Source: Sinomonas humi (GTDB lineage: Bacteria; Actinomycetota; Actinomycetes; Actinomycetales; Micrococcaceae). From it: a DNA stretch of 64,000 nucleotides. Made by a program: the position numbers and the translations under genes. The notes under the pieces are model-generated. The model was not told the origin of the DNA and did no database searches. It saw only the letters and a program-made list of their open reading frames with translations. Numbering within the stretch: the first letter of the stretch is position 1; the number at the start of each line of letters is the position of its first letter. The DNA lies in contig NZ_JTDL01000141.1 in NCBI RefSeq assembly GCF_000802235.1, positions 62,001 through 126,000 of the forward strand, written 5' to 3'. Below are positions 1-64,000 of the stretch, one piece after another.

Positions 1-1269
<1,269 letters not shown>

Positions 1270-2115
1270 ATGCCCGAGCCGCACAGGGAAGACGCCATCG
1301 GGGCCGGGCACGGTTCCGGTCCCGTGGTGTTCTTCCTCTCCGACAGCACCGGCATCACCGCCGAGACCCTGGGCAACACCCTGCTGACCCAGTTCCCCGG
1401 CCACGCCTTCGAACGGCACACCATCCCGTTCATCACCACGGAGGAGGAAGCCGCCCGGGTGGTGGGGGCCGTCGACCGTGCCGCCGCGGGGGGCTCCCGG
1501 CCGATCGTCTTCTCCACAGCGGTGAACCCGGCAATCCGCTCCATCCTCTCCCGTTGCAACGGGCACTTCATGGACCTGCTCGGCGCCCACGTCGCCCAGC
1601 TCGAGCACGCCCTCGGCACCCCTGCGAGCGGGGAACCGGGCAAGGCGCACGGCCTCGGCGACGCCGTCCGCTACCAGTTGCGCATGATGGCCGTCGAATA
1701 CGCCATCGAGCACGACGACGGGCAGTCCATCCGCGCCCTGGAACGGGCAGAGCTGATCCTGATCGCTCCCTCACGCTGCGGCAAGACCCCCACGACCATG
1801 TACCTGGCGCTCCAGCACGGCATCCTGGCCGCCAACTTCCCGCTCGTCGACGAAGACTTCACCAGCCGGTCGCTGCCCGAGCCGCTGCGCCCCTTCGCCG
1901 GCAAGTGCTTCGGGCTGACCTCCCAGCCGCTGCGGCTGAGCCAGATCCGCCAGGAGCGCCGACCGGAGAGCACCTACGCCTCCCTCGCCCAGTGCACCTG
2001 GGAGCTGCGCAACGCCGAGGAGATGTACATCTCCAACCGGATCCCCTACGTGAACTCCGCCTCCATGTCAGTCGAGGAAATCTCCGCCACCATCCTCCAG
2101 AAGATGGAGGCTTAG
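1270..2115 (+). CDS. ppsR: PEP synthase regulatory protein (bifunctional kinase/pyrophosphorylase, DUF299)
   Basis: This protein switches PEP synthase off by ADP-dependent phosphorylation of its regulatory threonine and on again by phosphate-dependent dephosphorylation. The 281-residue product has the N-terminal FFLSDSTGITAET segment, the P-loop-like APSRCGKTPTTMYLA near residues 165-180, and the conserved C-terminal RPESTYAS and SVEEISATI blocks of the PSRP family. Its ATG follows the ppsA stop with no gap, so translation is probably coupled. The target enzyme being directly upstream supports the assignment. Confidence 0.95.
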   Translation: MPEPHREDAIGAGHGSGPVVFFLSDSTGITAETLGNTLLTQFPGHAFERHTIPFITTEEEAARVVGAVDRAAAGGSRPIVFSTAVNPAIRSILSRCNGHFMDLLGAHVAQLEHALGTPASGEPGKAHGLGDAVRYQLRMMAVEYAIEHDDGQSIRALERAELILIAPSRCGKTPTTMYLALQHGILAANFPLVDEDFTSRSLPEPLRPFAGKCFGLTSQPLRLSQIRQERRPESTYASLAQCTWELRNAEEMYISNRIPYVNSASMSVEEISATILQKMEA

Positions 2116-2213
2116 GGAGTGAGTGCAAAGTGAGGAGCAGTGAAAGGGCCGCCCGGATTACTTGACGTAGGGCTCGTGTCGAACGCATCCGCCCTCTGAA
2201 ACCCTTCAGCGTG

Positions 2214-2227
2214 TAGCCAGCTGGCTA
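2214..2227. repeat. Perfect 14-bp palindrome downstream of ppsR
   Basis: TAGCCAGCTGGCTA is a perfect palindrome without a loop, in the short gap between ppsR and the decayed TetR gene. It could be a dimeric repressor site, but no intact gene starts next to it. It lacks the loop and T-tract of a terminator. Confidence 0.35.
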
Positions 2228-2281
2228 TGGGGCTTCATCGCACGACAACATTTGAAGCTTTTGTTCTGCGTGACGGCGGCT

Positions 2282-2923
2282 CTAGGCGGCTTTGCAAGGA
2301 ACTTCCCGCTCCCGTAAGCAGCGCAGCTCCGGTGTCAATATCTGTTTGACCGCCTGCCGGGCAAAGTCCTCAGTGAGCTGTTCGGTAAGGTGGGGGAGCA
2401 GCAGGCGGGTGTAGCACGCGCCCCAAATCAGGTCGACGAGTACGCGGATATTGGCTTCCGGCTTGATCTGCCCGCGCTGCTTTGGTGTGACGAGGAACCC
2501 GAAGGCTTCGCGGCGTCGCGGGCCGAAGTAATGCTGTTCGAACTGGGCTGCGGGCTCTGCGTCCGTCTGGGCGGCGCCGACAAGCTGAGCGAACGGCTGC
2601 GGGTGGCTTCCGGCTCACGAAACGAACGAACGCTACAAGCATGCGCCCCAAATTCACGTCGATCTGCCCGGTGTCGCGGGCAGCCGGTACATCTCTGACC
2701 GCGTGCAAGTATGCATCGAGGGCGAGCGTGCGGCGTGAGGGCCAATGCCTGAACGGCCTAGTGGGGCTGACGCCTGCGGCGCGGTCTCCTTCTCCATGGT
2801 GAAACCGCCAAATCCGTCCGACAGGAGCACCTTCGCAGCAGCGTCGAGGACATCGGATCGGACCTCAGTGATCGGGCGACGGCCCCTCCCGTGACATCGC
2901 CGGATGTGCTCATACGAGCTCAT
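2282..2923 (-). pseudogene. TetR-family regulator, broken by two frameshifts
   Basis: Read across three frames the minus strand gives a TetR protein. The HTH start (RSDVLDAAAKVLLSDGFGGFTMEK) is in one frame. AAGVSPTRPFRHWPSRRTL and ALDAYLHAVRDVPA are in a second. The ligand domain (QPFAQLVGAAQTDAEPAAQ, then FEQHYFGPRRREAFGFL, then ACYTRLLLPHLTEQL) returns to the first frame and ends at a TAG at 2284-2282. One shift lies near 2785 inside the DNA-binding helix region, the second near 2615. No frame encodes an intact repressor. It sits divergent to the FUSC exporter, the usual layout for a TetR-controlled efflux gene, so that exporter may now be unregulated. Two sequencing errors are the alternative. 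Confidence 0.85.
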
Positions 2924-3026
2924 TCGCCTCTTGACGTGGCCAGAGGGAGCAGAGACAAAAGCTAATATAATATATGTAAGAACCGTCCACTTTATAGGCT
3001 GCACACCAGCCCGGCTGAGGAGTTGT
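2924..3026 (+). promoter_or_regulatory. AT-rich divergent promoter/operator region
   Basis: Between the broken tetR and the FUSC gene lies an island, AT-rich for this genome, around 2961-2976 containing TATAAT at 2966-2971, with TTGACG at 2931-2936. The 29-bp gap between these boxes is too long for one promoter, so they may belong to different or divergent start sites. A ribosome site GAGGAG at 3017-3022 precedes the GTG at 3027. Confidence 0.4.
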
Positions 3027-4670
3027 GTGTCATTGCGCCTGTCGTCGTGGCGGAAAGCGGGCTCGGTCGCAGGAGCGTTCTTCGCACCGCGGCACGTCAC
3101 GGGGACGATCACGCCGAATCTGATCTCTGCGGGCATTTCGACAGCGACGGTTCTGGTTTGCTGTCTGATGTTCTCCCCGCAGCTGGGACTGATCTCGATG
3201 CTCGGCGCGATGACTACTTTCTGGGAGGCGGACCGCCCGCTCTGGGCGCGGGTGCGGAACAGCCTTCTGGTGTCGGGCTCGCTGACCTTGGCGATGGCGG
3301 CCGGGGTGCTTGTCGCTCCGTACGGGTGGGCCCTCGTGCCGTTCAGCGCTCTGGTTATTCTTGTCGCAAGCGTGATCTACCATGCCTTTTTGCTCACCCG
3401 CGGGCCTAGCCCGGTGATGGTGATCTATTCCGCTGTGATCGGTGCGTTCTTCGGCGCCGACGCCCAACTGGGTTGGAGGATCGTGGGAGTCACGCTCGTC
3501 GCCTCGTTGCTGACGTCCGTGTTCCTCCTCGTTCCCCTCGTCTTCTCGCCGCACGCACCTGAGCGACGCGCGCTCGCCCACGCACGCATAGCGGTAGGGA
3601 CTTACCGCGGCCTACGGGGCAACGGAGGCGGCGGCGAAGCGCAACGGTTGGCACGCGATGCCGCATGCCAGGCAGTAAATAACGCATGGTTGACCCTCCA
3701 TTCCGCGTGGCCGGCGAACCGCGGCCTCCGACATCGAGAACTGGTCGAAGATCTGGCCAGCATCCAGCGTGGACTCGCGCGGGCGATCTTGAAAGCTCAG
3801 GGTGATGCGAGAGACCTGCCCGAGCTTTCCACGCCGGCGCCTGCGTGGGGCGGAAGACCCGGATGGCGGTACTTGCTGGGTCACGCGCTTCGCGCTGGCT
3901 CTGTCGAATGGTTCACGAGTTGGCGGATGGCGGTCGCCGCAGGCATGGCGGGTCTGATCAGCGAGGCGGTGGGCATCGGCCGCCCTTACTGGGCGTTGAT
4001 GGCCGCGACGATCGTGATCAACCAGTGGACAGATAGGGTCGCTGCGACGCGCAAGGCTGCGCATCGTACTGTGGGGACCCTTCTCGGCGTGGGCGTTGTA
4101 TGGGTGGTATCCGCGGCCCATCCCTCACCGTGGTCGTCCGCGGCAGTCGTTGTCATATGCATGGTCGGCCAGTATCTGCTCCTGCCCCTGAACTATGCGC
4201 TCGCGCTGATCGCCATCACCCCAATGGCGCTGCTGACAGTCGCGGCCGCAGCTCCAGGAGGCAGCGTCACCCCGCTCCTCGCCGAACGCGCCATCGACAC
4301 TGTCATCGGCGCACTGAGCGCCGTAGCAGTTACCTGGGCGACTAGCTGGGTGTTCCCCCGTCGGCTTGTCCACTCGCAGTCCTACCGCGCCGCGGAAGCC
4401 GTGGCGGCAGTCGAACGTGCAGACGAAGGCGGAACGCCGCTTTCCTCTGAGAGTCGTCGCCTTCGAACGCAGCTGCAGTACGAACTGACCCACCACTTGA
4501 ACATCCTCAGCCGCGCAGTGGCCGACGACCCCCGCCTTGCCGATCTGGCATCGGCGGAGCATGCGGTGGCCGACCGCGGCTACGGCGCTCTAGCGCGTGC
4601 CTGGACCATCGGAGCAAGCGGGCCTGACCCGCTCAAGGGCGGGGTGTGGCCCATCGGTAGTCGGGACTAG
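3027..4670 (+). CDS. FUSC-type / aromatic-acid exporter family membrane protein
   Basis: The 547-residue product has two blocks of hydrophobic helices (about residues 30-170 and 320-480) separated and followed by soluble helical stretches, the architecture of FUSC/ArAE efflux proteins such as YccS and AaeB. The second block carries GRPYWALMAATIVINQW followed by ATRKAAHRTVGTLLGV, matching the FUSC signature of an aromatic-rich helix followed by RxxGTxxG. The reading frame is open from 2904, but that start would lie inside the promoter and overlap the divergent tetR. GTG 3027 with GAGGAG upstream is preferred. Such proteins export organic acids or small aromatics; the substrate cannot be told from sequence. 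Confidence 0.75.
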   Translation: MSLRLSSWRKAGSVAGAFFAPRHVTGTITPNLISAGISTATVLVCCLMFSPQLGLISMLGAMTTFWEADRPLWARVRNSLLVSGSLTLAMAAGVLVAPYGWALVPFSALVILVASVIYHAFLLTRGPSPVMVIYSAVIGAFFGADAQLGWRIVGVTLVASLLTSVFLLVPLVFSPHAPERRALAHARIAVGTYRGLRGNGGGGEAQRLARDAACQAVNNAWLTLHSAWPANRGLRHRELVEDLASIQRGLARAILKAQGDARDLPELSTPAPAWGGRPGWRYLLGHALRAGSVEWFTSWRMAVAAGMAGLISEAVGIGRPYWALMAATIVINQWTDRVAATRKAAHRTVGTLLGVGVVWVVSAAHPSPWSSAAVVVICMVGQYLLLPLNYALALIAITPMALLTVAAAAPGGSVTPLLAERAIDTVIGALSAVAVTWATSWVFPRRLVHSQSYRAAEAVAAVERADEGGTPLSSESRRLRTQLQYELTHHLNILSRAVADDPRLADLASAEHAVADRGYGALARAWTIGASGPDPLKGGVWPIGSRD

Positions 4671-4674
4671 CCAG

Positions 4675-4983
4675 ATGCTCTTCGCAGGGCAAGTGCGGCA
4701 AGTCCTCTTCGACGGCCGGGAGCTGCCCGGGGAGCCGACGGCGGGGCCACTGCACGCCGTGGACTTCTCGGGCGCGGTGTTCGCCGATGTCGAGTTCAGC
4801 GGCTACCGGCTGGACAACGTGCTCCTGCCTGAGGGGACACGCGCCGTCCAGCACTGGACCCGCGGTGGCCGGCGCGCGCTCGAACTGCTCGCCTACGATC
4901 AGAACCCGAAGGCCAGGATGCTGGCCGGGGAGCTCCGCACGCCCCCCGCGGGTACGCCGTTCGTGCGGGGACGGTCGGACTGA
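4675..4983 (+). CDS. Small protein with pentapeptide-like stretch, unknown function
   Basis: This 102-residue ORF begins four bases after the FUSC stop. Its middle (DFSGAVFADVEFSGYRLDNV) has the A/DxxF spacing of pentapeptide-repeat proteins, but only three or four units are present, well below a typical quadrilateral helix. No signal peptide or catalytic motif is visible. It may be the end of a larger gene that was lost, or a small gene co-transcribed with the exporter. Coding potential is moderate. Confidence 0.4.
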   Translation: MLFAGQVRQVLFDGRELPGEPTAGPLHAVDFSGAVFADVEFSGYRLDNVLLPEGTRAVQHWTRGGRRALELLAYDQNPKARMLAGELRTPPAGTPFVRGRSD

Positions 4984-5130
4984 GGGCTCGAGTAGTGGCG
5001 GACCCTCGCTCTTTGCTCGCGACCGTTTGCCGGCCCGTGACCCGCCACACATGGGATGAGCCACGAAGGACCGGCGTGGGAACCGGCCGCGAAAACTGTG
5101 GCCACCGCACCAGCGGCGAAGGCAGCAAGA

Positions 5131-5526
5131 ATGGCTACAGGCTCGGACGACCTCTTCGCCCACTACTCAGAGATCGACGCGCGCGGCTTCCGCTTTCTGG
5201 AGGAGGGCCAGAAGGTCGAGTACGAGGTCGGCCAGGGCCAGAAGGGCTCGCAGGCCCAGAAGATCCGCCCCTCTGACCCGGGATCCCGGGCCGCATTCCG
5301 GCAATCGCGGAAGGCCGGGGAGCGTGGGCTGGCGGGCCATTGGGCGGTAGGGCGGCGCGGACGAGGGCCGAGCCCGCGGACGATGGGTGCTTCCGGGATG
5401 CCGACGGCGATCCGCTCCTGCGCGCCGCCGCGTGGGACGGGGCTGACCCAATTGTGCAGACGCCGCCTGCACGCATTGACCCCCTTGCCCTCTGCCCTGC
5501 GCGATCATGACTGGTTACCGCCGTAG
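5131..5526 (+). pseudogene. Cold-shock protein remnant with internal deletion of the RNA-binding core
   Basis: The frame starts MATGSDDLFAHYSEI and continues LEEGQKVEYEVGQGQKG and QAQKIRP, which is the second half of a CspA-type cold-shock domain. The N-terminal part that should follow MATG, the TVKWFNxxKGFGFI strand pair with RNP1, is missing. The join falls at a GGC, which fits a deletion of about 60 bases between short GGC repeats that kept the frame. The normal stop after IRPx is also gone, and the frame runs on through non-homologous sequence to 5526. The product could not bind RNA as CspA does. Confidence 0.75.
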
Positions 5527-5649
5527 GCACGGTATTTGACGAACCAGTAAGTAAGCTCTGTAGGATGGCCTGGCATGTCAACGAAGACTGATCACCCCTA
5601 GACGGGCCTCATCAATGGGGCGGGCAGAGGGCCGACGACGGAGGAAACG
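5272..5649. other. Gap between cold-shock remnant and phosphoesterase
   Basis: The open frame that runs on from the remnant to 5526 shows no recognisable domain. The last 120 bases look like a promoter region for the phosphoesterase. Nothing else was found: no RNA gene and no repeat longer than a few bases. Confidence 0.5.
5536..5566 (+). promoter_or_regulatory. Possible promoter of the phosphoesterase gene
   Basis: TTGACG at 5536-5541 and TAGGAT at 5561-5566 resemble actinobacterial -35 and -10 boxes. The 19-bp spacer is slightly long. A GGAGGAAAC ribosome site follows just before the ATG at 5650. Confidence 0.4.
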
Positions 5650-7002
5650 ATGCTGCGCCTTCCACGACTTTCACTCGCCGCCATAGGGGCGGCCATCACC
5701 TTGGTCACCGCGGCGGGTATCTCTAGCGCCTCCCCGGGGAGCGGAGCGAGCGCGCCAGTGCCGCCCGGCGCGATCAAGCACGTGCTCGTGATCGACCTCG
5801 AGAACGAGGACTACGCCTCGTCCTTCGGCCCCGATTCCCCCGCCACATACCTCAACGAAGTCCTGGTGCCCCAGGGGCAGCTGCTGACGAACTACTACGC
5901 GACGGGCCACTTCAGCACCGACAACTACCTCGCCCAGATCTCCGGCCAGGCCCCGAATACGGTCTCTGGGAACGACTGCATCACGAATCCGACGACGTTG
6001 GCCTCGACCTACACCGATGTCACCCCGGGCACACCCAATCCCGACCAGGCCAAGTACCCCGGCCAGGTCGACGGCAGCGGTTGCGTCTACCCCTCCGCCG
6101 TCCAGACGATCGGAAACCAGCTCGACGCACTGCCCCGCGCCCAGAACAGCTCAGGTATGGCGTGGCGCCAGTACGCAGAGGACATGGGCAACGACCCGGC
6201 CCGGGACTACGGCACCCCGGATCCGCTCGGCGGGACCGACTGCGCCCACCCCGCCGCCGACGGGACCTTCCCCAACAAGGCGACCACGACGGACCAGTAC
6301 GCGATCCGCCATGTGCCCTTCCTCTTCTTCCACTCCGTGACCGACAACGCCTCCTACTGCGCCCAGCACGTCGTACCCTCTGGGACGGTCACGGCTGGGC
6401 CCCAGGGAGACGTCTTCACCGGACACCTCGCCGCCGACCTCGCCCAGGAGCGCACCACCCCGGCCTTCGCGATGGTCACGCCTAACACTTGCAACGACGG
6501 CCACGACGCGACCTGTGTGGGCACCAATGCCGAGGGCACCCACGCCGGGGGTCTCGTCGGGGCGGACCTGTGGCTCAAGCACTGGATGCCGCTCATCCTG
6601 AACTCCCCAGCCTACCGCCACGGCCAGATGCTCGTCGTCGTGACCTTCGACGAGGCCAGCACGTCCGACACCTCCGCCTGCTGCAACGAACAGCCCGGCC
6701 CGGACAGCGCCAACCCCGGCTACCCGCCCCTTGCGACAGCATTCGGGATTCTTCCCGCCCCCACCGGTCCCGGCCAATACCCAGGCGGCGGCCGAGTGGG
6801 CGCGGTGCTCCTTAATTCGAAGTGGATTACCCCCGGGAGCACCAACGCCACGCCCTACAACCACTACTCTGCCCTGCGCAGCTATGAGGATCTCCTGGGC
6901 ATCACGACCGGAGGATCCGACGGCAAGGGCCACCTCGGCTTCGCTGGCCAGCCCGGACTCGCAGCCTTCGGCGCGGATGTATTCACCAAGCCCAAGCCCT
7001 AG
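5650..7002 (+). CDS. Secreted phosphoesterase / acid phosphatase (AcpA-like, alkaline phosphatase superfamily)
   Basis: The first 28 or so residues form a Sec signal peptide (LSLAAIGAAITLVTAAG, then SSASPG). The mature domain opens with HVLVIDLENEDYASSFGP and HFSTDNYLAQISGQAPN, the metal/nucleophile region of the phosphoesterase family that includes acid phosphatases and phospholipase-C-like enzymes. Later landmarks are AFAMVTPNTCNDGHD, DLWLKHWMPLIL and VVVTFDEAS. At 450 residues it is complete. A GGAGG ribosome site fixes the ATG. It likely releases phosphate from esters outside the cell. The exact substrate is unknown, and no phosphate-regulon partner lies beside it. Confidence 0.82.
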   Translation: MLRLPRLSLAAIGAAITLVTAAGISSASPGSGASAPVPPGAIKHVLVIDLENEDYASSFGPDSPATYLNEVLVPQGQLLTNYYATGHFSTDNYLAQISGQAPNTVSGNDCITNPTTLASTYTDVTPGTPNPDQAKYPGQVDGSGCVYPSAVQTIGNQLDALPRAQNSSGMAWRQYAEDMGNDPARDYGTPDPLGGTDCAHPAADGTFPNKATTTDQYAIRHVPFLFFHSVTDNASYCAQHVVPSGTVTAGPQGDVFTGHLAADLAQERTTPAFAMVTPNTCNDGHDATCVGTNAEGTHAGGLVGADLWLKHWMPLILNSPAYRHGQMLVVVTFDEASTSDTSACCNEQPGPDSANPGYPPLATAFGILPAPTGPGQYPGGGRVGAVLLNSKWITPGSTNATPYNHYSALRSYEDLLGITTGGSDGKGHLGFAGQPGLAAFGADVFTKPKP

Positions 7003-7435
7003 CAGACCGCGCCTGCACCGCTCGTCCCAGCCTGCACCTGGCCACTGGTCCCCTGAGGCATGCTCGAGCCGGTCCGCCGGGTCCTTCGGGGCGTACTCGA
7101 GCCGCAGCAGCTCCACCCGCTTCCGGAACCAGGACTCCGAGCCGTCTGGGCCCCCGGCTCCTCCGGGGCGGATATAGCCGGAAGTCAAGACAAAGTCGTG
7201 GCTTGAGCCAGTTCCAGCGGTCGAAGGCGCGGCTTCACGCACGCCCCTGAAACGTGGCGGTCGAGTCCAGCGTCGTCGGCTAAGGGCCTGGCTTGAAGGT
7301 ACGCAAGTCGAGCAGATCGCGGACAGTGAGGCCGCGGTGTACACGATTCTCGCTGCCTCTTGCCGCGTACGCCCACGGTTCTAGTCGAGGACGGCTTTCG
7401 TCTTCCCTGGCCTGCTCGCGCCTAGAGGGCCCGGG
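7003..7435. other. Gap between convergent phosphoesterase and NmrA-like genes
   Basis: No convincing gene. The minus strand at about 7010-7185 reads GSESWFRKRVELLRLEYAP and neighbouring residues with plausible protein character, but it has no start, extends into the phosphoesterase antisense, and was not recognised. It may be the relic of a lost gene. Confidence 0.35.
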
Positions 7436-8320
7436 CTACCCGGCGACCTGGTGTCCGAGGCTCATGATGAACCGGCGGACCGCGTCCTCGGCCGTAGGAA
7501 CCCCGAAGACTTCTTCCTGGCGGCTGGTGTCTGCCACGTAGCGGCCCGTCTCGAACCAGTCGAACATCGCGGCCATGTCCTGGGGGACCCGGCTGGCCCC
7601 AGGGCTGGCGTCGCTCGGTCTCGGCGCCACCTGGATCTTCCGGCCGAGGAGACGGGAAGAAATGTCCGCGATGTCCTGCATGCTCACCGGGCGGTCCCAG
7701 CCGATGTCGATTCGTTCCCCCGCAGGGATGTCCGCGTCGACGGCGGCTGCTAGGTAGGCAGCGAGGTCGGCAGTGAGAACGAAGGTGAGCCGCACGTCGG
7801 GGGAGCCCATCCATGAAAGCGAGCCTTGCGCGAAGGGGTCCCCGCCGAACCTCGTGACCTGGTCCAGAAAAGCCCCCGGACGCAGAGCCACGAAGGGGAC
7901 CTCCTTTTCCTCAAGGCGGTCCTCCACGAGCTTCTTGTGCCAGAAGTGCGGAATCTGAGGTGTCTGATCGCACGTGAGAATGCTCGTGAGGACGAACCTG
8001 CGGACGCCGGCGCGTGCCGCCGCATCGACGAGATTGCTGTTTCCAACGGTATCGATGTCCGAGGTGTCGCCCTCGCTGTGGTGGGTGTAGCCGGCCGCCG
8101 TCGTCACCACGGCGTCGACTCCCTCGAAGGCGCGCACAAGTGAGTCCATGTCCATCATGTCCCCGCCCACAAGCTCCACTCCTGCCGCCGCCAGTCGGGA
8201 CGCGTTGGACGTGGGGCGCACGAGGGCTCGGACCTGCTTCCCACGGTCGAGCAGGGCCGTGACCACCTGGCTACCGAGATGACCGGTACCGCCGACAACC
8301 AGCACGATGGATGTGTCCAC
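7436..8320 (-). CDS. NmrA-like NAD(P)-binding oxidoreductase
   Basis: A 294-residue atypical short-chain dehydrogenase. The Rossmann glycine motif VVGGTGHLGSQV lies at residues 7-18, with an arginine-rich RALVRPTSNASRL after the second strand suggesting NADP preference. RRFVLTSIL and FVALRPGAFLD are typical of NmrA/YcfA-type proteins, which lack the usual YxxxK catalytic pair. It ends convergently with the phosphoesterase. The family covers quinone reductases, isoflavone-reductase-like enzymes and redox sensors, so no specific reaction is assigned. Confidence 0.82.
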   Translation of the reverse strand: MDTSIVLVVGGTGHLGSQVVTALLDRGKQVRALVRPTSNASRLAAAGVELVGGDMMDMDSLVRAFEGVDAVVTTAAGYTHHSEGDTSDIDTVGNSNLVDAAARAGVRRFVLTSILTCDQTPQIPHFWHKKLVEDRLEEKEVPFVALRPGAFLDQVTRFGGDPFAQGSLSWMGSPDVRLTFVLTADLAAYLAAAVDADIPAGERIDIGWDRPVSMQDIADISSRLLGRKIQVAPRPSDASPGASRVPQDMAAMFDWFETGRYVADTSRQEEVFGVPTAEDAVRRFIMSLGHQVAG

Positions 8321-8478
8321 GCTTCGACTCCTTGCCTATCCGCTCGTCAGAGGTGGGGCTGAACCCCGACTGAGCGGGGCCCCACGGCTCGCGTTATGGC
8401 GAGCATGCTAGGCACCGGAAGCATCGTGCGCCAGTGGCGCGAGGCTCCCGCACCGGCAAGCCTCTGGCGCCTATCTTG

Positions 8479-8616
8479 ATGAGCATGGACATCAGCGAGG
8501 CTCCCCAGGTGCTCGAAGGGCAGACCTCGATCGAGGATCTGCTGGGCGAGCCGACGCCCCGCGGGGTCGATGCACCTCCGCTGCAGGGCTGCCTGCCGGG
8601 CCTCGAGGACGTGTGA
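8479..8616 (+). CDS. Possible small acidic protein, 45 residues
   Basis: A short frame beginning MSMDISEAPQVLEGQTSIED and ending GCLPGLEDV. It is acidic and looks protein-like, unlike the arginine-rich shadows around it, and occupies an otherwise empty gap between two minus-strand genes. The frame is open upstream to 8434. No clear ribosome site and no known family; it could be a real small ORF or chance. Confidence 0.3.
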   Translation: MSMDISEAPQVLEGQTSIEDLLGEPTPRGVDAPPLQGCLPGLEDV

Positions 8617-8629
8617 GGGCCGAGGCGCC

Positions 8630-8923
8630 TCACGCCTCGCAATCTGCGCAGAACGCTGCGTCGCCGTCCACTCTGGCTATCTGCGAACGGTGGCGGACCA
8701 GGAAGCAGGACTGGCAGACGAACTCGTCCTCGCCCTGCGGCACGAGCCGCACGGTGAGCTCTGCATCCACCAGCTCCCCGCCCGGGACACCGTCCCCCTC
8801 CTCGTCGCCGTCGAGGTCCCGGACGACACTGCGCGGATCAGGGGCGCTCGCGGACTTGACCGCCTCGAGGGAGTCCTCTTGGGACTCCCGGACATCCGGG
8901 CGTAGCTCGTCGTAGTCAGCCAC
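8630..8923 (-). CDS. DUF4193 family protein
   Basis: The 97-residue product begins MADYDELR and ends with ELTVRLVPQGEDEFVCQSC and FLVRHRSQIARV and a CADCE pair. This matches the actinobacterial DUF4193 family: an acidic N-terminal half followed by a C-terminal two-Cys-pair zinc knuckle. The function of the family is unknown. It is a single gene, with the next minus-strand gene starting upstream at 9231. Confidence 0.88.
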   Translation of the reverse strand: MADYDELRPDVRESQEDSLEAVKSASAPDPRSVVRDLDGDEEGDGVPGGELVDAELTVRLVPQGEDEFVCQSCFLVRHRSQIARVDGDAAFCADCEA

Positions 8924-9000
8924 GTGGTCTTCTCCTTAGTTGCATTGGGGAGTGCGAACCAGCAACCGTACACCACTGGCTGTCGAGGCGCCTTGGCCGC

Positions 9001-9231
9001 TCAATGCTCTTTCGGAACGGGTTCCAGCCAAGACCACGCGCCACAGTTGGGGCAACGCCCGAACTTTTTCCCCATGCTGTGCGGCGCAACCGCCGCGGCG
9101 GCTGGGGTCAGCGCGAACGTCGCGTCGCACCGCCGGCAGTGATAGTCGAACATGCTCGTCAGCTTGCGCTGGATCGCGTAGGAGACGGCGAAAGCCAGGA
9201 CGACGACGGCTATGATCACGAGCGGCTTCAC
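9001..9231 (-). CDS. Small membrane-anchored zinc-ribbon protein
   Basis: A 76-residue protein. Residues 3-20 (PLVIIAVVVLAFAVSYAI) form one transmembrane helix, followed by a cytoplasmic or exposed zinc ribbon with CRRC near residue 32 and CPNC near residue 60. This layout occurs in uncharacterised actinobacterial proteins. It stands divergent to fliM, with 79 bases between the starts, but nothing ties it to motility. Confidence 0.65.
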   Translation of the reverse strand: MKPLVIIAVVVLAFAVSYAIQRKLTSMFDYHCRRCDATFALTPAAAAVAPHSMGKKFGRCPNCGAWSWLEPVPKEH

Positions 9232-9310
9232 GGTCCCAGTATGCAGGGGGCGAATCTGAATTCGTCCGCGTCTCCTTACCTCCCGCGGGCCCCTGCCGAT
9301 AGTCGCCCCC

Positions 9311-10237
9311 GTGACCGTGCAGGACCGCGAAGCAATCGCCCCGAGAATCGTCGAGGCCTATGATTTCCGCCGTCCCACGACGCTCGCGCGCGAGCACAGC
9401 CGCATCCTCGAGGCAGGCTTCGAGAGCTTCTCGAGACAGTGGGGCACCCAGCTGACGGCGAAGGTCCGCGCCAAATCGACGGTTACGGTCGAGTCGGTAG
9501 TCATGCAGACGTACGACGAATACGTCGCGACGCTTCCCGGAACGACGTCGATGGTCCTGTGCGCCGTCGAGGGCACCGCAGCCAAGGCAGTCCTCCAGTT
9601 CCCGACGGCTGCCGCCCTCGGCTGGGTCGCGCGAATGCTCGGCGGCCACAGCGACAAGAGCGGCCTCGAACGCAAGTTCACGCCCCTCGAATACGCGCTC
9701 ATCAAGAGCCTCGTGGACGAGAGCCTCGAGGTCCTCGCGTACTCGCTCGGGGGCCTTCTCGCAGGAACGCCCCGCTTGGAGGCGATCCAGTACAACTCCC
9801 AGTTCGCTCAGGCCGCAGCCACGACGGATCTCATGATCGTCGTCGCCTTCTCGGTCGTCGTCGGGGACTCCGCCACCCAGATCACGCTCGCGATCCCCGC
9901 CGACGCCCTCCTTCCGCAGCTCGGCGCCGTCAACCCGATGGCGAGCAGTGCGAACGCATGCGAGCTCGTCGGGGGACAGATCGCCGCGGTGCCGATCGAT
10001 GTCACCATCCGGCTCGAGCCCGCAGCGGTGACACCGGCTCAGGTCCTCAACCTCGCCGTCGGGGACACGCTCGCCCTCCCACATCCGGAGCACCACCCGT
10101 TCCACGTGGCCGTCGGGGGCAAGAACCTCGCCCAGGCAATGGTCGTCCGCAAGGGTTCGCGCGTCGCTGCGCGCATCGTCCCGTCCGCGAGGGACGCCGC
10201 CCAGGGCAAGCCGCCCATGAAGGAGAAGGAATCTTGA
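9311..10237 (+). CDS. fliM: Flagellar motor switch protein FliM
   Basis: FliM forms the middle of the flagellar C-ring and binds CheY-P. The 308-residue product has the FliM core: PTTLAREHSRILEAGFESFS opening the CheC-like middle domain, the TYDEYVATLPGTTSM segment, FTPLEYALIKSLVDE, and a C-terminal SpoA-like domain ending in KGSRVAARIV. It is the first gene of the flagellar block, so upstream flagellar genes (filament, hook, motor) must lie elsewhere. Start is GTG, with TTG of fliN overlapping its stop. The canonical N-terminal CheY-binding LSQxEIDxLL peptide is not evident; the protein starts at TVQDREAIAP. Confidence 0.9.
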   Translation: MTVQDREAIAPRIVEAYDFRRPTTLAREHSRILEAGFESFSRQWGTQLTAKVRAKSTVTVESVVMQTYDEYVATLPGTTSMVLCAVEGTAAKAVLQFPTAAALGWVARMLGGHSDKSGLERKFTPLEYALIKSLVDESLEVLAYSLGGLLAGTPRLEAIQYNSQFAQAAATTDLMIVVAFSVVVGDSATQITLAIPADALLPQLGAVNPMASSANACELVGGQIAAVPIDVTIRLEPAAVTPAQVLNLAVGDTLALPHPEHHPFHVAVGGKNLAQAMVVRKGSRVAARIVPSARDAAQGKPPMKEKES

Positions 10238-10926
10238 GCAACCTCGCCCTCCACGCTGCCGCCGCTGACCGCCTCGCGGCAGCCCTTCCGGTCCCCGGAC
10301 TCGCGGTGACCGGCGCCGTCGGGCCGGCCGTCGCCGCCCCGCATGCCGCGCGCGCCGTCTCGGCGTCGTTCGTGGGAGCGCTCACCGCCGACTTCGCGCT
10401 CGCGCTCGCGTCCACGGACTTCGTCGCCGAGGCGGGCGGCGGCCCCCAGGCGAGTACGACGGCGGTCCTGCGCCCCGCATTCGAGCGCGCCGCCGAGGCG
10501 CTCCAAGGGGGCGTGCTCTCCGAACTGGCCGAAGGGGACGCGGGCGGGCTCTTCGCCGACCCGGAGACCGCGGTCTACGAGATTTCCGACGGCGCTGCCC
10601 CCTTCGGCTGGTTCGCGATCCGAGTGCACGACGGCGATGCCGCACCTTCCGCTCCAGCCGATTCCTCGGCCTTCGTTTCCCGGCTGGGACGAATCCACGA
10701 CGTCGAGATGGCCCTCACGGTCGAAATCGGCCGCACCCGGATGAGCATCCGGGACGCGCTCTCGATGGAGCCGGGAAAGGTCATCGAGCTCGACCGCTCC
10801 GCCGGGGCGCCCGTGGACGTGCTCCTCAATGGGCGCAAGATCGCCTTGGGCGAGGTCGTCGTCGTCGACCAGGACTACGGGGTGCGGATCACGCGCATCC
10901 TCGACGTGGCAGAGGCGCCCCGCTGA
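10234..10926 (+). CDS. fliN: Flagellar motor switch protein FliN, long form
   Basis: The C-terminal 80 residues (RLGRIHDVEMALTVEIGRTR, MSIRDALSMEPGKVIELDR, VDVLLNGRKIALGEVVVVD) are the SpoA domain of FliN, which builds the lower C-ring and docks FliH/FliI. The product is about 230 residues against 100-140 in most FliN. The extra N-terminal 140 residues are Ala-rich and predicted globular, with no clear CheC phosphatase motif, so it is not a standard FliY. TTG at 10234 shares bases with the fliM stop (TTGA), after GGAGAAGGA, which implies coupling. Confidence 0.88.
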   Translation: MSNLALHAAAADRLAAALPVPGLAVTGAVGPAVAAPHAARAVSASFVGALTADFALALASTDFVAEAGGGPQASTTAVLRPAFERAAEALQGGVLSELAEGDAGGLFADPETAVYEISDGAAPFGWFAIRVHDGDAAPSAPADSSAFVSRLGRIHDVEMALTVEIGRTRMSIRDALSMEPGKVIELDRSAGAPVDVLLNGRKIALGEVVVVDQDYGVRITRILDVAEAPR

Positions 10927-11430
10927 ATGGACTCGCTCATCCTGGGCCTCCGGGTCCTCGTCTCGCTAGGCGCCGTGCTGGGGCTCATGTGGCTCCTGCA
11001 CCGGCGCCTTCGCCGTGGGAGCGGTTCCGGGAAGGCGAAGGCGCTCACCGTGGTGTCGCGGCAGAGCGTGGGCCCCAAGGCATCGGTCGTCCTCGTGGAC
11101 ACCGACGGGCGGCGCTTCCTGCTCGGCGTCACGGAGCACGGGATCAACGTCCTCCACAGCGCGGAGGCCCCCGAACCCCTTGTCCTGGCGGAATCGCCCG
11201 TCCTCACCGAATCGCCCGTCCTCACCGAATCACCCAGCGTCGGGGAATTGGCCGCCCCGCTCACTCGCCGCGAAGTGCGCCAGAGCACGGGCGGGGGTGC
11301 CTTCGACCGAGAGCTCAGGCGCCAGTTGGGAGCGGGACGCCCGCAGACGCAGCCGCTCGCAGGTTCGGCTCTCGATCCCGCGACGTGGCGGATGGCGCTT
11401 GACGCGCTCCGCGGCGGGCGCCGGCAGTGA
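10927..11430 (+). CDS. fliO: Flagellar biosynthesis protein FliO
   Basis: FliO is the small export-gate assembly factor for FliP. The 167-residue product has one N-terminal membrane helix (LGLRVLVSLGAVLGLMWLL) and then the FliO domain KALTVVSRQSVGPKASVVLV, DTDGRRFLLGVTEHGINVL. The C-terminal part is a low-complexity tail with a duplicated ESPVLT unit. It starts directly after the fliN stop and overlaps fliP by GTGA. Confidence 0.85.
   Translation: MDSLILGLRVLVSLGAVLGLMWLLHRRLRRGSGSGKAKALTVVSRQSVGPKASVVLVDTDGRRFLLGVTEHGINVLHSAEAPEPLVLAESPVLTESPVLTESPSVGELAAPLTRREVRQSTGGGAFDRELRRQLGAGRPQTQPLAGSALDPATWRMALDALRGGRRQ
11191..11235 (+). repeat. 18-bp tandem repeat inside fliO (2.5 copies)
   Basis: GAATCGCCCGTCCTCACC occurs twice back to back at 11191-11208 and 11209-11226, and the next nine bases start a third, diverged copy. 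It encodes ESPVLT repeats in the tail of FliO and keeps the frame, so copy number can vary without breaking the gene. Confidence 0.85.
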
Positions 11431-12305
11431 CGCCCAACGGCCTCGCAGTCAGGGCCGGCCGGATCGCCGTCGTCGTTCTCCTCGCCGCGGTGACGGTCTA
11501 CGCCCTGCTGCTCCTCGCCTCTCCGGCGAGTCATGCGGCGGGACTGCACGCCCCGCTCGATCCGACCTCTCCCGTAGGGCCCGCCGACCCGACCGCACCG
11601 GCGACGCCCTCGCCCGCCCCGACCGCCACCGGCTCCGGCACGCTCAACCTCCAGATCAACTCACCCGACAACGGGCCGTCGTCAGCCGTCGTGACCCTCA
11701 TCGGGATCACGCTGCTCTCGGTCGCCCCGGCGCTCCTGCTCATGATGACCTCGTTCACGAAGATCTTCGTGGTGCTGTCCATGACCCGCAACGCCCTCGG
11801 GCTTCAGTCGGTCCCGCCGAACCAGGTGATCGCGGGCCTCGCGCTCTTCCTCTCGCTGTTCATCATGTGGCCCGTGGTGAGCGACATCAACACGCACGCC
11901 ATCCAGCCGTACCTCAACGGGCATCTCGACTTCGCCGGGGCGTTCAATGCCGCCACGGGTCCGCTCTCGAAGTTCATGACAGCCCACACACGCCAAGAGG
12001 ACATTGCGCTCATGACGCGCGCTGCGGGCCTGACCAACCCAGCCTCTCCCGCGGCGACACCGCTGCAGACCCTCATCCCGGCGTTCATGATCTCGGAGCT
12101 CCGCGCTGCGTTCATCATCGGCTTCGTCATCTTCGTGCCGTTCCTCATCATCGACCTCGTCGTCTCCGCCGCGCTCATGTCGATGGGCATGATGATGCTC
12201 CCGCCGGTCATGATCTCCCTGCCGTTCAAGATCCTGCTGTTCGTCCTCGTGGACGGGTGGGATCTCATCATCACGTCGCTCATCCAGAGTTATCAGGGGG
12301 GCTGA
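11427..12305 (+). CDS. fliP: Flagellar export gate protein FliP
   Basis: FliP is a core membrane protein of the flagellar type III export gate. The 292-residue product has a signal-like first helix, a Pro/Thr/Ala-rich linker (about residues 45-75), then the family core: LLLMMTSFTKIFVVLSMTR, FLSLFIMWPV, LIPAFMISELRAAFIIGF and MGMMMLPPVMISLPFK. The GTG start overlaps the fliO stop. All hallmark segments are present. Confidence 0.95.
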   Translation: MTPNGLAVRAGRIAVVVLLAAVTVYALLLLASPASHAAGLHAPLDPTSPVGPADPTAPATPSPAPTATGSGTLNLQINSPDNGPSSAVVTLIGITLLSVAPALLLMMTSFTKIFVVLSMTRNALGLQSVPPNQVIAGLALFLSLFIMWPVVSDINTHAIQPYLNGHLDFAGAFNAATGPLSKFMTAHTRQEDIALMTRAAGLTNPASPAATPLQTLIPAFMISELRAAFIIGFVIFVPFLIIDLVVSAALMSMGMMMLPPVMISLPFKILLFVLVDGWDLIITSLIQSYQGG

Positions 12306-12306
12306 C

Positions 12307-12582
12307 GTGAATACCGCCGCCGTTCTCGACATCTGCCTCCAAGCGCTCCTCGCCGCCGCGAAGCTCGCCGCGCCCGTGCTCGTGACGAGCCTCGTCGTGG
12401 GGCTCGCTATTTCGCTCGTCCAGTCGATCACCCAGCTCCAGGAGGCCACGCTCTCGTTCGTGCCGAAGGCAGTCGCGGTCGCGATCGCGCTCATCGTCTG
12501 CGGGCAGTGGATGATCTCCGAGATGGTCAGCTTCACGAACGACCTGTTCGCCCGGATTCCGTCCCTCCTCGGCTCCCACTGA
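12307..12582 (+). CDS. fliQ: Flagellar export gate protein FliQ
   Basis: A 91-residue protein with two membrane helices around the SLVVGLAISLVQSITQLQEA motif and the FVPKAVAVAIALIVCG second helix, the full FliQ pattern. It assembles with FliP and FliR into the export pore. GTG start one base after the fliP stop. Confidence 0.95.
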   Translation: MNTAAVLDICLQALLAAAKLAAPVLVTSLVVGLAISLVQSITQLQEATLSFVPKAVAVAIALIVCGQWMISEMVSFTNDLFARIPSLLGSH

Positions 12583-12586
12583 GCCC

Positions 12587-13345
12587 ATGAACATCCCCAT
12601 CGACCAGGCCTGGATCGAAGCCGTGATCCTCGCGGCAGTGCGAATGACGGCCTTCCTGTTCATCGCGCCGCCGTTCTCCCACAACGCGTTCCCCGCCCAG
12701 ATCAAGGGGATGCTCGGCGTAGGGCTCGGGCTCGCCGTCGCGAACCGGGCGCAGGACGGCTACAGCTCGCGCGATACCGCAGGCTTCGTCACGGGCCTCG
12801 TGCTCGAGCTCGTCACGGGCCTAGCGCTCGGGTTCCTCGTGTATCTCGTGTTCGCGGCCGTGCAGTCCGCGGGTTCGCTGATCGACCTCGGCAGCGGCTT
12901 CCAGATGGCTCAGGGCTACGACCCGCAGAGCCTCGTCAACGGCGCCCAGTTCACGCGACTCCTCCAGATGGCGGCCCTCGCGCTCCTGTTCTCCTCGGAC
13001 GGGTACCAGCTCGTGCTCGGCGGGCTCACCGGCTCATTCCATGCGCTCCCGCTCGCCGGCGGCCTCGATCTTTCCCAGCCCGTGCAGGCCATGACCGCCG
13101 CGACCACCGGAATGTTCGTCTCTGCCCTCCAGATCGCGGGGCCGCTCATGGTGGTCCTGTTCCTCGCGGATCTGGGCCTGGGTCTGCTCACGCGCGTCGC
13201 CCCCGCGCTCAACGCCTTCCAGATGGGCTTCCCGCTCAAGGTCCTCATCACGCTCAGCCTGGCGGGCGTCCTTTTCCTTGGGCTTCCGAGCATCGTCTCC
13301 TCGCTCGTGCAGCAGGCGGTCAACTCGGTCTTGGGGGTGGGCTAG
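12587..13345 (+). CDS. fliR: Flagellar export gate protein FliR
   Basis: The 252-residue product has about six membrane helices and FliR landmarks RMTAFLFIAPPF, PAQIKGMLGVGLGLAV, AGSLIDLGSGFQMAQGYDPQ and LLTRVAPALNAFQMGFPLK. It completes the FliPQR export pore. Its stop overlaps the flhB GTG by one base, so the gate subunits are translated in a coupled series. Confidence 0.95.
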   Translation: MNIPIDQAWIEAVILAAVRMTAFLFIAPPFSHNAFPAQIKGMLGVGLGLAVANRAQDGYSSRDTAGFVTGLVLELVTGLALGFLVYLVFAAVQSAGSLIDLGSGFQMAQGYDPQSLVNGAQFTRLLQMAALALLFSSDGYQLVLGGLTGSFHALPLAGGLDLSQPVQAMTAATTGMFVSALQIAGPLMVVLFLADLGLGLLTRVAPALNAFQMGFPLKVLITLSLAGVLFLGLPSIVSSLVQQAVNSVLGVG

Positions 13346-14439
13346 TGGCTGACGCCCAGGAACGCACCGAGAAGGCGAGCGACAAGCGGCTCCGCGAGGT
13401 CCGCTCGAAGGGGCAGCTCTCGCGCTCGCAGGACCTGACGGCGTGGCTCGCAGTGGGGGCGGGTGCCGTCATGCTTCCCTCGACGATCGACGCCGCCTCG
13501 AAAGCCGGAACGGCCCAGCTCTTCACGGTCACCTGGGTCGTTGCGAGCCCCGACCCAGGCAAGGCCGTGCAGGCGCTCTCGGACGGCCTCGGTTCGATCG
13601 CCGCGACGCTCGGGCCGCTCGCCGCCGTCGTCTTCCTCGCCGTGCTTGTGGGGTCCGCGGCGCAGGGAGGAATCCACCCGAAGCGGCTCACGCCGTCGTT
13701 CGAGCATTTCAACTTCGCCGCAGGGCTCAAGCGCATGTTCGGGACGCAGGCGCTGTGGGGTGGGGTGAAGGCGCTCTTGAAGACCGCCGTCGTGGGGCTC
13801 GTCCTCTGGAGTGTCGTGCAGGGGCTCGTCCCCGTGCTCATGTCGGCGGGCGGCCTCCCGATCTCCGGCGTCCTCGCAGCCGCGAACGACGGCGCCGGGT
13901 CGCTTCTGCGCTTCGCCGTCGCCGCAGGGCTTCTGCTCGCCGCGGTGGACGTCTTCGTCGTCGTCCGCCGCAACCGCACCAAGACCCGTATGACCAAGCG
14001 CGAAGTGAAGGACGAGAACAAGAACAGCGAAGGCGATCCCCTCGTCCGCTCCCAGCGGCGCTCGCGTCAACTCGCGATGTCCCGCAACCGCATGATTGCC
14101 GCGGTGAGCGCGGCCGACGTCGTCCTCGTCAACCCCACGCACGTGGCCGTCGCGCTCAAGTACGAGCCGGGCAAGTCCGCGCCGCGCATTGTCGCGAAAG
14201 GGGCAGGCACCATCGCAGCGCGGATCCGCGAGGAGGCCGAGAAGGAGCGGGTGCCGATGGTGCAGGACATTCCGCTTGCGCGCGCCCTGCACGCAATGTG
14301 CGATCTCGGCCAGGAGATCCCGGTCGAGTTCTACACAGCAGTTGCGGGCGTGCTCGCGTTCGTCATGTCGCTCAAGGCCCGCGGCGGATCGGCGGGTGTC
14401 CATACCCTTCCACCCGGCTTGAAAGGAATACACGCGTGA
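13345..14439 (+). CDS. flhB: Flagellar export switch protein FlhB
   Basis: FlhB controls the change of export substrate from hook to filament. The 364-residue protein has the N-terminal KASDKRLREVRSKGQ segment, four membrane helices, and the autocleavage motif NPTH at residues 263-266 within VLVNPTHVAVALKYEPG. The C-terminal domain (PRIVAKGAGTIAARIREEAE, VPMVQDIPLARAL) is complete. The cleavage residues are intact, so switching should work. Confidence 0.96.
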   Translation: MADAQERTEKASDKRLREVRSKGQLSRSQDLTAWLAVGAGAVMLPSTIDAASKAGTAQLFTVTWVVASPDPGKAVQALSDGLGSIAATLGPLAAVVFLAVLVGSAAQGGIHPKRLTPSFEHFNFAAGLKRMFGTQALWGGVKALLKTAVVGLVLWSVVQGLVPVLMSAGGLPISGVLAAANDGAGSLLRFAVAAGLLLAAVDVFVVVRRNRTKTRMTKREVKDENKNSEGDPLVRSQRRSRQLAMSRNRMIAAVSAADVVLVNPTHVAVALKYEPGKSAPRIVAKGAGTIAARIREEAEKERVPMVQDIPLARALHAMCDLGQEIPVEFYTAVAGVLAFVMSLKARGGSAGVHTLPPGLKGIHA

Positions 14440-16484
14440 ACCGGAATCTGGCACGGCTCGCCGTCCCGGTGGGGATTGTCGGCATCGTCCTGCTGCTCGT
14501 TGTGCCTGTCCCGGCGGCGCTCCTCGACGTGCTGATCGTGTGCAACGTCCTGCTCGCGCTCGTGATCCTGCTGACGAGCATGTTCGTGAAGAAGCCGCTC
14601 GACTTCTCGGTGTTCCCATCGCTCCTGCTCGTAGCAACACTGTTCCGGCTCGGACTCAATGTCGCCTCGACGCGGCTCGTCCTCGGGCAGGGCTATGCGG
14701 GGCAGGTGATCGAGGCTTTCGGCAAGGTCACCGTGGGCGGTTCGCTCATCATCGGGGCGGTCGTCTTCGTGATCCTCGTGGTGATCCAGTTCGTGGTCGT
14801 GACGAAGGGCGCCGAGCGCGTTGCGGAGGTCGGGGCGCGCTTCACCCTCGACGCGATGCCCGGCAAGCAGATGGCCATCGACGCCGACCTCAACGCGGGC
14901 TTGATCACCGACGTCGTCGCCCGGCAGCGTAGGGCCGAGGTCTCCGCGGAGGCCGACTTCTACGGTGCGATGGACGGCGCCTCCAAGTTCGTCAAGGGCG
15001 ACGCGATCGCGGGCATCGTCATCATCATCGTGAACATCGTCGGCGGGCTCGGCGTCGGGATGCTCCAGCGCGGGCTCTCGATCACGGACGCGCTCAACAC
15101 CTACTCCCTCCTCACCGTGGGCGACGGCCTCGTCTCGCAGATTCCGGCCCTGCTCATGGCCGTCTCGACCGGCATGATCGTCACGCGCTCGAACGCCGAG
15201 GCGGACCTCGGGCAGGCCGCATCGACGCAGCTTTCGCAGTCCCGGACGGCCCTCCTCATCGCCGGCCTCGCCGCCGTCGTCATGGCGCTCATGCCTGGCA
15301 TGCCGCCGCTGCCGTTCCTCGGCGTGGGGGCCGCGCTCATCATCGCCTCCCGCCGGATACGCCCCTCGCACGACGGCGATGCCTCCTCCGATGCGAGCGG
15401 TGCCGGGGGAGGGGAGGCCGAGCAGGATCCCACGCAGCGGCTCATGGAGGAGATGCGTGTGCACCCGCTCGAGATCATGCTGGCACCCGACCTCGTGGAC
15501 CTCGTCGGCGGTTCGGCGGACGATCTGCTCGCCCGGGTGAAGTCCCTGCGCCACAAGATCGCGATGGACCTCGGCGTCGTCATCCCGCCGGTGCGGACGC
15601 GCGACTCCGTTGAACTCCCGCCGTCGACCTACGCCATCCGGATCGCCGGCGTCGAAGCCGGCCGCGGGACCGCGCCGTCGGGCAAGCTCCTCGCCCTCGG
15701 CGACTTCCTCGACGCGCTGCCGGGGGCCGCCGTCGTCGAACCGGTCTTCGGGCTCGCGGGCAAGTGGATCCCCGCGGAGATGCGGCACAGCGCGGAGCTG
15801 ACCGGGGCGACCGTGATCGATCGCGTGAGCGTGCTGATCACGCACCTCTCCTCGATCGTGATGGCCAACGCGGCCCGCCTGCTCTCGCGCGAGGACGTCC
15901 GAGTGCTCACCGAGGGGGTCAAGAGTGCAAGCCCGGCCGCCGTCGAGGAGCTCACACCGGGGCTGCTCTCGCTGGCCGAGATCCACCGCGTGCTCCAGGG
16001 CCTGCTCACCGAACAGGTGCCGATCAACGACCTCACCCGCATCTACGAAGCACTCACCCTTCGGGCCAAGGCGTCCACCGATCCCGAGGGGCTCATCGAG
16101 TCGGCGCGGCTCGCCATCGGGCCGGCGCTCGTGCGGCGGCTCATGGACGGGGACAGGCTGACCGTCATCACGATCGAACCGGTCCTCGAGCAAAGCCTCG
16201 TGCAGGATCTCCGACCGGCCGAAGGCGGGACGCAGCTCGTCATGGAGCAGTCGAAGCTCGACTCGATCCTCGCATCGCTCAGCTCCGCGGTTGCCGCGGC
16301 CGAGTCTGCGGGGAAGAGCCCAGCCCTCGTCTGCGCGCCGGTGCTCCGGGCCGCCGTGCGGAAGCTCGTGGCGCTGCCGCCCTCGGGTGTCCCAGTGCTT
16401 TCGTATGCAGAGGTGACCTCGACGTCCGTGAATATCGAGACCATTGGGGTGGTGCGCCTTGGCGCCGCAACAGTATCTGCTTAG
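14436..16484 (+). CDS. flhA: Flagellar export apparatus protein FlhA
   Basis: FlhA is the large export-gate subunit whose cytoplasmic ring receives chaperone-bound substrates. The 682-residue product has eight N-terminal membrane helices, the FHIPEP-region signature FPSLLLVATLFRLGLNVAST, RFTLDAMPGKQMAIDADLNAG, and a cytoplasmic domain from about residue 330 after an acidic Ser/Gly linker. The GTG start overlaps the flhB stop. A much longer open frame exists upstream in the same phase, but it is antisense to nothing useful and overlaps flhB, so it was not used. Confidence 0.96.
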   Translation: MNRNLARLAVPVGIVGIVLLLVVPVPAALLDVLIVCNVLLALVILLTSMFVKKPLDFSVFPSLLLVATLFRLGLNVASTRLVLGQGYAGQVIEAFGKVTVGGSLIIGAVVFVILVVIQFVVVTKGAERVAEVGARFTLDAMPGKQMAIDADLNAGLITDVVARQRRAEVSAEADFYGAMDGASKFVKGDAIAGIVIIIVNIVGGLGVGMLQRGLSITDALNTYSLLTVGDGLVSQIPALLMAVSTGMIVTRSNAEADLGQAASTQLSQSRTALLIAGLAAVVMALMPGMPPLPFLGVGAALIIASRRIRPSHDGDASSDASGAGGGEAEQDPTQRLMEEMRVHPLEIMLAPDLVDLVGGSADDLLARVKSLRHKIAMDLGVVIPPVRTRDSVELPPSTYAIRIAGVEAGRGTAPSGKLLALGDFLDALPGAAVVEPVFGLAGKWIPAEMRHSAELTGATVIDRVSVLITHLSSIVMANAARLLSREDVRVLTEGVKSASPAAVEELTPGLLSLAEIHRVLQGLLTEQVPINDLTRIYEALTLRAKASTDPEGLIESARLAIGPALVRRLMDGDRLTVITIEPVLEQSLVQDLRPAEGGTQLVMEQSKLDSILASLSSAVAAAESAGKSPALVCAPVLRAAVRKLVALPPSGVPVLSYAEVTSTSVNIETIGVVRLGAATVSA

Positions 16485-17358
16485 GGGATCGAGCCTCGAG
16501 GACGTCACGCGTCAGGCCGTCGAGCTGTACGGACCGGAGGCGCGGATCGTGAGCGCCGACAGTGTGCTGGATCCTGGGCTCCGCGGGCTGATGGGCCGCC
16601 GCCACGTGGAGGCGACCGTGACGGTCCCGACCCCGATCGCGAGGCTCGCGCCCTCAGTGGACCCCGCTGGTCCGCACGCTCTGGGCCCGCACGCTCTGGA
16701 GGCCCGCGCGGGCATCGCCGCGCTGCTCGAGGACGCGGATAGGGCCGAGGACGGTTTCCTGGCCGCCGCCCCGGGTGCGCGTCCCTCGGCGCCGTCTGTC
16801 TCCACCGAGGCCGAGGACTTCGACGCGCTCCTCGAACGCCTACGGACCCAGATGGACGCGCCCGAGGAGCGCGTCCCCGTGCTCCTCGACGGCGCGGGGG
16901 ACCTCGTCCTTGTCGTCGGCCGGGGCGAAACGGCGCTCGCGGTGGTCCAATCGATGGCGGCGCGCCTGCCTGAGGGGTTCTCGTTGGTGAGCGCGGGCGG
17001 ACTGTCGGGGGATTGGCCACATCTCGAGGACGTTCGGGACGCCGTGGCCGCCCGGGCCGAAGGCGTCGAATCCGGGACCACGGTGCTCGCGGCCCTAGGG
17101 CTGCGGGGGTTCGATCGGCTCGCTCCGCAGTTTGGGCGCGCCGCGGCTCTGAGGCCGGATCAGGTGTGGCTCGCCGTGGATGCGCGGCACAAGGCTGAGG
17201 AGACTGCCGAATGGGTCGAGGCGGCAAAAGCACGCCTGACGGTGAGCGCTCTCGCATTGGTCGGCACGGGCGAAACTCGCACGCCGGAGACCGTCAATGC
17301 CCTCGGGATCCCCTTAGGCTGGGTGGACGGTTCGCGCGCACCACGGACGGTGCTCTGA
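16459..17358 (+). CDS. FlhF-like protein lacking a functional GTP-binding P-loop
   Basis: Position directly after flhA and the start RGSSLEDVTRQAVELYGPEA followed by RIVSADSV match the N-terminal domain of FlhF, the SRP-type GTPase that sets flagellar number and place. The C-terminal 150 residues resemble a decayed NG domain: GDLVLVVGRGETALAVVQSM stands where G1 should be but has no GKT. The G4-G5 region reads LALVGTGETRTPETVNALGI and PLGWVDG instead of TKLD. Start codon choice is TTG 16459 after GGGGTGG, overlapping flhA by 26 bases; TTG 16444 is also open. It is probably a non-hydrolysing FlhF homologue. Confidence 0.6.
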   Translation: MAPQQYLLRGSSLEDVTRQAVELYGPEARIVSADSVLDPGLRGLMGRRHVEATVTVPTPIARLAPSVDPAGPHALGPHALEARAGIAALLEDADRAEDGFLAAAPGARPSAPSVSTEAEDFDALLERLRTQMDAPEERVPVLLDGAGDLVLVVGRGETALAVVQSMAARLPEGFSLVSAGGLSGDWPHLEDVRDAVAARAEGVESGTTVLAALGLRGFDRLAPQFGRAAALRPDQVWLAVDARHKAEETAEWVEAAKARLTVSALALVGTGETRTPETVNALGIPLGWVDGSRAPRTVL

Positions 17359-17383
17359 CGCGTCATTCCATGGAAGGAGAACC

Positions 17384-17620
17384 ATGCTCGTACTCACCCG
17401 GAAACCCGGCGAGAAGATCATGATCGGCGACGAGATCGTCATCACGTTCCTCGAGAGCCGCGGAAGCGAGGGCATCCGGATAGGGATCGACGCCCCGCGC
17501 CACCTCGCGATCAAGCGCGAGGAAATCTTCGAAGCGGTAGCCGACGCGAACCGCGAAGCCGCCCACGCGCCGTCGGGCGCCGAGGCGATCCTGAAGGGGC
17601 TGTTGAGGCCGGAGGGCTGA
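17384..17620 (+). CDS. csrA: Carbon storage regulator CsrA
   Basis: CsrA binds GGA motifs in mRNA leaders and, with flagella, represses flagellin translation until its antagonist FliW is free. The 78-residue product has the family start MLVLTRKPGEKIMIGDEIVI and the basic GIDAPRHLAIKREEIFEAV. It ends the flagellar block after an AAGGAGA ribosome site. The partner fliW is not in this window. Confidence 0.95.
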   Translation: MLVLTRKPGEKIMIGDEIVITFLESRGSEGIRIGIDAPRHLAIKREEIFEAVADANREAAHAPSGAEAILKGLLRPEG

Positions 17621-17734
17621 GGCCAACCTCGTGCCTCGGCATGGGGGCCCCTCACCCGGCGGCTTGCCGATCTGCCACTCATGACCAGACGGGTCGAGGG
17701 TCCGGCCGAGCCGGGGGCTGGCTCTCCGCGGGGG

Positions 17735-19918
17735 CTATGCGGGCCCCTCCCGGGTCAGGACCGATGACAGGTCGTAGCTGACCGGTTCCTCAAGCTGGTC
17801 GTAGGTGCATGACTCCGGCGTGCGGTCCTGGCGCCATCGGACCCATTGGGCGGTGTGGCGGAACCGCTCGCCCTCCATATGGTCGTACTTGACCTCGACG
17901 ACGCGCTCCGGCCGCAGCGGGACGAACGAGAGGTCCTTGTCTGCGTTCCAGCGGGAGCGGGCCGCCGCCGTAGGGGTGCGCGGTGCCGATTGGTCGCGGT
18001 TGTCTGGCAGCCCCCCGGCGGGCTGCGCCCACGCCCAAGGGTGCTCCTCGAACGTGGTCACGAGCGGCTGCAGTTCCTCGAACAGCTCCTTGCGGCGGGC
18101 CATGGGAAACGCCCCGATGACGCCGACCGAGTTGAGCTTGCCGTGTGCGTCGTACAGGCCCAGCAGCAGGGATCCGACGGCGTCGGGCTCGCCCTTGTAG
18201 AGCCGGTACCCGGCGAGGACGCAGTCGGCCGTCCGCTCGTGCTTGAGTTTGGACATAACGCGTTTGTCCTCGGCGTAGAGCTCTCCGAGGGGCTTGGCGA
18301 CAATTCCGTCCAAGCCGGCGCCCTCGAACCTACTGAACCACTCGAGGGCGAGGGTGGGGTCCTTGGTTGCCTGGGTGAGGTAGACCGGGGGCTTGGCGTC
18401 CTTGAGGGCCTCCTCAAGGGCCGCGCGCCGCTCGCGGAAGGGACGCTCCACGTAGTTGGTCTGGCCGAGGGCGAGCAGGTCGAAGGCCACGAAGCTCGCC
18501 GGCGTTGTGGCGCTCAGCTTTGCGATGCGGGAGGCCGCGGGGTGGATGCGCTGCTGGAGGGCGTCGAAGTTGAGCCGGTCGCCACTGTCCGGGTCGACGA
18601 GGACGATTTCCCCGTCGATGACCGAGTGGTCGGGGAAGTTTGCGACGATCGCCTCGACGAGTTCGGGGAAGTAGCGCGTCATCGGCAGGGCATTGCGCGA
18701 TCCGATCTCCACCCGATCACCCGATCGCCACACGATCGAACGGAAGCCGTCCCACTTCGGCTCGTACAGGTACTCGCCGGTCGGGAGCTTCTTGACCGGC
18801 TTGGCCAGCATCGGTCCGTACGGGGGAGCGATCGCGGTGCCCCACTCGGCGTCGCGCTCCGCTTTGGGCGCCGAATAGTCCTCGTCGGCTCGGTCCGCCT
18901 TCCGCTTGCTCGGCTGCACCCGCGGCGGCTCGCCGGGCATCTTCGGGTAGTCCGGCGGGAAGTTGAGCTCGCCGAGCCCGCGCGCGAGGTCCGCATCCCA
19001 TAAGGCGAGTGCGCCCGAAATGTCGCCCGGCGCGGCGTCGATGTCCTCCCACGGGCAGCCACGGGAGGCCAGGAGCGCGGGAACCGTACGGACGGTGAAG
19101 TCGCGGGGGTCGGCGTCGGGGAGTTCATCCCAGGTCAGCGGGGTCGAGACGGGCGCGTGCGGCAGCGGCCGGGGCGAATAGGCGCCGGCGATCGTCCGGT
19201 CGCGGTTGGCCTGGTTGAAGTCGACGAAGACCCGCTCGCCGCGCTCCTCCTTCCACCATGCGGTGGTCACGAGCTCCGGCATGCGCCGCTCGAGCTCGCG
19301 CGCAATTCCGATGACGGCGTGACGCACATGAAGGAACTCGTGCGTGGGCCGGATGCGCGCGTACACATGGACGCCCCGGTTCCCCGAGGTCTTCGCGTAG
19401 GCCGTGAGCCCTGCCTCGGCCATGACCTCACGCAGAGCGAGGGCGGCGGTGACGGCGTCTCGGAAGTCGCGTCCGGGCTGCGGATCGAGGTCGATCCGCA
19501 GCTCGTCAGGGTTGTCCAGATTGGCCGTTCGCACTGGCCACGGGTGGAAGGTGATCGTTCCCATCTGCGCCGCCCATGCGAGCGCGGCGGCCTCGTCGAA
19601 CACGAGCTGGTCGTGGCGTCTACGGGACGGGTAGGTGCACGTCACCGTCCTGAGGTAGGAAGGCGCGCCCCGCGGCGGCCGCTTGGAGAAGAACTCCTCG
19701 CCGTCGATCCCTTCCGGGAAGCGCTGCAGAGTCATGGGCCTGTCGCCGTTGAGCCGAAGAAAGGGCGCTGCCACCGAGATCAGGTAGCGGGCCAGATCGC
19801 GCTTGGTGAGGGGATCATGCCCATCGACGCCGGGCCACAGCACCTTGTCTGGGCTGCTCAGCTTGACCTCCCGCGCGCCGTCCGGGCCGTCTACGTGCAG
19901 GATCTCAGAATCCGCCAT
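17735..19918 (-). CDS. ligD: NHEJ DNA ligase LigD (polymerase-ligase fusion)
   Basis: LigD repairs double-strand breaks with Ku by end filling and sealing. Residues 1-300 are the archaeo-eukaryotic-primase-type polymerase domain: LDNPDELRIDLDPQPGRDF supplies the catalytic Asp pair, and AKTSGNRGVHVYARI follows. Residues 390-720 are the ATP-dependent ligase: YEPKWDGFRS holds the nucleotidyl lysine, then VIDGEIVLVD and GLDGIVAKPLG. The order is polymerase then ligase, with no 3'-phosphoesterase domain recognised in the 727 residues. No ku gene is adjacent. Confidence 0.93.
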   Translation of the reverse strand: MADSEILHVDGPDGAREVKLSSPDKVLWPGVDGHDPLTKRDLARYLISVAAPFLRLNGDRPMTLQRFPEGIDGEEFFSKRPPRGAPSYLRTVTCTYPSRRRHDQLVFDEAAALAWAAQMGTITFHPWPVRTANLDNPDELRIDLDPQPGRDFRDAVTAALALREVMAEAGLTAYAKTSGNRGVHVYARIRPTHEFLHVRHAVIGIARELERRMPELVTTAWWKEERGERVFVDFNQANRDRTIAGAYSPRPLPHAPVSTPLTWDELPDADPRDFTVRTVPALLASRGCPWEDIDAAPGDISGALALWDADLARGLGELNFPPDYPKMPGEPPRVQPSKRKADRADEDYSAPKAERDAEWGTAIAPPYGPMLAKPVKKLPTGEYLYEPKWDGFRSIVWRSGDRVEIGSRNALPMTRYFPELVEAIVANFPDHSVIDGEIVLVDPDSGDRLNFDALQQRIHPAASRIAKLSATTPASFVAFDLLALGQTNYVERPFRERRAALEEALKDAKPPVYLTQATKDPTLALEWFSRFEGAGLDGIVAKPLGELYAEDKRVMSKLKHERTADCVLAGYRLYKGEPDAVGSLLLGLYDAHGKLNSVGVIGAFPMARRKELFEELQPLVTTFEEHPWAWAQPAGGLPDNRDQSAPRTPTAAARSRWNADKDLSFVPLRPERVVEVKYDHMEGERFRHTAQWVRWRQDRTPESCTYDQLEEPVSYDLSSVLTREGPA

Positions 19919-20159
19919 GCGCCCAACGGTAGCTGCCGCAACGCCGTTGGGGCAGGTCGGCGACGATCACCGACTGGTCGCGTCGTAGCGATCGTCCTGA
20001 ATCACCGGGGTCTGTCCGGGGCATGCTCGCCGGGACCTCTCCGGCCATTGTCCAGATCTCTTCCCCAATCGCTCCTCTCCAGGGCGCGGATACGACCTCG
20101 ATCAAGTCCTCGTCGTCGGGTCAAGCTCGCCATGGTGTTCAGCTGGAATAGCGGACGGG

Positions 20160-21110
20160 TCACAGACGCTGAACGGACACCGAGAGGCCCGTCGTCAGTG
20201 ACTCGTCGGCCGTCAGGATCGGTGCTCCACCGCCGGGCGGCGTGCGGTCGGGACCGAAAAGGGGAGCTGTCGAGGGCTCGATCCCGAGAGCCCACCGTCG
20301 GCGTGTTGGCATTACCCATTGGTAGAGGCGGGGGAGTGTGTCGGCGGTCCATGCGATGTCGACCCGATGTGTGGGGGACACGACCGCCGCGGACCGGACA
20401 CCGCCGTCGTCGGTGCTGATGTTGCGGTGCTCCCATACGGCCTCGGTGATGTTGTCTGTCGGTTCGGGCAGGCGATCCCAGTGCGGAACCTCGGGGCAGT
20501 CCTCGCGGATCACGGCCTCCACTCCGTGGATCTCCAGAGTCGTGCCGGGGACGGCGACGGGAGCCCCGAAGTTGAGGTGGTAGAGCAGCGCCAGGGGCGT
20601 ATCTCCAGGGCCGAGATTCGTGATCCGGTCGGTGACTTCGATCGAGTCGGTCGTGATTGTCGAGGTGAATGTGATCTGCCGGCGGAGCCGCAAGGTCGGT
20701 GCGAATACCCCGGCGCTGTCCAAGGATCCCGAGATCCTCGCCGTGGCCCCGTCGGCGGTGACCTCTGTAGAGCAGGTGGTTCGGTTGGCCTTCAGGAACG
20801 TGTAGTCACCATGCATGGGCTCGGCTGCACTGGCGGGGCCGATGTTCCTGAGGCCGCAGGTGACGAGCAGGCCGCCTGTGAAGTTCGCCAGCCACTTCTC
20901 GACGCCTGCGCTAGGCGAGGCGTCGGGTGCGATGGGGGAACGCCATGAGATTGGGACTCCGGCAAGGCTAGTGTCGCCGATGTCGAGGCCGCGCTCTGGC
21001 AGGACGGATGCGCTGAGGCCGCCGGCGAGCTGCACCTCCAGCCGGGCACCGGCGACGGAAGCGGTCTCCGGCCGCGACTCGGTCACAGAGACGACCGCGC
21101 GTTCGGGCAT
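20160..21110 (-). CDS. DUF4432 family protein, galactose-mutarotase-like
   Basis: A 316-residue protein with an aldose-epimerase-like beta-sandwich pattern: RLEVQLAGGLSASVLPERGL, then FTGGLLVTCGLRNIGP, SIEVTDRITNLGPGDTPLAL, LYHLNFG and LPRLYQWVMPTRRRWALGIEP. These fit DUF4432, a mutarotase-fold family found beside sugar operons. It is the last gene of the minus-strand arm of the sugar regulon, 44 bases after the isomerase gene. A role in converting anomers, or isomers, of the imported sugar is likely but unproven. ATG 21110 was chosen because the open frame upstream lies inside the isomerase gene. Confidence 0.75.
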   Translation of the reverse strand: MPERAVVSVTESRPETASVAGARLEVQLAGGLSASVLPERGLDIGDTSLAGVPISWRSPIAPDASPSAGVEKWLANFTGGLLVTCGLRNIGPASAAEPMHGDYTFLKANRTTCSTEVTADGATARISGSLDSAGVFAPTLRLRRQITFTSTITTDSIEVTDRITNLGPGDTPLALLYHLNFGAPVAVPGTTLEIHGVEAVIREDCPEVPHWDRLPEPTDNITEAVWEHRNISTDDGGVRSAAVVSPTHRVDIAWTADTLPRLYQWVMPTRRRWALGIEPSTAPLFGPDRTPPGGGAPILTADESLTTGLSVSVQRL

Positions 21111-21154
21111 CAGGCCGCGCCTAAAGAGCTGGCCAGCGCGTGCAGTCGCCGCGC

Positions 21155-22150
21155 TCACGGTGCGGGGGGCCGTGCGACGAGGACAGAGCCATCTGTCTCG
21201 ACGGCAAGGGGCCCGGAAGAGGCAGGCACGACAGCGGTCTCGCCCTTCGAGAGCGCGAGCTGGCCCACAGAGCTGCGGAGCATGGAAGATCCGTCCGTAG
21301 CGATGATGACCGCGTAGCCCGCATCGAAGGCTGCGAAGCGCGTGACCCGGTCGAGCCGGAACCAAGCATCGGCGATAGCAGGGAGCACGGGCCCCTTTAC
21401 GGCGCCGCGTGCGACCAGTCCGGCGAGCCGGGCAGGCTCGAGGGCGTGAGTGTCGACCGCTTCGAGGGCGCGGTCGAAGCCAATCCCGAGATGCCCTTCG
21501 GCCGCCCCGTCAATGTCGAAGCCGTCCCATTCCAGCAGGATGGACAGGTCGGTGGGCTGCTGCACCTCGGCGAGCAGGACGGAGCGGCCAATGGCGTGCA
21601 GAGTCCCCGGCGGGACGACGAGTGCGTCGTTCTTTGCTACTGCCACCTCATTCAGGAGCCCAAGCAGCGCCGTGGTGTCCTGCCTTTCGACGAGCTGGGC
21701 GAGCTCGGCACGATCGACATCCTCGCGGAGCCCGAGGTGGACAACGCCGGGCTCAAGGATGAACCAGGCCTCGGCCTTGCCATGCGCGGAGGCGAGCTCT
21801 GCCGCGGCGAACGCGTCGTCCGGGTGGGCATGCACTGGAAGCCGCTGTCCTGCGTCAAGGAGCTTCACAAGGATCATCGCGTCATCTCCCCAGCGCGCGA
21901 CGTGTGCGGCGCTGAGCCAGGACTCGGGGTCGTCCGCGATGGCGTCCCGCAGGAGCCTGCCCTCCGGAAGCATGCTCAGGCCTGCCGGAAACTGGCCGCG
22001 GACTGCTGTGGTGGAGGCCACCCAATCTTCAGGAGTGTGGTCGGGGCCGGAAGGCAGCGAGCGGAATGCGTCGATCTGCATGCCGCCTGCGTAGAAGCGC
22101 GCCGGCGGGCGGTTCGTCCCGAGGATCAGCGGGCGGAGCATGGGGGTCAC
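21155..22150 (-). CDS. manA: Class I mannose-6-phosphate isomerase
   Basis: This isomerase interconverts mannose 6-phosphate and fructose 6-phosphate using zinc. In 331 residues it shows LVKLLDAGQRLPVHAHPDD with the metal histidines, GKAEAWFILEPGVVHLGL, and NDALVVPPGTLHAIGRSVLL followed by AEVQQPTDLSILLEWDGFD. GTG 22150 overlaps the DeoR stop (GTGA) with GAGGA eight bases upstream; ATG 22141 is the alternative. Its place between the repressor and the DUF4432 gene suggests it feeds the imported sugar into fructose 6-phosphate. It is shorter than the fungal/enteric type and may have wider substrate range. Confidence 0.82.
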   Translation of the reverse strand: MTPMLRPLILGTNRPPARFYAGGMQIDAFRSLPSGPDHTPEDWVASTTAVRGQFPAGLSMLPEGRLLRDAIADDPESWLSAAHVARWGDDAMILVKLLDAGQRLPVHAHPDDAFAAAELASAHGKAEAWFILEPGVVHLGLREDVDRAELAQLVERQDTTALLGLLNEVAVAKNDALVVPPGTLHAIGRSVLLAEVQQPTDLSILLEWDGFDIDGAAEGHLGIGFDRALEAVDTHALEPARLAGLVARGAVKGPVLPAIADAWFRLDRVTRFAAFDAGYAVIIATDGSSMLRSSVGQLALSKGETAVVPASSGPLAVETDGSVLVARPPAP

Positions 22151-22992
22151 TGGGCGATTCCTCGGCGATCGGGGGCTTGGTCGGCGTAGGCGACAAGGAT
22201 CTCGACGCCGGATTCCTCTAGAGCCTCGGCGAGCTCGCCGGGCGGTTCGGCGTCGGTCACCAAGTAGTCGGCGCGGTCGAGTTCCGCGACCTGCGCGAAT
22301 AGCGGCTCGGTGAACTTGGAGGAGTCGGCGAGGATGGCCACGCGCGCGGCGCGGTCCATCATCTCGCCCATCATCACGGCTTCGGCGAGGTTGCTGGTCG
22401 AATACCCGCCCTGTGCCGAGACCGCGCCGACTGAGATGAGTGCGAGGTCGCAGCGCAGCCTGAGATCTTTGCCGCCAGGGGATTGGAGGCTCACCGGTCC
22501 GACCGTGGACTGGCCGGCGAACCTGACCGACCCGCCGAAGAGGTAGAGGTCGCGGACGATCTTCGGCGAGATTTCGGTCGCGATGCGGAGGTTGTTCGTG
22601 GCGATCGTCAGGCCATGCCGCTCACTCAGGTGCCGGACCACAGAGAGGGTGGTCGTCCCGGCGTTGAGCATCAGCACGGAGTTGCTCGACACCAGGGTCG
22701 CGGCGAGGGCGCCGATGCGCTCCTTCTCGTCCGTGTGGAGCTGGAGGCGCACATCGAGCTTCTTCTCTGCGGCTGCCACGGCGTCGACGCTCACGGCGCC
22801 ACCGTGGGTGCGCACGACAAGTCCTTCCTTGTGCAGTTGGTGGAGATCCCGGCGCACGGTGTCGGGCGATACGTCAAAGTGCTGGGCGAGCTGGGCCACG
22901 GTGACCTGCTCCGCCTCTGCGACATAGGCGACGAGTTCGGCCTTTCGGCCAGCTGGCAGGCGCACTGTCGAGGGGTTCGTTCGGTTGGCCAC
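22147..22992 (-). CDS. DeoR/GlpR-family transcriptional repressor
   Basis: The 281-residue protein has the DeoR HTH (VTVAQLAQHFDVSPDTVRRD, then LHQLHKEGLVVRTHGGAV at residues 28-66) and the sugar-phosphate sensor domain with LNAGTTTLSVVRHL, TNNLRIATEIS, and DLALISVGAVSAQGGYS. Such repressors are relieved by phosphorylated sugars. It lies divergent to the ABC importer and first in the minus-strand arm, so it probably controls both arms. The GTG start is 209 bases from the importer start. Confidence 0.9.
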   Translation of the reverse strand: MANRTNPSTVRLPAGRKAELVAYVAEAEQVTVAQLAQHFDVSPDTVRRDLHQLHKEGLVVRTHGGAVSVDAVAAAEKKLDVRLQLHTDEKERIGALAATLVSSNSVLMLNAGTTTLSVVRHLSERHGLTIATNNLRIATEISPKIVRDLYLFGGSVRFAGQSTVGPVSLQSPGGKDLRLRCDLALISVGAVSAQGGYSTSNLAEAVMMGEMMDRAARVAILADSSKFTEPLFAQVAELDRADYLVTDAEPPGELAEALEESGVEILVAYADQAPDRRGIAQ

Positions 22993-23142
22993 GCCCCATT
23001 CCTACCAGATGCTGCCGAAATGTGCCAGACTCTGCCGGTTTCTCCCGGAAGTGGCTATGGGATGCGCATGAATCGGAAGAAAAACCCTTGCCACAGAAGA
23101 AGAGACCTGCATAACATCGCACTATCAAGCACAAATCGGTAG

Positions 23143-23185
23143 TTTCAAGCATGTTTACGCATTGGTTTGCAAGGACTCTTTGAAA
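23143..23185. promoter_or_regulatory. Possible DeoR operator: TTTCAAG...CTTTGAAA inverted repeat
   Basis: TTTCAAG at 23143-23149 and its complement in CTTTGAAA at 23178-23185 flank the likely promoter just upstream of the importer start. A related TCAAGCA also occurs at 23125-23131. The arrangement fits a looped or dimer-paired repressor site. Confidence 0.4.
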
Positions 23186-23201
23186 GCTCTCGGATTGGAG
23201 A

Positions 23202-24509
23202 ATGATGGGCAATGGTGCTCTGGGCCGCTGGAGGCGGCCCACGTGGAAGGCGTCCGTGGCTGCCGCAGCCACGGCGGTGGCGCTTCTGGTGGCTGGCTGC
23301 GCCGGCGGCTCGGGCGGAGGGGGCGGGGGCTCGAACGGGAATGTCACCCTGACGTTCTCGCAGTGGTGGGCCCCTGAAATGCCCTCGGGAGCGCTGCAGA
23401 ACCTGATGGACGAGTTCCACAAGGAGAACCCGAACATCACGGTCAAGCTGATCAGCGCCCCGTTCCAGTCGCTGCAGTCGCAGACGATCTCGCAGGCTGC
23501 CTCGGGCACGCTTCCCGACGTCGTCGGTTTGGACGGCTCGTGGGTGAACCCGCTCTACAAGCAAGGTGCACTGCTGAACCTCTCGGACGCGATGAAGAAG
23601 GCGAACTACGATCCGAAGGATCTGGCGAGCCAGGTCGGCTACAACGGCTCGACCTACATGATCCCCGTGGTCAACTTCGTCTACCCGCTCTTCACCAACG
23701 ACGCGATCCTCTCCCAGGCCGGGATCAGCAAGCCGCCGACGACTTGGTCCGAGTTCGCAGCCGATGCGAAGAAGATCAGCCAGTCCGGTTCCGCGAAGGG
23801 ATGGGTTGTCCCGCTCGGGACCACCAACCCCAACGGCGTCCAGAACGACATCCTCTCCTGGGCGTGGGCATCGGGCGGAAGCATGCTCAGCAATGGACAG
23901 CCGAACCTGACGAACAACCCTGACGTCACCGGCGCGGTAAACCTCGTGAAAGACCTCGTACAGTCCAACGCGGTTCTGCCCGGCGCCAACGCGCTGCAGG
24001 AGACTGACAAGGTCGAGAACTTCATCAACGGCCGGGCCGGGATGATGATCGACTCGCTCGCCCACATCAACACGATCACCAAGGGCAACGCCAACCTGAA
24101 GTTCTCGGTCTCGGCGCAGCCGGTGAAGGATGGCTCCACAGGCACCCCGGGAATGCTCACGGCCTCGTGGGGGATCGGGATCTCAGCCAAGACGCAGCAC
24201 TCTGCCGAGGCATGGAAGCTCGTCCAGTTCCTAATGGACCAGACGAACAACTCCAAGCTCTCCACGCTGGCCAACGGCTTCCCAGGCAACAAGACCTCGA
24301 AGCCGGACTTCACCGGAGCGGACCCCCACTTCCAGCAGGCGTTCGCGATCTACCAGAAGAGCAAGCCGGTCAATGAATTCACCGGGCTGCCCGCAGCCGA
24401 CCAACTCATGACCGACTTCCTGAACGAGTTCCAGAAGACGGTGGCCGGCCAGGAGTCTACGGACACCATGCTCTCCAACGTCCAGAACCAGTGGAAGCAG
24501 CAGTTCTGA
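23202..24509 (+). CDS. Sugar ABC transporter, substrate-binding lipoprotein
   Basis: The 435-residue product has a lipoprotein signal peptide with lipobox LLVAGC near residue 33, a Gly-rich linker, then an extracellular solute-binding protein family 1 fold (TLTFSQWWAPEMPSGALQNL, NLTNNPDVTGAVNLVKDLVQ, NFINGRAGMMIDS, ASWGIGISAKTQHSAEAWKL). It is the first gene of the plus-strand arm with two CUT1-type permeases behind it. No ATPase gene is in the operon, so a shared MsiK-type ATPase is likely. The ligand is not known. Confidence 0.9.
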   Translation: MMGNGALGRWRRPTWKASVAAAATAVALLVAGCAGGSGGGGGGSNGNVTLTFSQWWAPEMPSGALQNLMDEFHKENPNITVKLISAPFQSLQSQTISQAASGTLPDVVGLDGSWVNPLYKQGALLNLSDAMKKANYDPKDLASQVGYNGSTYMIPVVNFVYPLFTNDAILSQAGISKPPTTWSEFAADAKKISQSGSAKGWVVPLGTTNPNGVQNDILSWAWASGGSMLSNGQPNLTNNPDVTGAVNLVKDLVQSNAVLPGANALQETDKVENFINGRAGMMIDSLAHINTITKGNANLKFSVSAQPVKDGSTGTPGMLTASWGIGISAKTQHSAEAWKLVQFLMDQTNNSKLSTLANGFPGNKTSKPDFTGADPHFQQAFAIYQKSKPVNEFTGLPAADQLMTDFLNEFQKTVAGQESTDTMLSNVQNQWKQQF

Positions 24510-24538
24510 TCCGCTGCTCCCGGACATGAGAAGCCCTC

Positions 24539-24572
24539 GCCGGCTGCGCGCCCCACACGGTGAGCAGCCGGC
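24539..24572 (+). other. Intercistronic stem-loop after the binding-protein gene
   Basis: GCCGGCTGC at 24539-24547 pairs with GCAGCCGGC at 24564-24572 (9 bp, 16-base loop). Stem-loops in this place commonly stabilise the upstream message and lower permease expression relative to the binding protein. There is no T-tract, so full termination is unlikely. Confidence 0.5.
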
Positions 24573-24591
24573 CAGGACGGAGACGAGAACT

Positions 24592-25545
24592 ATGACTTCA
24601 TCCCTGTCGATGGCGCAGAACGACCAGCGCAAGCGCGCCGCCGCTCCAGCCCCACGACGCCATCACCGCACGCTGAAAGAGCGCTTGGAGCCATACCTCC
24701 TGATCGCCCCGACGGTGCTCCTCATCCTCGGCCTGATGGTCGTCCCGATCGCTATCGTCATCGGCTACTCGCTGTACGACAACGTGGTGACGAACCCTAA
24801 CCCCGTATTCGTCGGGGCTGCCAACTACGTCACGATCCTGACCAGCCCTGCATTCTGGGGCGCCGCCGGGAACACCCTGGTATTCACCGTCGCCAGCGTG
24901 GTCGCACACATGGTGATCGGCATGGCGTTCGCCATGATGCTGAACTCTAAGACCATGGCACGGGTGCCCCGGGCCATCTTCCGGGCTATCTACATCCTCC
25001 CGTGGATCTTCACAGCATCGGTGGTGGCCGTGCTCTGGCGGCTCCTGCTTGACCCGAGCGGGGTGATCAACTACCTCCTGACGAGCCTCGGCGTCGTCCA
25101 CGATGCCGTCCCATGGCTGGGGACCGCATCGACCGCCCTGCTCGCTGTGACGGTGATTAACATCTGGTCCGGCTACCCGTTCTTCATGATCAGCCTGCTG
25201 GCCGGGCTACAGAACGTCTCGACCGACCTGTATGAGGCCGCCCGAGTCGACGGGGCCGGGTTCTTCCGCCAGTTCGCCAGCGTCACCCTCCCGGCCCTTA
25301 GGCCGATCCTCTACAGCATGGCTCTGCTCGACCTGCTCTGGACAACCCAACAGTTCACCCTGATCTGGGCCACAACAGGAGGCGGACCCCTGGGCGCGAC
25401 GGAGATGCTGAGCACCTTCACCTACAAGCTTGCCTTCAACAGCTACCAGTTCTCGATGGCGTCCACGAGCGCGGTGCTGGTGCTCGCGGCGTCGCTCATC
25501 GTGGCCGTGTTCTACGTCCGCCGCCAGCGCAAGGAGGCGCAGTGA
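24592..25545 (+). CDS. Sugar ABC transporter permease, MalF-type
   Basis: Six membrane helices in 317 residues after a basic N-terminus, with the permease-ATPase coupling motif EAARVDGAGFFRQFASVTLP near residue 215. The helices LLILGLMVVPIAIVIGYSL and AIFRAIYILPWIFTASVV are typical of CUT1 permeases. ATG 24592 was chosen over an in-frame upstream start that would overlap the stem-loop. It pairs with the next gene. Confidence 0.92.
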   Translation: MTSSLSMAQNDQRKRAAAPAPRRHHRTLKERLEPYLLIAPTVLLILGLMVVPIAIVIGYSLYDNVVTNPNPVFVGAANYVTILTSPAFWGAAGNTLVFTVASVVAHMVIGMAFAMMLNSKTMARVPRAIFRAIYILPWIFTASVVAVLWRLLLDPSGVINYLLTSLGVVHDAVPWLGTASTALLAVTVINIWSGYPFFMISLLAGLQNVSTDLYEAARVDGAGFFRQFASVTLPALRPILYSMALLDLLWTTQQFTLIWATTGGGPLGATEMLSTFTYKLAFNSYQFSMASTSAVLVLAASLIVAVFYVRRQRKEAQ

Positions 25546-26432
25546 TGACCGCTATCTCGAAGCAGGCGCCCACCACGGCTAGGACCGCGGCCTCCCGGCG
25601 TGCAGTCCGGCGGGGGGCGGCACGAACCGGGCTGTACGCCGGCCTGACCGCCGGGGCCATCTTCGCAGGCTTCCCCGTCCTGTGGATGCTCTCGAGCTCG
25701 TTCAAGTCCAACGCGAACATCTTCGCGTACCCGCCGAAGCTGTTCGACGGCTCGTTCTCGTTCGCGCCGTACCTGGCCGTGTTTTCGGACCCGGTGGAGA
25801 TCGGCTACTTCGCCAACAGCTACATCGTGGCCCTGTCGGTGACGGTTGTAACGCTCGTCGTGGCCCTCCTTACGGGCTATGTCTTCAGCCGCTATGAGTT
25901 CCCGCTCAAGCGGATCATCAGCATCGTCATCATCGGGGTACAGGCTGTGCCGCCGATCACGCTGCTGATCCCGTTCTTCGGGATCATGGTCGCGCTTGGG
26001 CTCTACAACACCTATCAGGGCCTCATTATCACCTACGTCGTGTTCACACTGCCGTACGCGGTGATCATGATGACTGCGTACTTCGACAGCCTCCCGAAGG
26101 AGGTCGACGAGGCAGCCAAGGTCGACGGCGCCAGCTCGATGTCCATCCTCTGGCGGATCCTGGTTCCGATCTCGGTGCCCGGGATGGTCTCCGTAGGCCT
26201 CTACACCTTCATGATCTCCTGGAACGAGTACCTCTTCGCGCTGACGCTCACCCAGACCGACGACAGGCGCACTGTCCCCGTCGGGATCCAGCTGCTGATG
26301 GGCCAGAACAACTACCTCTGGAACGAGGTCATGGCCATGAGCATCCTCGGTTCCATCCCCGTGCTCGTCCTCTTCCTCATCTTCCAGCGCTACTTCATCG
26401 GCGGCCTCGCCGCTGGCGCGGTCAAATCATGA
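25545..26432 (+). CDS. Sugar ABC transporter permease, MalG-type
   Basis: A six-helix permease of about 295 residues with the EAA motif EVDEAAKVDGASSMSILWRI and LVPISVPGM at about residues 187-215, and the MalG-like N-terminus FPVLWMLSSSFKSNANIF. AAGGAGG seven bases before ATG 25545 favours it over GTG 25542; either overlaps the previous stop. Together with the MalF-type partner it forms the membrane channel. Confidence 0.92.
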   Translation: MTAISKQAPTTARTAASRRAVRRGAARTGLYAGLTAGAIFAGFPVLWMLSSSFKSNANIFAYPPKLFDGSFSFAPYLAVFSDPVEIGYFANSYIVALSVTVVTLVVALLTGYVFSRYEFPLKRIISIVIIGVQAVPPITLLIPFFGIMVALGLYNTYQGLIITYVVFTLPYAVIMMTAYFDSLPKEVDEAAKVDGASSMSILWRILVPISVPGMVSVGLYTFMISWNEYLFALTLTQTDDRRTVPVGIQLLMGQNNYLWNEVMAMSILGSIPVLVLFLIFQRYFIGGLAAGAVKS

Positions 26433-26482
26433 CGCGGCGCTGAAGACGCCCGATTTCTGCCCAACAACAAGGAGAAACCAAA

Positions 26483-27403
26483 GTGCTGATCAACGGCAAG
26501 GACCTGCTCGCAGTGGCGAACGACCACAACTTTGCAGTTCCCGCATTCAACGTGAGCGACTATGCGATGAGCAATGGGCTCTTCGAGATCTGCGAGGAGA
26601 AGGCGGCACCGTGGATCCTCGCGATTCACCCTGACGAGGTCTCCCACATCGGGCACGAAGCAATCCTGGCCTTGCGAGAACGGGCCCACCGCTCCTCGGT
26701 GCCCGTCGCCATCCACTGGGACCACGGGGGAAGCTACGAGCAGATTCTCACGGCCATCAAGGTGGGCTTCACCTCAGTCATGATCGACGGATCGATGCTG
26801 CCCTTCGAGGAGAACGTGGCCATCACCAAGCGCGTGGCGGACTCGGCGCACGCCGTCGGGCTTTCCGTCGAAGGCGAGCTCGGTACCATCGGCAAGACTG
26901 ACGACCAAGCCGAGGCCGGCACGGACGACATTATCTACACGGACCCTGCCCAGGCCGCCGAGTTCATCGAGAGGACCGGCGTGGACAGCCTCGCAGTTGC
27001 GATTGGCACACGCCATGGGATCTACCCATCGACTCTCAAGCCCGAGCTCAAGCTCGACCTGCTGACCGAGATCAAGCGGACCGTGGGGATCCCGCTGGTC
27101 CTGCACGGCGGATCGAACAACCCCGACGGCGAGATCGGCCAGTCGGTCAAGCTCGGCATCAACAAGATCAACATTTCCAGCGACATCAAGGTTGCTTACT
27201 TTGACGCTATGCGCGAAGTCCTGGCAGATCGCTCGCTGCGCGAGCCCAACCTTATCGAACCTCCAGCCGCCGAGGCCATGAAGCGGGTCGCCGCCCAGAA
27301 GATCGACCTGTTCGATGCTGGCGGCAAGGCACACCTCTACGCCAACGGACTCGCAGCTGCATCGAGGCCGGCCGGGCGCGAGGCAGGAACGTTGGTCGGC
27401 TGA
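26483..27403 (+). CDS. Class II ketose-bisphosphate aldolase
   Basis: A zinc aldolase of the fructose/tagatose-bisphosphate type. In 306 residues it shows VPVAIHWDHGGSYEQILTAI with the Asp-His metal pair, SVEGELGTIGKTDDQ, IGTRHGIYPS, VLHGGSNNPDGEI with the second zinc histidine, and GINKINISSDIKVAY. The loop IHWDHG differs slightly from the usual LHLDHG. It cleaves a ketose 1,6-bisphosphate into dihydroxyacetone phosphate and an aldehyde. The GTG follows AAGGAGAAACC, and the stop overlaps the kinase ATG, so the two steps are co-made. Confidence 0.88.
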   Translation: MLINGKDLLAVANDHNFAVPAFNVSDYAMSNGLFEICEEKAAPWILAIHPDEVSHIGHEAILALRERAHRSSVPVAIHWDHGGSYEQILTAIKVGFTSVMIDGSMLPFEENVAITKRVADSAHAVGLSVEGELGTIGKTDDQAEAGTDDIIYTDPAQAAEFIERTGVDSLAVAIGTRHGIYPSTLKPELKLDLLTEIKRTVGIPLVLHGGSNNPDGEIGQSVKLGINKINISSDIKVAYFDAMREVLADRSLREPNLIEPPAAEAMKRVAAQKIDLFDAGGKAHLYANGLAAASRPAGREAGTLVG

Positions 27404-28644
27404 TGGCAAAGACGACGATACTCGGGCTCGGCGGCACGATCGACTACGAGCTCCACTGGGATGCGCGGATACTCGGATCCCTCGCCGCCGAGTCCGGCAT
27501 CGTCGACCTCGGCTCCACCGCCCCGCAGGTGATCGATTCGGAGCGGACGCTCGTCCTCTCCGTCCTCCATCACCTGCGGGCTGGAACCGGGGGCGAGCAT
27601 TTCGTGGAAACACCGGAGGTCATTGAGCGTTTCGCTGCACGATTCGGCTACCGCACCACTCTCGGCGGCACACCGGTCCGCGCGGCCTTGGCCATGAGCA
27701 GCCTGGGCATCGGGAGCACGGTGCACCTCGTGTCCATCGACGATGACGTGCGTCGTCTCCTGCCGGCAGACGTGGACTACCTCTGCAGCGCCGAACACGA
27801 CTCCACCGACCCCCACCTGATCGTCCAATACCCCGCCAACGCCCGAATTCGGATCGGCGACGAGGAGGTCGTCGCCTCGAGTGCAAATCGGCTCATCTAC
27901 CCAAGCGACCACCCCAACGCCGAACTCCGCCTCAGCCGCGACCTGCCCGAAGCCCTCAGTGGTGCAGGTGTCTTCCTCATCTCGGGAATGAACTCGATGC
28001 AACAGCGCGACACGCTCGACGCGCGGCTGGAGGAACTCATCGCCGCCATGAAGAGCCTCCCGCTTGAAGCAGTGACCATCTACGAGAACGCGGGTTTCCA
28101 CATCCCGGGCTTCAGTCAGATCGTCCTCGACGCCCTTGCACCGCACGTCGACATCGTCAGCCTCAACGAAGACGAACTCATTGGCGCCCTTGAACGACCC
28201 GTCGACCTTCTGGACCCGATCGATCTCACCGCTTCTGTGCGCGAGTTCGCGGCGCGGGTGCCGACGCCCACAATCGTGCTCCACACGCGGCACTTCGCCT
28301 TGGCCCACGGGGAACGTGCCAGCCGGATGAGAGCCGTGCTCGCGAGCGGAACCGCCGCCTCAGGGGCGAGATACGCCTACGGTGACAATGCCACCCGTGA
28401 TGATGTGGAACGCCTCGACGCGAACGGGCAACGCAGCGCAGCCGGCCAGTCGCTGGCCGACTCCTTGCAGGGGAATGAGGAATTCTGTGTGGTTCCAGCA
28501 TTCGACCTGCAAGATGTCTCGACGCCCACGACTATCGGCCTAGGCGATACTTTCGTCGGTGGCGCAGTGGCTGCGCTTGTACGAGCGCAGAGCGAATCGC
28601 GGGCGGAGCAAATTGTCGAGGAGGTCGATCAATCTCCTCGTTGA
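27403..28644 (+). CDS. ADP-dependent sugar (phospho)kinase, ADPGK/ADP-PFK family
   Basis: A 413-residue ribokinase-fold protein of the ADP-dependent glucokinase/phosphofructokinase family known best from archaea. Visible are the N-terminal ILGLGGTIDYEL, the substrate loop YRTTLGGTPVRAALAMSSLG, GVFLISGMNSMQ, DIVSLNEDELIGAL, and the catalytic GLGDTFVGGAV near the C-terminus with its general-base Asp. The length and the NEDEL block separate it from normal PfkB kinases (about 310 residues). Overlap with the aldolase stop points to making the bisphosphate that the aldolase splits. Whether it phosphorylates a free sugar, a sugar phosphate, or both is open. Confidence 0.78.
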   Translation: MAKTTILGLGGTIDYELHWDARILGSLAAESGIVDLGSTAPQVIDSERTLVLSVLHHLRAGTGGEHFVETPEVIERFAARFGYRTTLGGTPVRAALAMSSLGIGSTVHLVSIDDDVRRLLPADVDYLCSAEHDSTDPHLIVQYPANARIRIGDEEVVASSANRLIYPSDHPNAELRLSRDLPEALSGAGVFLISGMNSMQQRDTLDARLEELIAAMKSLPLEAVTIYENAGFHIPGFSQIVLDALAPHVDIVSLNEDELIGALERPVDLLDPIDLTASVREFAARVPTPTIVLHTRHFALAHGERASRMRAVLASGTAASGARYAYGDNATRDDVERLDANGQRSAAGQSLADSLQGNEEFCVVPAFDLQDVSTPTTIGLGDTFVGGAVAALVRAQSESRAEQIVEEVDQSPR

Positions 28645-28672
28645 AGGGGCCCGGAGGGCCAGCTAATTCCTC

Positions 28673-29332
28673 TCAGGTGGGAATTGGACTGGCAACTACC
28701 GGGAACATCCCGGCGACTTTGACCCCGACTACGACGACGGCGAGGACTGTGGTTGCGATCAGTGCCCAAATCGGGGCGAGGCCGCCCCGCTGGGCGACCT
28801 TACGCACGACAACGGACCGGCCGATGACATACACCGCTTGCGCGAGGAAGGCCCACCCCCAGTGGAACGGCCTCACGACCCCTTCAGCGGCCAGCTTCTT
28901 CCAATCCAGATATGCGAAGCAGACGCAGAGCACGTAGGAGAGGAAACTCGCGAAAAGCATCAGGAAGTACACCGGCGTGAAGACCGAGTTCAGCTCGAGC
29001 ATCCGGACGATGTGCCCACTGCTGACGAGGGTGCGGTAGCTGAGCGTGGGCTTCCATGCGAGCTCGAGCAGCACATTCGCGAGAGGCACGAGCACGACGA
29101 GCCAGATCGCCCAGTTGTACACGGCTGCCCCGGGGCGAAGTGGCGGTCTTCCTTTGGCCCTTCCCGGGAAGGCCTGGGCCCGTTGGGTGTCGATCCAAGA
29201 ACGCCCATCCCACCACAGCTGTCCTCGGCGGTCTGGCGCCGGGTACCAGCCCGGAGGCAGCGCCGACGAACCGAATACCCGTGTGCCTTGAGGCGGCCAT
29301 CCACCGCTCTCTCCCACCATTTGCTCCCCCAA
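28673..29332 (-). CDS. DUF2510 domain membrane protein
   Basis: A 219-residue protein with the actinobacterial DUF2510 signature LPPGWYPAPDRRGQLWWDG followed by RSW near residues 25-47, then four predicted membrane helices with a DUF4328-like pattern (YNWAIWLVVLVPLANVLLEL, FLMLFASFLSYVLCVCFAY, WALIATTVLAVVVVGVKV). Such proteins are common and uncharacterised; the soluble motif is thought to mediate protein contacts. It ends convergently with the kinase gene. Confidence 0.8.
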   Translation of the reverse strand: MGEQMVGESGGWPPQGTRVFGSSALPPGWYPAPDRRGQLWWDGRSWIDTQRAQAFPGRAKGRPPLRPGAAVYNWAIWLVVLVPLANVLLELAWKPTLSYRTLVSSGHIVRMLELNSVFTPVYFLMLFASFLSYVLCVCFAYLDWKKLAAEGVVRPFHWGWAFLAQAVYVIGRSVVVRKVAQRGGLAPIWALIATTVLAVVVVGVKVAGMFPVVASPIPT

Positions 29333-29484
29333 TTCAGATAAGAGACTGCGAGTCGCGCCCGCCCAGTAACGGCGATCCTAAACGACCCCAGGATTGAGGG
29401 CAGCAACGGAAATGCAAGGATTTGCCAAGGATCGATCATCGACCTCTCGGCTCGGAACGGGCCCTCCGGGACCATTACCGGGCG

Positions 29485-30054
29485 CTACATGTGCCGCGGG
29501 CCGAATTCACCCCAGCTGCTGGGCTTGCGCTCGTCCTGGGAGAGAAGGCCTGCGATCCAGCAGTCATGCCGTCCCGAGGTCAGCTGGATTCCTTGTCGGA
29601 GTGTTCCTTCGTAGCTGAACCCGAGGCTCTCCGCCACCCGCGCGGATGCTGTGTTGCCAACAGCGGCCCGCCACTCTACGCGAGCGAGGTTGAGCCCTTC
29701 CCGAGCGAACCCGAAGTCGAGCACCACACTTACCGCTTCTTTCGCATAGCCTCGCCCGCGGGCACCTGCCCTGATCCAATAGCCGATCGCGGCTTCGTCA
29801 TCATTCAGCCGAAGGCTCGTCATCCCGACGAGCGCACCCTGCGACCGAATTGACCACGTCAGCTCTTGGCCGGACTCCCATGCGGCAGCAGCGTAATGAA
29901 TGAACCTGCCCGCATCGCTCCGTTCGTATGGGGAAGGGATGGGAACGAACCGCGCGATCGCAGGGTCCTGACAGGCTTCGAAAATGGCCGTCTCATCGCC
30001 CTCATTCGGAGCCGACAAAGTCAGTCGAACGCTTTCAAGCACGTTGGGCACCAT
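29485..30054 (-). CDS. GNAT family N-acetyltransferase, RimJ/RimL type
   Basis: A 189-residue acetyltransferase. The start SVRLTLSAPNEGDETAIFEA, the acetyl-CoA loop IRAGARGRGYAKEAVS, RVEWRAAVGNTASARVAESL and GFSYEGTLRQGI are standard for the RimJ/RimL subgroup that acetylates protein N-termini or small amines. Monocistronic; substrate not predictable. Confidence 0.88.
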   Translation of the reverse strand: MVPNVLESVRLTLSAPNEGDETAIFEACQDPAIARFVPIPSPYERSDAGRFIHYAAAAWESGQELTWSIRSQGALVGMTSLRLNDDEAAIGYWIRAGARGRGYAKEAVSVVLDFGFAREGLNLARVEWRAAVGNTASARVAESLGFSYEGTLRQGIQLTSGRHDCWIAGLLSQDERKPSSWGEFGPRHM

Positions 30055-30150
30055 TCCGTCACCCTACTGGCGGATCCGTGCCCGGAGTGCGCGGGTACGC
30101 CTGGCGCCTCTTATGGCCAGCACCGCCGCTGGCTAACTATCGTAGCCATC

Positions 30151-30879
30151 GTGGAACTCGCACCCCGGCTTCGCCGTATCGGCAACGACCTCATCGCCTG
30201 CCACATCATTGTGGGCGACGATGGAATGACGCTCGTCGATACCGGCCTTCCCGGCCATTACCGTGACCTCGTCCGTGAGCTAAAGCAGCTCGGCCGCCCG
30301 CTTTCTGACATCAAAGGCATTGTGCTCACCCACGGTGACAGCGACCATATCGGCTTTGCCGAGCGCTTGCGCGGTGAGCTTGGAATTCCGGTTTACATCG
30401 GGGCCCCGGATGCGGACCGCGCGAAGGGAGCAAAGCCCCCGGCGACGCCGAAGGACCCGCGCCGCCTCGCCGCCGTCGTCCGCTTCTTCGCCTACGCGAT
30501 CACCAAAGGTGGATTTCGCACAACGCCGCTTCATGAGGTAACCCCAGTTCACGACGGCGACGTGTTGCCTTTGCCGGGAACGCCCCGCGTGATTGCAATG
30601 CCCGGCCATTCGCCGGGCAGCATCGCGGTCTACGTGCCGGCGGTACGCGCCGTGTTCGTCGGCGACGAGCTCACGACACGCCACGTGCTCACGGGCGTTG
30701 AGGGTCCGCAGCCGGCGCCCTTTACCGATGACCAAGCTGGATCGTCGGCCTCGATCGAGAGGCTCGCGGGCTTGGACGTCGATTGGGTCATCCCGGGCCA
30801 TGGTGCCCCTTGGCGCGGAAACACTGCTTCGCTCATCGCAGCGTACCGCTCGGCCGAGGCGCGTCCGCCTGTTCGCTGA
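30151..30879 (+). CDS. MBL-fold metallo-hydrolase with altered metal motif
   Basis: A 242-residue metallo-beta-lactamase-fold hydrolase. The signature reads LTHGDSDHIG, where the second histidine of HxHxDH is an aspartate, a variant present in some MBL subgroups. VIAMPGHSPGSIAVYV, FVGDEL and VIPGHGAPW supply the later ligands. GTG 30151 was chosen; the frame is open further upstream but lacks homology there. Its 3' end overlaps the convergent kinase-like gene by 47 bases. Confidence 0.8.
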   Translation: MELAPRLRRIGNDLIACHIIVGDDGMTLVDTGLPGHYRDLVRELKQLGRPLSDIKGIVLTHGDSDHIGFAERLRGELGIPVYIGAPDADRAKGAKPPATPKDPRRLAAVVRFFAYAITKGGFRTTPLHEVTPVHDGDVLPLPGTPRVIAMPGHSPGSIAVYVPAVRAVFVGDELTTRHVLTGVEGPQPAPFTDDQAGSSASIERLAGLDVDWVIPGHGAPWRGNTASLIAAYRSAEARPPVR

Positions 30880-31705
30880 TCAGAGCCGCTGACCATTCCT
30901 CAAGCCTGCGTCGCAGCAGCTCGGGACCAAGCTCGGTGCGGCCAATTCCGATGTAGTTCGGCGCCCATTCTTCGACCCTCGGATAGGCGCTCGCCGCGGC
31001 CTGGAGGTCCCAGACCGAAAGGTCGGGAATTGTGGCTCCCGTGAGTTGTTGATATTCGGCCGAGAACATATCGGCCGAATAGGGGTCGCCCAAGAGAACC
31101 AGGTCAAGACGGCACCAGGCCACGTCCACCCCTCTTGGTGCGTGGCGTGCACCCGGCCAATCAACTACCCCCGTGAGCTTTTCGCCCGACCACAAGGCAT
31201 TCCCGCACCAATAGTCGGAATGCGTGAGCACCCGGTCCTTCAGGTCGAGACTGCCCCACGCCTCTCGCGCCATTCTTGCCACAGCGCTATCGCCCGACGG
31301 CGGCCCGTCGGGCGCAGGTCTGAGCCCGCTTCCGGGGAGCGCGTGGATGCGGGCAAGGGCAGCTGCCATCTCGTGAGCGATTGCCCTTAGGGAGAGTTGG
31401 GGATCTGGATGGCCCCCCTCGACCCTCGTAGTCACGATGAACGGCCAGCCTGCCCGAACCGAATGGCAAATATGGCGCGGGACCAAATCGCCGAGAGCGT
31501 GAAGCCGACCAAGGATCTCGACTTCGCGCAGCACGGTTGAGGGTTCCCCTGGGAAGCTGCGGATCACATAATCCGATTCGCCGTCGCTGGCCAGAATGCT
31601 CGTCGCATGAGTTCCGCCCTCGAGGAAGGACGAGAAAACAAGCCTCTGCCCCAGCTGAGCCGACGCCTCTGCCAACAGAAAGTAGGGGGTCGGCGGTATA
31701 GACAT
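30833..31705 (-). CDS. Aminoglycoside-phosphotransferase-fold kinase
   Basis: A 290-residue protein-kinase-like small-molecule kinase. The catalytic loop RVLTHSDYWCGNALW matches HxDxxxxN, followed by GVVDWPGARHAPRGVDVAW with the metal-binding Asp. The N-lobe FLEGGTHATSILAS and YVIRSF fit the APH family. These enzymes phosphorylate varied hydroxyl or amine compounds; drug resistance should not be assumed. Its 3' end is antisense to the MBL gene. Confidence 0.82.
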   Translation of the reverse strand: MSIPPTPYFLLAEASAQLGQRLVFSSFLEGGTHATSILASDGESDYVIRSFPGEPSTVLREVEILGRLHALGDLVPRHICHSVRAGWPFIVTTRVEGGHPDPQLSLRAIAHEMAAALARIHALPGSGLRPAPDGPPSGDSAVARMAREAWGSLDLKDRVLTHSDYWCGNALWSGEKLTGVVDWPGARHAPRGVDVAWCRLDLVLLGDPYSADMFSAEYQQLTGATIPDLSVWDLQAAASAYPRVEEWAPNYIGIGRTELGPELLRRRLEEWSAALISEQADAPRPSGTLR

Positions 31706-31713
31706 GGGCCGCT

Positions 31714-32136
31714 TTACTTCTTCCGGCTCTCCGCCGTCTTCTTGTCGTTGGCCTTCTGCAGCGCGTCGACGAGCTCCTCCTTGGACATATTGGAGCGACC
31801 CGGCACGTCGAGCTTCTGGGCGAGCTCGTAGAGGTGCTTCTTGGACGCGTTCGCGTCCACACCTCCGGCCGTGGGGCGGGATGTCTTCCTCCCGCCTTCG
31901 GCCTGCGCGTCCGAGGGGCCCTTGCCCTCCTTGGGCTCCCAGTGGTCGCCGACCTTCTCATGAGTGTGCTTCAGGGCCGAGTAGGCCACGCGATGGGCAC
32001 GCTGTTCGTCGCCGTAGGTCTCCTCGGCCGAGTCGTGGGCCTTGGCGAACGTCTGCTGGGCCTTCCGGTCTGAGCGCTGGAGCGTTGAGGGGAGCTCGTC
32101 CTTCTTGGCCTTCCCACTCTTGTCTGCCTTGGGCAT
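31714..32136 (-). CDS. ChaB-like protein with Rho N-terminal-type domain
   Basis: A 140-residue, highly charged protein. The N-terminal half (LPSTLQRSDRKAQQTFAKAH, AHRVAYSALKHTHEKVGDHW) matches ChaB, and the C-terminal half (SKKHLYELAQKLDVPGRSNM, SKEELVDALQKAN) is a Rho-N/SAP-like helical nucleic-acid-binding motif. The fusion is frequent in actinobacteria and of unknown function. ATG 32136 is taken as start although the frame is open further. Confidence 0.82.
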   Translation of the reverse strand: MPKADKSGKAKKDELPSTLQRSDRKAQQTFAKAHDSAEETYGDEQRAHRVAYSALKHTHEKVGDHWEPKEGKGPSDAQAEGGRKTSRPTAGGVDANASKKHLYELAQKLDVPGRSNMSKEELVDALQKANDKKTAESRKK

Positions 32137-32219
32137 GCTTCCTCCGATCCGGGATCCTGCTCTTGCCTGCTCTTCCACGCTAGGCCCGGCTCCTATGAGT
32201 GACAACCGTTGGTGATCCC

Positions 32220-33245
32220 TCAGCACTCCGCCAGGATGTGTTCGAAGTCTTTGAGCGCGGCGGCTGCCGTGGCGCGAGGGTCGGAGGCGCCTCCGACGAC
32301 GGTCAGCACGCCCATCTCGTCGGTCACCGCGCTGAAGCCCTTCATGCTCCCGCGCAGGTGGGCGAAGGGATGGTCCTGCCCGTAAGTCCTGAGTTCGACG
32401 CCGGCCCGGAACCCGTCGTCGTCGGCCGGGGACTCGCCGTCGTACTCGAGGAAGCCGACCAGCCGCGGCGAGCGGCCCTCGGCTCGCCACCGCGCGACGT
32501 CGTCCGGACCAATCCGGCCGATGCCCTCCCGCGGGAGGGCATCCAAGCGCAGGTCGGCGCCGAGCGCCGCGTTTGCGATGATGACCAGTTTCGCGGCAGT
32601 GTCCCAGCCTTCGACGTCGAAGCTCGGGTCGGGCTCGGCGATGCCGCGGTCTTGGGCGAGGGCCAGCGCGTCCGCGAAGGGAAGGCCGTTCATCATCTCC
32701 TCGAGGACGAGGTTCGCGGTGCCGGTGAGGACCGCCTCGAAGGAGAGGACCCGGCAGCCTGCAAGGCTGTGTTGGAGGAAGTCGACCGTGGGAAGGCCGG
32801 ACGCGGCCGCTGCGCTCATCCGGAGGCTGCCGCCGTGGGCGCCCGCGAGGCGGAGAAGCCCGCGAAGGTCGACGACGAGTGCCCCTTTCGAGACGGCGAT
32901 GGCGTGCATTCCCCGGCCGAGGGCGCCGCGCAGGTAGTGCAGCGCGGGGCCGCCGGTAACGTAGTCGCTCGGGCTGGCCTCGACGAGGACGTCCGCCTTC
33001 ACGCCGCCGAGGAAGGCTTCCCCGGTCAGTCCAGCCACGAAGCTCTCGCGGGCGTAGAGCCGTTCGGGCTCAAGCCCTGAGGGGTCGACGAGGCCGGCGG
33101 ATGAGCCGCAGACCCCGACGATCCGCGCTTCGATGCCGTACCGCTGCCTGTAGGCCTCGCGCCGGTCGAGCAACATCTCGGTGATCCGCCGGCCAATGCT
33201 TCCGAAGCCGGTGACGGCGATGGCGATGTTGCGCTCGGTTGTCAT
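32220..33245 (-). CDS. Homoserine dehydrogenase family protein
   Basis: A 341-residue NAD(P)-dependent oxidoreductase. The glycine motif is IAVTGFGSIGRRI at residues 8-20, the substrate region has LTGTANLVLEEM, and DVEGWDTAAKLVIIANAALG carries the catalytic Lys. It lacks the C-terminal ACT domain of the main actinobacterial homoserine dehydrogenase (about 430 residues) and stands alone without thrC or thrB. It is probably a second, unregulated homoserine dehydrogenase or a related catabolic enzyme. Confidence 0.78.
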   Translation of the reverse strand: MTTERNIAIAVTGFGSIGRRITEMLLDRREAYRQRYGIEARIVGVCGSSAGLVDPSGLEPERLYARESFVAGLTGEAFLGGVKADVLVEASPSDYVTGGPALHYLRGALGRGMHAIAVSKGALVVDLRGLLRLAGAHGGSLRMSAAAASGLPTVDFLQHSLAGCRVLSFEAVLTGTANLVLEEMMNGLPFADALALAQDRGIAEPDPSFDVEGWDTAAKLVIIANAALGADLRLDALPREGIGRIGPDDVARWRAEGRSPRLVGFLEYDGESPADDDGFRAGVELRTYGQDHPFAHLRGSMKGFSAVTDEMGVLTVVGGASDPRATAAAALKDFEHILAEC

Positions 33246-33322
33246 AGCGGGCCCAACCCTAGCATTTGCGAGTTTCTGCCGATCCTATGACTCCAGTTGT
33301 CATGCTCACGACACGCCCTACA

Positions 33323-33369
33323 AATAGACATGTCTAAGACCGTTGTACACGCACAATAGACACGTCCAA
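33323..33369. promoter_or_regulatory. Two imperfect 15-bp repeats upstream of fliA
   Basis: AATAGACATGTCTAA (33323-33337) and AATAGACACGTCCAA (33355-33369) lie 32 bp apart, close to three helical turns, 78 bases before the fliA start. The first contains the perfect palindrome AGACATGTCT. They look like paired sites of a dimeric regulator of the flagellar sigma factor. Confidence 0.5.
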
Positions 33370-33446
33370 CGGAAGTCCTGACGCGCGGGGGAAAGCGGGT
33401 CTCACGCTTGGGCTCCATTGAAGACATTCGTCTCGCAGGGGTGTAG

Positions 33447-34253
33447 GTGAAGATCGAAGAACGCAACCGCTTGGTCGTGGAGCATCTCCCGCTCGTGGGC
33501 TACCTGGTCTCGGACCTGTGCGCGCGGGCCACGCACCTCTCCCGCGAGGACATGGCGTCCGCGGGCTCGCTCGGTCTCGTGCTCGCGGCCGAGTCGTTCG
33601 ACCCGACAACAGGGGTTCCCTTCGGGGCCTTCGCCCGCCGCCGTATCACCGGTGCCCTCATGGACGAGCTCCGCTCCCTGGACTGGGCGGGCCGTGGAGC
33701 ACGCAAGCGCATGAAGGCGGTGAGTGCCGTGACCGAGACTCTCACGAGCAGCCTCGGCCGGAAGCCCACCCATGACGAGATCGCAGCTGCCCTTGGCGTG
33801 AGCCGGGAGAGCGTCGACGAAGCCGCGGCTGACGCGGCTCGCACGGTGAGTCCGCTCGACGAGACGATCTCCGACACGCTCGTGGCGGACATGGTCGCCC
33901 CCGAGGAGGCGACATTGGCGGGGGAGCGAACGCGGTACCTCCGTGCCGCCGTGGACTCGCTGCCCGAACGCCTGCGCCTCGTGGTGACGGCCATCTACCT
34001 CGAGGGCAGCTCGGTCAAGGACGTCGCAGAGAGGTTCGGTATCAGCTCCTCAGCCGTATCGCAGCAGAGGAGCGAGGGGATCCGCCTCCTGCGGGAGGGC
34101 CTCGCCCTTCACTATCCGGACGGGCCAGCCGCTGCTCCCGCCAGCGAACCCGGCGCCGTCTCGCCGCGTCGGGCTGCCTGTCTCGAAACGTTCGCGGACG
34201 CTGTTCGGGGAGCAACCTCCGGACGACGCGTCGCTTCCCCGGCCGCCCGCTGA
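33447..34253 (+). CDS. fliA: RNA polymerase sigma factor for flagellar genes, sigma-28 family
   Basis: A 268-residue group 3 sigma factor. Region 2 reads LVVEHLPLVGYLVSDLCARA, DMASAGSLGLVLAAESFDPT, FGAFARRRITGALMDELRSLDW, the FliA/WhiG signature. Region 3 (SLGRKPTHDEIAAALGVS) and region 4 (LPERLRLVVTAIYLEG, VAERFGISSSAVSQQRSEG) follow. It has an extra C-terminal tail of about 35 residues. It is 16 kb from csrA with non-flagellar genes between, and no anti-sigma FlgM is adjacent. In this genome it most likely drives late flagellar genes. Confidence 0.85.
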   Translation: MKIEERNRLVVEHLPLVGYLVSDLCARATHLSREDMASAGSLGLVLAAESFDPTTGVPFGAFARRRITGALMDELRSLDWAGRGARKRMKAVSAVTETLTSSLGRKPTHDEIAAALGVSRESVDEAAADAARTVSPLDETISDTLVADMVAPEEATLAGERTRYLRAAVDSLPERLRLVVTAIYLEGSSVKDVAERFGISSSAVSQQRSEGIRLLREGLALHYPDGPAAAPASEPGAVSPRRAACLETFADAVRGATSGRRVASPAAR

Positions 34254-34327
34254 ACAGCGACTGCAATTTGGCTTAATTTAACCTCCCGGACGCGGACCGC
34301 TTCCTGGACGAGTCGGATCGAAAATAC

Positions 34328-34767
34328 GTGACGGCCGTGAGCACTCGTCTCGGCATCCCGGACGATGTCCGCGACAAGCTCCTCGATAATCTCTCGAAGG
34401 GAGTTCTTCCCGAGTCGATGACAGGCGCGGCGCCGAGGTCGACGCGGACCAAGAAGGACGTTTCGGGCGTGACTACCGTGCGGAGAGAGTTCAGGGACGG
34501 TTCAGTCTCGGAAACTACCTTTGAGGCCCGCTCGAGCCAGCTTGCTCCGCGCCGTTCAATGCCACGATTTCAAGGATCTACGGTTCCTGGTACAGCGGGA
34601 TCGGCGGTGCCTCACCCATCGTCAACGAGATCCTCCAGCAAGACCAATCCTGCTATGGGCCAGCTCGGGCCAGAGCGAGCGCCATGGTCTCGGGCTGGGG
34701 ATATTCCTTCAGCGCCTCCCTGACTTTCTATGTCCAGAACACGAGCAGGTGGGACACGAGCCCATAG
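34328..34767 (+). pseudogene. Frameshifted remnant of a small secreted-type protein
   Basis: One frame gives STRLGIPDDVRDKLLDNLSK and FRDGSVSETTFEA. The +2 frame then gives PACSAPFNATISRIYGSWYS and YSFSASLTFYVQNTSRWD before a TAG at 34765. Together these read as one protein of about 145 residues with a pair of cysteines about 30 residues apart, resembling small actinobacterial exported beta-rich proteins. The shift lies near 34525. No signal peptide is left at the 5' end, which suggests further truncation. The family is not named with confidence. Confidence 0.6.
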
Positions 34768-34853
34768 CGCCGGAAGGCGGCCGGGCCTTCCGCTGCGATC
34801 GCCAGCGGTCCGCAATACACTGCAGCCAAGACTCAGCGTTGAGGGAGGCCCAA

Positions 34854-36056
34854 GTGGAAGTCGGCGTCGCGCGTGAACGCATCCCTGGTGAGAAGCGCGT
34901 GGCGGTGACCCCAGAATCGGCGAAGCAGCTCATTTCGCTGGGGCTCGGCGTCGTCGTCGAAGCAGGCGCCGGTGCAGCGGCAGGCTACCCGGACGCAGCG
35001 TACGCCGCAGAAGGTGCCCAGATCGCCCCTTCCCTCGATCCGGCGACGGTCGACGTCGTCGTCCACGTCCGCCCCCTCGACCCGCCTGCGGCAGCCCGCC
35101 TCAAGCCGGGGACGGTCACCGTCGGCCTCGCCTCGCCTTCATCCGAACTGCCTACCGTCCGGGTGCTCGCAGAGGGGCGCGTCACGGCCTTCGCCCTCGA
35201 ACTCGTGCCCCGGATCTCTCGCGCGCAGTCGATGGACGCGCTCACGTCCCAGGCCCTCGTGACCGGTTATCGCTGCGTGCTCGAGGCGGCCATTCGGCTC
35301 CCGCGATTCTTCCCCCTTTACATGACGGCTGCCGGGACAATTCCGCCGGCGCGTGTCCTCGTCCTCGGCGCGGGCGTCGCGGGGCTCCAAGCGATCGGCA
35401 CGGCAAAGCGTCTCGGAGCGCGGGTCTCCGCGAACGACATCCGCCCCGCCTCAGCGGACGAGGTCGCCTCGATGGGCGGGACATTCATCCGTCTCGACCT
35501 CGAATCGGCGGAAGCTGCAGGTGGATACGCCCGGGAGCTCGGTGCGGACCGCGCCGTCCTCCAGCGCCAGCTCCTCGCCCCGCACGTTGCCGAAGCGGAC
35601 GTCCTCATCACCACCGCAGCCGTGCCCGGGCGCCCCGCACCCCTCCTCGTGACGAGGGAGATGGTCGCCGCGATGCGGCCCGGGTCTGTCGTCGTGGACA
35701 TGGCCGCGGAGTCGGGAGGCAACGTCGAGGGCTCGGTCGCGGGCGAGGACGTCGTCGTGCCGACGGCCGACGGCTCCGGCGAGGTCACCGTCGTCGGCCT
35801 TAAGGACGCCGCCTCGGCTATGGCCTTCGACGCATCGCGCCTGTACGCGAAGAACGTCGCCAACTTCATCGCACTACTGACGCGGGAGGGTGAGATCGCT
35901 CCCGACTTCGACGACGAAGTTGTCGCCGGAGCATGCCTGACCCACGACGGCGGCGTCCTGCACGAGCCGACGGCGCAGGCTCTCGCGGCGCTCACCGCGG
36001 CGACGGGGGCAGCCGAAGTGGTCGAAGACGAGGAGATCGAGGGAGGGGCGGGCTGA
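34854..36056 (+). CDS. pntAA: NAD(P) transhydrogenase subunit alpha part 1
   Basis: The soluble NAD(H)-binding domain I of the proton-translocating transhydrogenase. The 400-residue protein has GVARERIPGEKRVAVTPES, the NAD motif RVLVLGAGVAGLQAIGTAKR, and RLYAKNVANFIALL. The GTG start follows GAGGGAGG. Frame is open upstream without homology. The stop overlaps the ATG of pntAB. The complex makes NADPH from NADH at the cost of the proton gradient. Confidence 0.95.
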   Translation: MEVGVARERIPGEKRVAVTPESAKQLISLGLGVVVEAGAGAAAGYPDAAYAAEGAQIAPSLDPATVDVVVHVRPLDPPAAARLKPGTVTVGLASPSSELPTVRVLAEGRVTAFALELVPRISRAQSMDALTSQALVTGYRCVLEAAIRLPRFFPLYMTAAGTIPPARVLVLGAGVAGLQAIGTAKRLGARVSANDIRPASADEVASMGGTFIRLDLESAEAAGGYARELGADRAVLQRQLLAPHVAEADVLITTAAVPGRPAPLLVTREMVAAMRPGSVVVDMAAESGGNVEGSVAGEDVVVPTADGSGEVTVVGLKDAASAMAFDASRLYAKNVANFIALLTREGEIAPDFDDEVVAGACLTHDGGVLHEPTAQALAALTAATGAAEVVEDEEIEGGAG

Positions 36057-36370
36057 TGGATGGAGTGCAGCTTCTCACCATCACGGTACTGGCTGTGTTC
36101 GTTGGCTTCGAGGTGGTCTCGAAGGTCTCGAGCATTCTGCACACGCCGCTCATGTCGGGCGCCAACGCGATCCACGGCATCATCCTCGTCGGGGCGATAA
36201 CCGTCGCGGGGCAGGCGACGGACGGCTGGGTCCTCGCGGTGGCACTGCTCGCCGTCGTCCTTGCGACCGCCAATCTGGTGGGTGGGTTCGTTGTGACGGA
36301 CCGGATGCTCGAGATGTTCCGGGGGCGGAAGGCTGCAGGGCCGGACGCCGGGAAGGACGGTACGAGGTGA
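36056..36370 (+). CDS. pntAB: NAD(P) transhydrogenase subunit alpha part 2
   Basis: A 104-residue membrane subunit with three helices and the conserved LHTPLMSGANAIHGIILVGA and LATANLVGGFVVTDRMLEMF. It is the separated membrane end of PntA, the three-gene form seen in many actinobacteria and alphaproteobacteria. Overlaps both neighbours. Confidence 0.95.
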   Translation: MDGVQLLTITVLAVFVGFEVVSKVSSILHTPLMSGANAIHGIILVGAITVAGQATDGWVLAVALLAVVLATANLVGGFVVTDRMLEMFRGRKAAGPDAGKDGTR

Positions 36371-37752
36371 TGCTCGCTTCCCCGGTCCTCGCTCCGACTT
36401 GGACGGCGCTGCTCTATCTGGTCGCCGCCGTATGCTTCATCCTCGCTCTCAAGGGACTCAGCTCGCCCAAGCATGCCCGCCGCGGAAACCTCATCGGCGC
36501 ATTCGGAGCCTTTGTCGCGCTCGTGACGGTGTTCCTCTCGAGCCGCCTCCAGAACCTGCCGTGGATCTTCGGTGCGATGGTCGTCGGTGCGGCCATTGCT
36601 GCGCCCGTGGCCCGGCGCGTCAAGATGACCCAGATGCCGCAGCTCGTCGCCATGTTCAACGGCGTGGGTGGCGGCGCGGCGGGGCTCGTTGCGTTGCTCG
36701 AGCTCCCGCATGCCGAGAACGCGTGGCTCCGGGTCGCGATCGTGTTCACTCTGCTCGTCGGGGCCATCTCGTTCGCCGGTTCGGGCGTGACGTTCGCAAA
36801 GCTCCAAGAGCTCATGACGACGCGTCCCGTGATGTTCGCTGGCCTGCCAGTGCTCATGGGGGTTGTCCTCGTCGTGGCCGTGGGAACCGCCGCGCTCGTC
36901 GTGGCGACGGGCTCGGTGGGGCTCGCCGTCGTCGTTCTCGCGGTGGGCCTCGTCGCCGGCGTGCTCTTGGTGCTCCCGGTGGGCGGAGCCGACGTGCCGA
37001 TCGTGATCTCACTGCTCAACGCGTTCACGGGGCTCGCGGTTGCGGCATCGGGGCTCGTGCTCGGCAATGTCCTCCTCGTTGTGGCGGGCACGCTCGTGGG
37101 CGCATCTGGCACGATCCTCACGCGACTCATGGCTGCAGCCATGGGCCGGAGCGTCTCCGGGATCATGTTCGGTGCGTTCAAGGGAGGTTCGACCGCGGGT
37201 TCGACTGTGGCGAGCGAACGGCCGGTGCGCTCGTCGAATCCCGAGGACGTCGCCGTGCTCCTCGGGTACGCGCAGCGGGTGATCATCGTTCCTGGCTATG
37301 GCCTTGCGGTGGCGCAGGGGCAGCACACTGCGGCCGAACTCGCTCAGGCCCTCGAGTCACGGGGCGTGGACGTGGAGTTCGCCATCCATCCCGTGGCCGG
37401 ACGCATGCCTGGTCACATGAACGTGCTCCTCGCAGAAGCGAATGTGCCTTACGAGTCGCTCAAGGAGATGAGCGAGGTCAACGGGGACTTCAAGCAGGCC
37501 GATGTCGCGCTCGTGGTGGGTGCTAACGACGTGGTCAATCCGGCGGCCAAGACCACGCCCGGCTCGCCCATCTACGGGATGCCAATTCTCGAGGCTGGGG
37601 ACGCTCGTCAGGTCGTGTTCCTCAAGAGGTCGATGCGGCCCGGCTTTGCTGGGATCGAGAACGAGCTTCTGTACGAGCCGCAGACCACGCTCCTGTTCGG
37701 GGACGCAAAGGAGTCCCTCGCCAAGGTGCTCTCGGCCGTCAAGGCCCTCTAA
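36367..37752 (+). CDS. pntB: NAD(P) transhydrogenase subunit beta
   Basis: The 461-residue beta subunit has about nine membrane helices and then the NADP(H)-binding domain III: VIIVPGYGLAVAQGQHTAAE, EFAIHPVAGRMPGHMNVLLA, LVVGANDVVNPAAKTTPGSP and VFLKRSMRPGFAGIENELLY. All three subunits are present and intact. Starts GTG-ATG overlap the pntAB stop. Confidence 0.96.
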   Translation: MMLASPVLAPTWTALLYLVAAVCFILALKGLSSPKHARRGNLIGAFGAFVALVTVFLSSRLQNLPWIFGAMVVGAAIAAPVARRVKMTQMPQLVAMFNGVGGGAAGLVALLELPHAENAWLRVAIVFTLLVGAISFAGSGVTFAKLQELMTTRPVMFAGLPVLMGVVLVVAVGTAALVVATGSVGLAVVVLAVGLVAGVLLVLPVGGADVPIVISLLNAFTGLAVAASGLVLGNVLLVVAGTLVGASGTILTRLMAAAMGRSVSGIMFGAFKGGSTAGSTVASERPVRSSNPEDVAVLLGYAQRVIIVPGYGLAVAQGQHTAAELAQALESRGVDVEFAIHPVAGRMPGHMNVLLAEANVPYESLKEMSEVNGDFKQADVALVVGANDVVNPAAKTTPGSPIYGMPILEAGDARQVVFLKRSMRPGFAGIENELLYEPQTTLLFGDAKESLAKVLSAVKAL

Positions 37753-37761
37753 CCCCCTCCT

Positions 37762-37811
37762 CGTTTCGGGTACGCCAACTGGCCTCTAGGGGCGTTTCGG
37801 GTACGCCAACT
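37762..37811. repeat. 19-bp direct repeat between pntB and lysR
   Basis: CGTTTCGGGTACGCCAACT occurs at 37762-37780 and 37793-37811, 31 bp apart and exact. The convergent gap of 256 bases between the pntB and lysR stops holds nothing else recognisable. Confidence 0.8.
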
Positions 37812-38008
37812 TCTCCGGGGCTTCGCGTTCCAGCCCACTTCTGGGGCCTCAAAACCCGCGGCTCGCGCAACACGCCGGGCTCCCGACCGATTGGGAGAAC
37901 ACAACTGGGCGGGAGCGCGGGGGGCGCCCGGGTACTGGGCTTCGCTTGATGCCGAGGTGACTCTCCTAGGGGGAAGAGCGTGGCCCCAGCTAGCTGAGCT
38001 CCTTAAGG

Positions 38009-38968
38009 TCAACGCTCGTGAATCGCACCGTTCGGCCCGTCGGCGTTCCAACTCACTGAGGGCCAGGTGCCGGTGGCCACTGCCCTGTGCAGGAGGTGCA
38101 TGAGGGCGGCTGCAACAGCCTCGACGGCTGGCGTTGGGCGCGCTGTGCGCGGTGTTGCAAGGACAAGGTCCCGCGTGGCCGCCGGGTCGTTGAGCGGGGC
38201 TATCGATAGGGCGTCGGAGGTCAGCTCGTCCATGAGGCAAACCGCAGGCAGGACAGTCCATCCGTGGCCGGCGGCGACGAGCTGTTTGAGGACCCGAGCC
38301 GAATTCGTCTGAACTCCGATCTGAGGTTCTGTAGCGGCGCGCGCTGCAGCCTCGTCTACCAGAGTGCGGAGTGCATTGCCCCGCGTCGGCAGCACGAGCG
38401 GGTGGGCCGCGACCTCGGAGAACCGGATGGGTTGCTGTGGGTCGAGGCCTGCTTCTCGAGGCGCAACGGCCCACAGTTTCTCTCGGGCCACCGGGTAGAC
38501 GGTGATTGCGGAGGGGTCGGCGACGCCGAACAGGAGCGCTAGGTCGAGCTCACCGTCGTATAACCAGCGGCGCAGATGGCCCGCGAAGGCGGTGAAGATA
38601 TGCAACTCGATGTCGGGATGCGTGCGAGCCAGTGCAGCAACGAGCGGCTCCGCGACGAGGTCGGTGACGCTGTCCAGGAGGCCGACGTTGACGATCCCAC
38701 GCACCATCCCAGGGTCTGCTCGGACTGCGGCCCGTGCCCGCTCCAGCTCCGCCACCGCGCGCCGCGCATGATCGACCAGCACCTCGCCGGCTTCCGTGAT
38801 GATCATCCCGTTCCGGCTGCGTTCGAACAGAGGGACACCCAGTTCCGACTCCAGCGCTCTGATCTGGCGCGTGACGGCTGGCTGCACGAGATGCAGCACT
38901 TGAGCCGCCCGTGTCACGCTGCCGGTTTCGGCAACGGCCAGGAGCGCGTTGAGCTGCTTGATGTCCAT
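38009..38968 (-). CDS. LysR-family transcriptional regulator
   Basis: A 319-residue LysR protein. The HTH is MDIKQLNALLAVAETGSVTR, AAQVLHLVQPAVTRQIRAL; the effector domain starts near residue 90 with GIVNVGLLDSVTDLVAEPLV. It is divergent to the RraA-MFS operon with 100 bases between starts, the standard arrangement for activation by a pathway compound. ATG 38968 is the family start; the frame is open to 39058. Confidence 0.92.
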   Translation of the reverse strand: MDIKQLNALLAVAETGSVTRAAQVLHLVQPAVTRQIRALESELGVPLFERSRNGMIITEAGEVLVDHARRAVAELERARAAVRADPGMVRGIVNVGLLDSVTDLVAEPLVAALARTHPDIELHIFTAFAGHLRRWLYDGELDLALLFGVADPSAITVYPVAREKLWAVAPREAGLDPQQPIRFSEVAAHPLVLPTRGNALRTLVDEAAARAATEPQIGVQTNSARVLKQLVAAGHGWTVLPAVCLMDELTSDALSIAPLNDPAATRDLVLATPRTARPTPAVEAVAAALMHLLHRAVATGTWPSVSWNADGPNGAIHER

Positions 38969-39068
38969 TCGGTCCTCGTGTCTCGGGAAGTAAGGCTCGC
39001 AGCCGGTATCCAGCCGACGCATCATTCCATCACATATTGGCATTCGACCTCTCATCAATTAACGGAAG

Positions 39069-39773
39069 ATGATGGCTTTCATGACTTACATCACTGAGGA
39101 GCGGACCGCCTTGAGCGAGGACGCACTCATCGAGCGACTCAAGGCGCTCCCCACGGCAGCGGTCTCGGATGCCCTGGATGCTTTGGGCATAGCGGGCCAA
39201 CTTCTGGGAGTCGCGCCGCGAACTGCAACGGGAACAGCGGCGGGCCGGGCCTTCACCGTCAGATATGAGCCGGTCGACGAGCACGGGGGGACAGTCGGTG
39301 ACTTCCTCGACGAGGTCCCTGCCGGCCATGTCGTGGTGATCGAGAATGCGGCTCGAACCGACTGCACGGTCTGGGGAGGGATCATGAGCCGGGTAGCGGC
39401 GGCGCGAGGCGTCGCCGGGACGGTGGTCTATGGTGCGTGCCGTGATCTCGCGGCATCCGAGCAAGCCGGTTACGCCCTCTGGTCGTCCGCGGTCTTCATG
39501 CGGACGGGGAAGGATCGGGTACGCTGCGCCGAGGTGCAAGGCCGTGTGCAGATTGCCGGAGTCGCAGTTGCTCCAAGCGACTATGTGCTTGCCGACGCTG
39601 ACGGGGTGCTGGTGATACCGGCGAACAGAGTCGAGGAAGTACTCGCCCTCGCCGAAGAGATCGAGAGGACCGAGACCGCGATCGCGGAAGCGGCCATCGA
39701 GGGTGGGTCACTCGTGGCCGCTCGAACGTCCTTCGGCTACCACGCCCTCCAGAGTGCGAGGGACAGCCGATGA
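39069..39773 (+). CDS. RraA/HMG-aldolase family protein, first copy
   Basis: A 234-residue member of the RraA-like family, which includes 4-hydroxy-4-methyl-2-oxoglutarate aldolase / oxaloacetate decarboxylase. It has TAAVSDALDALGI, GHVVVIENAARTDCTVWGGI, GTVVYGACRDLAASEQAGY and DADGVLVIP. The substrate arginine and metal aspartate of GACRD are kept, but the usual WGE is WGG and the usual VIDGA is VVYGA. Its stop overlaps the start of a second family member. The two probably act on the same carboxylic acid, or form one heteromeric enzyme. Confidence 0.82.
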   Translation: MMAFMTYITEERTALSEDALIERLKALPTAAVSDALDALGIAGQLLGVAPRTATGTAAGRAFTVRYEPVDEHGGTVGDFLDEVPAGHVVVIENAARTDCTVWGGIMSRVAAARGVAGTVVYGACRDLAASEQAGYALWSSAVFMRTGKDRVRCAEVQGRVQIAGVAVAPSDYVLADADGVLVIPANRVEEVLALAEEIERTETAIAEAAIEGGSLVAARTSFGYHALQSARDSR

Positions 39774-40381
39774 GCGTGCTGCAAACCTCCCACACAACTG
39801 CCACCCTGCTAGAAGCGTCCAAGCTCGATGCCGCGCTCGACCCCGGAATCCAAGCGCTTTGGCCGGGTGCGCGTCTGGCTGGACCCGCGTTTCCCGTCCA
39901 GGGAGTGGGAGGCGACAACCTCGCCCTGCATAACGCCGTCCTCGCGGCGCCGCCGGGAAGCATCCTCGTCGTGGACGTCGGCGGGAAGGACTTCGGGCAC
40001 TGGGGGGAGATCCTGGCTGTTGCCGCCATGGCCCGCGAGATAAGCGGCCTCGTCATCGACGGCGCGGTAAGAGACAGTGTCGAGCAGGAGGCCCTCGGCT
40101 TCCCGGTCTTCTCGCGTGGCACCGCCATCCGTGGAACCGCCAAGGCCTTCCCAGGCTGGATCGGGCGGCCAGTCCGGGTCGGCGGTGTCCTCGTGCGGCC
40201 CGGAGACCTCGTCGTCGGAGACGCTGACGGCGTCGTCAGCCTTCCGCATGCACAGACGGCAGACATCCTTGAGCGTGCCGGCGAGCGCGTGCGTCATGAG
40301 GAGTCCATCATCGCGGCACTCCGCAACGGAGCGTCAACTATCGACCTCTACGGCCTTGATCCGGCAGGTCGGCAATCATGA
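39770..40381 (+). CDS. RraA/HMG-aldolase family protein, second copy
   Basis: A 203-residue RraA-family protein with the full catalytic set: SILVVDVGGKDFGHWGEILA, GLVIDGAVRDSVEQEALGFP and GDLVVGDADGVVSLP. Compared with its upstream partner it keeps WGE and VIDGAVRD, so it is the likelier active retro-aldol enzyme or decarboxylase. ATGA overlaps on both sides put it in one translational unit with its partner and the transporter. It is distant in sequence from the first copy, so this is not a recent duplication. Confidence 0.85.
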   Translation: MSVLQTSHTTATLLEASKLDAALDPGIQALWPGARLAGPAFPVQGVGGDNLALHNAVLAAPPGSILVVDVGGKDFGHWGEILAVAAMAREISGLVIDGAVRDSVEQEALGFPVFSRGTAIRGTAKAFPGWIGRPVRVGGVLVRPGDLVVGDADGVVSLPHAQTADILERAGERVRHEESIIAALRNGASTIDLYGLDPAGRQS

Positions 40382-41718
40382 GAAGGGAATCACCTATGCC
40401 TCTCGATGAGGAGAGCACGCTCGCAGCACCGGCACAAGCCGAGATGCCCGTCGCGCAACGAAGCACCAAGATCCGGTGGTACGGCGGCGCGATCATCTTC
40501 ATCATCTGCTTCGTCGCCTATCTTGACCGGATCGTCTTCTCTGTCTCCGCGAGCCCGATAATGGCCGCGCTCCACATTTCTCCGGTTCAATTCGGGCTCG
40601 CGACGACCGTGTTCAATATCGGCTACTTCGTCTGCCAGATACCCAGTGCGGTCCTGATCCGGCGGGTCGGAACGCGGCGGGCCATGACGATCGCCTTCCT
40701 AGCATGGTCCGTGTGCACTGGGGCGACAGGCCTCGCGAACTCCTTCTTGCTGCTCGCGGTGGTCCGGACCCTGTTCGGAGCGGGCGAGGCCCCCGTCTTC
40801 CCTGCGGCGAACAGCTTCTTTGCCGACTGGTTCCCCTCGAAGGAGCGTGGACGGGCGAACTCCCTGATGAACGCCGGCGCCTTCCTCGGACCGGCTCTCG
40901 GCGCCGTCCTTCTGGTCCCGATCATTCAAGCACTCGGATGGCGAGCAGGCTTCTTCATCTGCACCATTCTTGGCTTTATCCTGACCGCAGTCTGGTACCT
41001 GTTCATGCGCGACCGGCCGTCTCAGCATCGTCTCGTGAACGCGGCCGAGATCGACCTCATTGCCCGGGGAAGCGACACGATCGCCTCCCCGGAACGTGCC
41101 CCTTGGGGGCTCTTCCTCCGGAAGCGCTCCTTCTGGGCCTTGGCGCTCGGATTCTTCGGCACCCTCTGGACGATCCAGTTCTTCATCTATTGGCTGCCGT
41201 ACTACCTGCAGAAGGGCCTCCATGTACCCTTCGGCTCGATTGGCGGGTTCACCAGCATCTCGTTCATCGCCATCACGATCAGCGTCATGGTGGCAGGCGT
41301 TGTCAGCGACAAGCTCCTGACCTCGGGTCGTCGCCGGTATCAAGCCCGGAATCTTGTCGCCGTCGCCGGGCTCGCGATTGCAGCCGTTTGCCTTGTCATG
41401 AGCACCACATCGCAGAACGTCCTCGTCAGCGTCATCTGGCTCAGCGCCGCCCTCGGAGGCGCCGGCGTCGCCCAGACGCTCGCTTGGACGATCGCCACTG
41501 ACATCGGTCGCGCTTACACCGCCGCTGTTGGCAGCTGGATGAACGCGTGGGGCTTCGTAGCCGCAGCCATCGTTCCGACCGTGGCCCCGATCATCGCCCA
41601 GCAGTTCGGATGGACCAATGTGATCGTGCTGAACGCAGCAATGGCCGTCGCCGGCATCGTCGGGTTCCTTCTGACGACGTCGGATCGGCCGCTCGTCGCG
41701 GACCAGCCGACCGCTTGA
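40378..41718 (+). CDS. MFS transporter, anion:cation symporter (ACS) type
   Basis: A 446-residue, twelve-helix MFS carrier. FVAYLDRIVFSVSASPIMAA, VLIRRVGTRRAMTIAFLAWS, RTLFGAGEAPVFPAANSFFA and DWFPSKERGRANSLMNAGAF are the marks of the ACS family that carries glucarate, phthalate and other organic anions. ATG 40378 overlaps the previous stop; ATG 40396 after AAGGGAA is also possible. It likely imports the acid that the RraA pair degrades. Confidence 0.88.
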   Translation: MRRESPMPLDEESTLAAPAQAEMPVAQRSTKIRWYGGAIIFIICFVAYLDRIVFSVSASPIMAALHISPVQFGLATTVFNIGYFVCQIPSAVLIRRVGTRRAMTIAFLAWSVCTGATGLANSFLLLAVVRTLFGAGEAPVFPAANSFFADWFPSKERGRANSLMNAGAFLGPALGAVLLVPIIQALGWRAGFFICTILGFILTAVWYLFMRDRPSQHRLVNAAEIDLIARGSDTIASPERAPWGLFLRKRSFWALALGFFGTLWTIQFFIYWLPYYLQKGLHVPFGSIGGFTSISFIAITISVMVAGVVSDKLLTSGRRRYQARNLVAVAGLAIAAVCLVMSTTSQNVLVSVIWLSAALGGAGVAQTLAWTIATDIGRAYTAAVGSWMNAWGFVAAAIVPTVAPIIAQQFGWTNVIVLNAAMAVAGIVGFLLTTSDRPLVADQPTA

Positions 41719-41725
41719 TCGAACC

Positions 41726-41766
41726 CGCGGCTGCGCCCCTGACCTGAAGGCAGGGGCGCAGCCGCG
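41726..41766 (+). terminator. Strong hairpin after the RraA-MFS operon
   Basis: A perfect 16-bp G+C-rich stem (41726-41741 with 41751-41766) and a 9-base loop start 8 bases after the MFS stop. No T-run follows, as is common for terminators in high-GC actinobacteria. Confidence 0.75.
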
Positions 41767-41886
41767 CGTTCGCCGCGTCAGCCCCCTTCCGTTGCAACCC
41801 GCCCGCAACCCAAGCACTCCTACGCTCGTCGCAACGCCGGCACCACCGGCCCCCGCAAGGGGAACCAGAGACGAAGGAGTTTCGCC

Positions 41887-43410
41887 ATGACCGTCTACGC
41901 ATTCCCGGGAACCGAGGGCAGCAAGGTCGCCTTCAAGGACCGGTACGAGAACTTCATCGGCGGCGAGTGGGTCGCGCCGGTGGGGGGCCAGTACTTCGAG
42001 AACATCACCCCGGTCACGGGGCGGGTGTTCTGCGAGATCCCGCGCTCGCAGGCAGCGGATGTCGAGCTCGCCCTCGACGCTGCGCACAAGGCCGCCCCCA
42101 GCTGGGGGCAGAGGAGCGCCGCCGAGCGTGCCCTGATCCTGCACCGGATCGCCGACCGGATCGAGGAGAACCTCGAGCTCCTCGCGGTTGCGGAGACGTG
42201 GGACAACGGCAAGCCCGTCCGTGAGACCCTCGCCGCGGACCTGCCCCTCGCCGTCGACCACTTCCGCTACTACGCGGGCGCGATCCGCGCGCAGGAGGGC
42301 TCGCTTTCGCAGATCGACGAGACGACGACGGCGTACCACTTCCACGAGCCGCTCGGCGTCGTCGGCCAGATCATCCCGTGGAACTTCCCGCTCCTCATGG
42401 CCACCTGGAAGCTCGCCCCGGCGCTCGCGGCGGGCAACGCCGTCGTCCTCAAGCCGGCGGAGCAGACCCCGGCGAGCATCCTCGTCCTCGCCGAGCTCAT
42501 CGGCGACCTCCTCCCCGCCGGGGTGCTGAACATCGTCAACGGCTTCGGCGTCGAGGCCGGCAAGCCGCTCGCCTCGAGCCCGCGGATCCGCAAGATCGCG
42601 TTCACGGGTGAGACGACGACCGGTCGGCTGATCATGCAGTACGCGTCGCAGAACCTCATTCCCGTCACGCTCGAGCTCGGCGGGAAGAGCCCGAACATCT
42701 TCTTCAACGACATCGCCGCCGCCGACGACGCCTTCTACGACAAGGCCCAGGAGGGCTTCACCCTCTTCGCCCTGAACCAGGGAGAGGTCTGCACGTGCCC
42801 GTCCCGGGCGCTCATTCAGGAGGACATCTACGAAAAGTTCCTGGCCGACGTCGTCGAGCGGACCAAGCGGATCAAGCAGGGCAACCCTCTGGACACCGAG
42901 ACCATGATCGGTGCCCAAGCCTCCAATGAGCAGCTCGAGAAGATCCTCTCCTACATCGAGATCGGCAAGGCCGAGGGCGCGAAGGTCCTCACCGGCGGGC
43001 GCCGCGCAGAGCTCCCCGGCGAGCTCGCGGGCGGGTTCTACGTCGAGCCGACCATCTTCGAAGGCAGCAACACAATGCGCATCTTCCAGGAGGAGATCTT
43101 CGGGCCCGTGGTCTCGGTTGCGAAGTTCGCAGACTATGCCGAGGCCCTCGAGATCGCCAACGACACCCTCTATGGCCTCGGCGCAGGAGTCTGGAGCCGC
43201 GACGGCAACGTCGCCTACCGGGCTGGGCGCGAGATCCAGGCCGGGCGCGTGTGGGTCAACAACTACCACGCATACCCCGCCCACGCCGCGTTCGGCGGCT
43301 ACAAGTCCTCAGGCATCGGCCGCGAGACGCACCTCATGATGCTCGAGCACTACCAGCAGACAAAGAACCTGTTGGTCAGCTACAGCGAGAACAAGCTCGG
43401 CTTCTTCTAG
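41887..43410 (+). CDS. NAD-dependent aldehyde dehydrogenase, ExaC/AldB type
   Basis: A 507-residue ALDH of the acetaldehyde type. [35 protein letters not shown], the catalytic Glu in [13 protein letters not shown] and the catalytic Cys in [15 protein letters not shown] are intact. The CxC around the nucleophile and the length match ExaC-like enzymes oxidising acetaldehyde and related aldehydes. Ribosome site GAAGGAG precedes the ATG. It is followed after two hairpins by a zinc alcohol dehydrogenase, so alcohol to acid oxidation is likely. Confidence 0.92.
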
Positions 43411-43440
43411 GCCCGGCTCACCCACCCCAAACCAAGGCAG

Positions 43441-43476
43441 GACGGACGACGGCGGTGCGCGCCGCCGTCGTCCGTC
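43441..43476 (+). terminator. Perfect 15-bp hairpin after the aldehyde dehydrogenase gene
   Basis: Bases 43441-43455 pair exactly with 43462-43476 around a 6-base loop, 30 bases after the stop codon. It is a probable terminator or message stabiliser separating the two dehydrogenase genes. Confidence 0.75.
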
Positions 43477-43495
43477 GCGCCTGTGTGCCGCTTGG

Positions 43496-43531
43496 CCGCT
43501 TATGTGCTGCCGGCCCGCAGCACATAAGCGG
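43496..43531 (+). promoter_or_regulatory. Second perfect 15-bp hairpin in the adhP leader
   Basis: CCGCTTATGTGCTGC (43496-43510) pairs exactly with 43517-43531 around CGGCCC. It lies 19 bases after the first hairpin and 50 bases before the adhP start. Its less GC-rich arms and leader position suggest a regulator site or an RNA element rather than a second terminator. Confidence 0.55.
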
Positions 43532-43581
43532 GGAAGCAGCACTCAAGAGGAAGACAACCCCCCATACAAAGGAGCATCGCC

Positions 43582-44604
43582 ATGAGCACAACCTTCAAAG
43601 CCGCCGTCGTCCACAGCTTCGGCGACGAACTCAGCGTCGATGAGCTCGAGATCCCCACGCCCGGCCCAGGCCAAGTACTCGTGAAGCTCATCGCGAGCGG
43701 CGTCTGCCACACGGACCTCCACGCCGCGCAAGGTGACTGGCCCGTCAGGCCCAAGCTTCCGCTCGTCCCGGGGCACGAGGGCGTGGGCAGCGTCGTCGCG
43801 CTTGGCGAGGGCGTCACCGATCTCGCGATCGGAGACCTCATCGGCAACGCGTGGCTGTGGACCGCGTGCGGAACGTGCGAGTTCTGCCGCACTGGTTGGG
43901 AGACCCTGTGCGAGTCTCAGCAGAACGGCGGGTACAGTGTGGACGGCTCCTTCGGCGAGTACATGCTCGTCGACGCCAAGTTCGCGGCGCGGATCCCCGA
44001 AGGCGCCGATCCATACGAGATCGCGCCAGTCCTGTGCGCGGGCGTCACGGTGTACAAGGGCCTGAAGCAGACCGAGGTCCGGCCGGGGGAGTGGGTCGTG
44101 ATCTCGGGCATCGGCGGCTTGGGGCACATCGCGGTCCAGTACGCCGTCGCGATGGGCATGCGCGTTGCGGCCGTTGACGTCGCGGATGAAAAGCTGGCCC
44201 TGGCACGCAAGCACGGCGCCGAGGTGACCGTCAACGCGTTCGCCGAGGACCCGGCGTCGGCCATTCAGGACGCAACGGGTGGCGCCCATGGCGTCCTGGT
44301 CACGGCCGTCCACCCGGCCGCCTTCGGCCAGGCGATCAGCATGACCCGCCGCGGTGGCACGATCGTCTTCAACGGCCTCCCGCCGGGCGATTTCCCCGCG
44401 CCGATCTTCGACATCGTGCTCAAGGGCCTCACGATCCGCGGCTCGATCGTCGGCACGCGGCAGGACATGATCGAGGCCCTCGACTTCTACGGGCGCGGCC
44501 TCATCCACCCGACGTTCCATACTCGCGAGCTCAAGGAAATCAATCAGGTGTTCGACGAGATGCACCACGCCAAGATCGACGGCCGTGTGGTCATCAAGTA
44601 CTGA
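43582..44604 (+). CDS. adhP: Zinc-dependent alcohol dehydrogenase AdhP
   Basis: A 340-residue medium-chain dehydrogenase that oxidises ethanol and similar primary alcohols with NAD. The catalytic zinc ligands are in ASGVCHTDLHAAQGDWP and LVPGHEGVGSVV, the structural zinc cluster is ACGTCEFCRTGWETLC, and the NAD loop is ISGIGGLGHIAVQYA. Ribosome site AAAGGAG precedes the ATG. It pairs with the aldehyde dehydrogenase upstream. Confidence 0.94.
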   Translation: MSTTFKAAVVHSFGDELSVDELEIPTPGPGQVLVKLIASGVCHTDLHAAQGDWPVRPKLPLVPGHEGVGSVVALGEGVTDLAIGDLIGNAWLWTACGTCEFCRTGWETLCESQQNGGYSVDGSFGEYMLVDAKFAARIPEGADPYEIAPVLCAGVTVYKGLKQTEVRPGEWVVISGIGGLGHIAVQYAVAMGMRVAAVDVADEKLALARKHGAEVTVNAFAEDPASAIQDATGGAHGVLVTAVHPAAFGQAISMTRRGGTIVFNGLPPGDFPAPIFDIVLKGLTIRGSIVGTRQDMIEALDFYGRGLIHPTFHTRELKEINQVFDEMHHAKIDGRVVIKY

Positions 44605-44610
44605 TATCCG

Positions 44611-44664
44611 CTGAAGCCAAAGTCCCCGCAACGCGCACCTGCGTTGCGGGGACTTTGGCTTCAG
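44611..44664. terminator. 24-bp perfect bidirectional hairpin between adhP and iclR
   Basis: 44611-44634 pairs exactly with 44641-44664 around a 6-base loop. It starts 6 bases after the adhP stop and its right arm contains the stop codon of the convergent IclR gene. It should terminate both transcripts. Confidence 0.85.
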
Positions 44665-45509
44665 GACACCCGGCTGGGACCCGCGGCCGACCGCTTCCGG
44701 GGCCGGGCGGGGGGAGCGTCGTCGTCCGGCACGCGCTCGCGGGTGTCGTACCCCATCGCCTCGCTCGCCTCGCGCGCGGCGAGGGCGACGGCGGGACCGA
44801 GCCTTGCGACGTCGTCCGCGTGGACCCGCTGGAGCGGGAAGCCGAGACCGAGCACGGCGGCGAGTTCGCCAGTGTGGTCGAACACCGGGGCGCTGATCGA
44901 GCCGACGTCGATGTTCCGTTCGCCGAGGGCGGCGAAATACCCTTGCTCGCGTGCTTGGGCTGCCTGCTCATCGAGCTCAGCCCAGGTGACGGGCGTCGAG
45001 GGGGTGAACCTCGTCAGCTCCTGGCCCTGAAGCTCGGCCCGCGCTTCCGAATCGAAGGCGAGAAAGATCTTCCCCGGAGCCCCCGCGTGGATCGGCATGA
45101 CCTGGCCGACGTGGAAGGGGCGCATGACGACGTGCCGCGTCTCCGCGACCGCGACCACCGTGCGGTGAATCCCGTCCCGCACATAAAGGCAGGCCGTCTC
45201 GCCGGTCTCGTCCCGCAGCCGGTGCAGGATAGGCCGGACGCTGCGGACGATGTCGAGCCCGATGGTTCCGGGCGCGGACCAGCGAACGAGGCGGATGCCG
45301 ATCCGGTACTTGTCCCCCTCGCGGTCGAGGAAGCCCTCGCGCACCATGTTCTGGACAAGGCGTTGGCACGTGCTCGCGGGCAAGCCCGTGCTTCGGACGA
45401 TCTGCTGGAGGGTGGGTTCGGGGTCTTCTACTGAGAAGCAGTCGAGGATGTCGCTCACCTTGCTCAGCACGAGGAGCGGCGCCCCAGCGCCGTTCGATTC
45501 TCTTGCCAT
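44661..45509 (-). CDS. IclR-family transcriptional regulator
   Basis: An IclR protein of about 282 residues. The winged HTH is VLSKVSDILDCFSVEDPEPT, LQQIVRSTGLPASTCQRLVQ; the effector domain has IHAGAPGKIFLAFDSEARAE and ISAPVFDHTGELAAVLGLGF. ATG 45509 is used; GTG 45521 and TTG 45551 are also in frame. It is divergent to the isomerase-MHS-CaiB-hydratase operon and likely controls it. Confidence 0.88.
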   Translation of the reverse strand: MARESNGAGAPLLVLSKVSDILDCFSVEDPEPTLQQIVRSTGLPASTCQRLVQNMVREGFLDREGDKYRIGIRLVRWSAPGTIGLDIVRSVRPILHRLRDETGETACLYVRDGIHRTVVAVAETRHVVMRPFHVGQVMPIHAGAPGKIFLAFDSEARAELQGQELTRFTPSTPVTWAELDEQAAQAREQGYFAALGERNIDVGSISAPVFDHTGELAAVLGLGFPLQRVHADDVARLGPAVALAAREASEAMGYDTRERVPDDDAPPARPRKRSAAGPSRVS

Positions 45510-45617
45510 GGGATTGCTCACCGTCCATTCCCGCGGACCGCTTTGAGGCAAATGCTATTCGAGGCCGCCGAAAAGGCCGCTTCGTTACCCATTGACAGCT
45601 TACGCCAACACCCGGAT

Positions 45618-45652
45618 TATGGGTCGAGAACTCACGATATGGGTTCAAGAAC
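45618..45652. promoter_or_regulatory. Direct repeats upstream of the isomerase operon
   Basis: TATGGGTCGAGAAC (45618-45631) and TATGGGTTCAAGAAC (45638-45652) start 20 bp apart, two helical turns, between the divergent IclR and isomerase genes. A further GCGGGTTCAT follows. This is a candidate IclR operator. Confidence 0.5.
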
Positions 45653-45695
45653 GATGCGGGTTCATAGAAGTCTGTACAAGGACGCGGGGAAATCA

Positions 45696-46484
45696 GTGAT
45701 CCAACCTCAGCCAGACGCTTCACTCGGGAACAGGTCCAGAATCGGCCTGATCGTCCCAAGCTCCAACATCACGATGGAAACCGAACTGCCAGAGCTCTTC
45801 CGCCGTCAGGCCGAGGCGACGGGCCACTCCTACACCTTCCATTCGGCGCGGGCAGCGCTCAAGAACGTCACGCGCGAGGAACTCGCGGCGATGGTCTCGA
45901 AGGCTGCGGATTGCGCCGTCTCCGTTTCCGATGCCGACGTCGATGTCATCGCCTACGCGTGCCTCGTCGCCGTAATGGCACAGGGGCCCGGCGCTCACAC
46001 GGAGTCCGAGTCCGTCATCGCGGAAGCTGCCCGCTCGAACGGCCACCCGGCAGCGGTGGTGAGCAGCGCGGGCGCGCTCGTGCGAACCCTCGGGGACCTC
46101 CGCGCCCGGAAGGTCGTCATGGTCACGCCCTACATGCCCGAGCTGACGAAGATGGTCAGCGAGTACATCGAGGGGTCCGGCATCCAGGTCCAAGACGTCA
46201 TCGGACTCGAGGTTGCCGACAACCTCGAGGTCGGCCGCCTGGATCCCGCCCAGCTGCCCGGGATCGCACGGCGGCTTGACCGGGAAGGCGTGGACGCCGT
46301 CGTCCTCTCGGCATGCGTCTAGATGCCCTCGCTTGCCTCGGTCCAGCAGGTGGAGGACGAACTCGGCCTCCCCGTCGTCACGGCGGCCACGGCTACGGCC
46401 TACGAAATCCTCAAGGCGCTCGGCCACAGCCCCGCCATCGAGGGGGCGGGCCAGCTCCTAGCCGGCGCGCTCGTCACCAACTAG
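45696..46484 (+). pseudogene. Maleate cis-trans isomerase-like gene with in-frame amber stop
   Basis: The product is of the Asp/Glu racemase superfamily, maleate isomerase / arylmalonate decarboxylase branch. GLIVPSSNITMETELPELF, VIAYACLVAVMAQGPGAHTE with the first catalytic Cys (residue 89), and VVLSACV with the second (residue 207) are present. Codon 209 is TAG (46320-46322), after which the same frame continues MPSLASVQQVEDELGLPVVT, AATATAYEILKALGHSPAIE to a TAG at 46484. The family reads SACVQMPSL here, so a CAG glutamine changed to TAG. The truncated 208-residue protein would miss its last domain part. GTG 45696 follows GGGGA. Confidence 0.85.
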
Positions 46485-46543
46485 CACTTGCCACTCGCAA
46501 CGCACCCGGATCCCGCGGGATCGAACATCAGGCCAATGGAGGA

Positions 46544-47884
46544 ATGATGAGTGTTCAAGAAGTAACCCGTCAGCAGGCAGCCCGCCGCGCGACGGTCGCG
46601 AGCGTGGTCGGCACCACCATCGAGTGGTACGACTTCTTCCTGTACGGAACGGCCGCCGCCCTGGTCTTCCCCCAGCTGTTCTTCCCGGGAGGGGAGGGCT
46701 CGCTCACAGGAACGATCGCGGCCTTCGGCACCCAGTTCGTCGGGTTCGTCGCCCGGCCGATCGGCGCGGCGATCTTCGGCCACTACGGTGACCGGATCGG
46801 GCGCAAGACGACGCTCATGGTAACCCTGCTCCTCATGGCCATCGGCACGGTGCTCATCGGCGTCCTCCCCAGCTACCAGTCAATCGGCCTGTGGGCACCG
46901 ATCCTGCTGACCGTGCTGCGCGTCATCCAGGGCATCGGCGTCGGCGGCGAGTGGGGTGGCTCCGTGCTCATCGCCATGGAGTGGGGCCACGAGCGCCGTC
47001 GCGGTCTCGCCGCAAGCTGGCCTCAGCTGGGCGTTCCCCTCGGCCTCATCCTCTCGACCGGACTCGTCCGGATCACGACGGCGGCGACCGGTCACGACTT
47101 CGCTACCTATGGCTGGCGGATCCCGTTCCTTGCCAGCATCGTCCTGATCGGCGTCGCGCTCTTCGTCCGGCTCCGCGTCGTCGAGAGCCCCGAGTTCCAG
47201 CTGCTCCGCAAGACCGAGAAGGTCGTGGTCGCGCCGATCATCGAGGCGATCCGCCGGCAGCCCAAGGAGATCCTCCTCTCGGCCCTCGTCCGCATGTCGG
47301 AGCAGGCCCCGTTCTACCTGTTCATCACGTTCGTGATCACGTACGCCACCAAGCACGTGAAGTTCAACAGCGACGCCATCCTCGTGGACACCCTGATCGC
47401 GGCCGCCCTCGGCCTCATCAGCATCCCGGTGTTCGGCATCCTCTCGGACAAGTTCGGGCGGAGGCTCATCTACGGCATTGGCATCGTCCTGACCGGGCTG
47501 TATGCCTTCCCCTACTTCGGGCTCCTTAATACGGGCAACGCCCTGATCATCGGGATCGCTGTCGTGGTCAGCCTCATCTTCCACGACATCCAGTACGGAC
47601 CGCAGGCGGCGCTCATCGCGGAGAGCTTCGACGCCGACATCCGCTACACCGGGGCAGGTCTCGGGTACCAGCTCGCGAGCGTGATCGCCGGCGGCCCGGC
47701 ACCGCTCATCGCGGCGGAGATCCTGCAGGGCACGGGCAGCTCCACGTGGATCTCGGTCTACATCATCTTCTGCGCCGTGGTGAGCATGGCGTCGCTCCTG
47801 CTGCTTCGGCGCTCGACGACGGCGGCCGGCGGCGTGACGATGCGGACGTCGCGGGCTTCCCGGAAGGGAGCGACGACGGTATGA
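46544..47884 (+). CDS. MFS transporter, metabolite:H+ symporter (MHS) family
   Basis: A carrier of about 446 residues. TTIEWYDFFLYGTAAALVF, ARPIGAAIFGHYGDRIGRKT, VLRVIQGIGVGGEWGGSVL and WGHERRRGLAASWPQLGVPL are the MHS signature seen in shikimate, citrate, proline/betaine and dicarboxylate importers. GGAGGA overlaps just before ATG 46544/46547. It sits between the isomerase and CoA-transferase genes and so likely imports the dicarboxylate of this pathway. Confidence 0.92.
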   Translation: MMSVQEVTRQQAARRATVASVVGTTIEWYDFFLYGTAAALVFPQLFFPGGEGSLTGTIAAFGTQFVGFVARPIGAAIFGHYGDRIGRKTTLMVTLLLMAIGTVLIGVLPSYQSIGLWAPILLTVLRVIQGIGVGGEWGGSVLIAMEWGHERRRGLAASWPQLGVPLGLILSTGLVRITTAATGHDFATYGWRIPFLASIVLIGVALFVRLRVVESPEFQLLRKTEKVVVAPIIEAIRRQPKEILLSALVRMSEQAPFYLFITFVITYATKHVKFNSDAILVDTLIAAALGLISIPVFGILSDKFGRRLIYGIGIVLTGLYAFPYFGLLNTGNALIIGIAVVVSLIFHDIQYGPQAALIAESFDADIRYTGAGLGYQLASVIAGGPAPLIAAEILQGTGSSTWISVYIIFCAVVSMASLLLLRRSTTAAGGVTMRTSRASRKGATTV

Positions 47885-49140
47885 CGGTGAGCGAGACTGC
47901 GCGCGGGCCGCACGAACAGGCGCCCGCGCCGCAGCCCGAGGCCCCAGGTGCGAGCGGGCCTCTGCGGGACCTGCTCGTCCTGGACCTGAGTCGAATCCTG
48001 TCCGGACCTTTCGCCACGATGACCCTCGCGGACCTCGGGGCTGACGTCATCAAGATCGAGCAGCCCGGCCAAGGAGACGACACCCGGCACTGGGGGCCGC
48101 CTTTCCAAGGCGGCCAGGCGGCCTACTTCCTCTCGGTCAACCGCAACAAGCGCAGCCTCGCGGTCGACCTCAAATCGCCGGAAGGACTCGCCGCCGTGCG
48201 GCGGCTCGCGCTCAAGGCCGACGTCATCGTGGAGAACTTCCGGCCGGGAACTGCCGAGCGCCTCGGCCTCGGCTACGAAGAGCTCTCCGCCGCAAACCCC
48301 GGGCTCGTCTACGCCTCGATCAGCGGGTACGGCCAGACCGGCCCGGAATCGGGGAGGGCGGGCTACGACGCGATCGCCCAGGCGCGGAGCGGGATCATGA
48401 GCGTCACGGGCGAGACCGACGGCGCCCCGGTTCGGGTCGGCGTGAGCAGCGCCGATCTCGTGGCCGGCACGTGGGCGGTCATCGGGATCCTCGCGGCCCT
48501 GCACGAGAAGACGCGAACCGGGCAGGGCCAATGGGTGGATATCAGCCTGCTCGACGGCTCGGTCTCGTGGTTGACCTACGTGGCAAGCGGGTTCTTCGCG
48601 AGCGGCGAGACGCCCCGACGCTACGGCTCGGCCCACCCGACCATCGCGCCCTACCAGGCCTTCCCCACCTCGGACGGGTTCGTGATGGTCGCCGTCGGAA
48701 ACGACAGCCTGTGGCGGAAATTCGCCGCCGCTCTCGGCAGGCCGGAACTCGCGGACGACGACCGCTTCACGACGAACCCTTTGCGTGTCGCGCACCGCGA
48801 CGAGCTCATCCCCCTGCTCGAGCAAGAATTCCAAGGGGCGACGACGGCGGAATGGGTCGCGCGGCTCGACGCGGCTGGGGTGCCGGTTGGGCCCATCCAG
48901 ACCGTGGACCAGGCGCTCGCGGACCCCCAGGTGCTCGCGCGGGGAATGGTCGCGGAGGTCGAGCACCCCGAGGCCGGGACATTGAAGGTCGTGAACTGCC
49001 CGGTGCGGCTCACGCGCACGCCTGCGTCGGTGCGCATGCCACCGCCGCTGCTCGGGCAGCACAGCGACGAGATCCTGACTGGAGCGGGGCTTTCCGCTAC
49101 GGATATCGGCCGTCTCCACGCCCAGGGTGCGGTCCAGTGA
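47881..49140 (+). CDS. CaiB/BaiF family CoA transferase
   Basis: A class III CoA transferase of 419 residues. GPLRDLLVLDLSRILSGPFA, TMTLADLGADVIKIEQPG with the conserved catalytic-region Asp, NRNKRSLAVDLKSPEG, IVENFRPGTAERLGLGYEEL and the PRRYGSAHPTIAPYQ segment are all present. It moves CoA between carboxylic acids. ATGA and GTGA overlaps join it to the transporter and the hydratase, so the imported acid is probably activated as a CoA ester and hydrated. Confidence 0.92.
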   Translation: MTVSETARGPHEQAPAPQPEAPGASGPLRDLLVLDLSRILSGPFATMTLADLGADVIKIEQPGQGDDTRHWGPPFQGGQAAYFLSVNRNKRSLAVDLKSPEGLAAVRRLALKADVIVENFRPGTAERLGLGYEELSAANPGLVYASISGYGQTGPESGRAGYDAIAQARSGIMSVTGETDGAPVRVGVSSADLVAGTWAVIGILAALHEKTRTGQGQWVDISLLDGSVSWLTYVASGFFASGETPRRYGSAHPTIAPYQAFPTSDGFVMVAVGNDSLWRKFAAALGRPELADDDRFTTNPLRVAHRDELIPLLEQEFQGATTAEWVARLDAAGVPVGPIQTVDQALADPQVLARGMVAEVEHPEAGTLKVVNCPVRLTRTPASVRMPPPLLGQHSDEILTGAGLSATDIGRLHAQGAVQ

Positions 49141-49910
49141 CGGGGAATGGGGCGCACGTTATGGAGGGCGTCTCAGTCGAGGTCGCGGATGCCGTTGCAA
49201 CTGTCTCCTTCGGCAGCGGAGAGCGACTCAACGCCCTGGGCATGGGGCAGTGGGATGATCTCGGGCGAGCCGCGCGGGAGCTCGCGTCCGCGGATTCGGT
49301 GCGGGCCGTCGTCGTCCGCGGCCGCGGAGGCGTGTTCAGCGCGGGCTCCGACCTGCGCGAATGGGAAGCGGCCGACCCTGACGAGGTGACGCAGCGCTTC
49401 TGGCGGATGGAGCAGGCGCTTCGCGCGATCGAGGACCTTCCCGTGCCCACTGTCGCCGTCGTAGAAGGGGTTGCAGCGGGGGGCGGATTCCAGCTCGCGC
49501 TGGCCTGCGACCTGCAGCTTACTGCCGCCTCGGCGCGCGTCGGCATGCCGATCTCGCGCCTGGGAATCCTCGTCCCGCCCTCGTTTGCGGCCCGGATCTC
49601 GTTGCGGGTGGGGCCCAGCCGGGCGAAGGACCTGCTCTACGGCGGCCGGATCCTGACGGGCAAGGAGGCGCACGACGTCGGCCTCGTCACCACGCTTGCC
49701 GCCGACGGCGAGGTGGACGCTGAGTTGGGCGGCCTCCTCGAGGCGTGGGCGGGGCTCGCGCAGGGGTCGCTCCGCGCAGCCAAGACCGCGGTGGACAGGG
49801 GGCTGCAACCGCTCATCGCGCCCGTGCGCGAGATGCCCCCAGAGCTCGCGACCGATCCGGAGGAGTTCCCCAAGAGAGTCGCGGCCTTCCTGCACAGGCA
49901 CGGCCGCTGA
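49137..49910 (+). CDS. Enoyl-CoA hydratase/isomerase family protein
   Basis: A crotonase-fold enzyme of about 257 residues. FSAGSDLREWEAADPDE forms the first oxyanion-hole segment, PTVAVVEGVAAGGGFQLALA and CDLQLTAASARVGMP the second. The usual catalytic Glu pair is not complete: the EGVAAGGGFQLAL stretch lacks the standard second Glu position. It could therefore be an isomerase, decarboxylase or hydrolase rather than a hydratase. GTG 49137 overlaps the previous stop; ATG 49161 is the alternative. Confidence 0.85.
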   Translation: MTGNGAHVMEGVSVEVADAVATVSFGSGERLNALGMGQWDDLGRAARELASADSVRAVVVRGRGGVFSAGSDLREWEAADPDEVTQRFWRMEQALRAIEDLPVPTVAVVEGVAAGGGFQLALACDLQLTAASARVGMPISRLGILVPPSFAARISLRVGPSRAKDLLYGGRILTGKEAHDVGLVTTLAADGEVDAELGGLLEAWAGLAQGSLRAAKTAVDRGLQPLIAPVREMPPELATDPEEFPKRVAAFLHRHGR

Positions 49911-49939
49911 CCACTCGTATCTGAGGACTCCTGAGGCGG

Positions 49940-49975
49940 GAAGTGGCCACGGGTAGGGCGAGAAGTGGCCACGGG
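49940..49975. repeat. Short direct repeat before the terminator
   Basis: GAAGTGGCCACGGG occurs at 49940-49953 and 49962-49975, 22 bp apart. A related GAGTGGCC also follows at 50034. Role unknown. Confidence 0.5.
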
Positions 49976-49980
49976 ACGTG

Positions 49981-50027
49981 AAAGAGGTGGCCTCTCGTTG
50001 GAATCACCAACGAGAGGCCACCTCTTT
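49981..50027. terminator. 21-bp perfect bidirectional hairpin between convergent genes
   Basis: 49981-50001 pairs exactly with 50007-50027 around AATCA. The stem ends in AAAGAGG/CCTCTTT, giving an A-tract before and T-tract after it. It lies 70 bases after the hydratase stop and 20 after the convergent MFS stop and should terminate both. Confidence 0.88.
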
Positions 50028-50047
50028 CTTGACGAGTGGCCAGATCC

Positions 50048-51400
50048 CTACTTCGAGCCGCGGACCTTGTTGCCGAGCTCGTGGATCGGCGTCCGGAACG
50101 TCTCGCGGCCCCAGATTGCGCCGATGAGTGCGAGCACGGACGAACCGGCCACGATCCAGGCCGCCGGGCCCCAGTTCGAGGGAACGCCGCCCACGAGCGC
50201 CGTGCCGAGCAGCGGCGTGAAGCCCGCACAGAGGATGCCGATCTGGAGGCCGATCGCCATGCCGGAGTAGCGGACGCGGACGTTGAACAGCTCAGCGAAC
50301 CAAGCCGGGTAGATTGCGTTCGACATCGCGTACGTGCCAGCGGTGATGAGCGTGCTCGTGAGGAAGACGAGGGGTACGTTCTTCGTGGAGATCGACGAGA
50401 AGTAGATGAAGATCAGGATCGCCGAGCCGATGATGCCCGTGATGAAGAGCGGCTTGCGGCCGAAGCGGTCGGAGAGCATGGCCGCGAGCGGCTGGGTGCC
50501 GATCGCCACGACGTTGCCCACGATGCTCACCCACAGCATGGTCGAGGCGGGGATGCCGACCGAGACGGCGTAGGCCAGGCCGAACGACTGCATGAACGTG
50601 TTCGTCACGGTCTCGAAGGACATGAGGGCGACCTGGATGAACTGCGGCGTGTGCGTGGCGAACATGTCCGCGACGGGCAGCTTGACGAGGTCGTTGTGCT
50701 CGGCCTTCTCCTCGAAGACCTCCGGCTCCTCGAGCGAACGGCGCACGAGGTAGGCGACGACGAGGACCACGATCGAGCACCAGAACGGGATGCGCCAGCC
50801 CCACGCGAGGCGGTCCGCCTCGCTCATCGCCGCGACCGGGAGGAACACGAGCGAGGCGAGCACGATGCCGGTCGAGATGCCGCTCATCGAGAACGAGGGG
50901 AAGAAGGCGCGGCGCCCGACGGGCGATTCCTCCATGGTCAGCGCCGAGGCGCCGGCGGTCTCGGCGCCGGCCGAGAGGCCCTGGCAGAGGCGGAGCACCA
51001 CGAGGAGGATCGGGGCGAGGTAGCCGGCCGCGTGGAAGTCGGGGAGCACGCCGATGAGGAACGTCGCGCCGCCCATGAGCACGAGCGTGAGCACGAGGGT
51101 GTTCTTGCGCCCGAGGCGGTCACCGAGGTGGCCGAAGACGACGGCGCCGAACGGCCGCGCGACGTAGGCGACGCCGAACGTCGCGAACGAGGAGATGAGC
51201 GCGACGGTCGGGTTGCCCGAGGGGAAGAAGATCTTCGAGAACACGAGCGACGCCGCAGTCGCGTAGACGAAGAAGTCGTAGTACTCGAGGGCGCCGCCGA
51301 GGAAGGCCGCGAGGGCTGCCTTCTTCGCGCGCTTGAGGCGGCGTGCCTGCTCCTCAGGGGTTCTGACGTCGGGATCAGTCATCCCGCTGAACTTGGCCAT
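50048..51400 (-). CDS. MFS transporter, MHS family
   Basis: A 450-residue, twelve-helix carrier. GGALEYYDFFVYATAASLVF, RPFGAVVFGHLGDRLGRKNT, VVLRLCQGLSAGAETAGASA and LAWGWRIPF mark the MHS family that includes shikimate (ShiA) and dicarboxylate importers. It is distinct in sequence from the other MHS carrier at 46.5 kb. A LacI-type repressor lies directly upstream. The quinate genes five kilobases away make a shikimate or quinate substrate possible, without direct proof. Confidence 0.9.
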   Translation of the reverse strand: MAKFSGMTDPDVRTPEEQARRLKRAKKAALAAFLGGALEYYDFFVYATAASLVFSKIFFPSGNPTVALISSFATFGVAYVARPFGAVVFGHLGDRLGRKNTLVLTLVLMGGATFLIGVLPDFHAAGYLAPILLVVLRLCQGLSAGAETAGASALTMEESPVGRRAFFPSFSMSGISTGIVLASLVFLPVAAMSEADRLAWGWRIPFWCSIVVLVVAYLVRRSLEEPEVFEEKAEHNDLVKLPVADMFATHTPQFIQVALMSFETVTNTFMQSFGLAYAVSVGIPASTMLWVSIVGNVVAIGTQPLAAMLSDRFGRKPLFITGIIGSAILIFIYFSSISTKNVPLVFLTSTLITAGTYAMSNAIYPAWFAELFNVRVRYSGMAIGLQIGILCAGFTPLLGTALVGGVPSNWGPAAWIVAGSSVLALIGAIWGRETFRTPIHELGNKVRGSK

Positions 51401-51448
51401 GGGCTCTCGCCTTTCGTGCGAACGGTGGAGTGGATGGGTGGAGGGGGA

Positions 51449-52432
51449 TCAGGACACGGAGACCGGGGCGGGCGCGGTGCTGTTGCGCACGATGAGGTCC
51501 CCGGAAAGGTGCACTGTGTTGGCGGGCCGTGCCGGGTCCGCGATCCGCTCGGTGAGGAGGCGGAGGGCGACGGCGCCTCCGCGCTCGTACGGCGTGTTCA
51601 CCGTCGTCAGCGCGGGCCGCGATGCGGAAGCGAGCCAGATGTCGTCGAAGCCGATCACGCTGATGTCCGTCCCGGCCGCGACACCGCGGTCGGCGAGGCG
51701 GTTCATGCACCCGAACGCCAGGAGGTCGTTGTGGGCGATCACCGCCGTGACGGGCTCGGCGAGAACGAGGTCTGCAGCCCGGACCCCAGCGGCGTACGTG
51801 GGCTCCGCGTGGGTGAGGACGATGAGGGTGCAGCCGAGGTGATCGGCGGCCTCCTCGGCTGCGGCGAGGCGCACCTGGCTCGAGTAATTGTCCTCGAGGC
51901 TTGCGAGGTACGCGATCGAGCGGTGGCCGAGCGCTGCTAGGTGCTCGACCGCCTGCCGGGCGCCTTCCGGCGCGGAAAGGATGACGGCTGGCAGCCCTTC
52001 CGCTACGTGGTTGATGAGGACGACGGGAGAGACCGCATCCAGCGCCCTCAGCCTGTCGGCGTCCATCCGCGGCGCGAAGATGATCGCGCCGTCGACACGG
52101 CCGATGACGCGCTCGAGTTCTTCGGCGTCCGCCTCCGGATCGTTCTCGCCGTCGACGACGACCAGCGAGATCGACTGCCGGCGGCAGGCCGCCTGGATCG
52201 ACTTGACGAGCGGCGGGTAGTACGGGTTCGCGATGTCAGGGATGAACAGCGCGATAGTCCCCGTCAGTTCGGTCTTTGCGGGGGCGGGGTTGTACCCCAG
52301 TTCCGAGGCGACGGCCAGGATGCGATCCCGCGTCTCGGTGTTGACCGAATCGGGGCGGGTGAACGACCTGGAAACGGTCGACTTCGAGACTCCCGCGACT
52401 TTCGCGATCTCGGCAATCGTGGTCATCCCCAC
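51449..52432 (-). CDS. LacI-family transcriptional repressor
   Basis: A 327-residue LacI protein with HTH TTIAEIAKVAGVSKSTVSRS and a periplasmic-binding-protein-like effector domain (TGTIALFIPDIANPYYPPLV, RVDGAIIFAPRM, ALGHRSIAYLAS, VIGFDDIWLASASRPALTTV). Its position 48 bases before the MHS carrier suggests the two form one operon, with autoregulation through the repeats upstream. GTG 52432 and ATG 52426 are both possible starts. Confidence 0.92.
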   Translation of the reverse strand: MGMTTIAEIAKVAGVSKSTVSRSFTRPDSVNTETRDRILAVASELGYNPAPAKTELTGTIALFIPDIANPYYPPLVKSIQAACRRQSISLVVVDGENDPEADAEELERVIGRVDGAIIFAPRMDADRLRALDAVSPVVLINHVAEGLPAVILSAPEGARQAVEHLAALGHRSIAYLASLEDNYSSQVRLAAAEEAADHLGCTLIVLTHAEPTYAAGVRAADLVLAEPVTAVIAHNDLLAFGCMNRLADRGVAAGTDISVIGFDDIWLASASRPALTTVNTPYERGGAVALRLLTERIADPARPANTVHLSGDLIVRNSTAPAPVSVS

Positions 52433-52476
52433 CTCCTCGTGTGTTCGGCATCACAGCGTTTGTTCAGAATGACATG

Positions 52477-52508
52477 GTTTCTGCAACGCGTCAAATAGTT
52501 TCTGCAAC
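52477..52508. promoter_or_regulatory. Paired GTTTCTGCAAC repeats, candidate LacI operator
   Basis: GTTTCTGCAAC is repeated exactly at 52477-52487 and 52498-52508. The 21-bp spacing is two helical turns, 45-76 bases before the repressor start. TTGCAGAAAC on the other strand resembles LacI/GalR half-sites. Confidence 0.6.
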
Positions 52509-52606
52509 CCACTGCATCACGCTCATCCAGGGAGCATGCCTACTCGTCCCCGAGTGGGGTAAGACCTCGACTGAGCGAGGCCTAGCGTCCGAGAGGAGGG
52601 GCAGAC

Positions 52607-53824
52607 ATGCGGGGACGGCAACAGCCGGGACGCCAACAACTGCGGCACGAAGGACGACGACGGCGGCGGGAGCCGCTGCGCGTGGGCTTGGTCTGTGGTC
52701 GGCCCAGCACGGAGTTGGACGGCGTTGCGGGCTATGTCGAGCGGCTCGCCCAGGAATTGCCGGCCGCGGGCGTGGAGCCCGTCGTCGTTCCCTGCGGCCC
52801 AGACGCCCGCGCCGCCGCCGCCGCGGGACGGACCTTGGCCAAACTGGATCTCGACGCCGTCCATGTCCAGTTCGCGCCGTCGATGTACGGCTTCCGCGGA
52901 TCAATCGGGCTCCTGCCCCTCGTGCTCCCGCGCTCGGTCCCGCTCCTGACGACCCTCCACGAATACGGCTCGTGGGAACTCCCGATAGCGCGCCCGCGCC
53001 CGCTGCGAAGCGTCTATCCGTGGTCGGAGCGGCACGTCGTGCTGGACCGCGAAACCGGCTTCCTCGTCCCGCGCAGCCGCGCCGTCGTCGTCACCAACCC
53101 CGTCCACCTCGCCACGCTGCAAAACCGATTCCACGGCCACGTCCCTGGGCGGCACATCCCCATCGGAGCGAACGTCGAGGTGGCACGGGAGGCGAGTCCT
53201 GACGGGTCGCGGGAGCAGATTCGCACCCAGCTCGGCCTCGAGCCCGGGACCACGCTCTTGGCCTTCTTCGGATTCGTCCACCCCGTCAAGGGGCTCAGGT
53301 ATCTCTTCGAGGCCATGGCGCAGCTCCGCGACGAAGGCGAAGCGCTGCATCTCGCCGTCATCGGCGGCTTCGAATCCCTCGCGCTGCCGGGGCAGGAAGC
53401 GAGCGATTTCCGCGCCGAGCTGGAGGGCCGCGTGGGCGCGCTCGGCCTGAAGGGGCAAGTGACCTTCACGGGGTTCCAGCCGCCGGAGGAGGTTTCCCGC
53501 TGGCTCTTGGCCAGCGATCTCGGCGTCCTCCCGTTCACGGCCGGAGTCACCACGAAGAGCGGATCCCTGCTCACGATGCTGGCCCACGGGCTCCCCGTCG
53601 TCGCAACGGCTGGCGAGGACGAGTCGGTCGAGGACGGCGAAACCTGCGTCGCGGTGCACTCGGTGCGGGACGCCGAAGCCCTGGCAGACGGGCTGCGGCG
53701 CGCCCAGCGCGACGGCGGCCTGCGGCGTCGCGTTGCCCGGCAGGGCAAAGCGCTCGCGGCCCGGCGCTCGTGGCAGGACATAGCGCGGCGGCATGCCGAC
53801 GTCTACCGGGAGGTGGCGGGATGA
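52607..53824 (+). CDS. Glycosyltransferase, GT4 family
   Basis: A 405-residue GT-B glycosyltransferase. LRVGLVCGRPSTELDGVAGY, VERLAQEL opens the acceptor domain; LLAFFGFVHPVKGLRYLFEA, VTFTGFQPPEEVSRWLLASD and AGVTTKSGSLLTMLAHGLPV, VATAGEDESVEDGE form the nucleotide-sugar domain, although the usual EPFGxxxxE is altered to TTKSGSLLTML. GAGGAGGGGC precedes the ATG. The stop overlaps the next glycosyltransferase. A role in a cell-envelope glycan or glycolipid is likely. Confidence 0.85.
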   Translation: MRGRQQPGRQQLRHEGRRRRREPLRVGLVCGRPSTELDGVAGYVERLAQELPAAGVEPVVVPCGPDARAAAAAGRTLAKLDLDAVHVQFAPSMYGFRGSIGLLPLVLPRSVPLLTTLHEYGSWELPIARPRPLRSVYPWSERHVVLDRETGFLVPRSRAVVVTNPVHLATLQNRFHGHVPGRHIPIGANVEVAREASPDGSREQIRTQLGLEPGTTLLAFFGFVHPVKGLRYLFEAMAQLRDEGEALHLAVIGGFESLALPGQEASDFRAELEGRVGALGLKGQVTFTGFQPPEEVSRWLLASDLGVLPFTAGVTTKSGSLLTMLAHGLPVVATAGEDESVEDGETCVAVHSVRDAEALADGLRRAQRDGGLRRRVARQGKALAARRSWQDIARRHADVYREVAG

Positions 53825-54837
53825 GCAGCTTCCGGAGGATCCTCTTCGTCGATGTGATGGGAGGACTCGGCGACGTGGTCCTTGCCCTGCCGGCGGTCCA
53901 CGCCCTCGCACTGTCCCACCCGGAGGCGGCAGTCCACGTCCTCACGCTCGAGCCCTGGCATGTGCTCCTCGAGGGGGATCCCCTGATCGACGAGGTGATT
54001 CCCCTTGCGGGGCGGGGGAGCGAGGACGTGCAAGGCGCCGCCCGAGAGGCGCTCGCGCGCATCCGGCCAGACCTGAGCATCACGACCAATCGCCGCCACG
54101 GGCTTCCCGAGCTTCTCGAGGCTGCCGGCGGGGTCGCTGTCACCAACCTCTGGCGCTCGCCACCACCCGATCAGCGAGTGGACGAGCGCTATCTCGAGCT
54201 TCTGGCCCGTGACGGGATCATCGAGCCCCACTTCGTCGGGCAGCCGCCACGCGTCGCGGTGACGCCGGAGGAGCTCAAGGCGGCTGGGGAGCTCCTCGCG
54301 GCGCTGAACCCAGCGGGGCGGCGCCCCGTGTTCCTCGTGCCCGATTCGGGGATGGCGGTGAAGCGCTGGCCCCAGCAGCACTGGGCACGGCTCACCTCGA
54401 TGCTCCTTCGGTCCGGCCAGACCCCTGTCCTCGTCGCGGAGGAGCCGGAGAGCTGGCCGGCGCTCTCCGATGCCGGCGCGGTCCGGACTCCGCGGCTGTC
54501 CCTGCGACAGCTCGCTGCGCTCTACGCGGCCGCCGCCGAGCGCGAAGGCGTCTGCGTCGGCGGCGACACAGGCCCTGTCCGGCTCGCGACGGCCGCGGGG
54601 ATGCACGCCGTCGGCCTCTACGGGCCGACGGTTGCCGCGCGTTACGGGCTGCACCCAGAGCTGGGCGTGAATCTGCAGGGCCTGCCGGGGTGCCCGGAGC
54701 GGCATCCTGCCAACTTCACTGAACAGGTGTGCTGGTGGGACGCGCAATGTCCGTTCGCTGACGGAGGCGAGCCCGGTGGGCCTGCCTGCATGAGCCACAT
54801 CGCCCCCGAGGAGGTGGCTGCGGCACTCGGGATCTAG
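53821..54837 (+). CDS. Glycosyltransferase family 9 (heptosyltransferase-like)
   Basis: A 338-residue GT9 protein. RILFVDVMGGLGDVVLALPA, VHALALSHP is the N-terminal GT9 motif; VGGDTGPVRLATAAGMHAVG, LYGPT is the donor-binding motif. Four cysteines near the C-terminus match the family's PC...C pattern. GT9 enzymes are best known for LPS heptose transfer in Gram-negative bacteria, so in this Gram-positive the acceptor must be something else. It is translationally coupled to the GT4 gene by ATGA. Confidence 0.88.
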   Translation: MSSFRRILFVDVMGGLGDVVLALPAVHALALSHPEAAVHVLTLEPWHVLLEGDPLIDEVIPLAGRGSEDVQGAAREALARIRPDLSITTNRRHGLPELLEAAGGVAVTNLWRSPPPDQRVDERYLELLARDGIIEPHFVGQPPRVAVTPEELKAAGELLAALNPAGRRPVFLVPDSGMAVKRWPQQHWARLTSMLLRSGQTPVLVAEEPESWPALSDAGAVRTPRLSLRQLAALYAAAAEREGVCVGGDTGPVRLATAAGMHAVGLYGPTVAARYGLHPELGVNLQGLPGCPERHPANFTEQVCWWDAQCPFADGGEPGGPACMSHIAPEEVAAALGI

Positions 54838-54850
54838 CGTTACTCGCATT

Positions 54851-54870
54851 ATGGCGGCCGTTGCCGCCAT
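54851..54870. promoter_or_regulatory. Inverted repeat upstream of the quinate-operon IclR
   Basis: ATGGCGGC (54851-54858) and GCCGCCAT (54863-54870) form an exact 8-bp inverted repeat with a 4-base centre, 26 bases before the IclR start and 14 after the GT9 stop. It could be an operator for the IclR protein or a short terminator of the GT genes. Confidence 0.5.
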
Positions 54871-54895
54871 GTGAGAGTTGTGGCACCATCGACTT

Positions 54896-55711
54896 ATGCC
54901 CTCCATCACTCCCGACGAGCAGCCTGTCGATGAGGAGAAGCGCGCCAAGACCGACATGGTCGGCAAGGCGCTCAGTCTCCTCGTCATGCTCGGGGACGCT
55001 CCCGGTGCCACAACCGCGGCCGACCTCTCGCGCCGCGCGGACCTGCCGTTCAGCACGGCGTACCGGCTCCTGCAGTCCCTCCAACGGGCCGGCTTCGTCG
55101 ACTTCGAGCCAGAGGGCAAGAAGTACAGCCTCGGCCTGAGGGTCTTCCAGCTCGGCCTCTATGTCGCCAACAGCCTCGGCTTCGCCGGCACGGCAACTCC
55201 GGTGCTCTCGCGCCTCACAGAGAAGACCCAGGAGGCGAGCATCCTCGCCGTCCCGGATGAAGACCGGTTCCTCACCGTAGCGAAGGTGGACGGACCGAGG
55301 GCCTTCCGCGTAACGAGCGATCCCGGCTACCGCGGCTTCCTTCACTGCTCGGCCGTCGGCAAGGCCCTTCTCGCCTTCGCCCCCGACGAGGAGCGCGAGC
55401 GGCTCGTCGAGTCGATCGACCTCGTGCCCGTCGCGCCGAAGGCCATCACGGACCGTGGCGAGTTCCGCGCGGAGCTCGATCGCGTCCGCAGCCAGGGCTA
55501 TTCCCTCATGGACGAAGAGAACGAGGTCGGCATGCGCGCCATTGCGGTGCCCGTCCTGGCCGACTCACGCCCGGGTGAGGAGGCGAGGGCCATCGCGGCC
55601 ATTGCCTGCTCCGCGCCGACCGTCCGCATGAGCGTCGAGGACCTCGTCGACCAGCTCCCCGCCCTTCGCGACGCCGCCGAGGAACTCGCGGCCCGCCTGC
55701 CCCGCCCGTAA
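54896..55711 (+). CDS. IclR-family regulator of quinate/shikimate catabolism
   Basis: A 271-residue IclR protein. HTH region TTAADLSRRADLPFSTAYRL, LQSLQRAGFVDFEPEG; effector domain YRGFLHCSAVGKALLAFAPD and YSLMDEENEVGMRAIAVPV. It is followed 40 bases later by the quinate dehydrogenase gene, so it most likely controls this operon, with quinate, shikimate or protocatechuate as effector. No ribosome site is seen before ATG 54896, which suggests a leaderless transcript. Confidence 0.9.
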   Translation: MPSITPDEQPVDEEKRAKTDMVGKALSLLVMLGDAPGATTAADLSRRADLPFSTAYRLLQSLQRAGFVDFEPEGKKYSLGLRVFQLGLYVANSLGFAGTATPVLSRLTEKTQEASILAVPDEDRFLTVAKVDGPRAFRVTSDPGYRGFLHCSAVGKALLAFAPDEERERLVESIDLVPVAPKAITDRGEFRAELDRVRSQGYSLMDEENEVGMRAIAVPVLADSRPGEEARAIAAIACSAPTVRMSVEDLVDQLPALRDAAEELAARLPRP

Positions 55712-55751
55712 GAGACCTGAAAGCCTCCAGAAATCCCTGAAAGGACTCCGA

Positions 55752-56684
55752 GTGAGCCTCCCCACCGAGTCGTACCTGATCGGCCTCATCGGCGACGGCG
55801 TCGTCCCGTCCCTCACCCCCTCGATGCATGAGAGCGAGGGCGCAGCGCACGGCCTGCTCTACCTCTACCGGCCGATCGACATCGCCGTCCTCGGACTTCC
55901 TGCCGAGAGTGTCGGCGATCTGGTGCGGGCGGCACGGAACCTCGGCTACAACGGCCTCAACATCACCCACCCATGCAAGCAGCTCGTGATCGAGCACCTC
56001 GACGAGATCGACGACGACGCCGCTCGCCTCGGTGCCGTGAACACCGTCGTCATCCGCGAGGATGGGCGGACCGTGGGCCACAACACGGATTGGTCGGGCT
56101 TTCTGAGCGCCTTCCGCGCGGGCCTCCCCGGCGCGGCTCTCGGGCGCGTCGTGCAGCTCGGCGCGGGCGGCGCGGGCTCTGCCGTCGCCTATGCCCTGCT
56201 CACCGCGGGCGTCGAGCACCTCAGCATCGTCGACGTCGACGCTTCACGCGCCGTCGAGCGCGCCGCCGAGCTTGCGGCCATGTTCCCGGGCGCGTCCGTG
56301 GAGGGGCGCACGACGGCGGAGCTCGCCTCGCTGATCGAGGCGGCGGACGGCGTCGTCCATTGCACCCCGACGGGGATGGCCGCGCACCCTGGGACCCCGT
56401 TCGACGTCTCGCTCCTCGGATCGCGCCACTGGGTCGCGGACATCGTGTACCGCCCGATCGAGACGCAGCTCGTGCGCGAGGCGCGGGCCCTCGGGTGCCG
56501 TGTGCTCGACGGCGGACGGATGGCTGTGGGCCAGGCGGTGGATTCCTTCCGTATCTTCACGGGCCTCGAGCCCGACGCCGAGCGCATGCGGGCGCACTTC
56601 CTCGAGCTCATCGAGCGTGAGGAGCGTGCAGCATCGGAGGCGCATCCGGACGCTGCGCCCAAGGCCGAGGCAGGAGCCCGCTGA
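55752..56684 (+). CDS. qsuD: Quinate/shikimate dehydrogenase
   Basis: The 310-residue product is an AroE-fold enzyme. LNITHPCKQLVIEHLD holds the catalytic Lys, HNTDWSGF the catalytic Asp, QLGAGGAGSAVAYALLTAG the cofactor loop, and GQAVDSFRIFTG the C-terminal signature of the quinate branch. The acidic VDVDASRAV after the second strand favours NAD over NADP, as expected for a catabolic enzyme. GTG start; the stop overlaps the dehydratase ATG. It oxidises quinate/shikimate to 3-dehydroquinate/3-dehydroshikimate. Confidence 0.88.
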   Translation: MSLPTESYLIGLIGDGVVPSLTPSMHESEGAAHGLLYLYRPIDIAVLGLPAESVGDLVRAARNLGYNGLNITHPCKQLVIEHLDEIDDDAARLGAVNTVVIREDGRTVGHNTDWSGFLSAFRAGLPGAALGRVVQLGAGGAGSAVAYALLTAGVEHLSIVDVDASRAVERAAELAAMFPGASVEGRTTAELASLIEAADGVVHCTPTGMAAHPGTPFDVSLLGSRHWVADIVYRPIETQLVREARALGCRVLDGGRMAVGQAVDSFRIFTGLEPDAERMRAHFLELIEREERAASEAHPDAAPKAEAGAR

Positions 56685-58600
56685 TGCGCACCGGGATCGC
56701 GACTGTCTGCCTCTCCGGAACGCTCGAGGAGAAGCTGCGGGCGGCGGCGAAGGCCGGATTCGATGGGGTCGAGATCTTCGAGGCGGACCTCGTGACCTCA
56801 TCGCTGAGCCCCGAGGCGGTCCGGTCCCTCGCCGACGAGCTTGGCCTCGGGCTGGATCTCTACCAACCGTTCCGCGACTTCGACTCAGTGCCTGACGAGC
56901 TCTACCGCGACAACCTTCGGCGAGCCGACGCGAAGTTCAAGCTCATGGATCGGCTGGGGATCGAGACGATCCTCGTGTGCAGCAACGTCGCCACAGCAAG
57001 CATCGACGACGACGCCCTCCGCGCCGAGCAGCTCCACGGACTGGCGGAGCTCGCGGCCGATCACGGCGTGAAGGTCGCATACGAAGCTCTCGCGTGGGGC
57101 ACGTTCGTGAATGACTTCGAGCATGCTTGGCGGGTCGTGGCCGATGCAGACCACGCGAACCTCGGCACGTGCCTCGATACGTTCCACATCCTCTCCCGAG
57201 GCTGGGACACGGAACCGATCGAACGGATCCCGGGGGAGAAGATCTTCTTCGTGCAGGTTGCGGACGCGCCCAAGCTCTCGATGGATGTTCTCAACTGGAG
57301 CCGTCACTACCGGGTCTTCCCCGGCGAGGGCCAGTTCGACCTGCCCAAGTTCCTCGGCCACGTAGCACGCACGGGCTACAACGGGCCGGTCTCGCTCGAG
57401 GTCTTCAACGACACGTTCCGGCAGGCCGACGTCGAACGCACCGCGGTCGACGCCATGCGCTCCCTCATCTGGCTCGAGGAGCGCACGGCGAAGCATCTCG
57501 CCGCCGGAACCGCGGAATCCGGCGATCCGGCCGCCACACCGACCCCCGCCCAACTCGCAGCCGCTTCCCGCGCCTATCCCATGCCGCTGACGACGCTTCC
57601 GCAGGTCGCACCGCCGTCGGGCATCAACTTCGCCGAGGTCAAAGCGGACCCCGCGGCGGCCGGCGCCAGCGAGCTCGAGCGGCTTCTAGCACAGCTGGGC
57701 TTCGAATCCAGGGGCGAACACCGGACCAAGCCTGTGAGCCTGTGGACGCTCGGTGACGCGCGCATCATTCTCAACCGCCAGCAGGCCCGCGGTGTCGCAC
57801 CGGCGATCTCAGCGCTCGGCTTCGACGTCGAAAACTCCGTGACCGCCGTCGCCCGCGCCCTGCAGCTGAAGGCCGTCGCTGTGCCCCGGACGTCCCAGGC
57901 CAACGAGGAGGTGCTGCAGGCGGTCGAGGCACCGGACGGCACTGAGGTGTTCCTCTGCCAGGACACGCTCTGGGCGGAGGAGTTCGGGGCTGGGCTGCCG
58001 GCGTCCGCAACGGAGCCGCCTGCCGCGCGCATCGACCACATCAATCTGGCGCAGCCTTGGCAGCACTACGACGAGGGGGTGCTGTTCTACTCGTCGGTGC
58101 TCGCGCTGAGCCCGCAGCCGTCCCAGGAGGTCTCGAGCCCGGCTGGGCTCGTGCGCTCGCAGGTCATGCAGACAGAGCTTGTCGGCGGCGAACGCGCAGT
58201 GCGGCTCGCGCTCAATCTGGCACCGTGGGTGCAGGCCGATAGCGTGCGAGGCACGGTCGCGGACACTTTCCAGGAGCACATCGCAATCGCGGTGCCGGAT
58301 CTCATTGCCACCGCACGCGCGTGCCGGGCGCGGAAGCTGCCCTTCCTCGAAATCCCGGAGAACTACTACGAGGACCTCGACGCGCGATTCGGGCTCGAGC
58401 CCCAGTTCTTGGCGACCCTGCGCGAACTCGACCTCCTCTACGACCGGGACGAGCAGGGCGATTTCCTGCACTTCTACACCGCCACCGTGGGAAGCGTGTT
58501 CTTCGAGATGATCCAGCGGATCGATGGCTACGACGGGTTCGGTGCCCCGAACGCTCCCGTCAGGCACGCAGTGCAGCACGCCGCTCAGAAGTCGAAGTAG
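56684..58600 (+). CDS. qsuB: 3-dehydroshikimate dehydratase, TIM-barrel/HPPD-like fusion
   Basis: Converts 3-dehydroshikimate to protocatechuate. Residues 1-280 form a xylose-isomerase-like barrel with metal ligands in VAYEALAWG, LGTCLDTFH, FFVQVADAP and VSLEVFND. Residues 340-638 are a 4-hydroxyphenylpyruvate-dioxygenase-like VOC domain with the His-His-Glu set in RIDHINLAQ, FQEHIAIAV and FFEMIQRIDGYDGFG. This two-domain form is the actinobacterial and pseudomonad QsuB/QuiC1. At 638 residues it is complete. Protocatechuate ring-cleavage genes are not in the window. Confidence 0.9.
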   Translation: MRTGIATVCLSGTLEEKLRAAAKAGFDGVEIFEADLVTSSLSPEAVRSLADELGLGLDLYQPFRDFDSVPDELYRDNLRRADAKFKLMDRLGIETILVCSNVATASIDDDALRAEQLHGLAELAADHGVKVAYEALAWGTFVNDFEHAWRVVADADHANLGTCLDTFHILSRGWDTEPIERIPGEKIFFVQVADAPKLSMDVLNWSRHYRVFPGEGQFDLPKFLGHVARTGYNGPVSLEVFNDTFRQADVERTAVDAMRSLIWLEERTAKHLAAGTAESGDPAATPTPAQLAAASRAYPMPLTTLPQVAPPSGINFAEVKADPAAAGASELERLLAQLGFESRGEHRTKPVSLWTLGDARIILNRQQARGVAPAISALGFDVENSVTAVARALQLKAVAVPRTSQANEEVLQAVEAPDGTEVFLCQDTLWAEEFGAGLPASATEPPAARIDHINLAQPWQHYDEGVLFYSSVLALSPQPSQEVSSPAGLVRSQVMQTELVGGERAVRLALNLAPWVQADSVRGTVADTFQEHIAIAVPDLIATARACRARKLPFLEIPENYYEDLDARFGLEPQFLATLRELDLLYDRDEQGDFLHFYTATVGSVFFEMIQRIDGYDGFGAPNAPVRHAVQHAAQKSK

Positions 58601-58617
58601 GCCTCCTCGCCGTCAGC

Positions 58618-59715
58618 TCAACGGCTGATGTAGGCGCGGAGGTAGTCGGCCAGTCCCGGGATGGCGAACTCAACGCGGCCGTAGCCGGCCGGTTCGATCA
58701 GTCCCGCGTCAATGAGGCGGGCGCGGTACTTGCCGACGAGGCTCGGTCTCGCGCTCATCCTCCGGCCGATGTCGCCGACCTCCGAGGCGGCGTCGTCCTG
58801 CGCCATGGCAATGAGGAAGTCCATGTCGCGCGCCGTTGCGGTGGAGAGGGCCGCCTCGATCACCGTGCGCTCGTTCCGACGCCGAGCGGCCGCGATCGCG
58901 CGAGCGACTGCGGCGTCGTCGAGGTCGCCGTTTCCCGCCTCGGCCTCCTGCCAGAGGCTGTACCCCACCAGCTGGATGAGGAAGGGGTAGCCTCCCGTGC
59001 CCTCGGCGGCGGCCCTCGCAAGCTCGGGTGAGAGGTGGTGTCCGCCCTCGGCGAAGAGCCTCACGTAGGAGTCTGCCGTCTCCTCGATGGAGGCGGAGTG
59101 GAGATCTATGCGATCGGCTCGGCGAAGGAAGGTGGCCACTCCTTCATTGAGCAGGTCGGAGACCGCCGCAGGGAGACCCGCGAAGAGCAGGGCGATCGGG
59201 AGGCCGTCCCGGATGAAGTGCTGGACGTTGGCAGCCAAGGCCGCGATCTCGCTGCGATCGGCAGCGTGGACCTCGTCGACGGTGATGGTGAGGCCAGTCC
59301 GGTGATCGTCGAGGAGCCGTAGCAACTGCTCGCCCGCGTCCCGCCAGCTGACCTGTTCCTCAGGGGGAAGCTGAGTTGTCACGCCGAAGCCTGCGAGGGT
59401 GACTCCCGTGATGCGGCGCCCAATGGGGCCGTCCCCGAGCTCGGCAAGCGCTCGGCGCATCGCCTCGCCGATTCGCGCCATGAATCCGGGCGTGGCCGTT
59501 TCGGAGATCACGAGCCACCCCTGCTCCTGGGCCAGGTCCTCAGCTGCTCCGAGCATGACGGTCTTGCCAACGCCGCGCGCTCCGGTGAAGATCGTGAGGA
59601 GCCCCGGCGCTCCCGACCTGATGGTGAGGCCGTAACCGAATTCGCGAAGCAGCCCCTCGCGACTCACGACGATGGGTGGTGTCGCTCCGGCCGTCGGTCG
59701 AAATGGATTCTGCAC
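58618..59715 (-). CDS. AAA-type ATPase, unknown role
   Basis: A 365-residue P-loop ATPase. Walker A is FTGARGVGKT (Lys 51), Walker B TITVDEVHAAD, and a C-terminal winged-helix-like region follows (DMDFLIAMAQDDAASEVGDI, GRRMSARPSLVGKYRARLID). It resembles the STAND/AAA ATPases with orphan distribution in actinobacteria. GTG 59715 after GGAGG is preferred; the frame is open to 59964 but that would overlap the divergent lipoprotein gene. The DNA upstream carries four tandem 9-bp repeats. Confidence 0.7.
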   Translation of the reverse strand: MQNPFRPTAGATPPIVVSREGLLREFGYGLTIRSGAPGLLTIFTGARGVGKTVMLGAAEDLAQEQGWLVISETATPGFMARIGEAMRRALAELGDGPIGRRITGVTLAGFGVTTQLPPEEQVSWRDAGEQLLRLLDDHRTGLTITVDEVHAADRSEIAALAANVQHFIRDGLPIALLFAGLPAAVSDLLNEGVATFLRRADRIDLHSASIEETADSYVRLFAEGGHHLSPELARAAAEGTGGYPFLIQLVGYSLWQEAEAGNGDLDDAAVARAIAAARRRNERTVIEAALSTATARDMDFLIAMAQDDAASEVGDIGRRMSARPSLVGKYRARLIDAGLIEPAGYGRVEFAIPGLADYLRAYISR

Positions 59716-59725
59716 TCGAGCCTCC

Positions 59726-59762
59726 GGTGAATCTTGGTGAATCTGGTTAATCCGGTTAATCT
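59726..59762. repeat. Four tandem 9-bp repeats at the ATPase promoter
   Basis: GGTGAATCT (59726-59734), GGTGAATCT (59736-59744), GGTTAATCC (59745-59753) and GGTTAATCT (59754-59762) follow one another. On the minus strand they begin 11 bases before the ATPase GTG. They look like an array of protein-binding sites overlapping its promoter and ribosome site. Confidence 0.7.
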
Positions 59763-59839
59763 TCCTCGAGTCTACGTGGATTCCATGCTCCTTCTCCGGG
59801 TAACCACCTCTCACGTTCAGGCCGAGGAGTGGAGGATCC

Positions 59840-60715
59840 GTGAAGTCCAAGCGAAGTGCCATATTCGGAGTCGCGTGCGCGGGTGCGCTTGCCTTGGCAG
59901 GCTGCACCGGTGGGGGAGGGACGACGCCGAGCCCGTCCGCGTCGTCGTCGAGCGCGGCGAGCACTCATGTCTACAGCGAATCCGAACTGCGGAACCTCAT
60001 CTCAGGCTTGAAGGATTCGGACGGCAACTCGCTGAACCTGTACTCCGCCGCCCAGGTGACCGCGGGCAAGGATCTCGGGAACCTCCTTCTCAGCACGGCC
60101 ACGGTGGACCCGTCGGACTGCAAGTCGATCGCCACGGCGGGCCTCGTGAACAGCGTCGACAATGGCTCCGTAGCTGTTGCCATCTCGGACAGCCAGAAGC
60201 CCCGCACCGTTTCGGCGCAGTCGGGATCGCAAGGACCGGACGCGGAACAGCTCGTGCGGGACATACGCGGCAAGATGACCCAGTGCTCGACCTTCACCGT
60301 ATCCGCCGTCGGGCAGAAGGTGACGGTCTCGAGCAAACAGCTTCAGGCCAAGACGAACGCTGATGAGACATTCGGTACCGTCAGCACGAAGGGCGGCAAT
60401 TCGTCCGACATGCTGATGCAGGTTTCGGGTGGCCAGGGCAGGCTCCTCGTCGTGGCGACGAAGAGCGGTGGGAATCTCGGCGACACCGATCAGCAGGAAC
60501 TCGAGGACCTCGTCAACACCGTCCTCCAGAAGGCTTCCTCGTCCGGGACGTCAGGAACCGCGTCTCCTTCTGACACCTCCTCTGAAAGCAGCTCAAGCTC
60601 AAGCTCGAGTAGCGAGACCAGCACGCCGACTGTCACAGAGACCCTCACCGCTACGCCGATGCAGAGCACTCAGAATTCGGGCGGAGCGACGTCGACGAGC
60701 ACGACTGGCCAATAG
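59840..60715 (+). CDS. Serine-rich lipoprotein, unknown function
   Basis: The GTG-initiated 291-residue product has signal IFGVACAGALALAGC with the lipobox Cys near residue 22, a Ser/Pro linker, one globular domain (about 40-225) of the sensor-lipoprotein kind, and a tail of Ser/Thr repeats including a long serine run. The tail is typical of wall-spanning, possibly O-mannosylated, actinobacterial exoproteins. Divergent from the ATPase gene. No enzymatic motif seen. Confidence 0.75.
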   Translation: MKSKRSAIFGVACAGALALAGCTGGGGTTPSPSASSSSAASTHVYSESELRNLISGLKDSDGNSLNLYSAAQVTAGKDLGNLLLSTATVDPSDCKSIATAGLVNSVDNGSVAVAISDSQKPRTVSAQSGSQGPDAEQLVRDIRGKMTQCSTFTVSAVGQKVTVSSKQLQAKTNADETFGTVSTKGGNSSDMLMQVSGGQGRLLVVATKSGGNLGDTDQQELEDLVNTVLQKASSSGTSGTASPSDTSSESSSSSSSSSETSTPTVTETLTATPMQSTQNSGGATSTSTTGQ

Positions 60716-60759
60716 CCGCGGCGGGAAGACCGACCTCCTCCAAGAAGGGCAGGTGGTCC

Positions 60760-61140
60760 TTACCTCGCTAGGAGGATCGAGACGATGGTGGCGGCGGCGA
60801 GGGTGAGGAGTGCCAGGGTCGCGGTGCGCATGAGGGCTGCGGGCGGGGCGGCGTTTCCGGCGCGGAGGGCGCGGCCGCGGTAGAGGACGCACCCGGCGAT
60901 GACCGCGGTGGCGGCCGCGGCGACGGCTGAGGCGATGCCGAGGCTGAGCGCGTTGCCCTCGATCCTGCCCGCGTGGCGGGCCAGGGACCGGGTCCAGGAC
61001 CGCCAGATGAGCAGGTCTGAGACGAGCAGGGCCAGAAGGGTGCGCCCCCAGGCGAGGGAGGTTCTCTCGGGCTGGAGCCCCGGGTCGCGGGCGTGGAGCC
61101 CCGGGTCGCGGGCGGCCTCGGGGTCCGGCTCGTCAGTCAC
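60760..61140 (-). CDS. DUF202 family membrane protein
   Basis: A 126-residue protein with the DUF202 signature GLQPERTSLAWGRTLLALLV and three membrane helices. DUF202 proteins (YidH/YidG-like) often occur in pairs beside formylglycine-generating or sulfatase genes; their role is unknown. The N-terminus contains a repeated DPGLxxR unit coded by an exact 21-bp DNA duplication. Confidence 0.85.
   Translation of the reverse strand: MTDEPDPEAARDPGLHARDPGLQPERTSLAWGRTLLALLVSDLLIWRSWTRSLARHAGRIEGNALSLGIASAVAAAATAVIAGCVLYRGRALRAGNAAPPAALMRTATLALLTLAAATIVSILLAR
61073..61114 (-). repeat. Exact 21-bp tandem duplication in the DUF202 gene
   Basis: The 21 bases at 61073-61093 are repeated without change at 61094-61114, adding seven residues in frame. 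The identity points to a recent slippage event. Confidence 0.85.
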
Positions 61141-61156
61141 GGGGACACCCCGGCTG

Positions 61157-61519
61157 TCACCGTGAGAAGAGGATCAGGGCCGCGAACACCAGGGCCGCGA
61201 GGGCGACGACGACGGTCATCGCCACGAGCAGCCATGCGTGCGGAAGCTCCCGCTTCTTGCGCATGGCCTGCTCCTGCAGCGACCAGCGGCGGTAGGCCTC
61301 GAAGGCCAGGGCCGCCCCGATCGCGGCCAGCGCCAGGCACAGGGCGATGCGGACCGGGGCCGGGGCGATGTCCGGGGTGAGCTGGTCGATCGCGATCGAG
61401 CCGGCGAGGATCGCCATCGAGGTGCGGATCCACGCGAGGAACGTGCGCTCGTTCGCGAGCGAGAAGCGGTAGTCCGGCATCTCGCCTTCACGGCGCCACT
61501 GCGGCTCCTTGAGTCTCAT
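61157..61519 (-). CDS. DUF202/YidH family membrane protein
   Basis: A 120-residue YidH-like protein. FSLANERTFLAWIRTSMAIL and three membrane helices are clear. ATG 61519 overlaps the FGE stop (ATGA); ATG 61480 gives the usual MPDYRFSLANERT start. It is followed 16 bases later by the other DUF202 gene, so FGE and both DUF202 proteins form one operon. Confidence 0.88.
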   Translation of the reverse strand: MRLKEPQWRREGEMPDYRFSLANERTFLAWIRTSMAILAGSIAIDQLTPDIAPAPVRIALCLALAAIGAALAFEAYRRWSLQEQAMRKKRELPHAWLLVAMTVVVALAALVFAALILFSR

Positions 61520-62514
61520 GGAGTCTTCTCGGTGGTCGAGGTCGCATCGGGCGCGAGGGCGACCGTGCGGAAGCTGCAGTTCCCGCTCGAGGAGTCGGGG
61601 GTGTTGGAGGTTCGGGCGGCGACGCGGTAGCGGTTGCAGTAGGACTCGTGGCACAGGTACGAGCCGCCGCGCATGACCCGGCCTGCGCCGATCGTCGGGC
61701 CCTGGGGGTTCTGGCGGGGGGAGTTGCGGTAGTACTTGGGCAGGAACCAGTCGTTGCACCATTCCCAGGTGTTGCCGGCCATCTCGTAGAGGCCGTACCC
61801 GTTCGCCGGGAAGGTGCGGACGGGGGCGGTGCCGAGGAAGCCGTCGTCCTGGGTGTTGACGGTGGGGAAGGTGCCCTGCCAGATGTTGCAGCGGTGCTGG
61901 CCGTCGGGGGTGAGTTCGTCGCCCCATGCGTAGCGTTTGCCGGCCAGGCCGCCGCGGGCGGCGTATTCCCATTCGGCCTCGGTGGGCAGGCGCCGTCCTG
62001 CCCACGAGCAGTAGGCCTGGGCGTCGTGCCAGGTGACCTGGACGACGGGGTGGTCCGGGGCGGCGGTCCAGTGGGAGAGGGTCCCGCGGGGGTGGGCCCA
62101 GTCGGCTCCGCGGACGTTGAGCCACCAGGGTGCGCCGGCCGCGGCGCCGAGCACGTCGTCGTCGTTCGCCTTGACCAGGAGGTGGAAGACCGCGGAGGTG
62201 CCGTAGCGCTCGGCCTCGGTGCGGTAGCCGGTGGCCTCGACGAAGGCCGCGAACATCGCGTTGGTGACCGCGGTCGCGTCGATGCGGAAGCCCGGGAGCT
62301 CGACCTCGTGCACGGGTGTCTCGCCGTCGCCCGGGTATCCCTCCCCGAAGGCATCGCCCATCTGGAAGGCCCCGCCCGGGACCGCGACGTCGTCGTGGTG
62401 GGCCCGCTGCTCGATCCCGGTGGACGGCACAGCCAACTCGGGAAGGGCTACGCTGCCCGGTCTTTCGGGCATGCAGCAGTCGGGGGTGTGGGCGGCTTCT
62501 GTCATGGGATCCAT
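61516..62514 (-). CDS. Formylglycine-generating enzyme (sulfatase-modifying factor)
   Basis: A 332-residue FGE/SUMF1-family oxidase that turns a sulfatase cysteine into formylglycine with copper and oxygen. VAVPGGAFQMGDAFGEGYPG, VTNAMFAAFVEATGY, LPTEAEWEYAARGG, YEMAGNTWEWCNDWF and the catalytic two-cysteine stretch GSYLCHESYCNRYRVAARTS, NTPDSSSGNCSFR match the actinobacterial FGE. AGAAGGA precedes ATG 62514. No sulfatase gene is in the window; its substrate must be encoded nearby or elsewhere. Confidence 0.93.
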   Translation of the reverse strand: MDPMTEAAHTPDCCMPERPGSVALPELAVPSTGIEQRAHHDDVAVPGGAFQMGDAFGEGYPGDGETPVHEVELPGFRIDATAVTNAMFAAFVEATGYRTEAERYGTSAVFHLLVKANDDDVLGAAAGAPWWLNVRGADWAHPRGTLSHWTAAPDHPVVQVTWHDAQAYCSWAGRRLPTEAEWEYAARGGLAGKRYAWGDELTPDGQHRCNIWQGTFPTVNTQDDGFLGTAPVRTFPANGYGLYEMAGNTWEWCNDWFLPKYYRNSPRQNPQGPTIGAGRVMRGGSYLCHESYCNRYRVAARTSNTPDSSSGNCSFRTVALAPDATSTTEKTP

Positions 62515-62585
62515 GGTTCCTTCTGGTCTTGCCGTTGCGCCGTCACCTTTGCACGGTGAGGGTCACGGCGCAAGGGGAGGCCCCC

Positions 62586-63662
62586 TCACAGCGTCCCCGT
62601 GACCGCCTGCAGCCCTAGGCTCGTGAGTCCGACGGCGGCCCAGAGCACGCCGCCGAGCAGGAGGGGGCGTGCGCCGGCCTTGCGCATCTCCGAAATCCGG
62701 AGATTGAGGCCGATGCCGGCAAGTGCGATCGTGACGAGGAACGTCCCGAGGGCGGAAAGGCCCGGGTGCCATGAGGCGGGTACGGCGCCGACGGTGTCGA
62801 GCGCGGCTGCAAGGACGAAGCCGATGATGAACGCTGGGACCATTCGCCGCCAGGGCAGGCGGGAGCGAGTTCCTCCCTCTGCTGCCTGCTCGCGTTTCGT
62901 CCTGAGGGCGACGAGTGCCGTGACGATCGGGATGATCATGAGCGAGCGGGTGAGCTTGACGACGATGGCGTACGACGACGCGCCGCCGCCATAGCTCTCG
63001 GCTGCGGCGACGACGGACGAGGTGTCGTTGACCGCCGTGCCGCTCCAGAGGCCGAACGAGTGGGCGCTGAGGCCGAGGAGATGGCCGAGCGGGGGGAACA
63101 GGAGGACGGCCGCGATGTTGAACGTGAAGATCGTCCCGATCGCGTAGGCGACGTCGGAGTCCTTTGGCTTGATGGCCGCGGAGGCGGCAGCGATCGCCGA
63201 TGCGCCGCAGATGCCCGTGCCCACCCCGATGAGGGTACGGGTGTCGGCATCGAGACCCAGCGCGCGCCCCGCCAGGGCCGCGCCGCCGAGCGCGACGGCG
63301 AGGGTGCCCAGCATGACGGGCAACGAGGTGGCGCCCACTCGGGCGACTTCCCCGAGCGAGAGTCCGGTGCCCAGGACCACGATCGAGGCCTGGAGGACGA
63401 AGGTGCCAGCGGCGCGGTAGCCCGCCGTCATCCGCTCCGCTCGAAGGGGCCGGATCCCGGCCGCGGCGAGCACGCCGAGCAGTATCCCGAACACCGGGCC
63501 TCCGATGATGGGGGCGAGTTGGCCGAGGAGCGCTGCCGCACCAGCGACGACGAGGGCGACTGCGAGCCCCGGAAGGGCCGCGACGAAGGTGGCGGAACGG
63601 TGGCGCGCTTCACGAGGGGCGGGCGGTGTCTCCGATTCGATTCTTCCGTCAGATTTGCCCAT
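62586..63662 (-). CDS. YeiH-family putative sulfate exporter
   Basis: A 358-residue membrane protein with about ten helices. GILLGVLAAAGIRPLR, QASIVVLGTGLSLGEVARVG, GVGTGICGASAIAAASAAIK and NDTSSVVAAAESYG are the marks of the YeiH/TauZ-like family (UPF0324). Members next to taurine or sulfonate genes are proposed sulfite/sulfate exporters. Its place upstream of the FGE operon, same strand, fits handling of sulfate released by a sulfatase. ATG 63662 is preferred over the longer frame. Confidence 0.82.
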   Translation of the reverse strand: MGKSDGRIESETPPAPREARHRSATFVAALPGLAVALVVAGAAALLGQLAPIIGGPVFGILLGVLAAAGIRPLRAERMTAGYRAAGTFVLQASIVVLGTGLSLGEVARVGATSLPVMLGTLAVALGGAALAGRALGLDADTRTLIGVGTGICGASAIAAASAAIKPKDSDVAYAIGTIFTFNIAAVLLFPPLGHLLGLSAHSFGLWSGTAVNDTSSVVAAAESYGGGASSYAIVVKLTRSLMIIPIVTALVALRTKREQAAEGGTRSRLPWRRMVPAFIIGFVLAAALDTVGAVPASWHPGLSALGTFLVTIALAGIGLNLRISEMRKAGARPLLLGGVLWAAVGLTSLGLQAVTGTL

Positions 63663-63798
63663 GCAATCAACTCTCCGCTGATCCGGCGAAGGCCAGTAGA
63701 GGGCAATTCCGCATGGGGGCATGCGCTGGTGATATGGCTTGAGGGTGTGGATGGCGGGTAGTTGCTCGGAGGGAGGAGGTCGACAGGGGAGGAGCCGG

Positions 63799-64000
63799 GT
63801 GAACGCGCGCACGAAAGCCAGTGGACGGAAGCATCCTGTGGCCGCTCTTGCGCTCGGGGTGTTGGCCGGCATCGGCGGGTTCCTGGACACGGGCGGAGTG
63901 ATCACCGCCGTTTCAGCAGGTGCACGGTTCCAATTCGCGCTCCTGTGGACCGTTGTGCTGGGCCTCGTCGGCTTCTCTGTCTACGCCGAGATGTCCGGCC
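63799..64000 (+). CDS. NRAMP-like divalent metal transporter, 5' part (cut by window end)
   Basis: GTG after GGGGAGGAG starts a protein whose first 67 residues read GVLAGIGGFLDTGGVITAVS, AGARFQFALLWTVVLGLVGF, SVYAEMSG. The G-x-x-D-x-G-x-V helix and the YAEMSG helix end are those of NRAMP-type Mn/Fe transporters. The remainder is outside the window, so function rests on this first segment. Confidence 0.7.
   Translation, partial: MNARTKASGRKHPVAALALGVLAGIGGFLDTGGVITAVSAGARFQFALLWTVVLGLVGFSVYAEMSG

Follow-up and report, generated by a model that had tools for sequence, protein, structure and literature searches.

A conserved actinobacterial cassette in Sinomonas humi couples an ADP-dependent-family sugar kinase to a class II aldolase: a proposed ketose 1-phosphate route

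We have analysed a 64,000-nucleotide stretch of Sinomonas humi DNA (the window) and find that a DeoR repressor, an ABC importer, a class II aldolase and a sugar kinase form a cassette that is conserved in actinobacteria. This gene set is probably a self-contained catabolic cassette for one ketose, in which the kinase would phosphorylate the free sugar at C1 and the aldolase would then split the product into DHAP and an unphosphorylated aldehyde. A single phosphorylation of the free ketose followed by cleavage is suggested because the aldolase is without a second phosphate-binding site. Eight open reading frames were verified at the following coordinates and strands.

20160..21110, minus strand: DUF4432 protein, aldose-1-epimerase-like, a probable sugar mutarotase (PF14486, E 3.9e-61); optional
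21155..22150, minus strand: divergent type I mannose-6-phosphate-isomerase-like aldose-ketose isomerase (from the predicted fold); optional
22147..22992, minus strand: DeoR-family repressor (HTH_DeoR and DeoRC, 8.5e-38), divergent from the import and catabolic arm
23202..24509, plus strand: sugar-binding lipoprotein of the ABC importer (SBP_bac_1, E 4.7e-36)
24526..25545, plus strand: ABC importer permease A (BPD_transp_1); the true start may be downstream
25542..26432, plus strand: ABC importer permease B (BPD_transp_1)
26483..27403, plus strand: H-P-x-E-type class II aldolase that has no distal phosphate site, proposed ketose-1-phosphate aldolase (PF01116, E 1.2e-88; residues; tree)
27403..28644, plus strand: ADP-dependent-kinase-family sugar kinase, proposed ketose 1-kinase (PF04587, model, fold search, residues)

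The start of the DUF4432 gene is likely to be 21110, as picked by codon score, and that of the isomerase gene is 22150 or 22141. The aldolase and kinase genes overlap by one base (27403), and no ABC ATPase gene is present in the cassette. Gene content, strands and the one-base overlap are all as described in an earlier, sequence-only reading of this DNA. Its view of the locus as one importer-kinase-aldolase regulon apart from the usual enzymes of the cell also holds, the genome having in addition its own PFK, FBP aldolase and ManA.

Conservation was followed in 80 related actinobacterial loci, which were retrieved with the kinase alone and are the best 80 of 140 confirmed relatives. All are from Actinomycetota, and they are uninformative on other phyla because the scan patterns came from the cassette's own family; two of them (L023 and L041) derive from one strain. 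The aldolase gene precedes the kinase gene in the same direction in 79 of the 80 loci, at a spacing of -1 to 113 bases (80 distances, the 79 loci plus the window), an association that exceeds chance. The exception, L047, has the aldolase's C-terminal half fused in one frame to a seryl-tRNA synthetase and is probably a chimeric contig. Among 82 gene-called sets the DeoR repressor is present in 73, the binding lipoprotein in 76 and permeases A and B in 79 each. The isomerase gene occurs in 51 of the 80 loci and the DUF4432 gene in 14, every one of which also has the isomerase. Thus these two genes are optional accessories, not core steps, and the earlier proposal that both act as steps of the pathway is not supported. 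A PMI-like isomerase is absent from 29 of the 80 loci, some of which are cut by contig ends. In 12 isomerase-less loci inspected, the core genes end with the kinase, and in 11 of them no recognised isomerase adjoins it, which favours the ketose 1-phosphate reading. In one locus, L044, a xylose-isomerase-like TIM-barrel gene lies downstream in place of the PMI-like isomerase, a counterpoint to the ketose 1-phosphate reading. No palindrome was shared by more than 9 of the 72 DeoR-SBP intergenic stretches compared for a common operator.

The carriers of the conserved gene set are soil actinobacteria. A search gave a match in 5 of 197 genomes of the host's family, its own genome counted, and across the phylum in 1 of 396, its own, with at most four candidates scored per listed genome. 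A plasmid- or virus-borne module was rejected, as the kinase has no plasmid match and no relative was confirmed in viral contigs. A literature search found no paper on the cassette or on an actinobacterial ADP-dependent ribokinase-family sugar kinase.

Both profile and predicted fold place the kinase, as the sequence-only reading had supposed, in the ADP-dependent glucokinase/phosphofructokinase family, best known from archaea. The protein scores 84.5 bits against PF04587 (ADP_PFK_GK; cut-off 27, E 8.4e-24) and 19.8 bits against the PfkB profile, under the cut-off of 25.8; of the 14 named genomes searched with PF04587 as a control, two gave a match, each from a methanogen. The first 22 Foldseek matches of the predicted model (pLDDT 92.7) are without exception ADP-dependent kinases, at E 9.2e-18 or better, whereas ATP-using ribokinase-family proteins are found at 1.0e-9 or worse. 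An ordinary PfkB kinase was rejected on the score under the PfkB cut-off and the separation in the fold search. Of the two outcomes that the earlier reading had named as contrary to it, neither grouping with ordinary ATP-type PfkB proteins nor a match to a defined mannose/tagatose operon with an ATP-dependent kinase was seen, the sole kinase being the PF04587 protein.

The residues of the kinase are conserved at its catalytic centre and altered in its pocket. The catalytic Asp (GxGD), NxxE, R206 and D36 are kept in all 82 kinase homologues, the positions of R206 and D36 being set from alignments and the residue spacing given in PMC7948494. Residue roles are taken from PMC7948494, in which R206 is reported to be essential and conserved across the whole ADP-dependent family and N32 to be conserved throughout it. 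ADP would be the phosphoryl donor expected from membership of this family. In the homologues N32 is lost, being Gly in 81 and Gln in one, and Gln116 and Gln244, the glucose contacts named for MjPFK/GK, are absent, Thr90 (a place uncertain by one residue owing to an alignment gap) and Asn197 being found in 82/82. With N32 and the two glucose-contact Gln gone, the pocket differs from that of every characterised member, a point against the ketose 1-phosphate reading. Such drift at N32 and the two Gln, together with the limited ATP use by some archaeal ADP-PFKs described in PMC12965863, would suit a kinase that serves the same ketose 1-phosphate route but has become dependent on ATP, or another donor, within the ADP-kinase fold. 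We regard this as unlikely, since R206 is retained without exception and Foldseek sets the model apart from ATP-using ribokinase-family proteins.

For the reading with ADP as donor, the position phosphorylated was deduced from residues of the pocket, by comparison with solved structures that share 15-20% identity. The K179/N181/R212 pattern of the ADP-dependent PFK or bifunctional PFK/GK subtype was not found: the K179 place has no Lys (D 70, Y 7, E 5), and the N181 and R212 places are His and Asp, respectively, in 82/82. The F6P-type Lys and second Arg are thus present in none of the 82 homologues. The glucokinase pattern, Glu at E90 (placed by alignment to 1ua4 and mouse ADPGK) and His at 181, occurs in all 82 at each position. 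The substrate classes given in PMC7948494 are glucose, F6P or both, and a ketose 1-kinase, with its pathway, falls outside these three. Compared with the archaeal and mammalian enzymes, the cassette kinase is alike in profile, fold and the counterparts of GxGD, NxxE, R206, D36 and E90, but it is actinobacterial, lies in a dedicated catabolic operon and is without N32, the glucose-contact Gln pair, the F6P-phosphate Lys and the second Arg.

The aldolase scores 297.7 bits against PF01116 (F_bP_aldolase; cut-off 25.5) and 257.9 against the ketose-bisphosphate aldolase model TIGR00167, over the cut-off of 215.6. Its metal and catalytic residues D80, H81, H178 and H208 are conserved in 81/81 homologues, and it keeps the DHAP-phosphate residues G209, S211, N230 and S233. 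The distal-phosphate Arg of the 'DPR' loop, which we take to hold the C6 phosphate in class II aldolases, is found in 0/81 (N 67, L 13, D 1), and the distal pocket has H-P-D-E where S/T-x-G would stand. This Arg is present in 9/9 bisphosphate-aldolase rows, among them the host's housekeeping FBP aldolase. The nine include both 7ncc, counted as an FBP aldolase, and Fba_Bmeth (fba of Bacillus methanolicus pBM19), from which it has zero tree distance. An Arg invariant in 81/81, R253, lies three residues ahead of the lost one and might replace it.

Close relatives of the aldolase in other phyla have the H-P-x-E pocket without the Arg in 8/8 rows. Fructose-family PTS transporters lie in gene runs with these relatives at 8/8 annotated loci, and an annotated sugar kinase is missing from seven of the eight. 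Transporters of the fructose-type PTS yield ketose 1-phosphates, and these neighbourhoods favour the ketose 1-phosphate reading. Of the ten best plasmid matches, H4 was left out; for H1, which is without annotation, a near-identical E. coli gene was read; and H10 is in three pieces, with PTS IIA alone annotated. A quick tree of 27 rows joins the aldolase and its PRK08185-type PTS-linked relatives in one clade (SH-aLRT 95). SH-aLRT was the only support calculated, some branches were marked as long (ownFBA 5.24), and the rows of bisphosphate aldolases do not all fall on one side. The PRK08185 cut-off of 405 is passed by three PTS-linked proteins (525.9, 519.2 and 481.5), with the window aldolase (395.1) and that of Sinomonas mesophila (382.2) just under it. 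The PRK08185 (NF006042) aldolases beside fructose-family PTS genes in E. coli, Listeria and Enterococcus have the same Arg-less pocket, but in those operons uptake and phosphorylation are by the PTS, whereas the cassette has an ABC importer and a kinase, which would stand in for it. The isomerase also differs, being a D-lyxose isomerase (PF07385) in the E. coli operon flanked by yicI and yicH, which we take to be frz, and PMI-like in the cassette. A further counterpoint to the ketose 1-phosphate reading is that this related E. coli operon encodes a ROK kinase together with another class II aldolase.

The isomerase reaches neither the cut-off of its Pfam profile, with 22.8 bits against 27, nor that of the NCBIfam manA model, with 50.3 against 116.2, and a separate ManA elsewhere in the genome scores 233.5 bits. 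Foldseek ranks 1-17 with its model are all mannose-6-phosphate isomerases, and the PMI metal site H106, E124 and H182 is kept, as are K93, K122 and E192. The active-site Arg of PMI (R274 of the Salmonella enzyme, whose R274A mutant is cited from a PDB title alone) is absent from 53/53 isomerases, with Leu in 52 and Val in one at the place obtained by counting from E192, where MAFFT shows a gap. A new Arg, R100, is invariant in 53/53, and 13/53 have an Arg four places past the lost one. For the DUF4432 protein the sole PDB match is 3ty1, a 'hypothetical aldose 1-epimerase' (E 3.3e-6).

These losses bear on the route from hexose 6-phosphate to fructose 1,6-bisphosphate favoured by the sequence-only reading, which is unsupported because second-phosphate groups are missing from aldolase, kinase and isomerase alike. 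In its fuller form, an ADP-dependent kinase would yield hexose 6-phosphate, fructose (tagatose) 1,6-bisphosphate or both, the isomerase would act on the 6-phosphate and the aldolase would cleave the bisphosphate. The family names ADP_PFK_GK and F_bP_aldolase and the TIGR00167 score are in keeping with this, bifunctional GK/PFK enzymes exist according to PMC7948494, and it is left some room by two invariant arginines, R253 in the aldolase and R100 in the isomerase. However, the residues expected to hold a second phosphate are absent in all aligned homologues of the three enzymes, and the genome's own FBP aldolase keeps the distal-phosphate residues that the cassette aldolase has lost, which makes this an improbable account. 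The fructose/tagatose 1,6-bisphosphate route was rejected on the missing phosphate groups. A sulfo-sugar or other acid-ended sugar (sulfoquinovose, uronic or similar) taken through an EMP-like route is very improbable: PMC12890257 and PMC8873060 describe, respectively, a Firmicutes Sulfo-EMP2 of isomerase, kinase and class II aldolase SqiA, and SQ uptake through ABC importers in Arthrobacter, but a sulfolactaldehyde reductase/dehydrogenase is absent from the eight window genes and from the first 45 of the gene families that most loci share (judged by first residues), and the Asp and Glu of the aldolase distal pocket would be unsuited to an anion. The sulfoquinovose candidate was rejected as no C3-sulfonate enzyme was found among these genes and families.

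Known systems share parts of the ketose 1-phosphate route. The E. coli ydj cluster also combines a DeoR regulator (YdjF), a kinase (YdjH) and a class II aldolase (YdjI). The last resembles the cassette aldolase in lacking the distal Arg, with which none of its residues aligns, and presumably cleaves a C1-monophosphate. YdjI is on a separate tree branch, and the cluster presumably differs further in its MFS transporters, dehydrogenases and PfkB-type kinase. The D-tagatose PTS route (TagTH, TagK, GatY), as given in PMC10101011, starts with a ketose 1-phosphate and ends with a class II aldolase, as proposed here, but it passes through a 1,6-bisphosphate, formed by a second kinase, and in GatY the distal Arg is present. 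Sulfo-EMP and sulfo-EMP2 follow the same isomerase-kinase-aldolase order of chemistry but use other kinase families and need a C3-sulfonate enzyme.

In the proposed ketose 1-phosphate pathway the ABC importer would take up a free sugar. An aldose would be converted to the free ketose by the DUF4432 mutarotase and the PMI-like isomerase, neither of which would be needed for a ketose. The kinase would then phosphorylate the ketose at C1, converting ADP to AMP, and the aldolase would cleave the ketose 1-phosphate to DHAP and glyceraldehyde from a hexose or glycolaldehyde from a pentose. DeoR would hold both arms repressed until some intermediate appears. We infer C1 as the site, ADP as the donor, the order of steps and the DeoR effector; our guess for the sugar is a ketose of the fructose, tagatose, sorbose or xylulose type.

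We give about even chances to the kinase being a bacterial ketose 1-kinase that depends on ADP, a ribokinase-superfamily enzyme recruited from glycolysis of the archaeal type to a rare-ketose operon, in which it and an ABC importer together replace a fructose-type PTS and supply a ketose-1-phosphate aldolase. If true, this would extend the ADP-dependent kinase family to a new reaction, in a mesophilic bacterial host that is amenable to genetics, and the old question of what makes some cells use ADP to activate sugars could be addressed by swapping kinases in one operon. DHAP-forming aldolases that act with unphosphorylated aldehydes are also of use in rare-sugar synthesis. The ketose 1-phosphate route, if true, would also provide a function for the PRK08185 aldolases, named 'hypothetical protein' in NCBIfam, which are present in 1581 of 5426 complete E. 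coli genomes and also in Listeria and Enterococcus.

The eight genes of the cassette were confirmed by open frames, the aldolase and kinase overlapping by one base, and the families that the sequence-only reading had given them were borne out for all eight in profile searches, weakly so by sequence for the isomerase.

20160-21110, minus strand, DUF4432 protein
21155-22150, minus strand, isomerase
22147-22992, minus strand, DeoR repressor
23202-24509, plus strand, binding lipoprotein
24526-25545, plus strand, permease
25542-26432, plus strand, permease
26483-27403, plus strand, class II aldolase
27403-28644, plus strand, kinase

Neighbours of the cassette are an FHIPEP (FlhA-type flagellar export) protein (14436-16484, plus strand, E 3.9e-233) and a LigD-type primase-polymerase/ligase (17735-19918, minus strand). 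An open frame after the kinase (28673-29332, minus strand), with a PGWYPDP-like start by eye, has no Pfam match at 1e-5.

Five kinases used as queries on named genomes yielded 140 confirmed relatives, of which the best 80 were kept, all from Actinomycetota (7 named families, 15 named genera). Among these 80 loci the aldolase lies upstream of the kinase in 79; in the remaining one, L047, a frame at 8699-9964 fuses a seryl-tRNA synthetase start to the aldolase's C-terminal half, probably reflecting a chimeric contig. Counts in the gene-called set (n=82: the 80 loci, one further locus, L006, and the window) are 79 for the permeases, 76 for the binding protein and 73 for DeoR. A PMI-like isomerase is found in 51/80 loci and DUF4432 in 14/80, all 14 also having the isomerase; looser tblastn over 84 partly duplicate loci detects DUF4432 in 16, the two extras being L036, a locus cut by a contig end, and L067, where the gene lies away from the kinase arm. 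In all 12 isomerase-less loci whose flanks were inspected no core gene follows the kinase, and a sugar-isomerase-like gene, a xylose-isomerase-like TIM barrel, occurs downstream only in L044, the other flanks being assessed by eye from first residues. The core thus consists of importer, kinase and aldolase, with the isomerase and DUF4432 as extensions. Flanking sugar genes vary by genus, with a gluconokinase-like gene (by eye) outside the Cryobacterium cassette (L020) and a TIM-barrel isomerase and GFO/IDH oxidoreductase in the Promicromonospora flank (L044).

The kinase is the sole PF04587 protein in its genome, in which the PFK family has two partial matches (G000:C44:17-742, at a contig start, and G000:C35:57715-58083). 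Its AlphaFold2 model (mean pLDDT 92.7) has ADP-dependent kinases as all 22 best PDB matches (E 1.0e-24 to 9.2e-18), ATP-using ribokinase-family proteins ranking next from E 1.0e-9, and its profile alignment to P. furiosus ADP-glucokinase is nearly full length. Residues were placed by alignments and cross-checked with the 179-181-206-212 spacing in PMC7948494, the source also of residue roles, including R206 as the essential Arg. Asp at D36, Glu at E90, Arg at R206, GxGD and NxxE are present in 82/82 homologues. At the positions tied to F6P use, K179 is Lys in 0/82 (D 70, Y 7, E 5), and N181 and R212 are His and Asp in 82/82. As aligned, the residues follow the glucokinase pattern, unlike those of F6P users. 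However, Gly at the N32 place (81/82) and replacement of two glucose-contact Gln by Thr and Asn (82/82) count against a plain glucokinase.

The nearest subfamily of the aldolase is the uncharacterised class II PRK08185 (395.1 bits, below the cut-off of 405). The 'DPR' loop Arg and S/T-x-G stretch, which on published structures we take to hold the C6 phosphate in class II bisphosphate aldolases, both occur in 9/9 bisphosphate-aldolase rows, including the own-genome FBP aldolase, GatY and KbaY. The Arg is kept in 0/81 aldolase homologues and His49 and Glu52 replace the S/T-x-G stretch in all 80 with a residue there, while DHAP-phosphate-side residues are retained. YdjI, presumably an aldolase acting on a C1-monophosphate, also has no residue aligned to the distal Arg (2/2 rows). 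R253 is invariant in 81/81 homologues and precedes the lost Arg by three places; it could substitute for that residue and is the main weakness of the argument for a lost C6-phosphate site.

All 17 best structure matches of the predicted isomerase fold are mannose-6-phosphate isomerase, whose metal residues are kept. ManA of B. subtilis and the genome's own ManA have an Arg ten places after a conserved Glu; cassette isomerases carry Leu there in 52/53 and Val in 1/53. A new, invariant Arg100 and, in 13/53 rows, an Arg four places past the lost one weaken the reading of a lost phosphate site and leave doubt. Because the genome has a second, ordinary ManA, a free sugar appears the likelier substrate.

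Combined, these observations suggest a route in which a sugar would be taken up by the ABC importer, optionally mutarotated and isomerised, phosphorylated at C1 by the kinase with ADP, the donor suggested by family membership, and cleaved by the aldolase to DHAP and an unphosphorylated aldehyde. Class II aldolase chemistry suits 3S ketoses, and fructose, tagatose, sorbose or xylulose would fit.

A 2025 glycolysis review (PMC12965863) places ribokinase-superfamily ADP kinases under Archaea and describes bacterial ADP-PFKs as unrelated PFK-A types. Bacterial presence of the family is already known as such, since PMC7948494 mentions reports of it. Among the papers listed by our literature searches, none describes the operon, the altered kinase pocket or the proposed ketose-1-phosphate route.

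Close aldolase relatives in plasmid records (about 49-54% identity) and E. coli chromosomes are encoded in one run with PTS permease genes that carry a fructose-specific annotation in 8/8 annotated intact loci (Listeria, Enterococcus, Carnobacterium, Pantoea and E. coli, two of the loci coming from one Listeria strain). A sugar kinase annotation is absent from the run in 7/8, the exception being E. coli, with a ROK protein and D-lyxose isomerase. These aldolases have H-P-x-E without the Arg in 8/8 rows, and a quick tree places them in one clade with their actinobacterial counterparts (SH-aLRT 95). Next to the H-P-x-E aldolase, the E. coli and Listeria PTS operons encode a further class II aldolase that differs strongly from it and likewise lacks the distal Arg:

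L098 6069-6920, second class II aldolase
L095 5130-5984, second class II aldolase

Fructose-type PTS enzymes phosphorylate ketoses at C1. The tagatose case is described in PMC10101011. The simplest reading is that the aldolase receives the same type of product in both lineages, from a PTS in one and from the joint work of ABC importer and kinase in the other.
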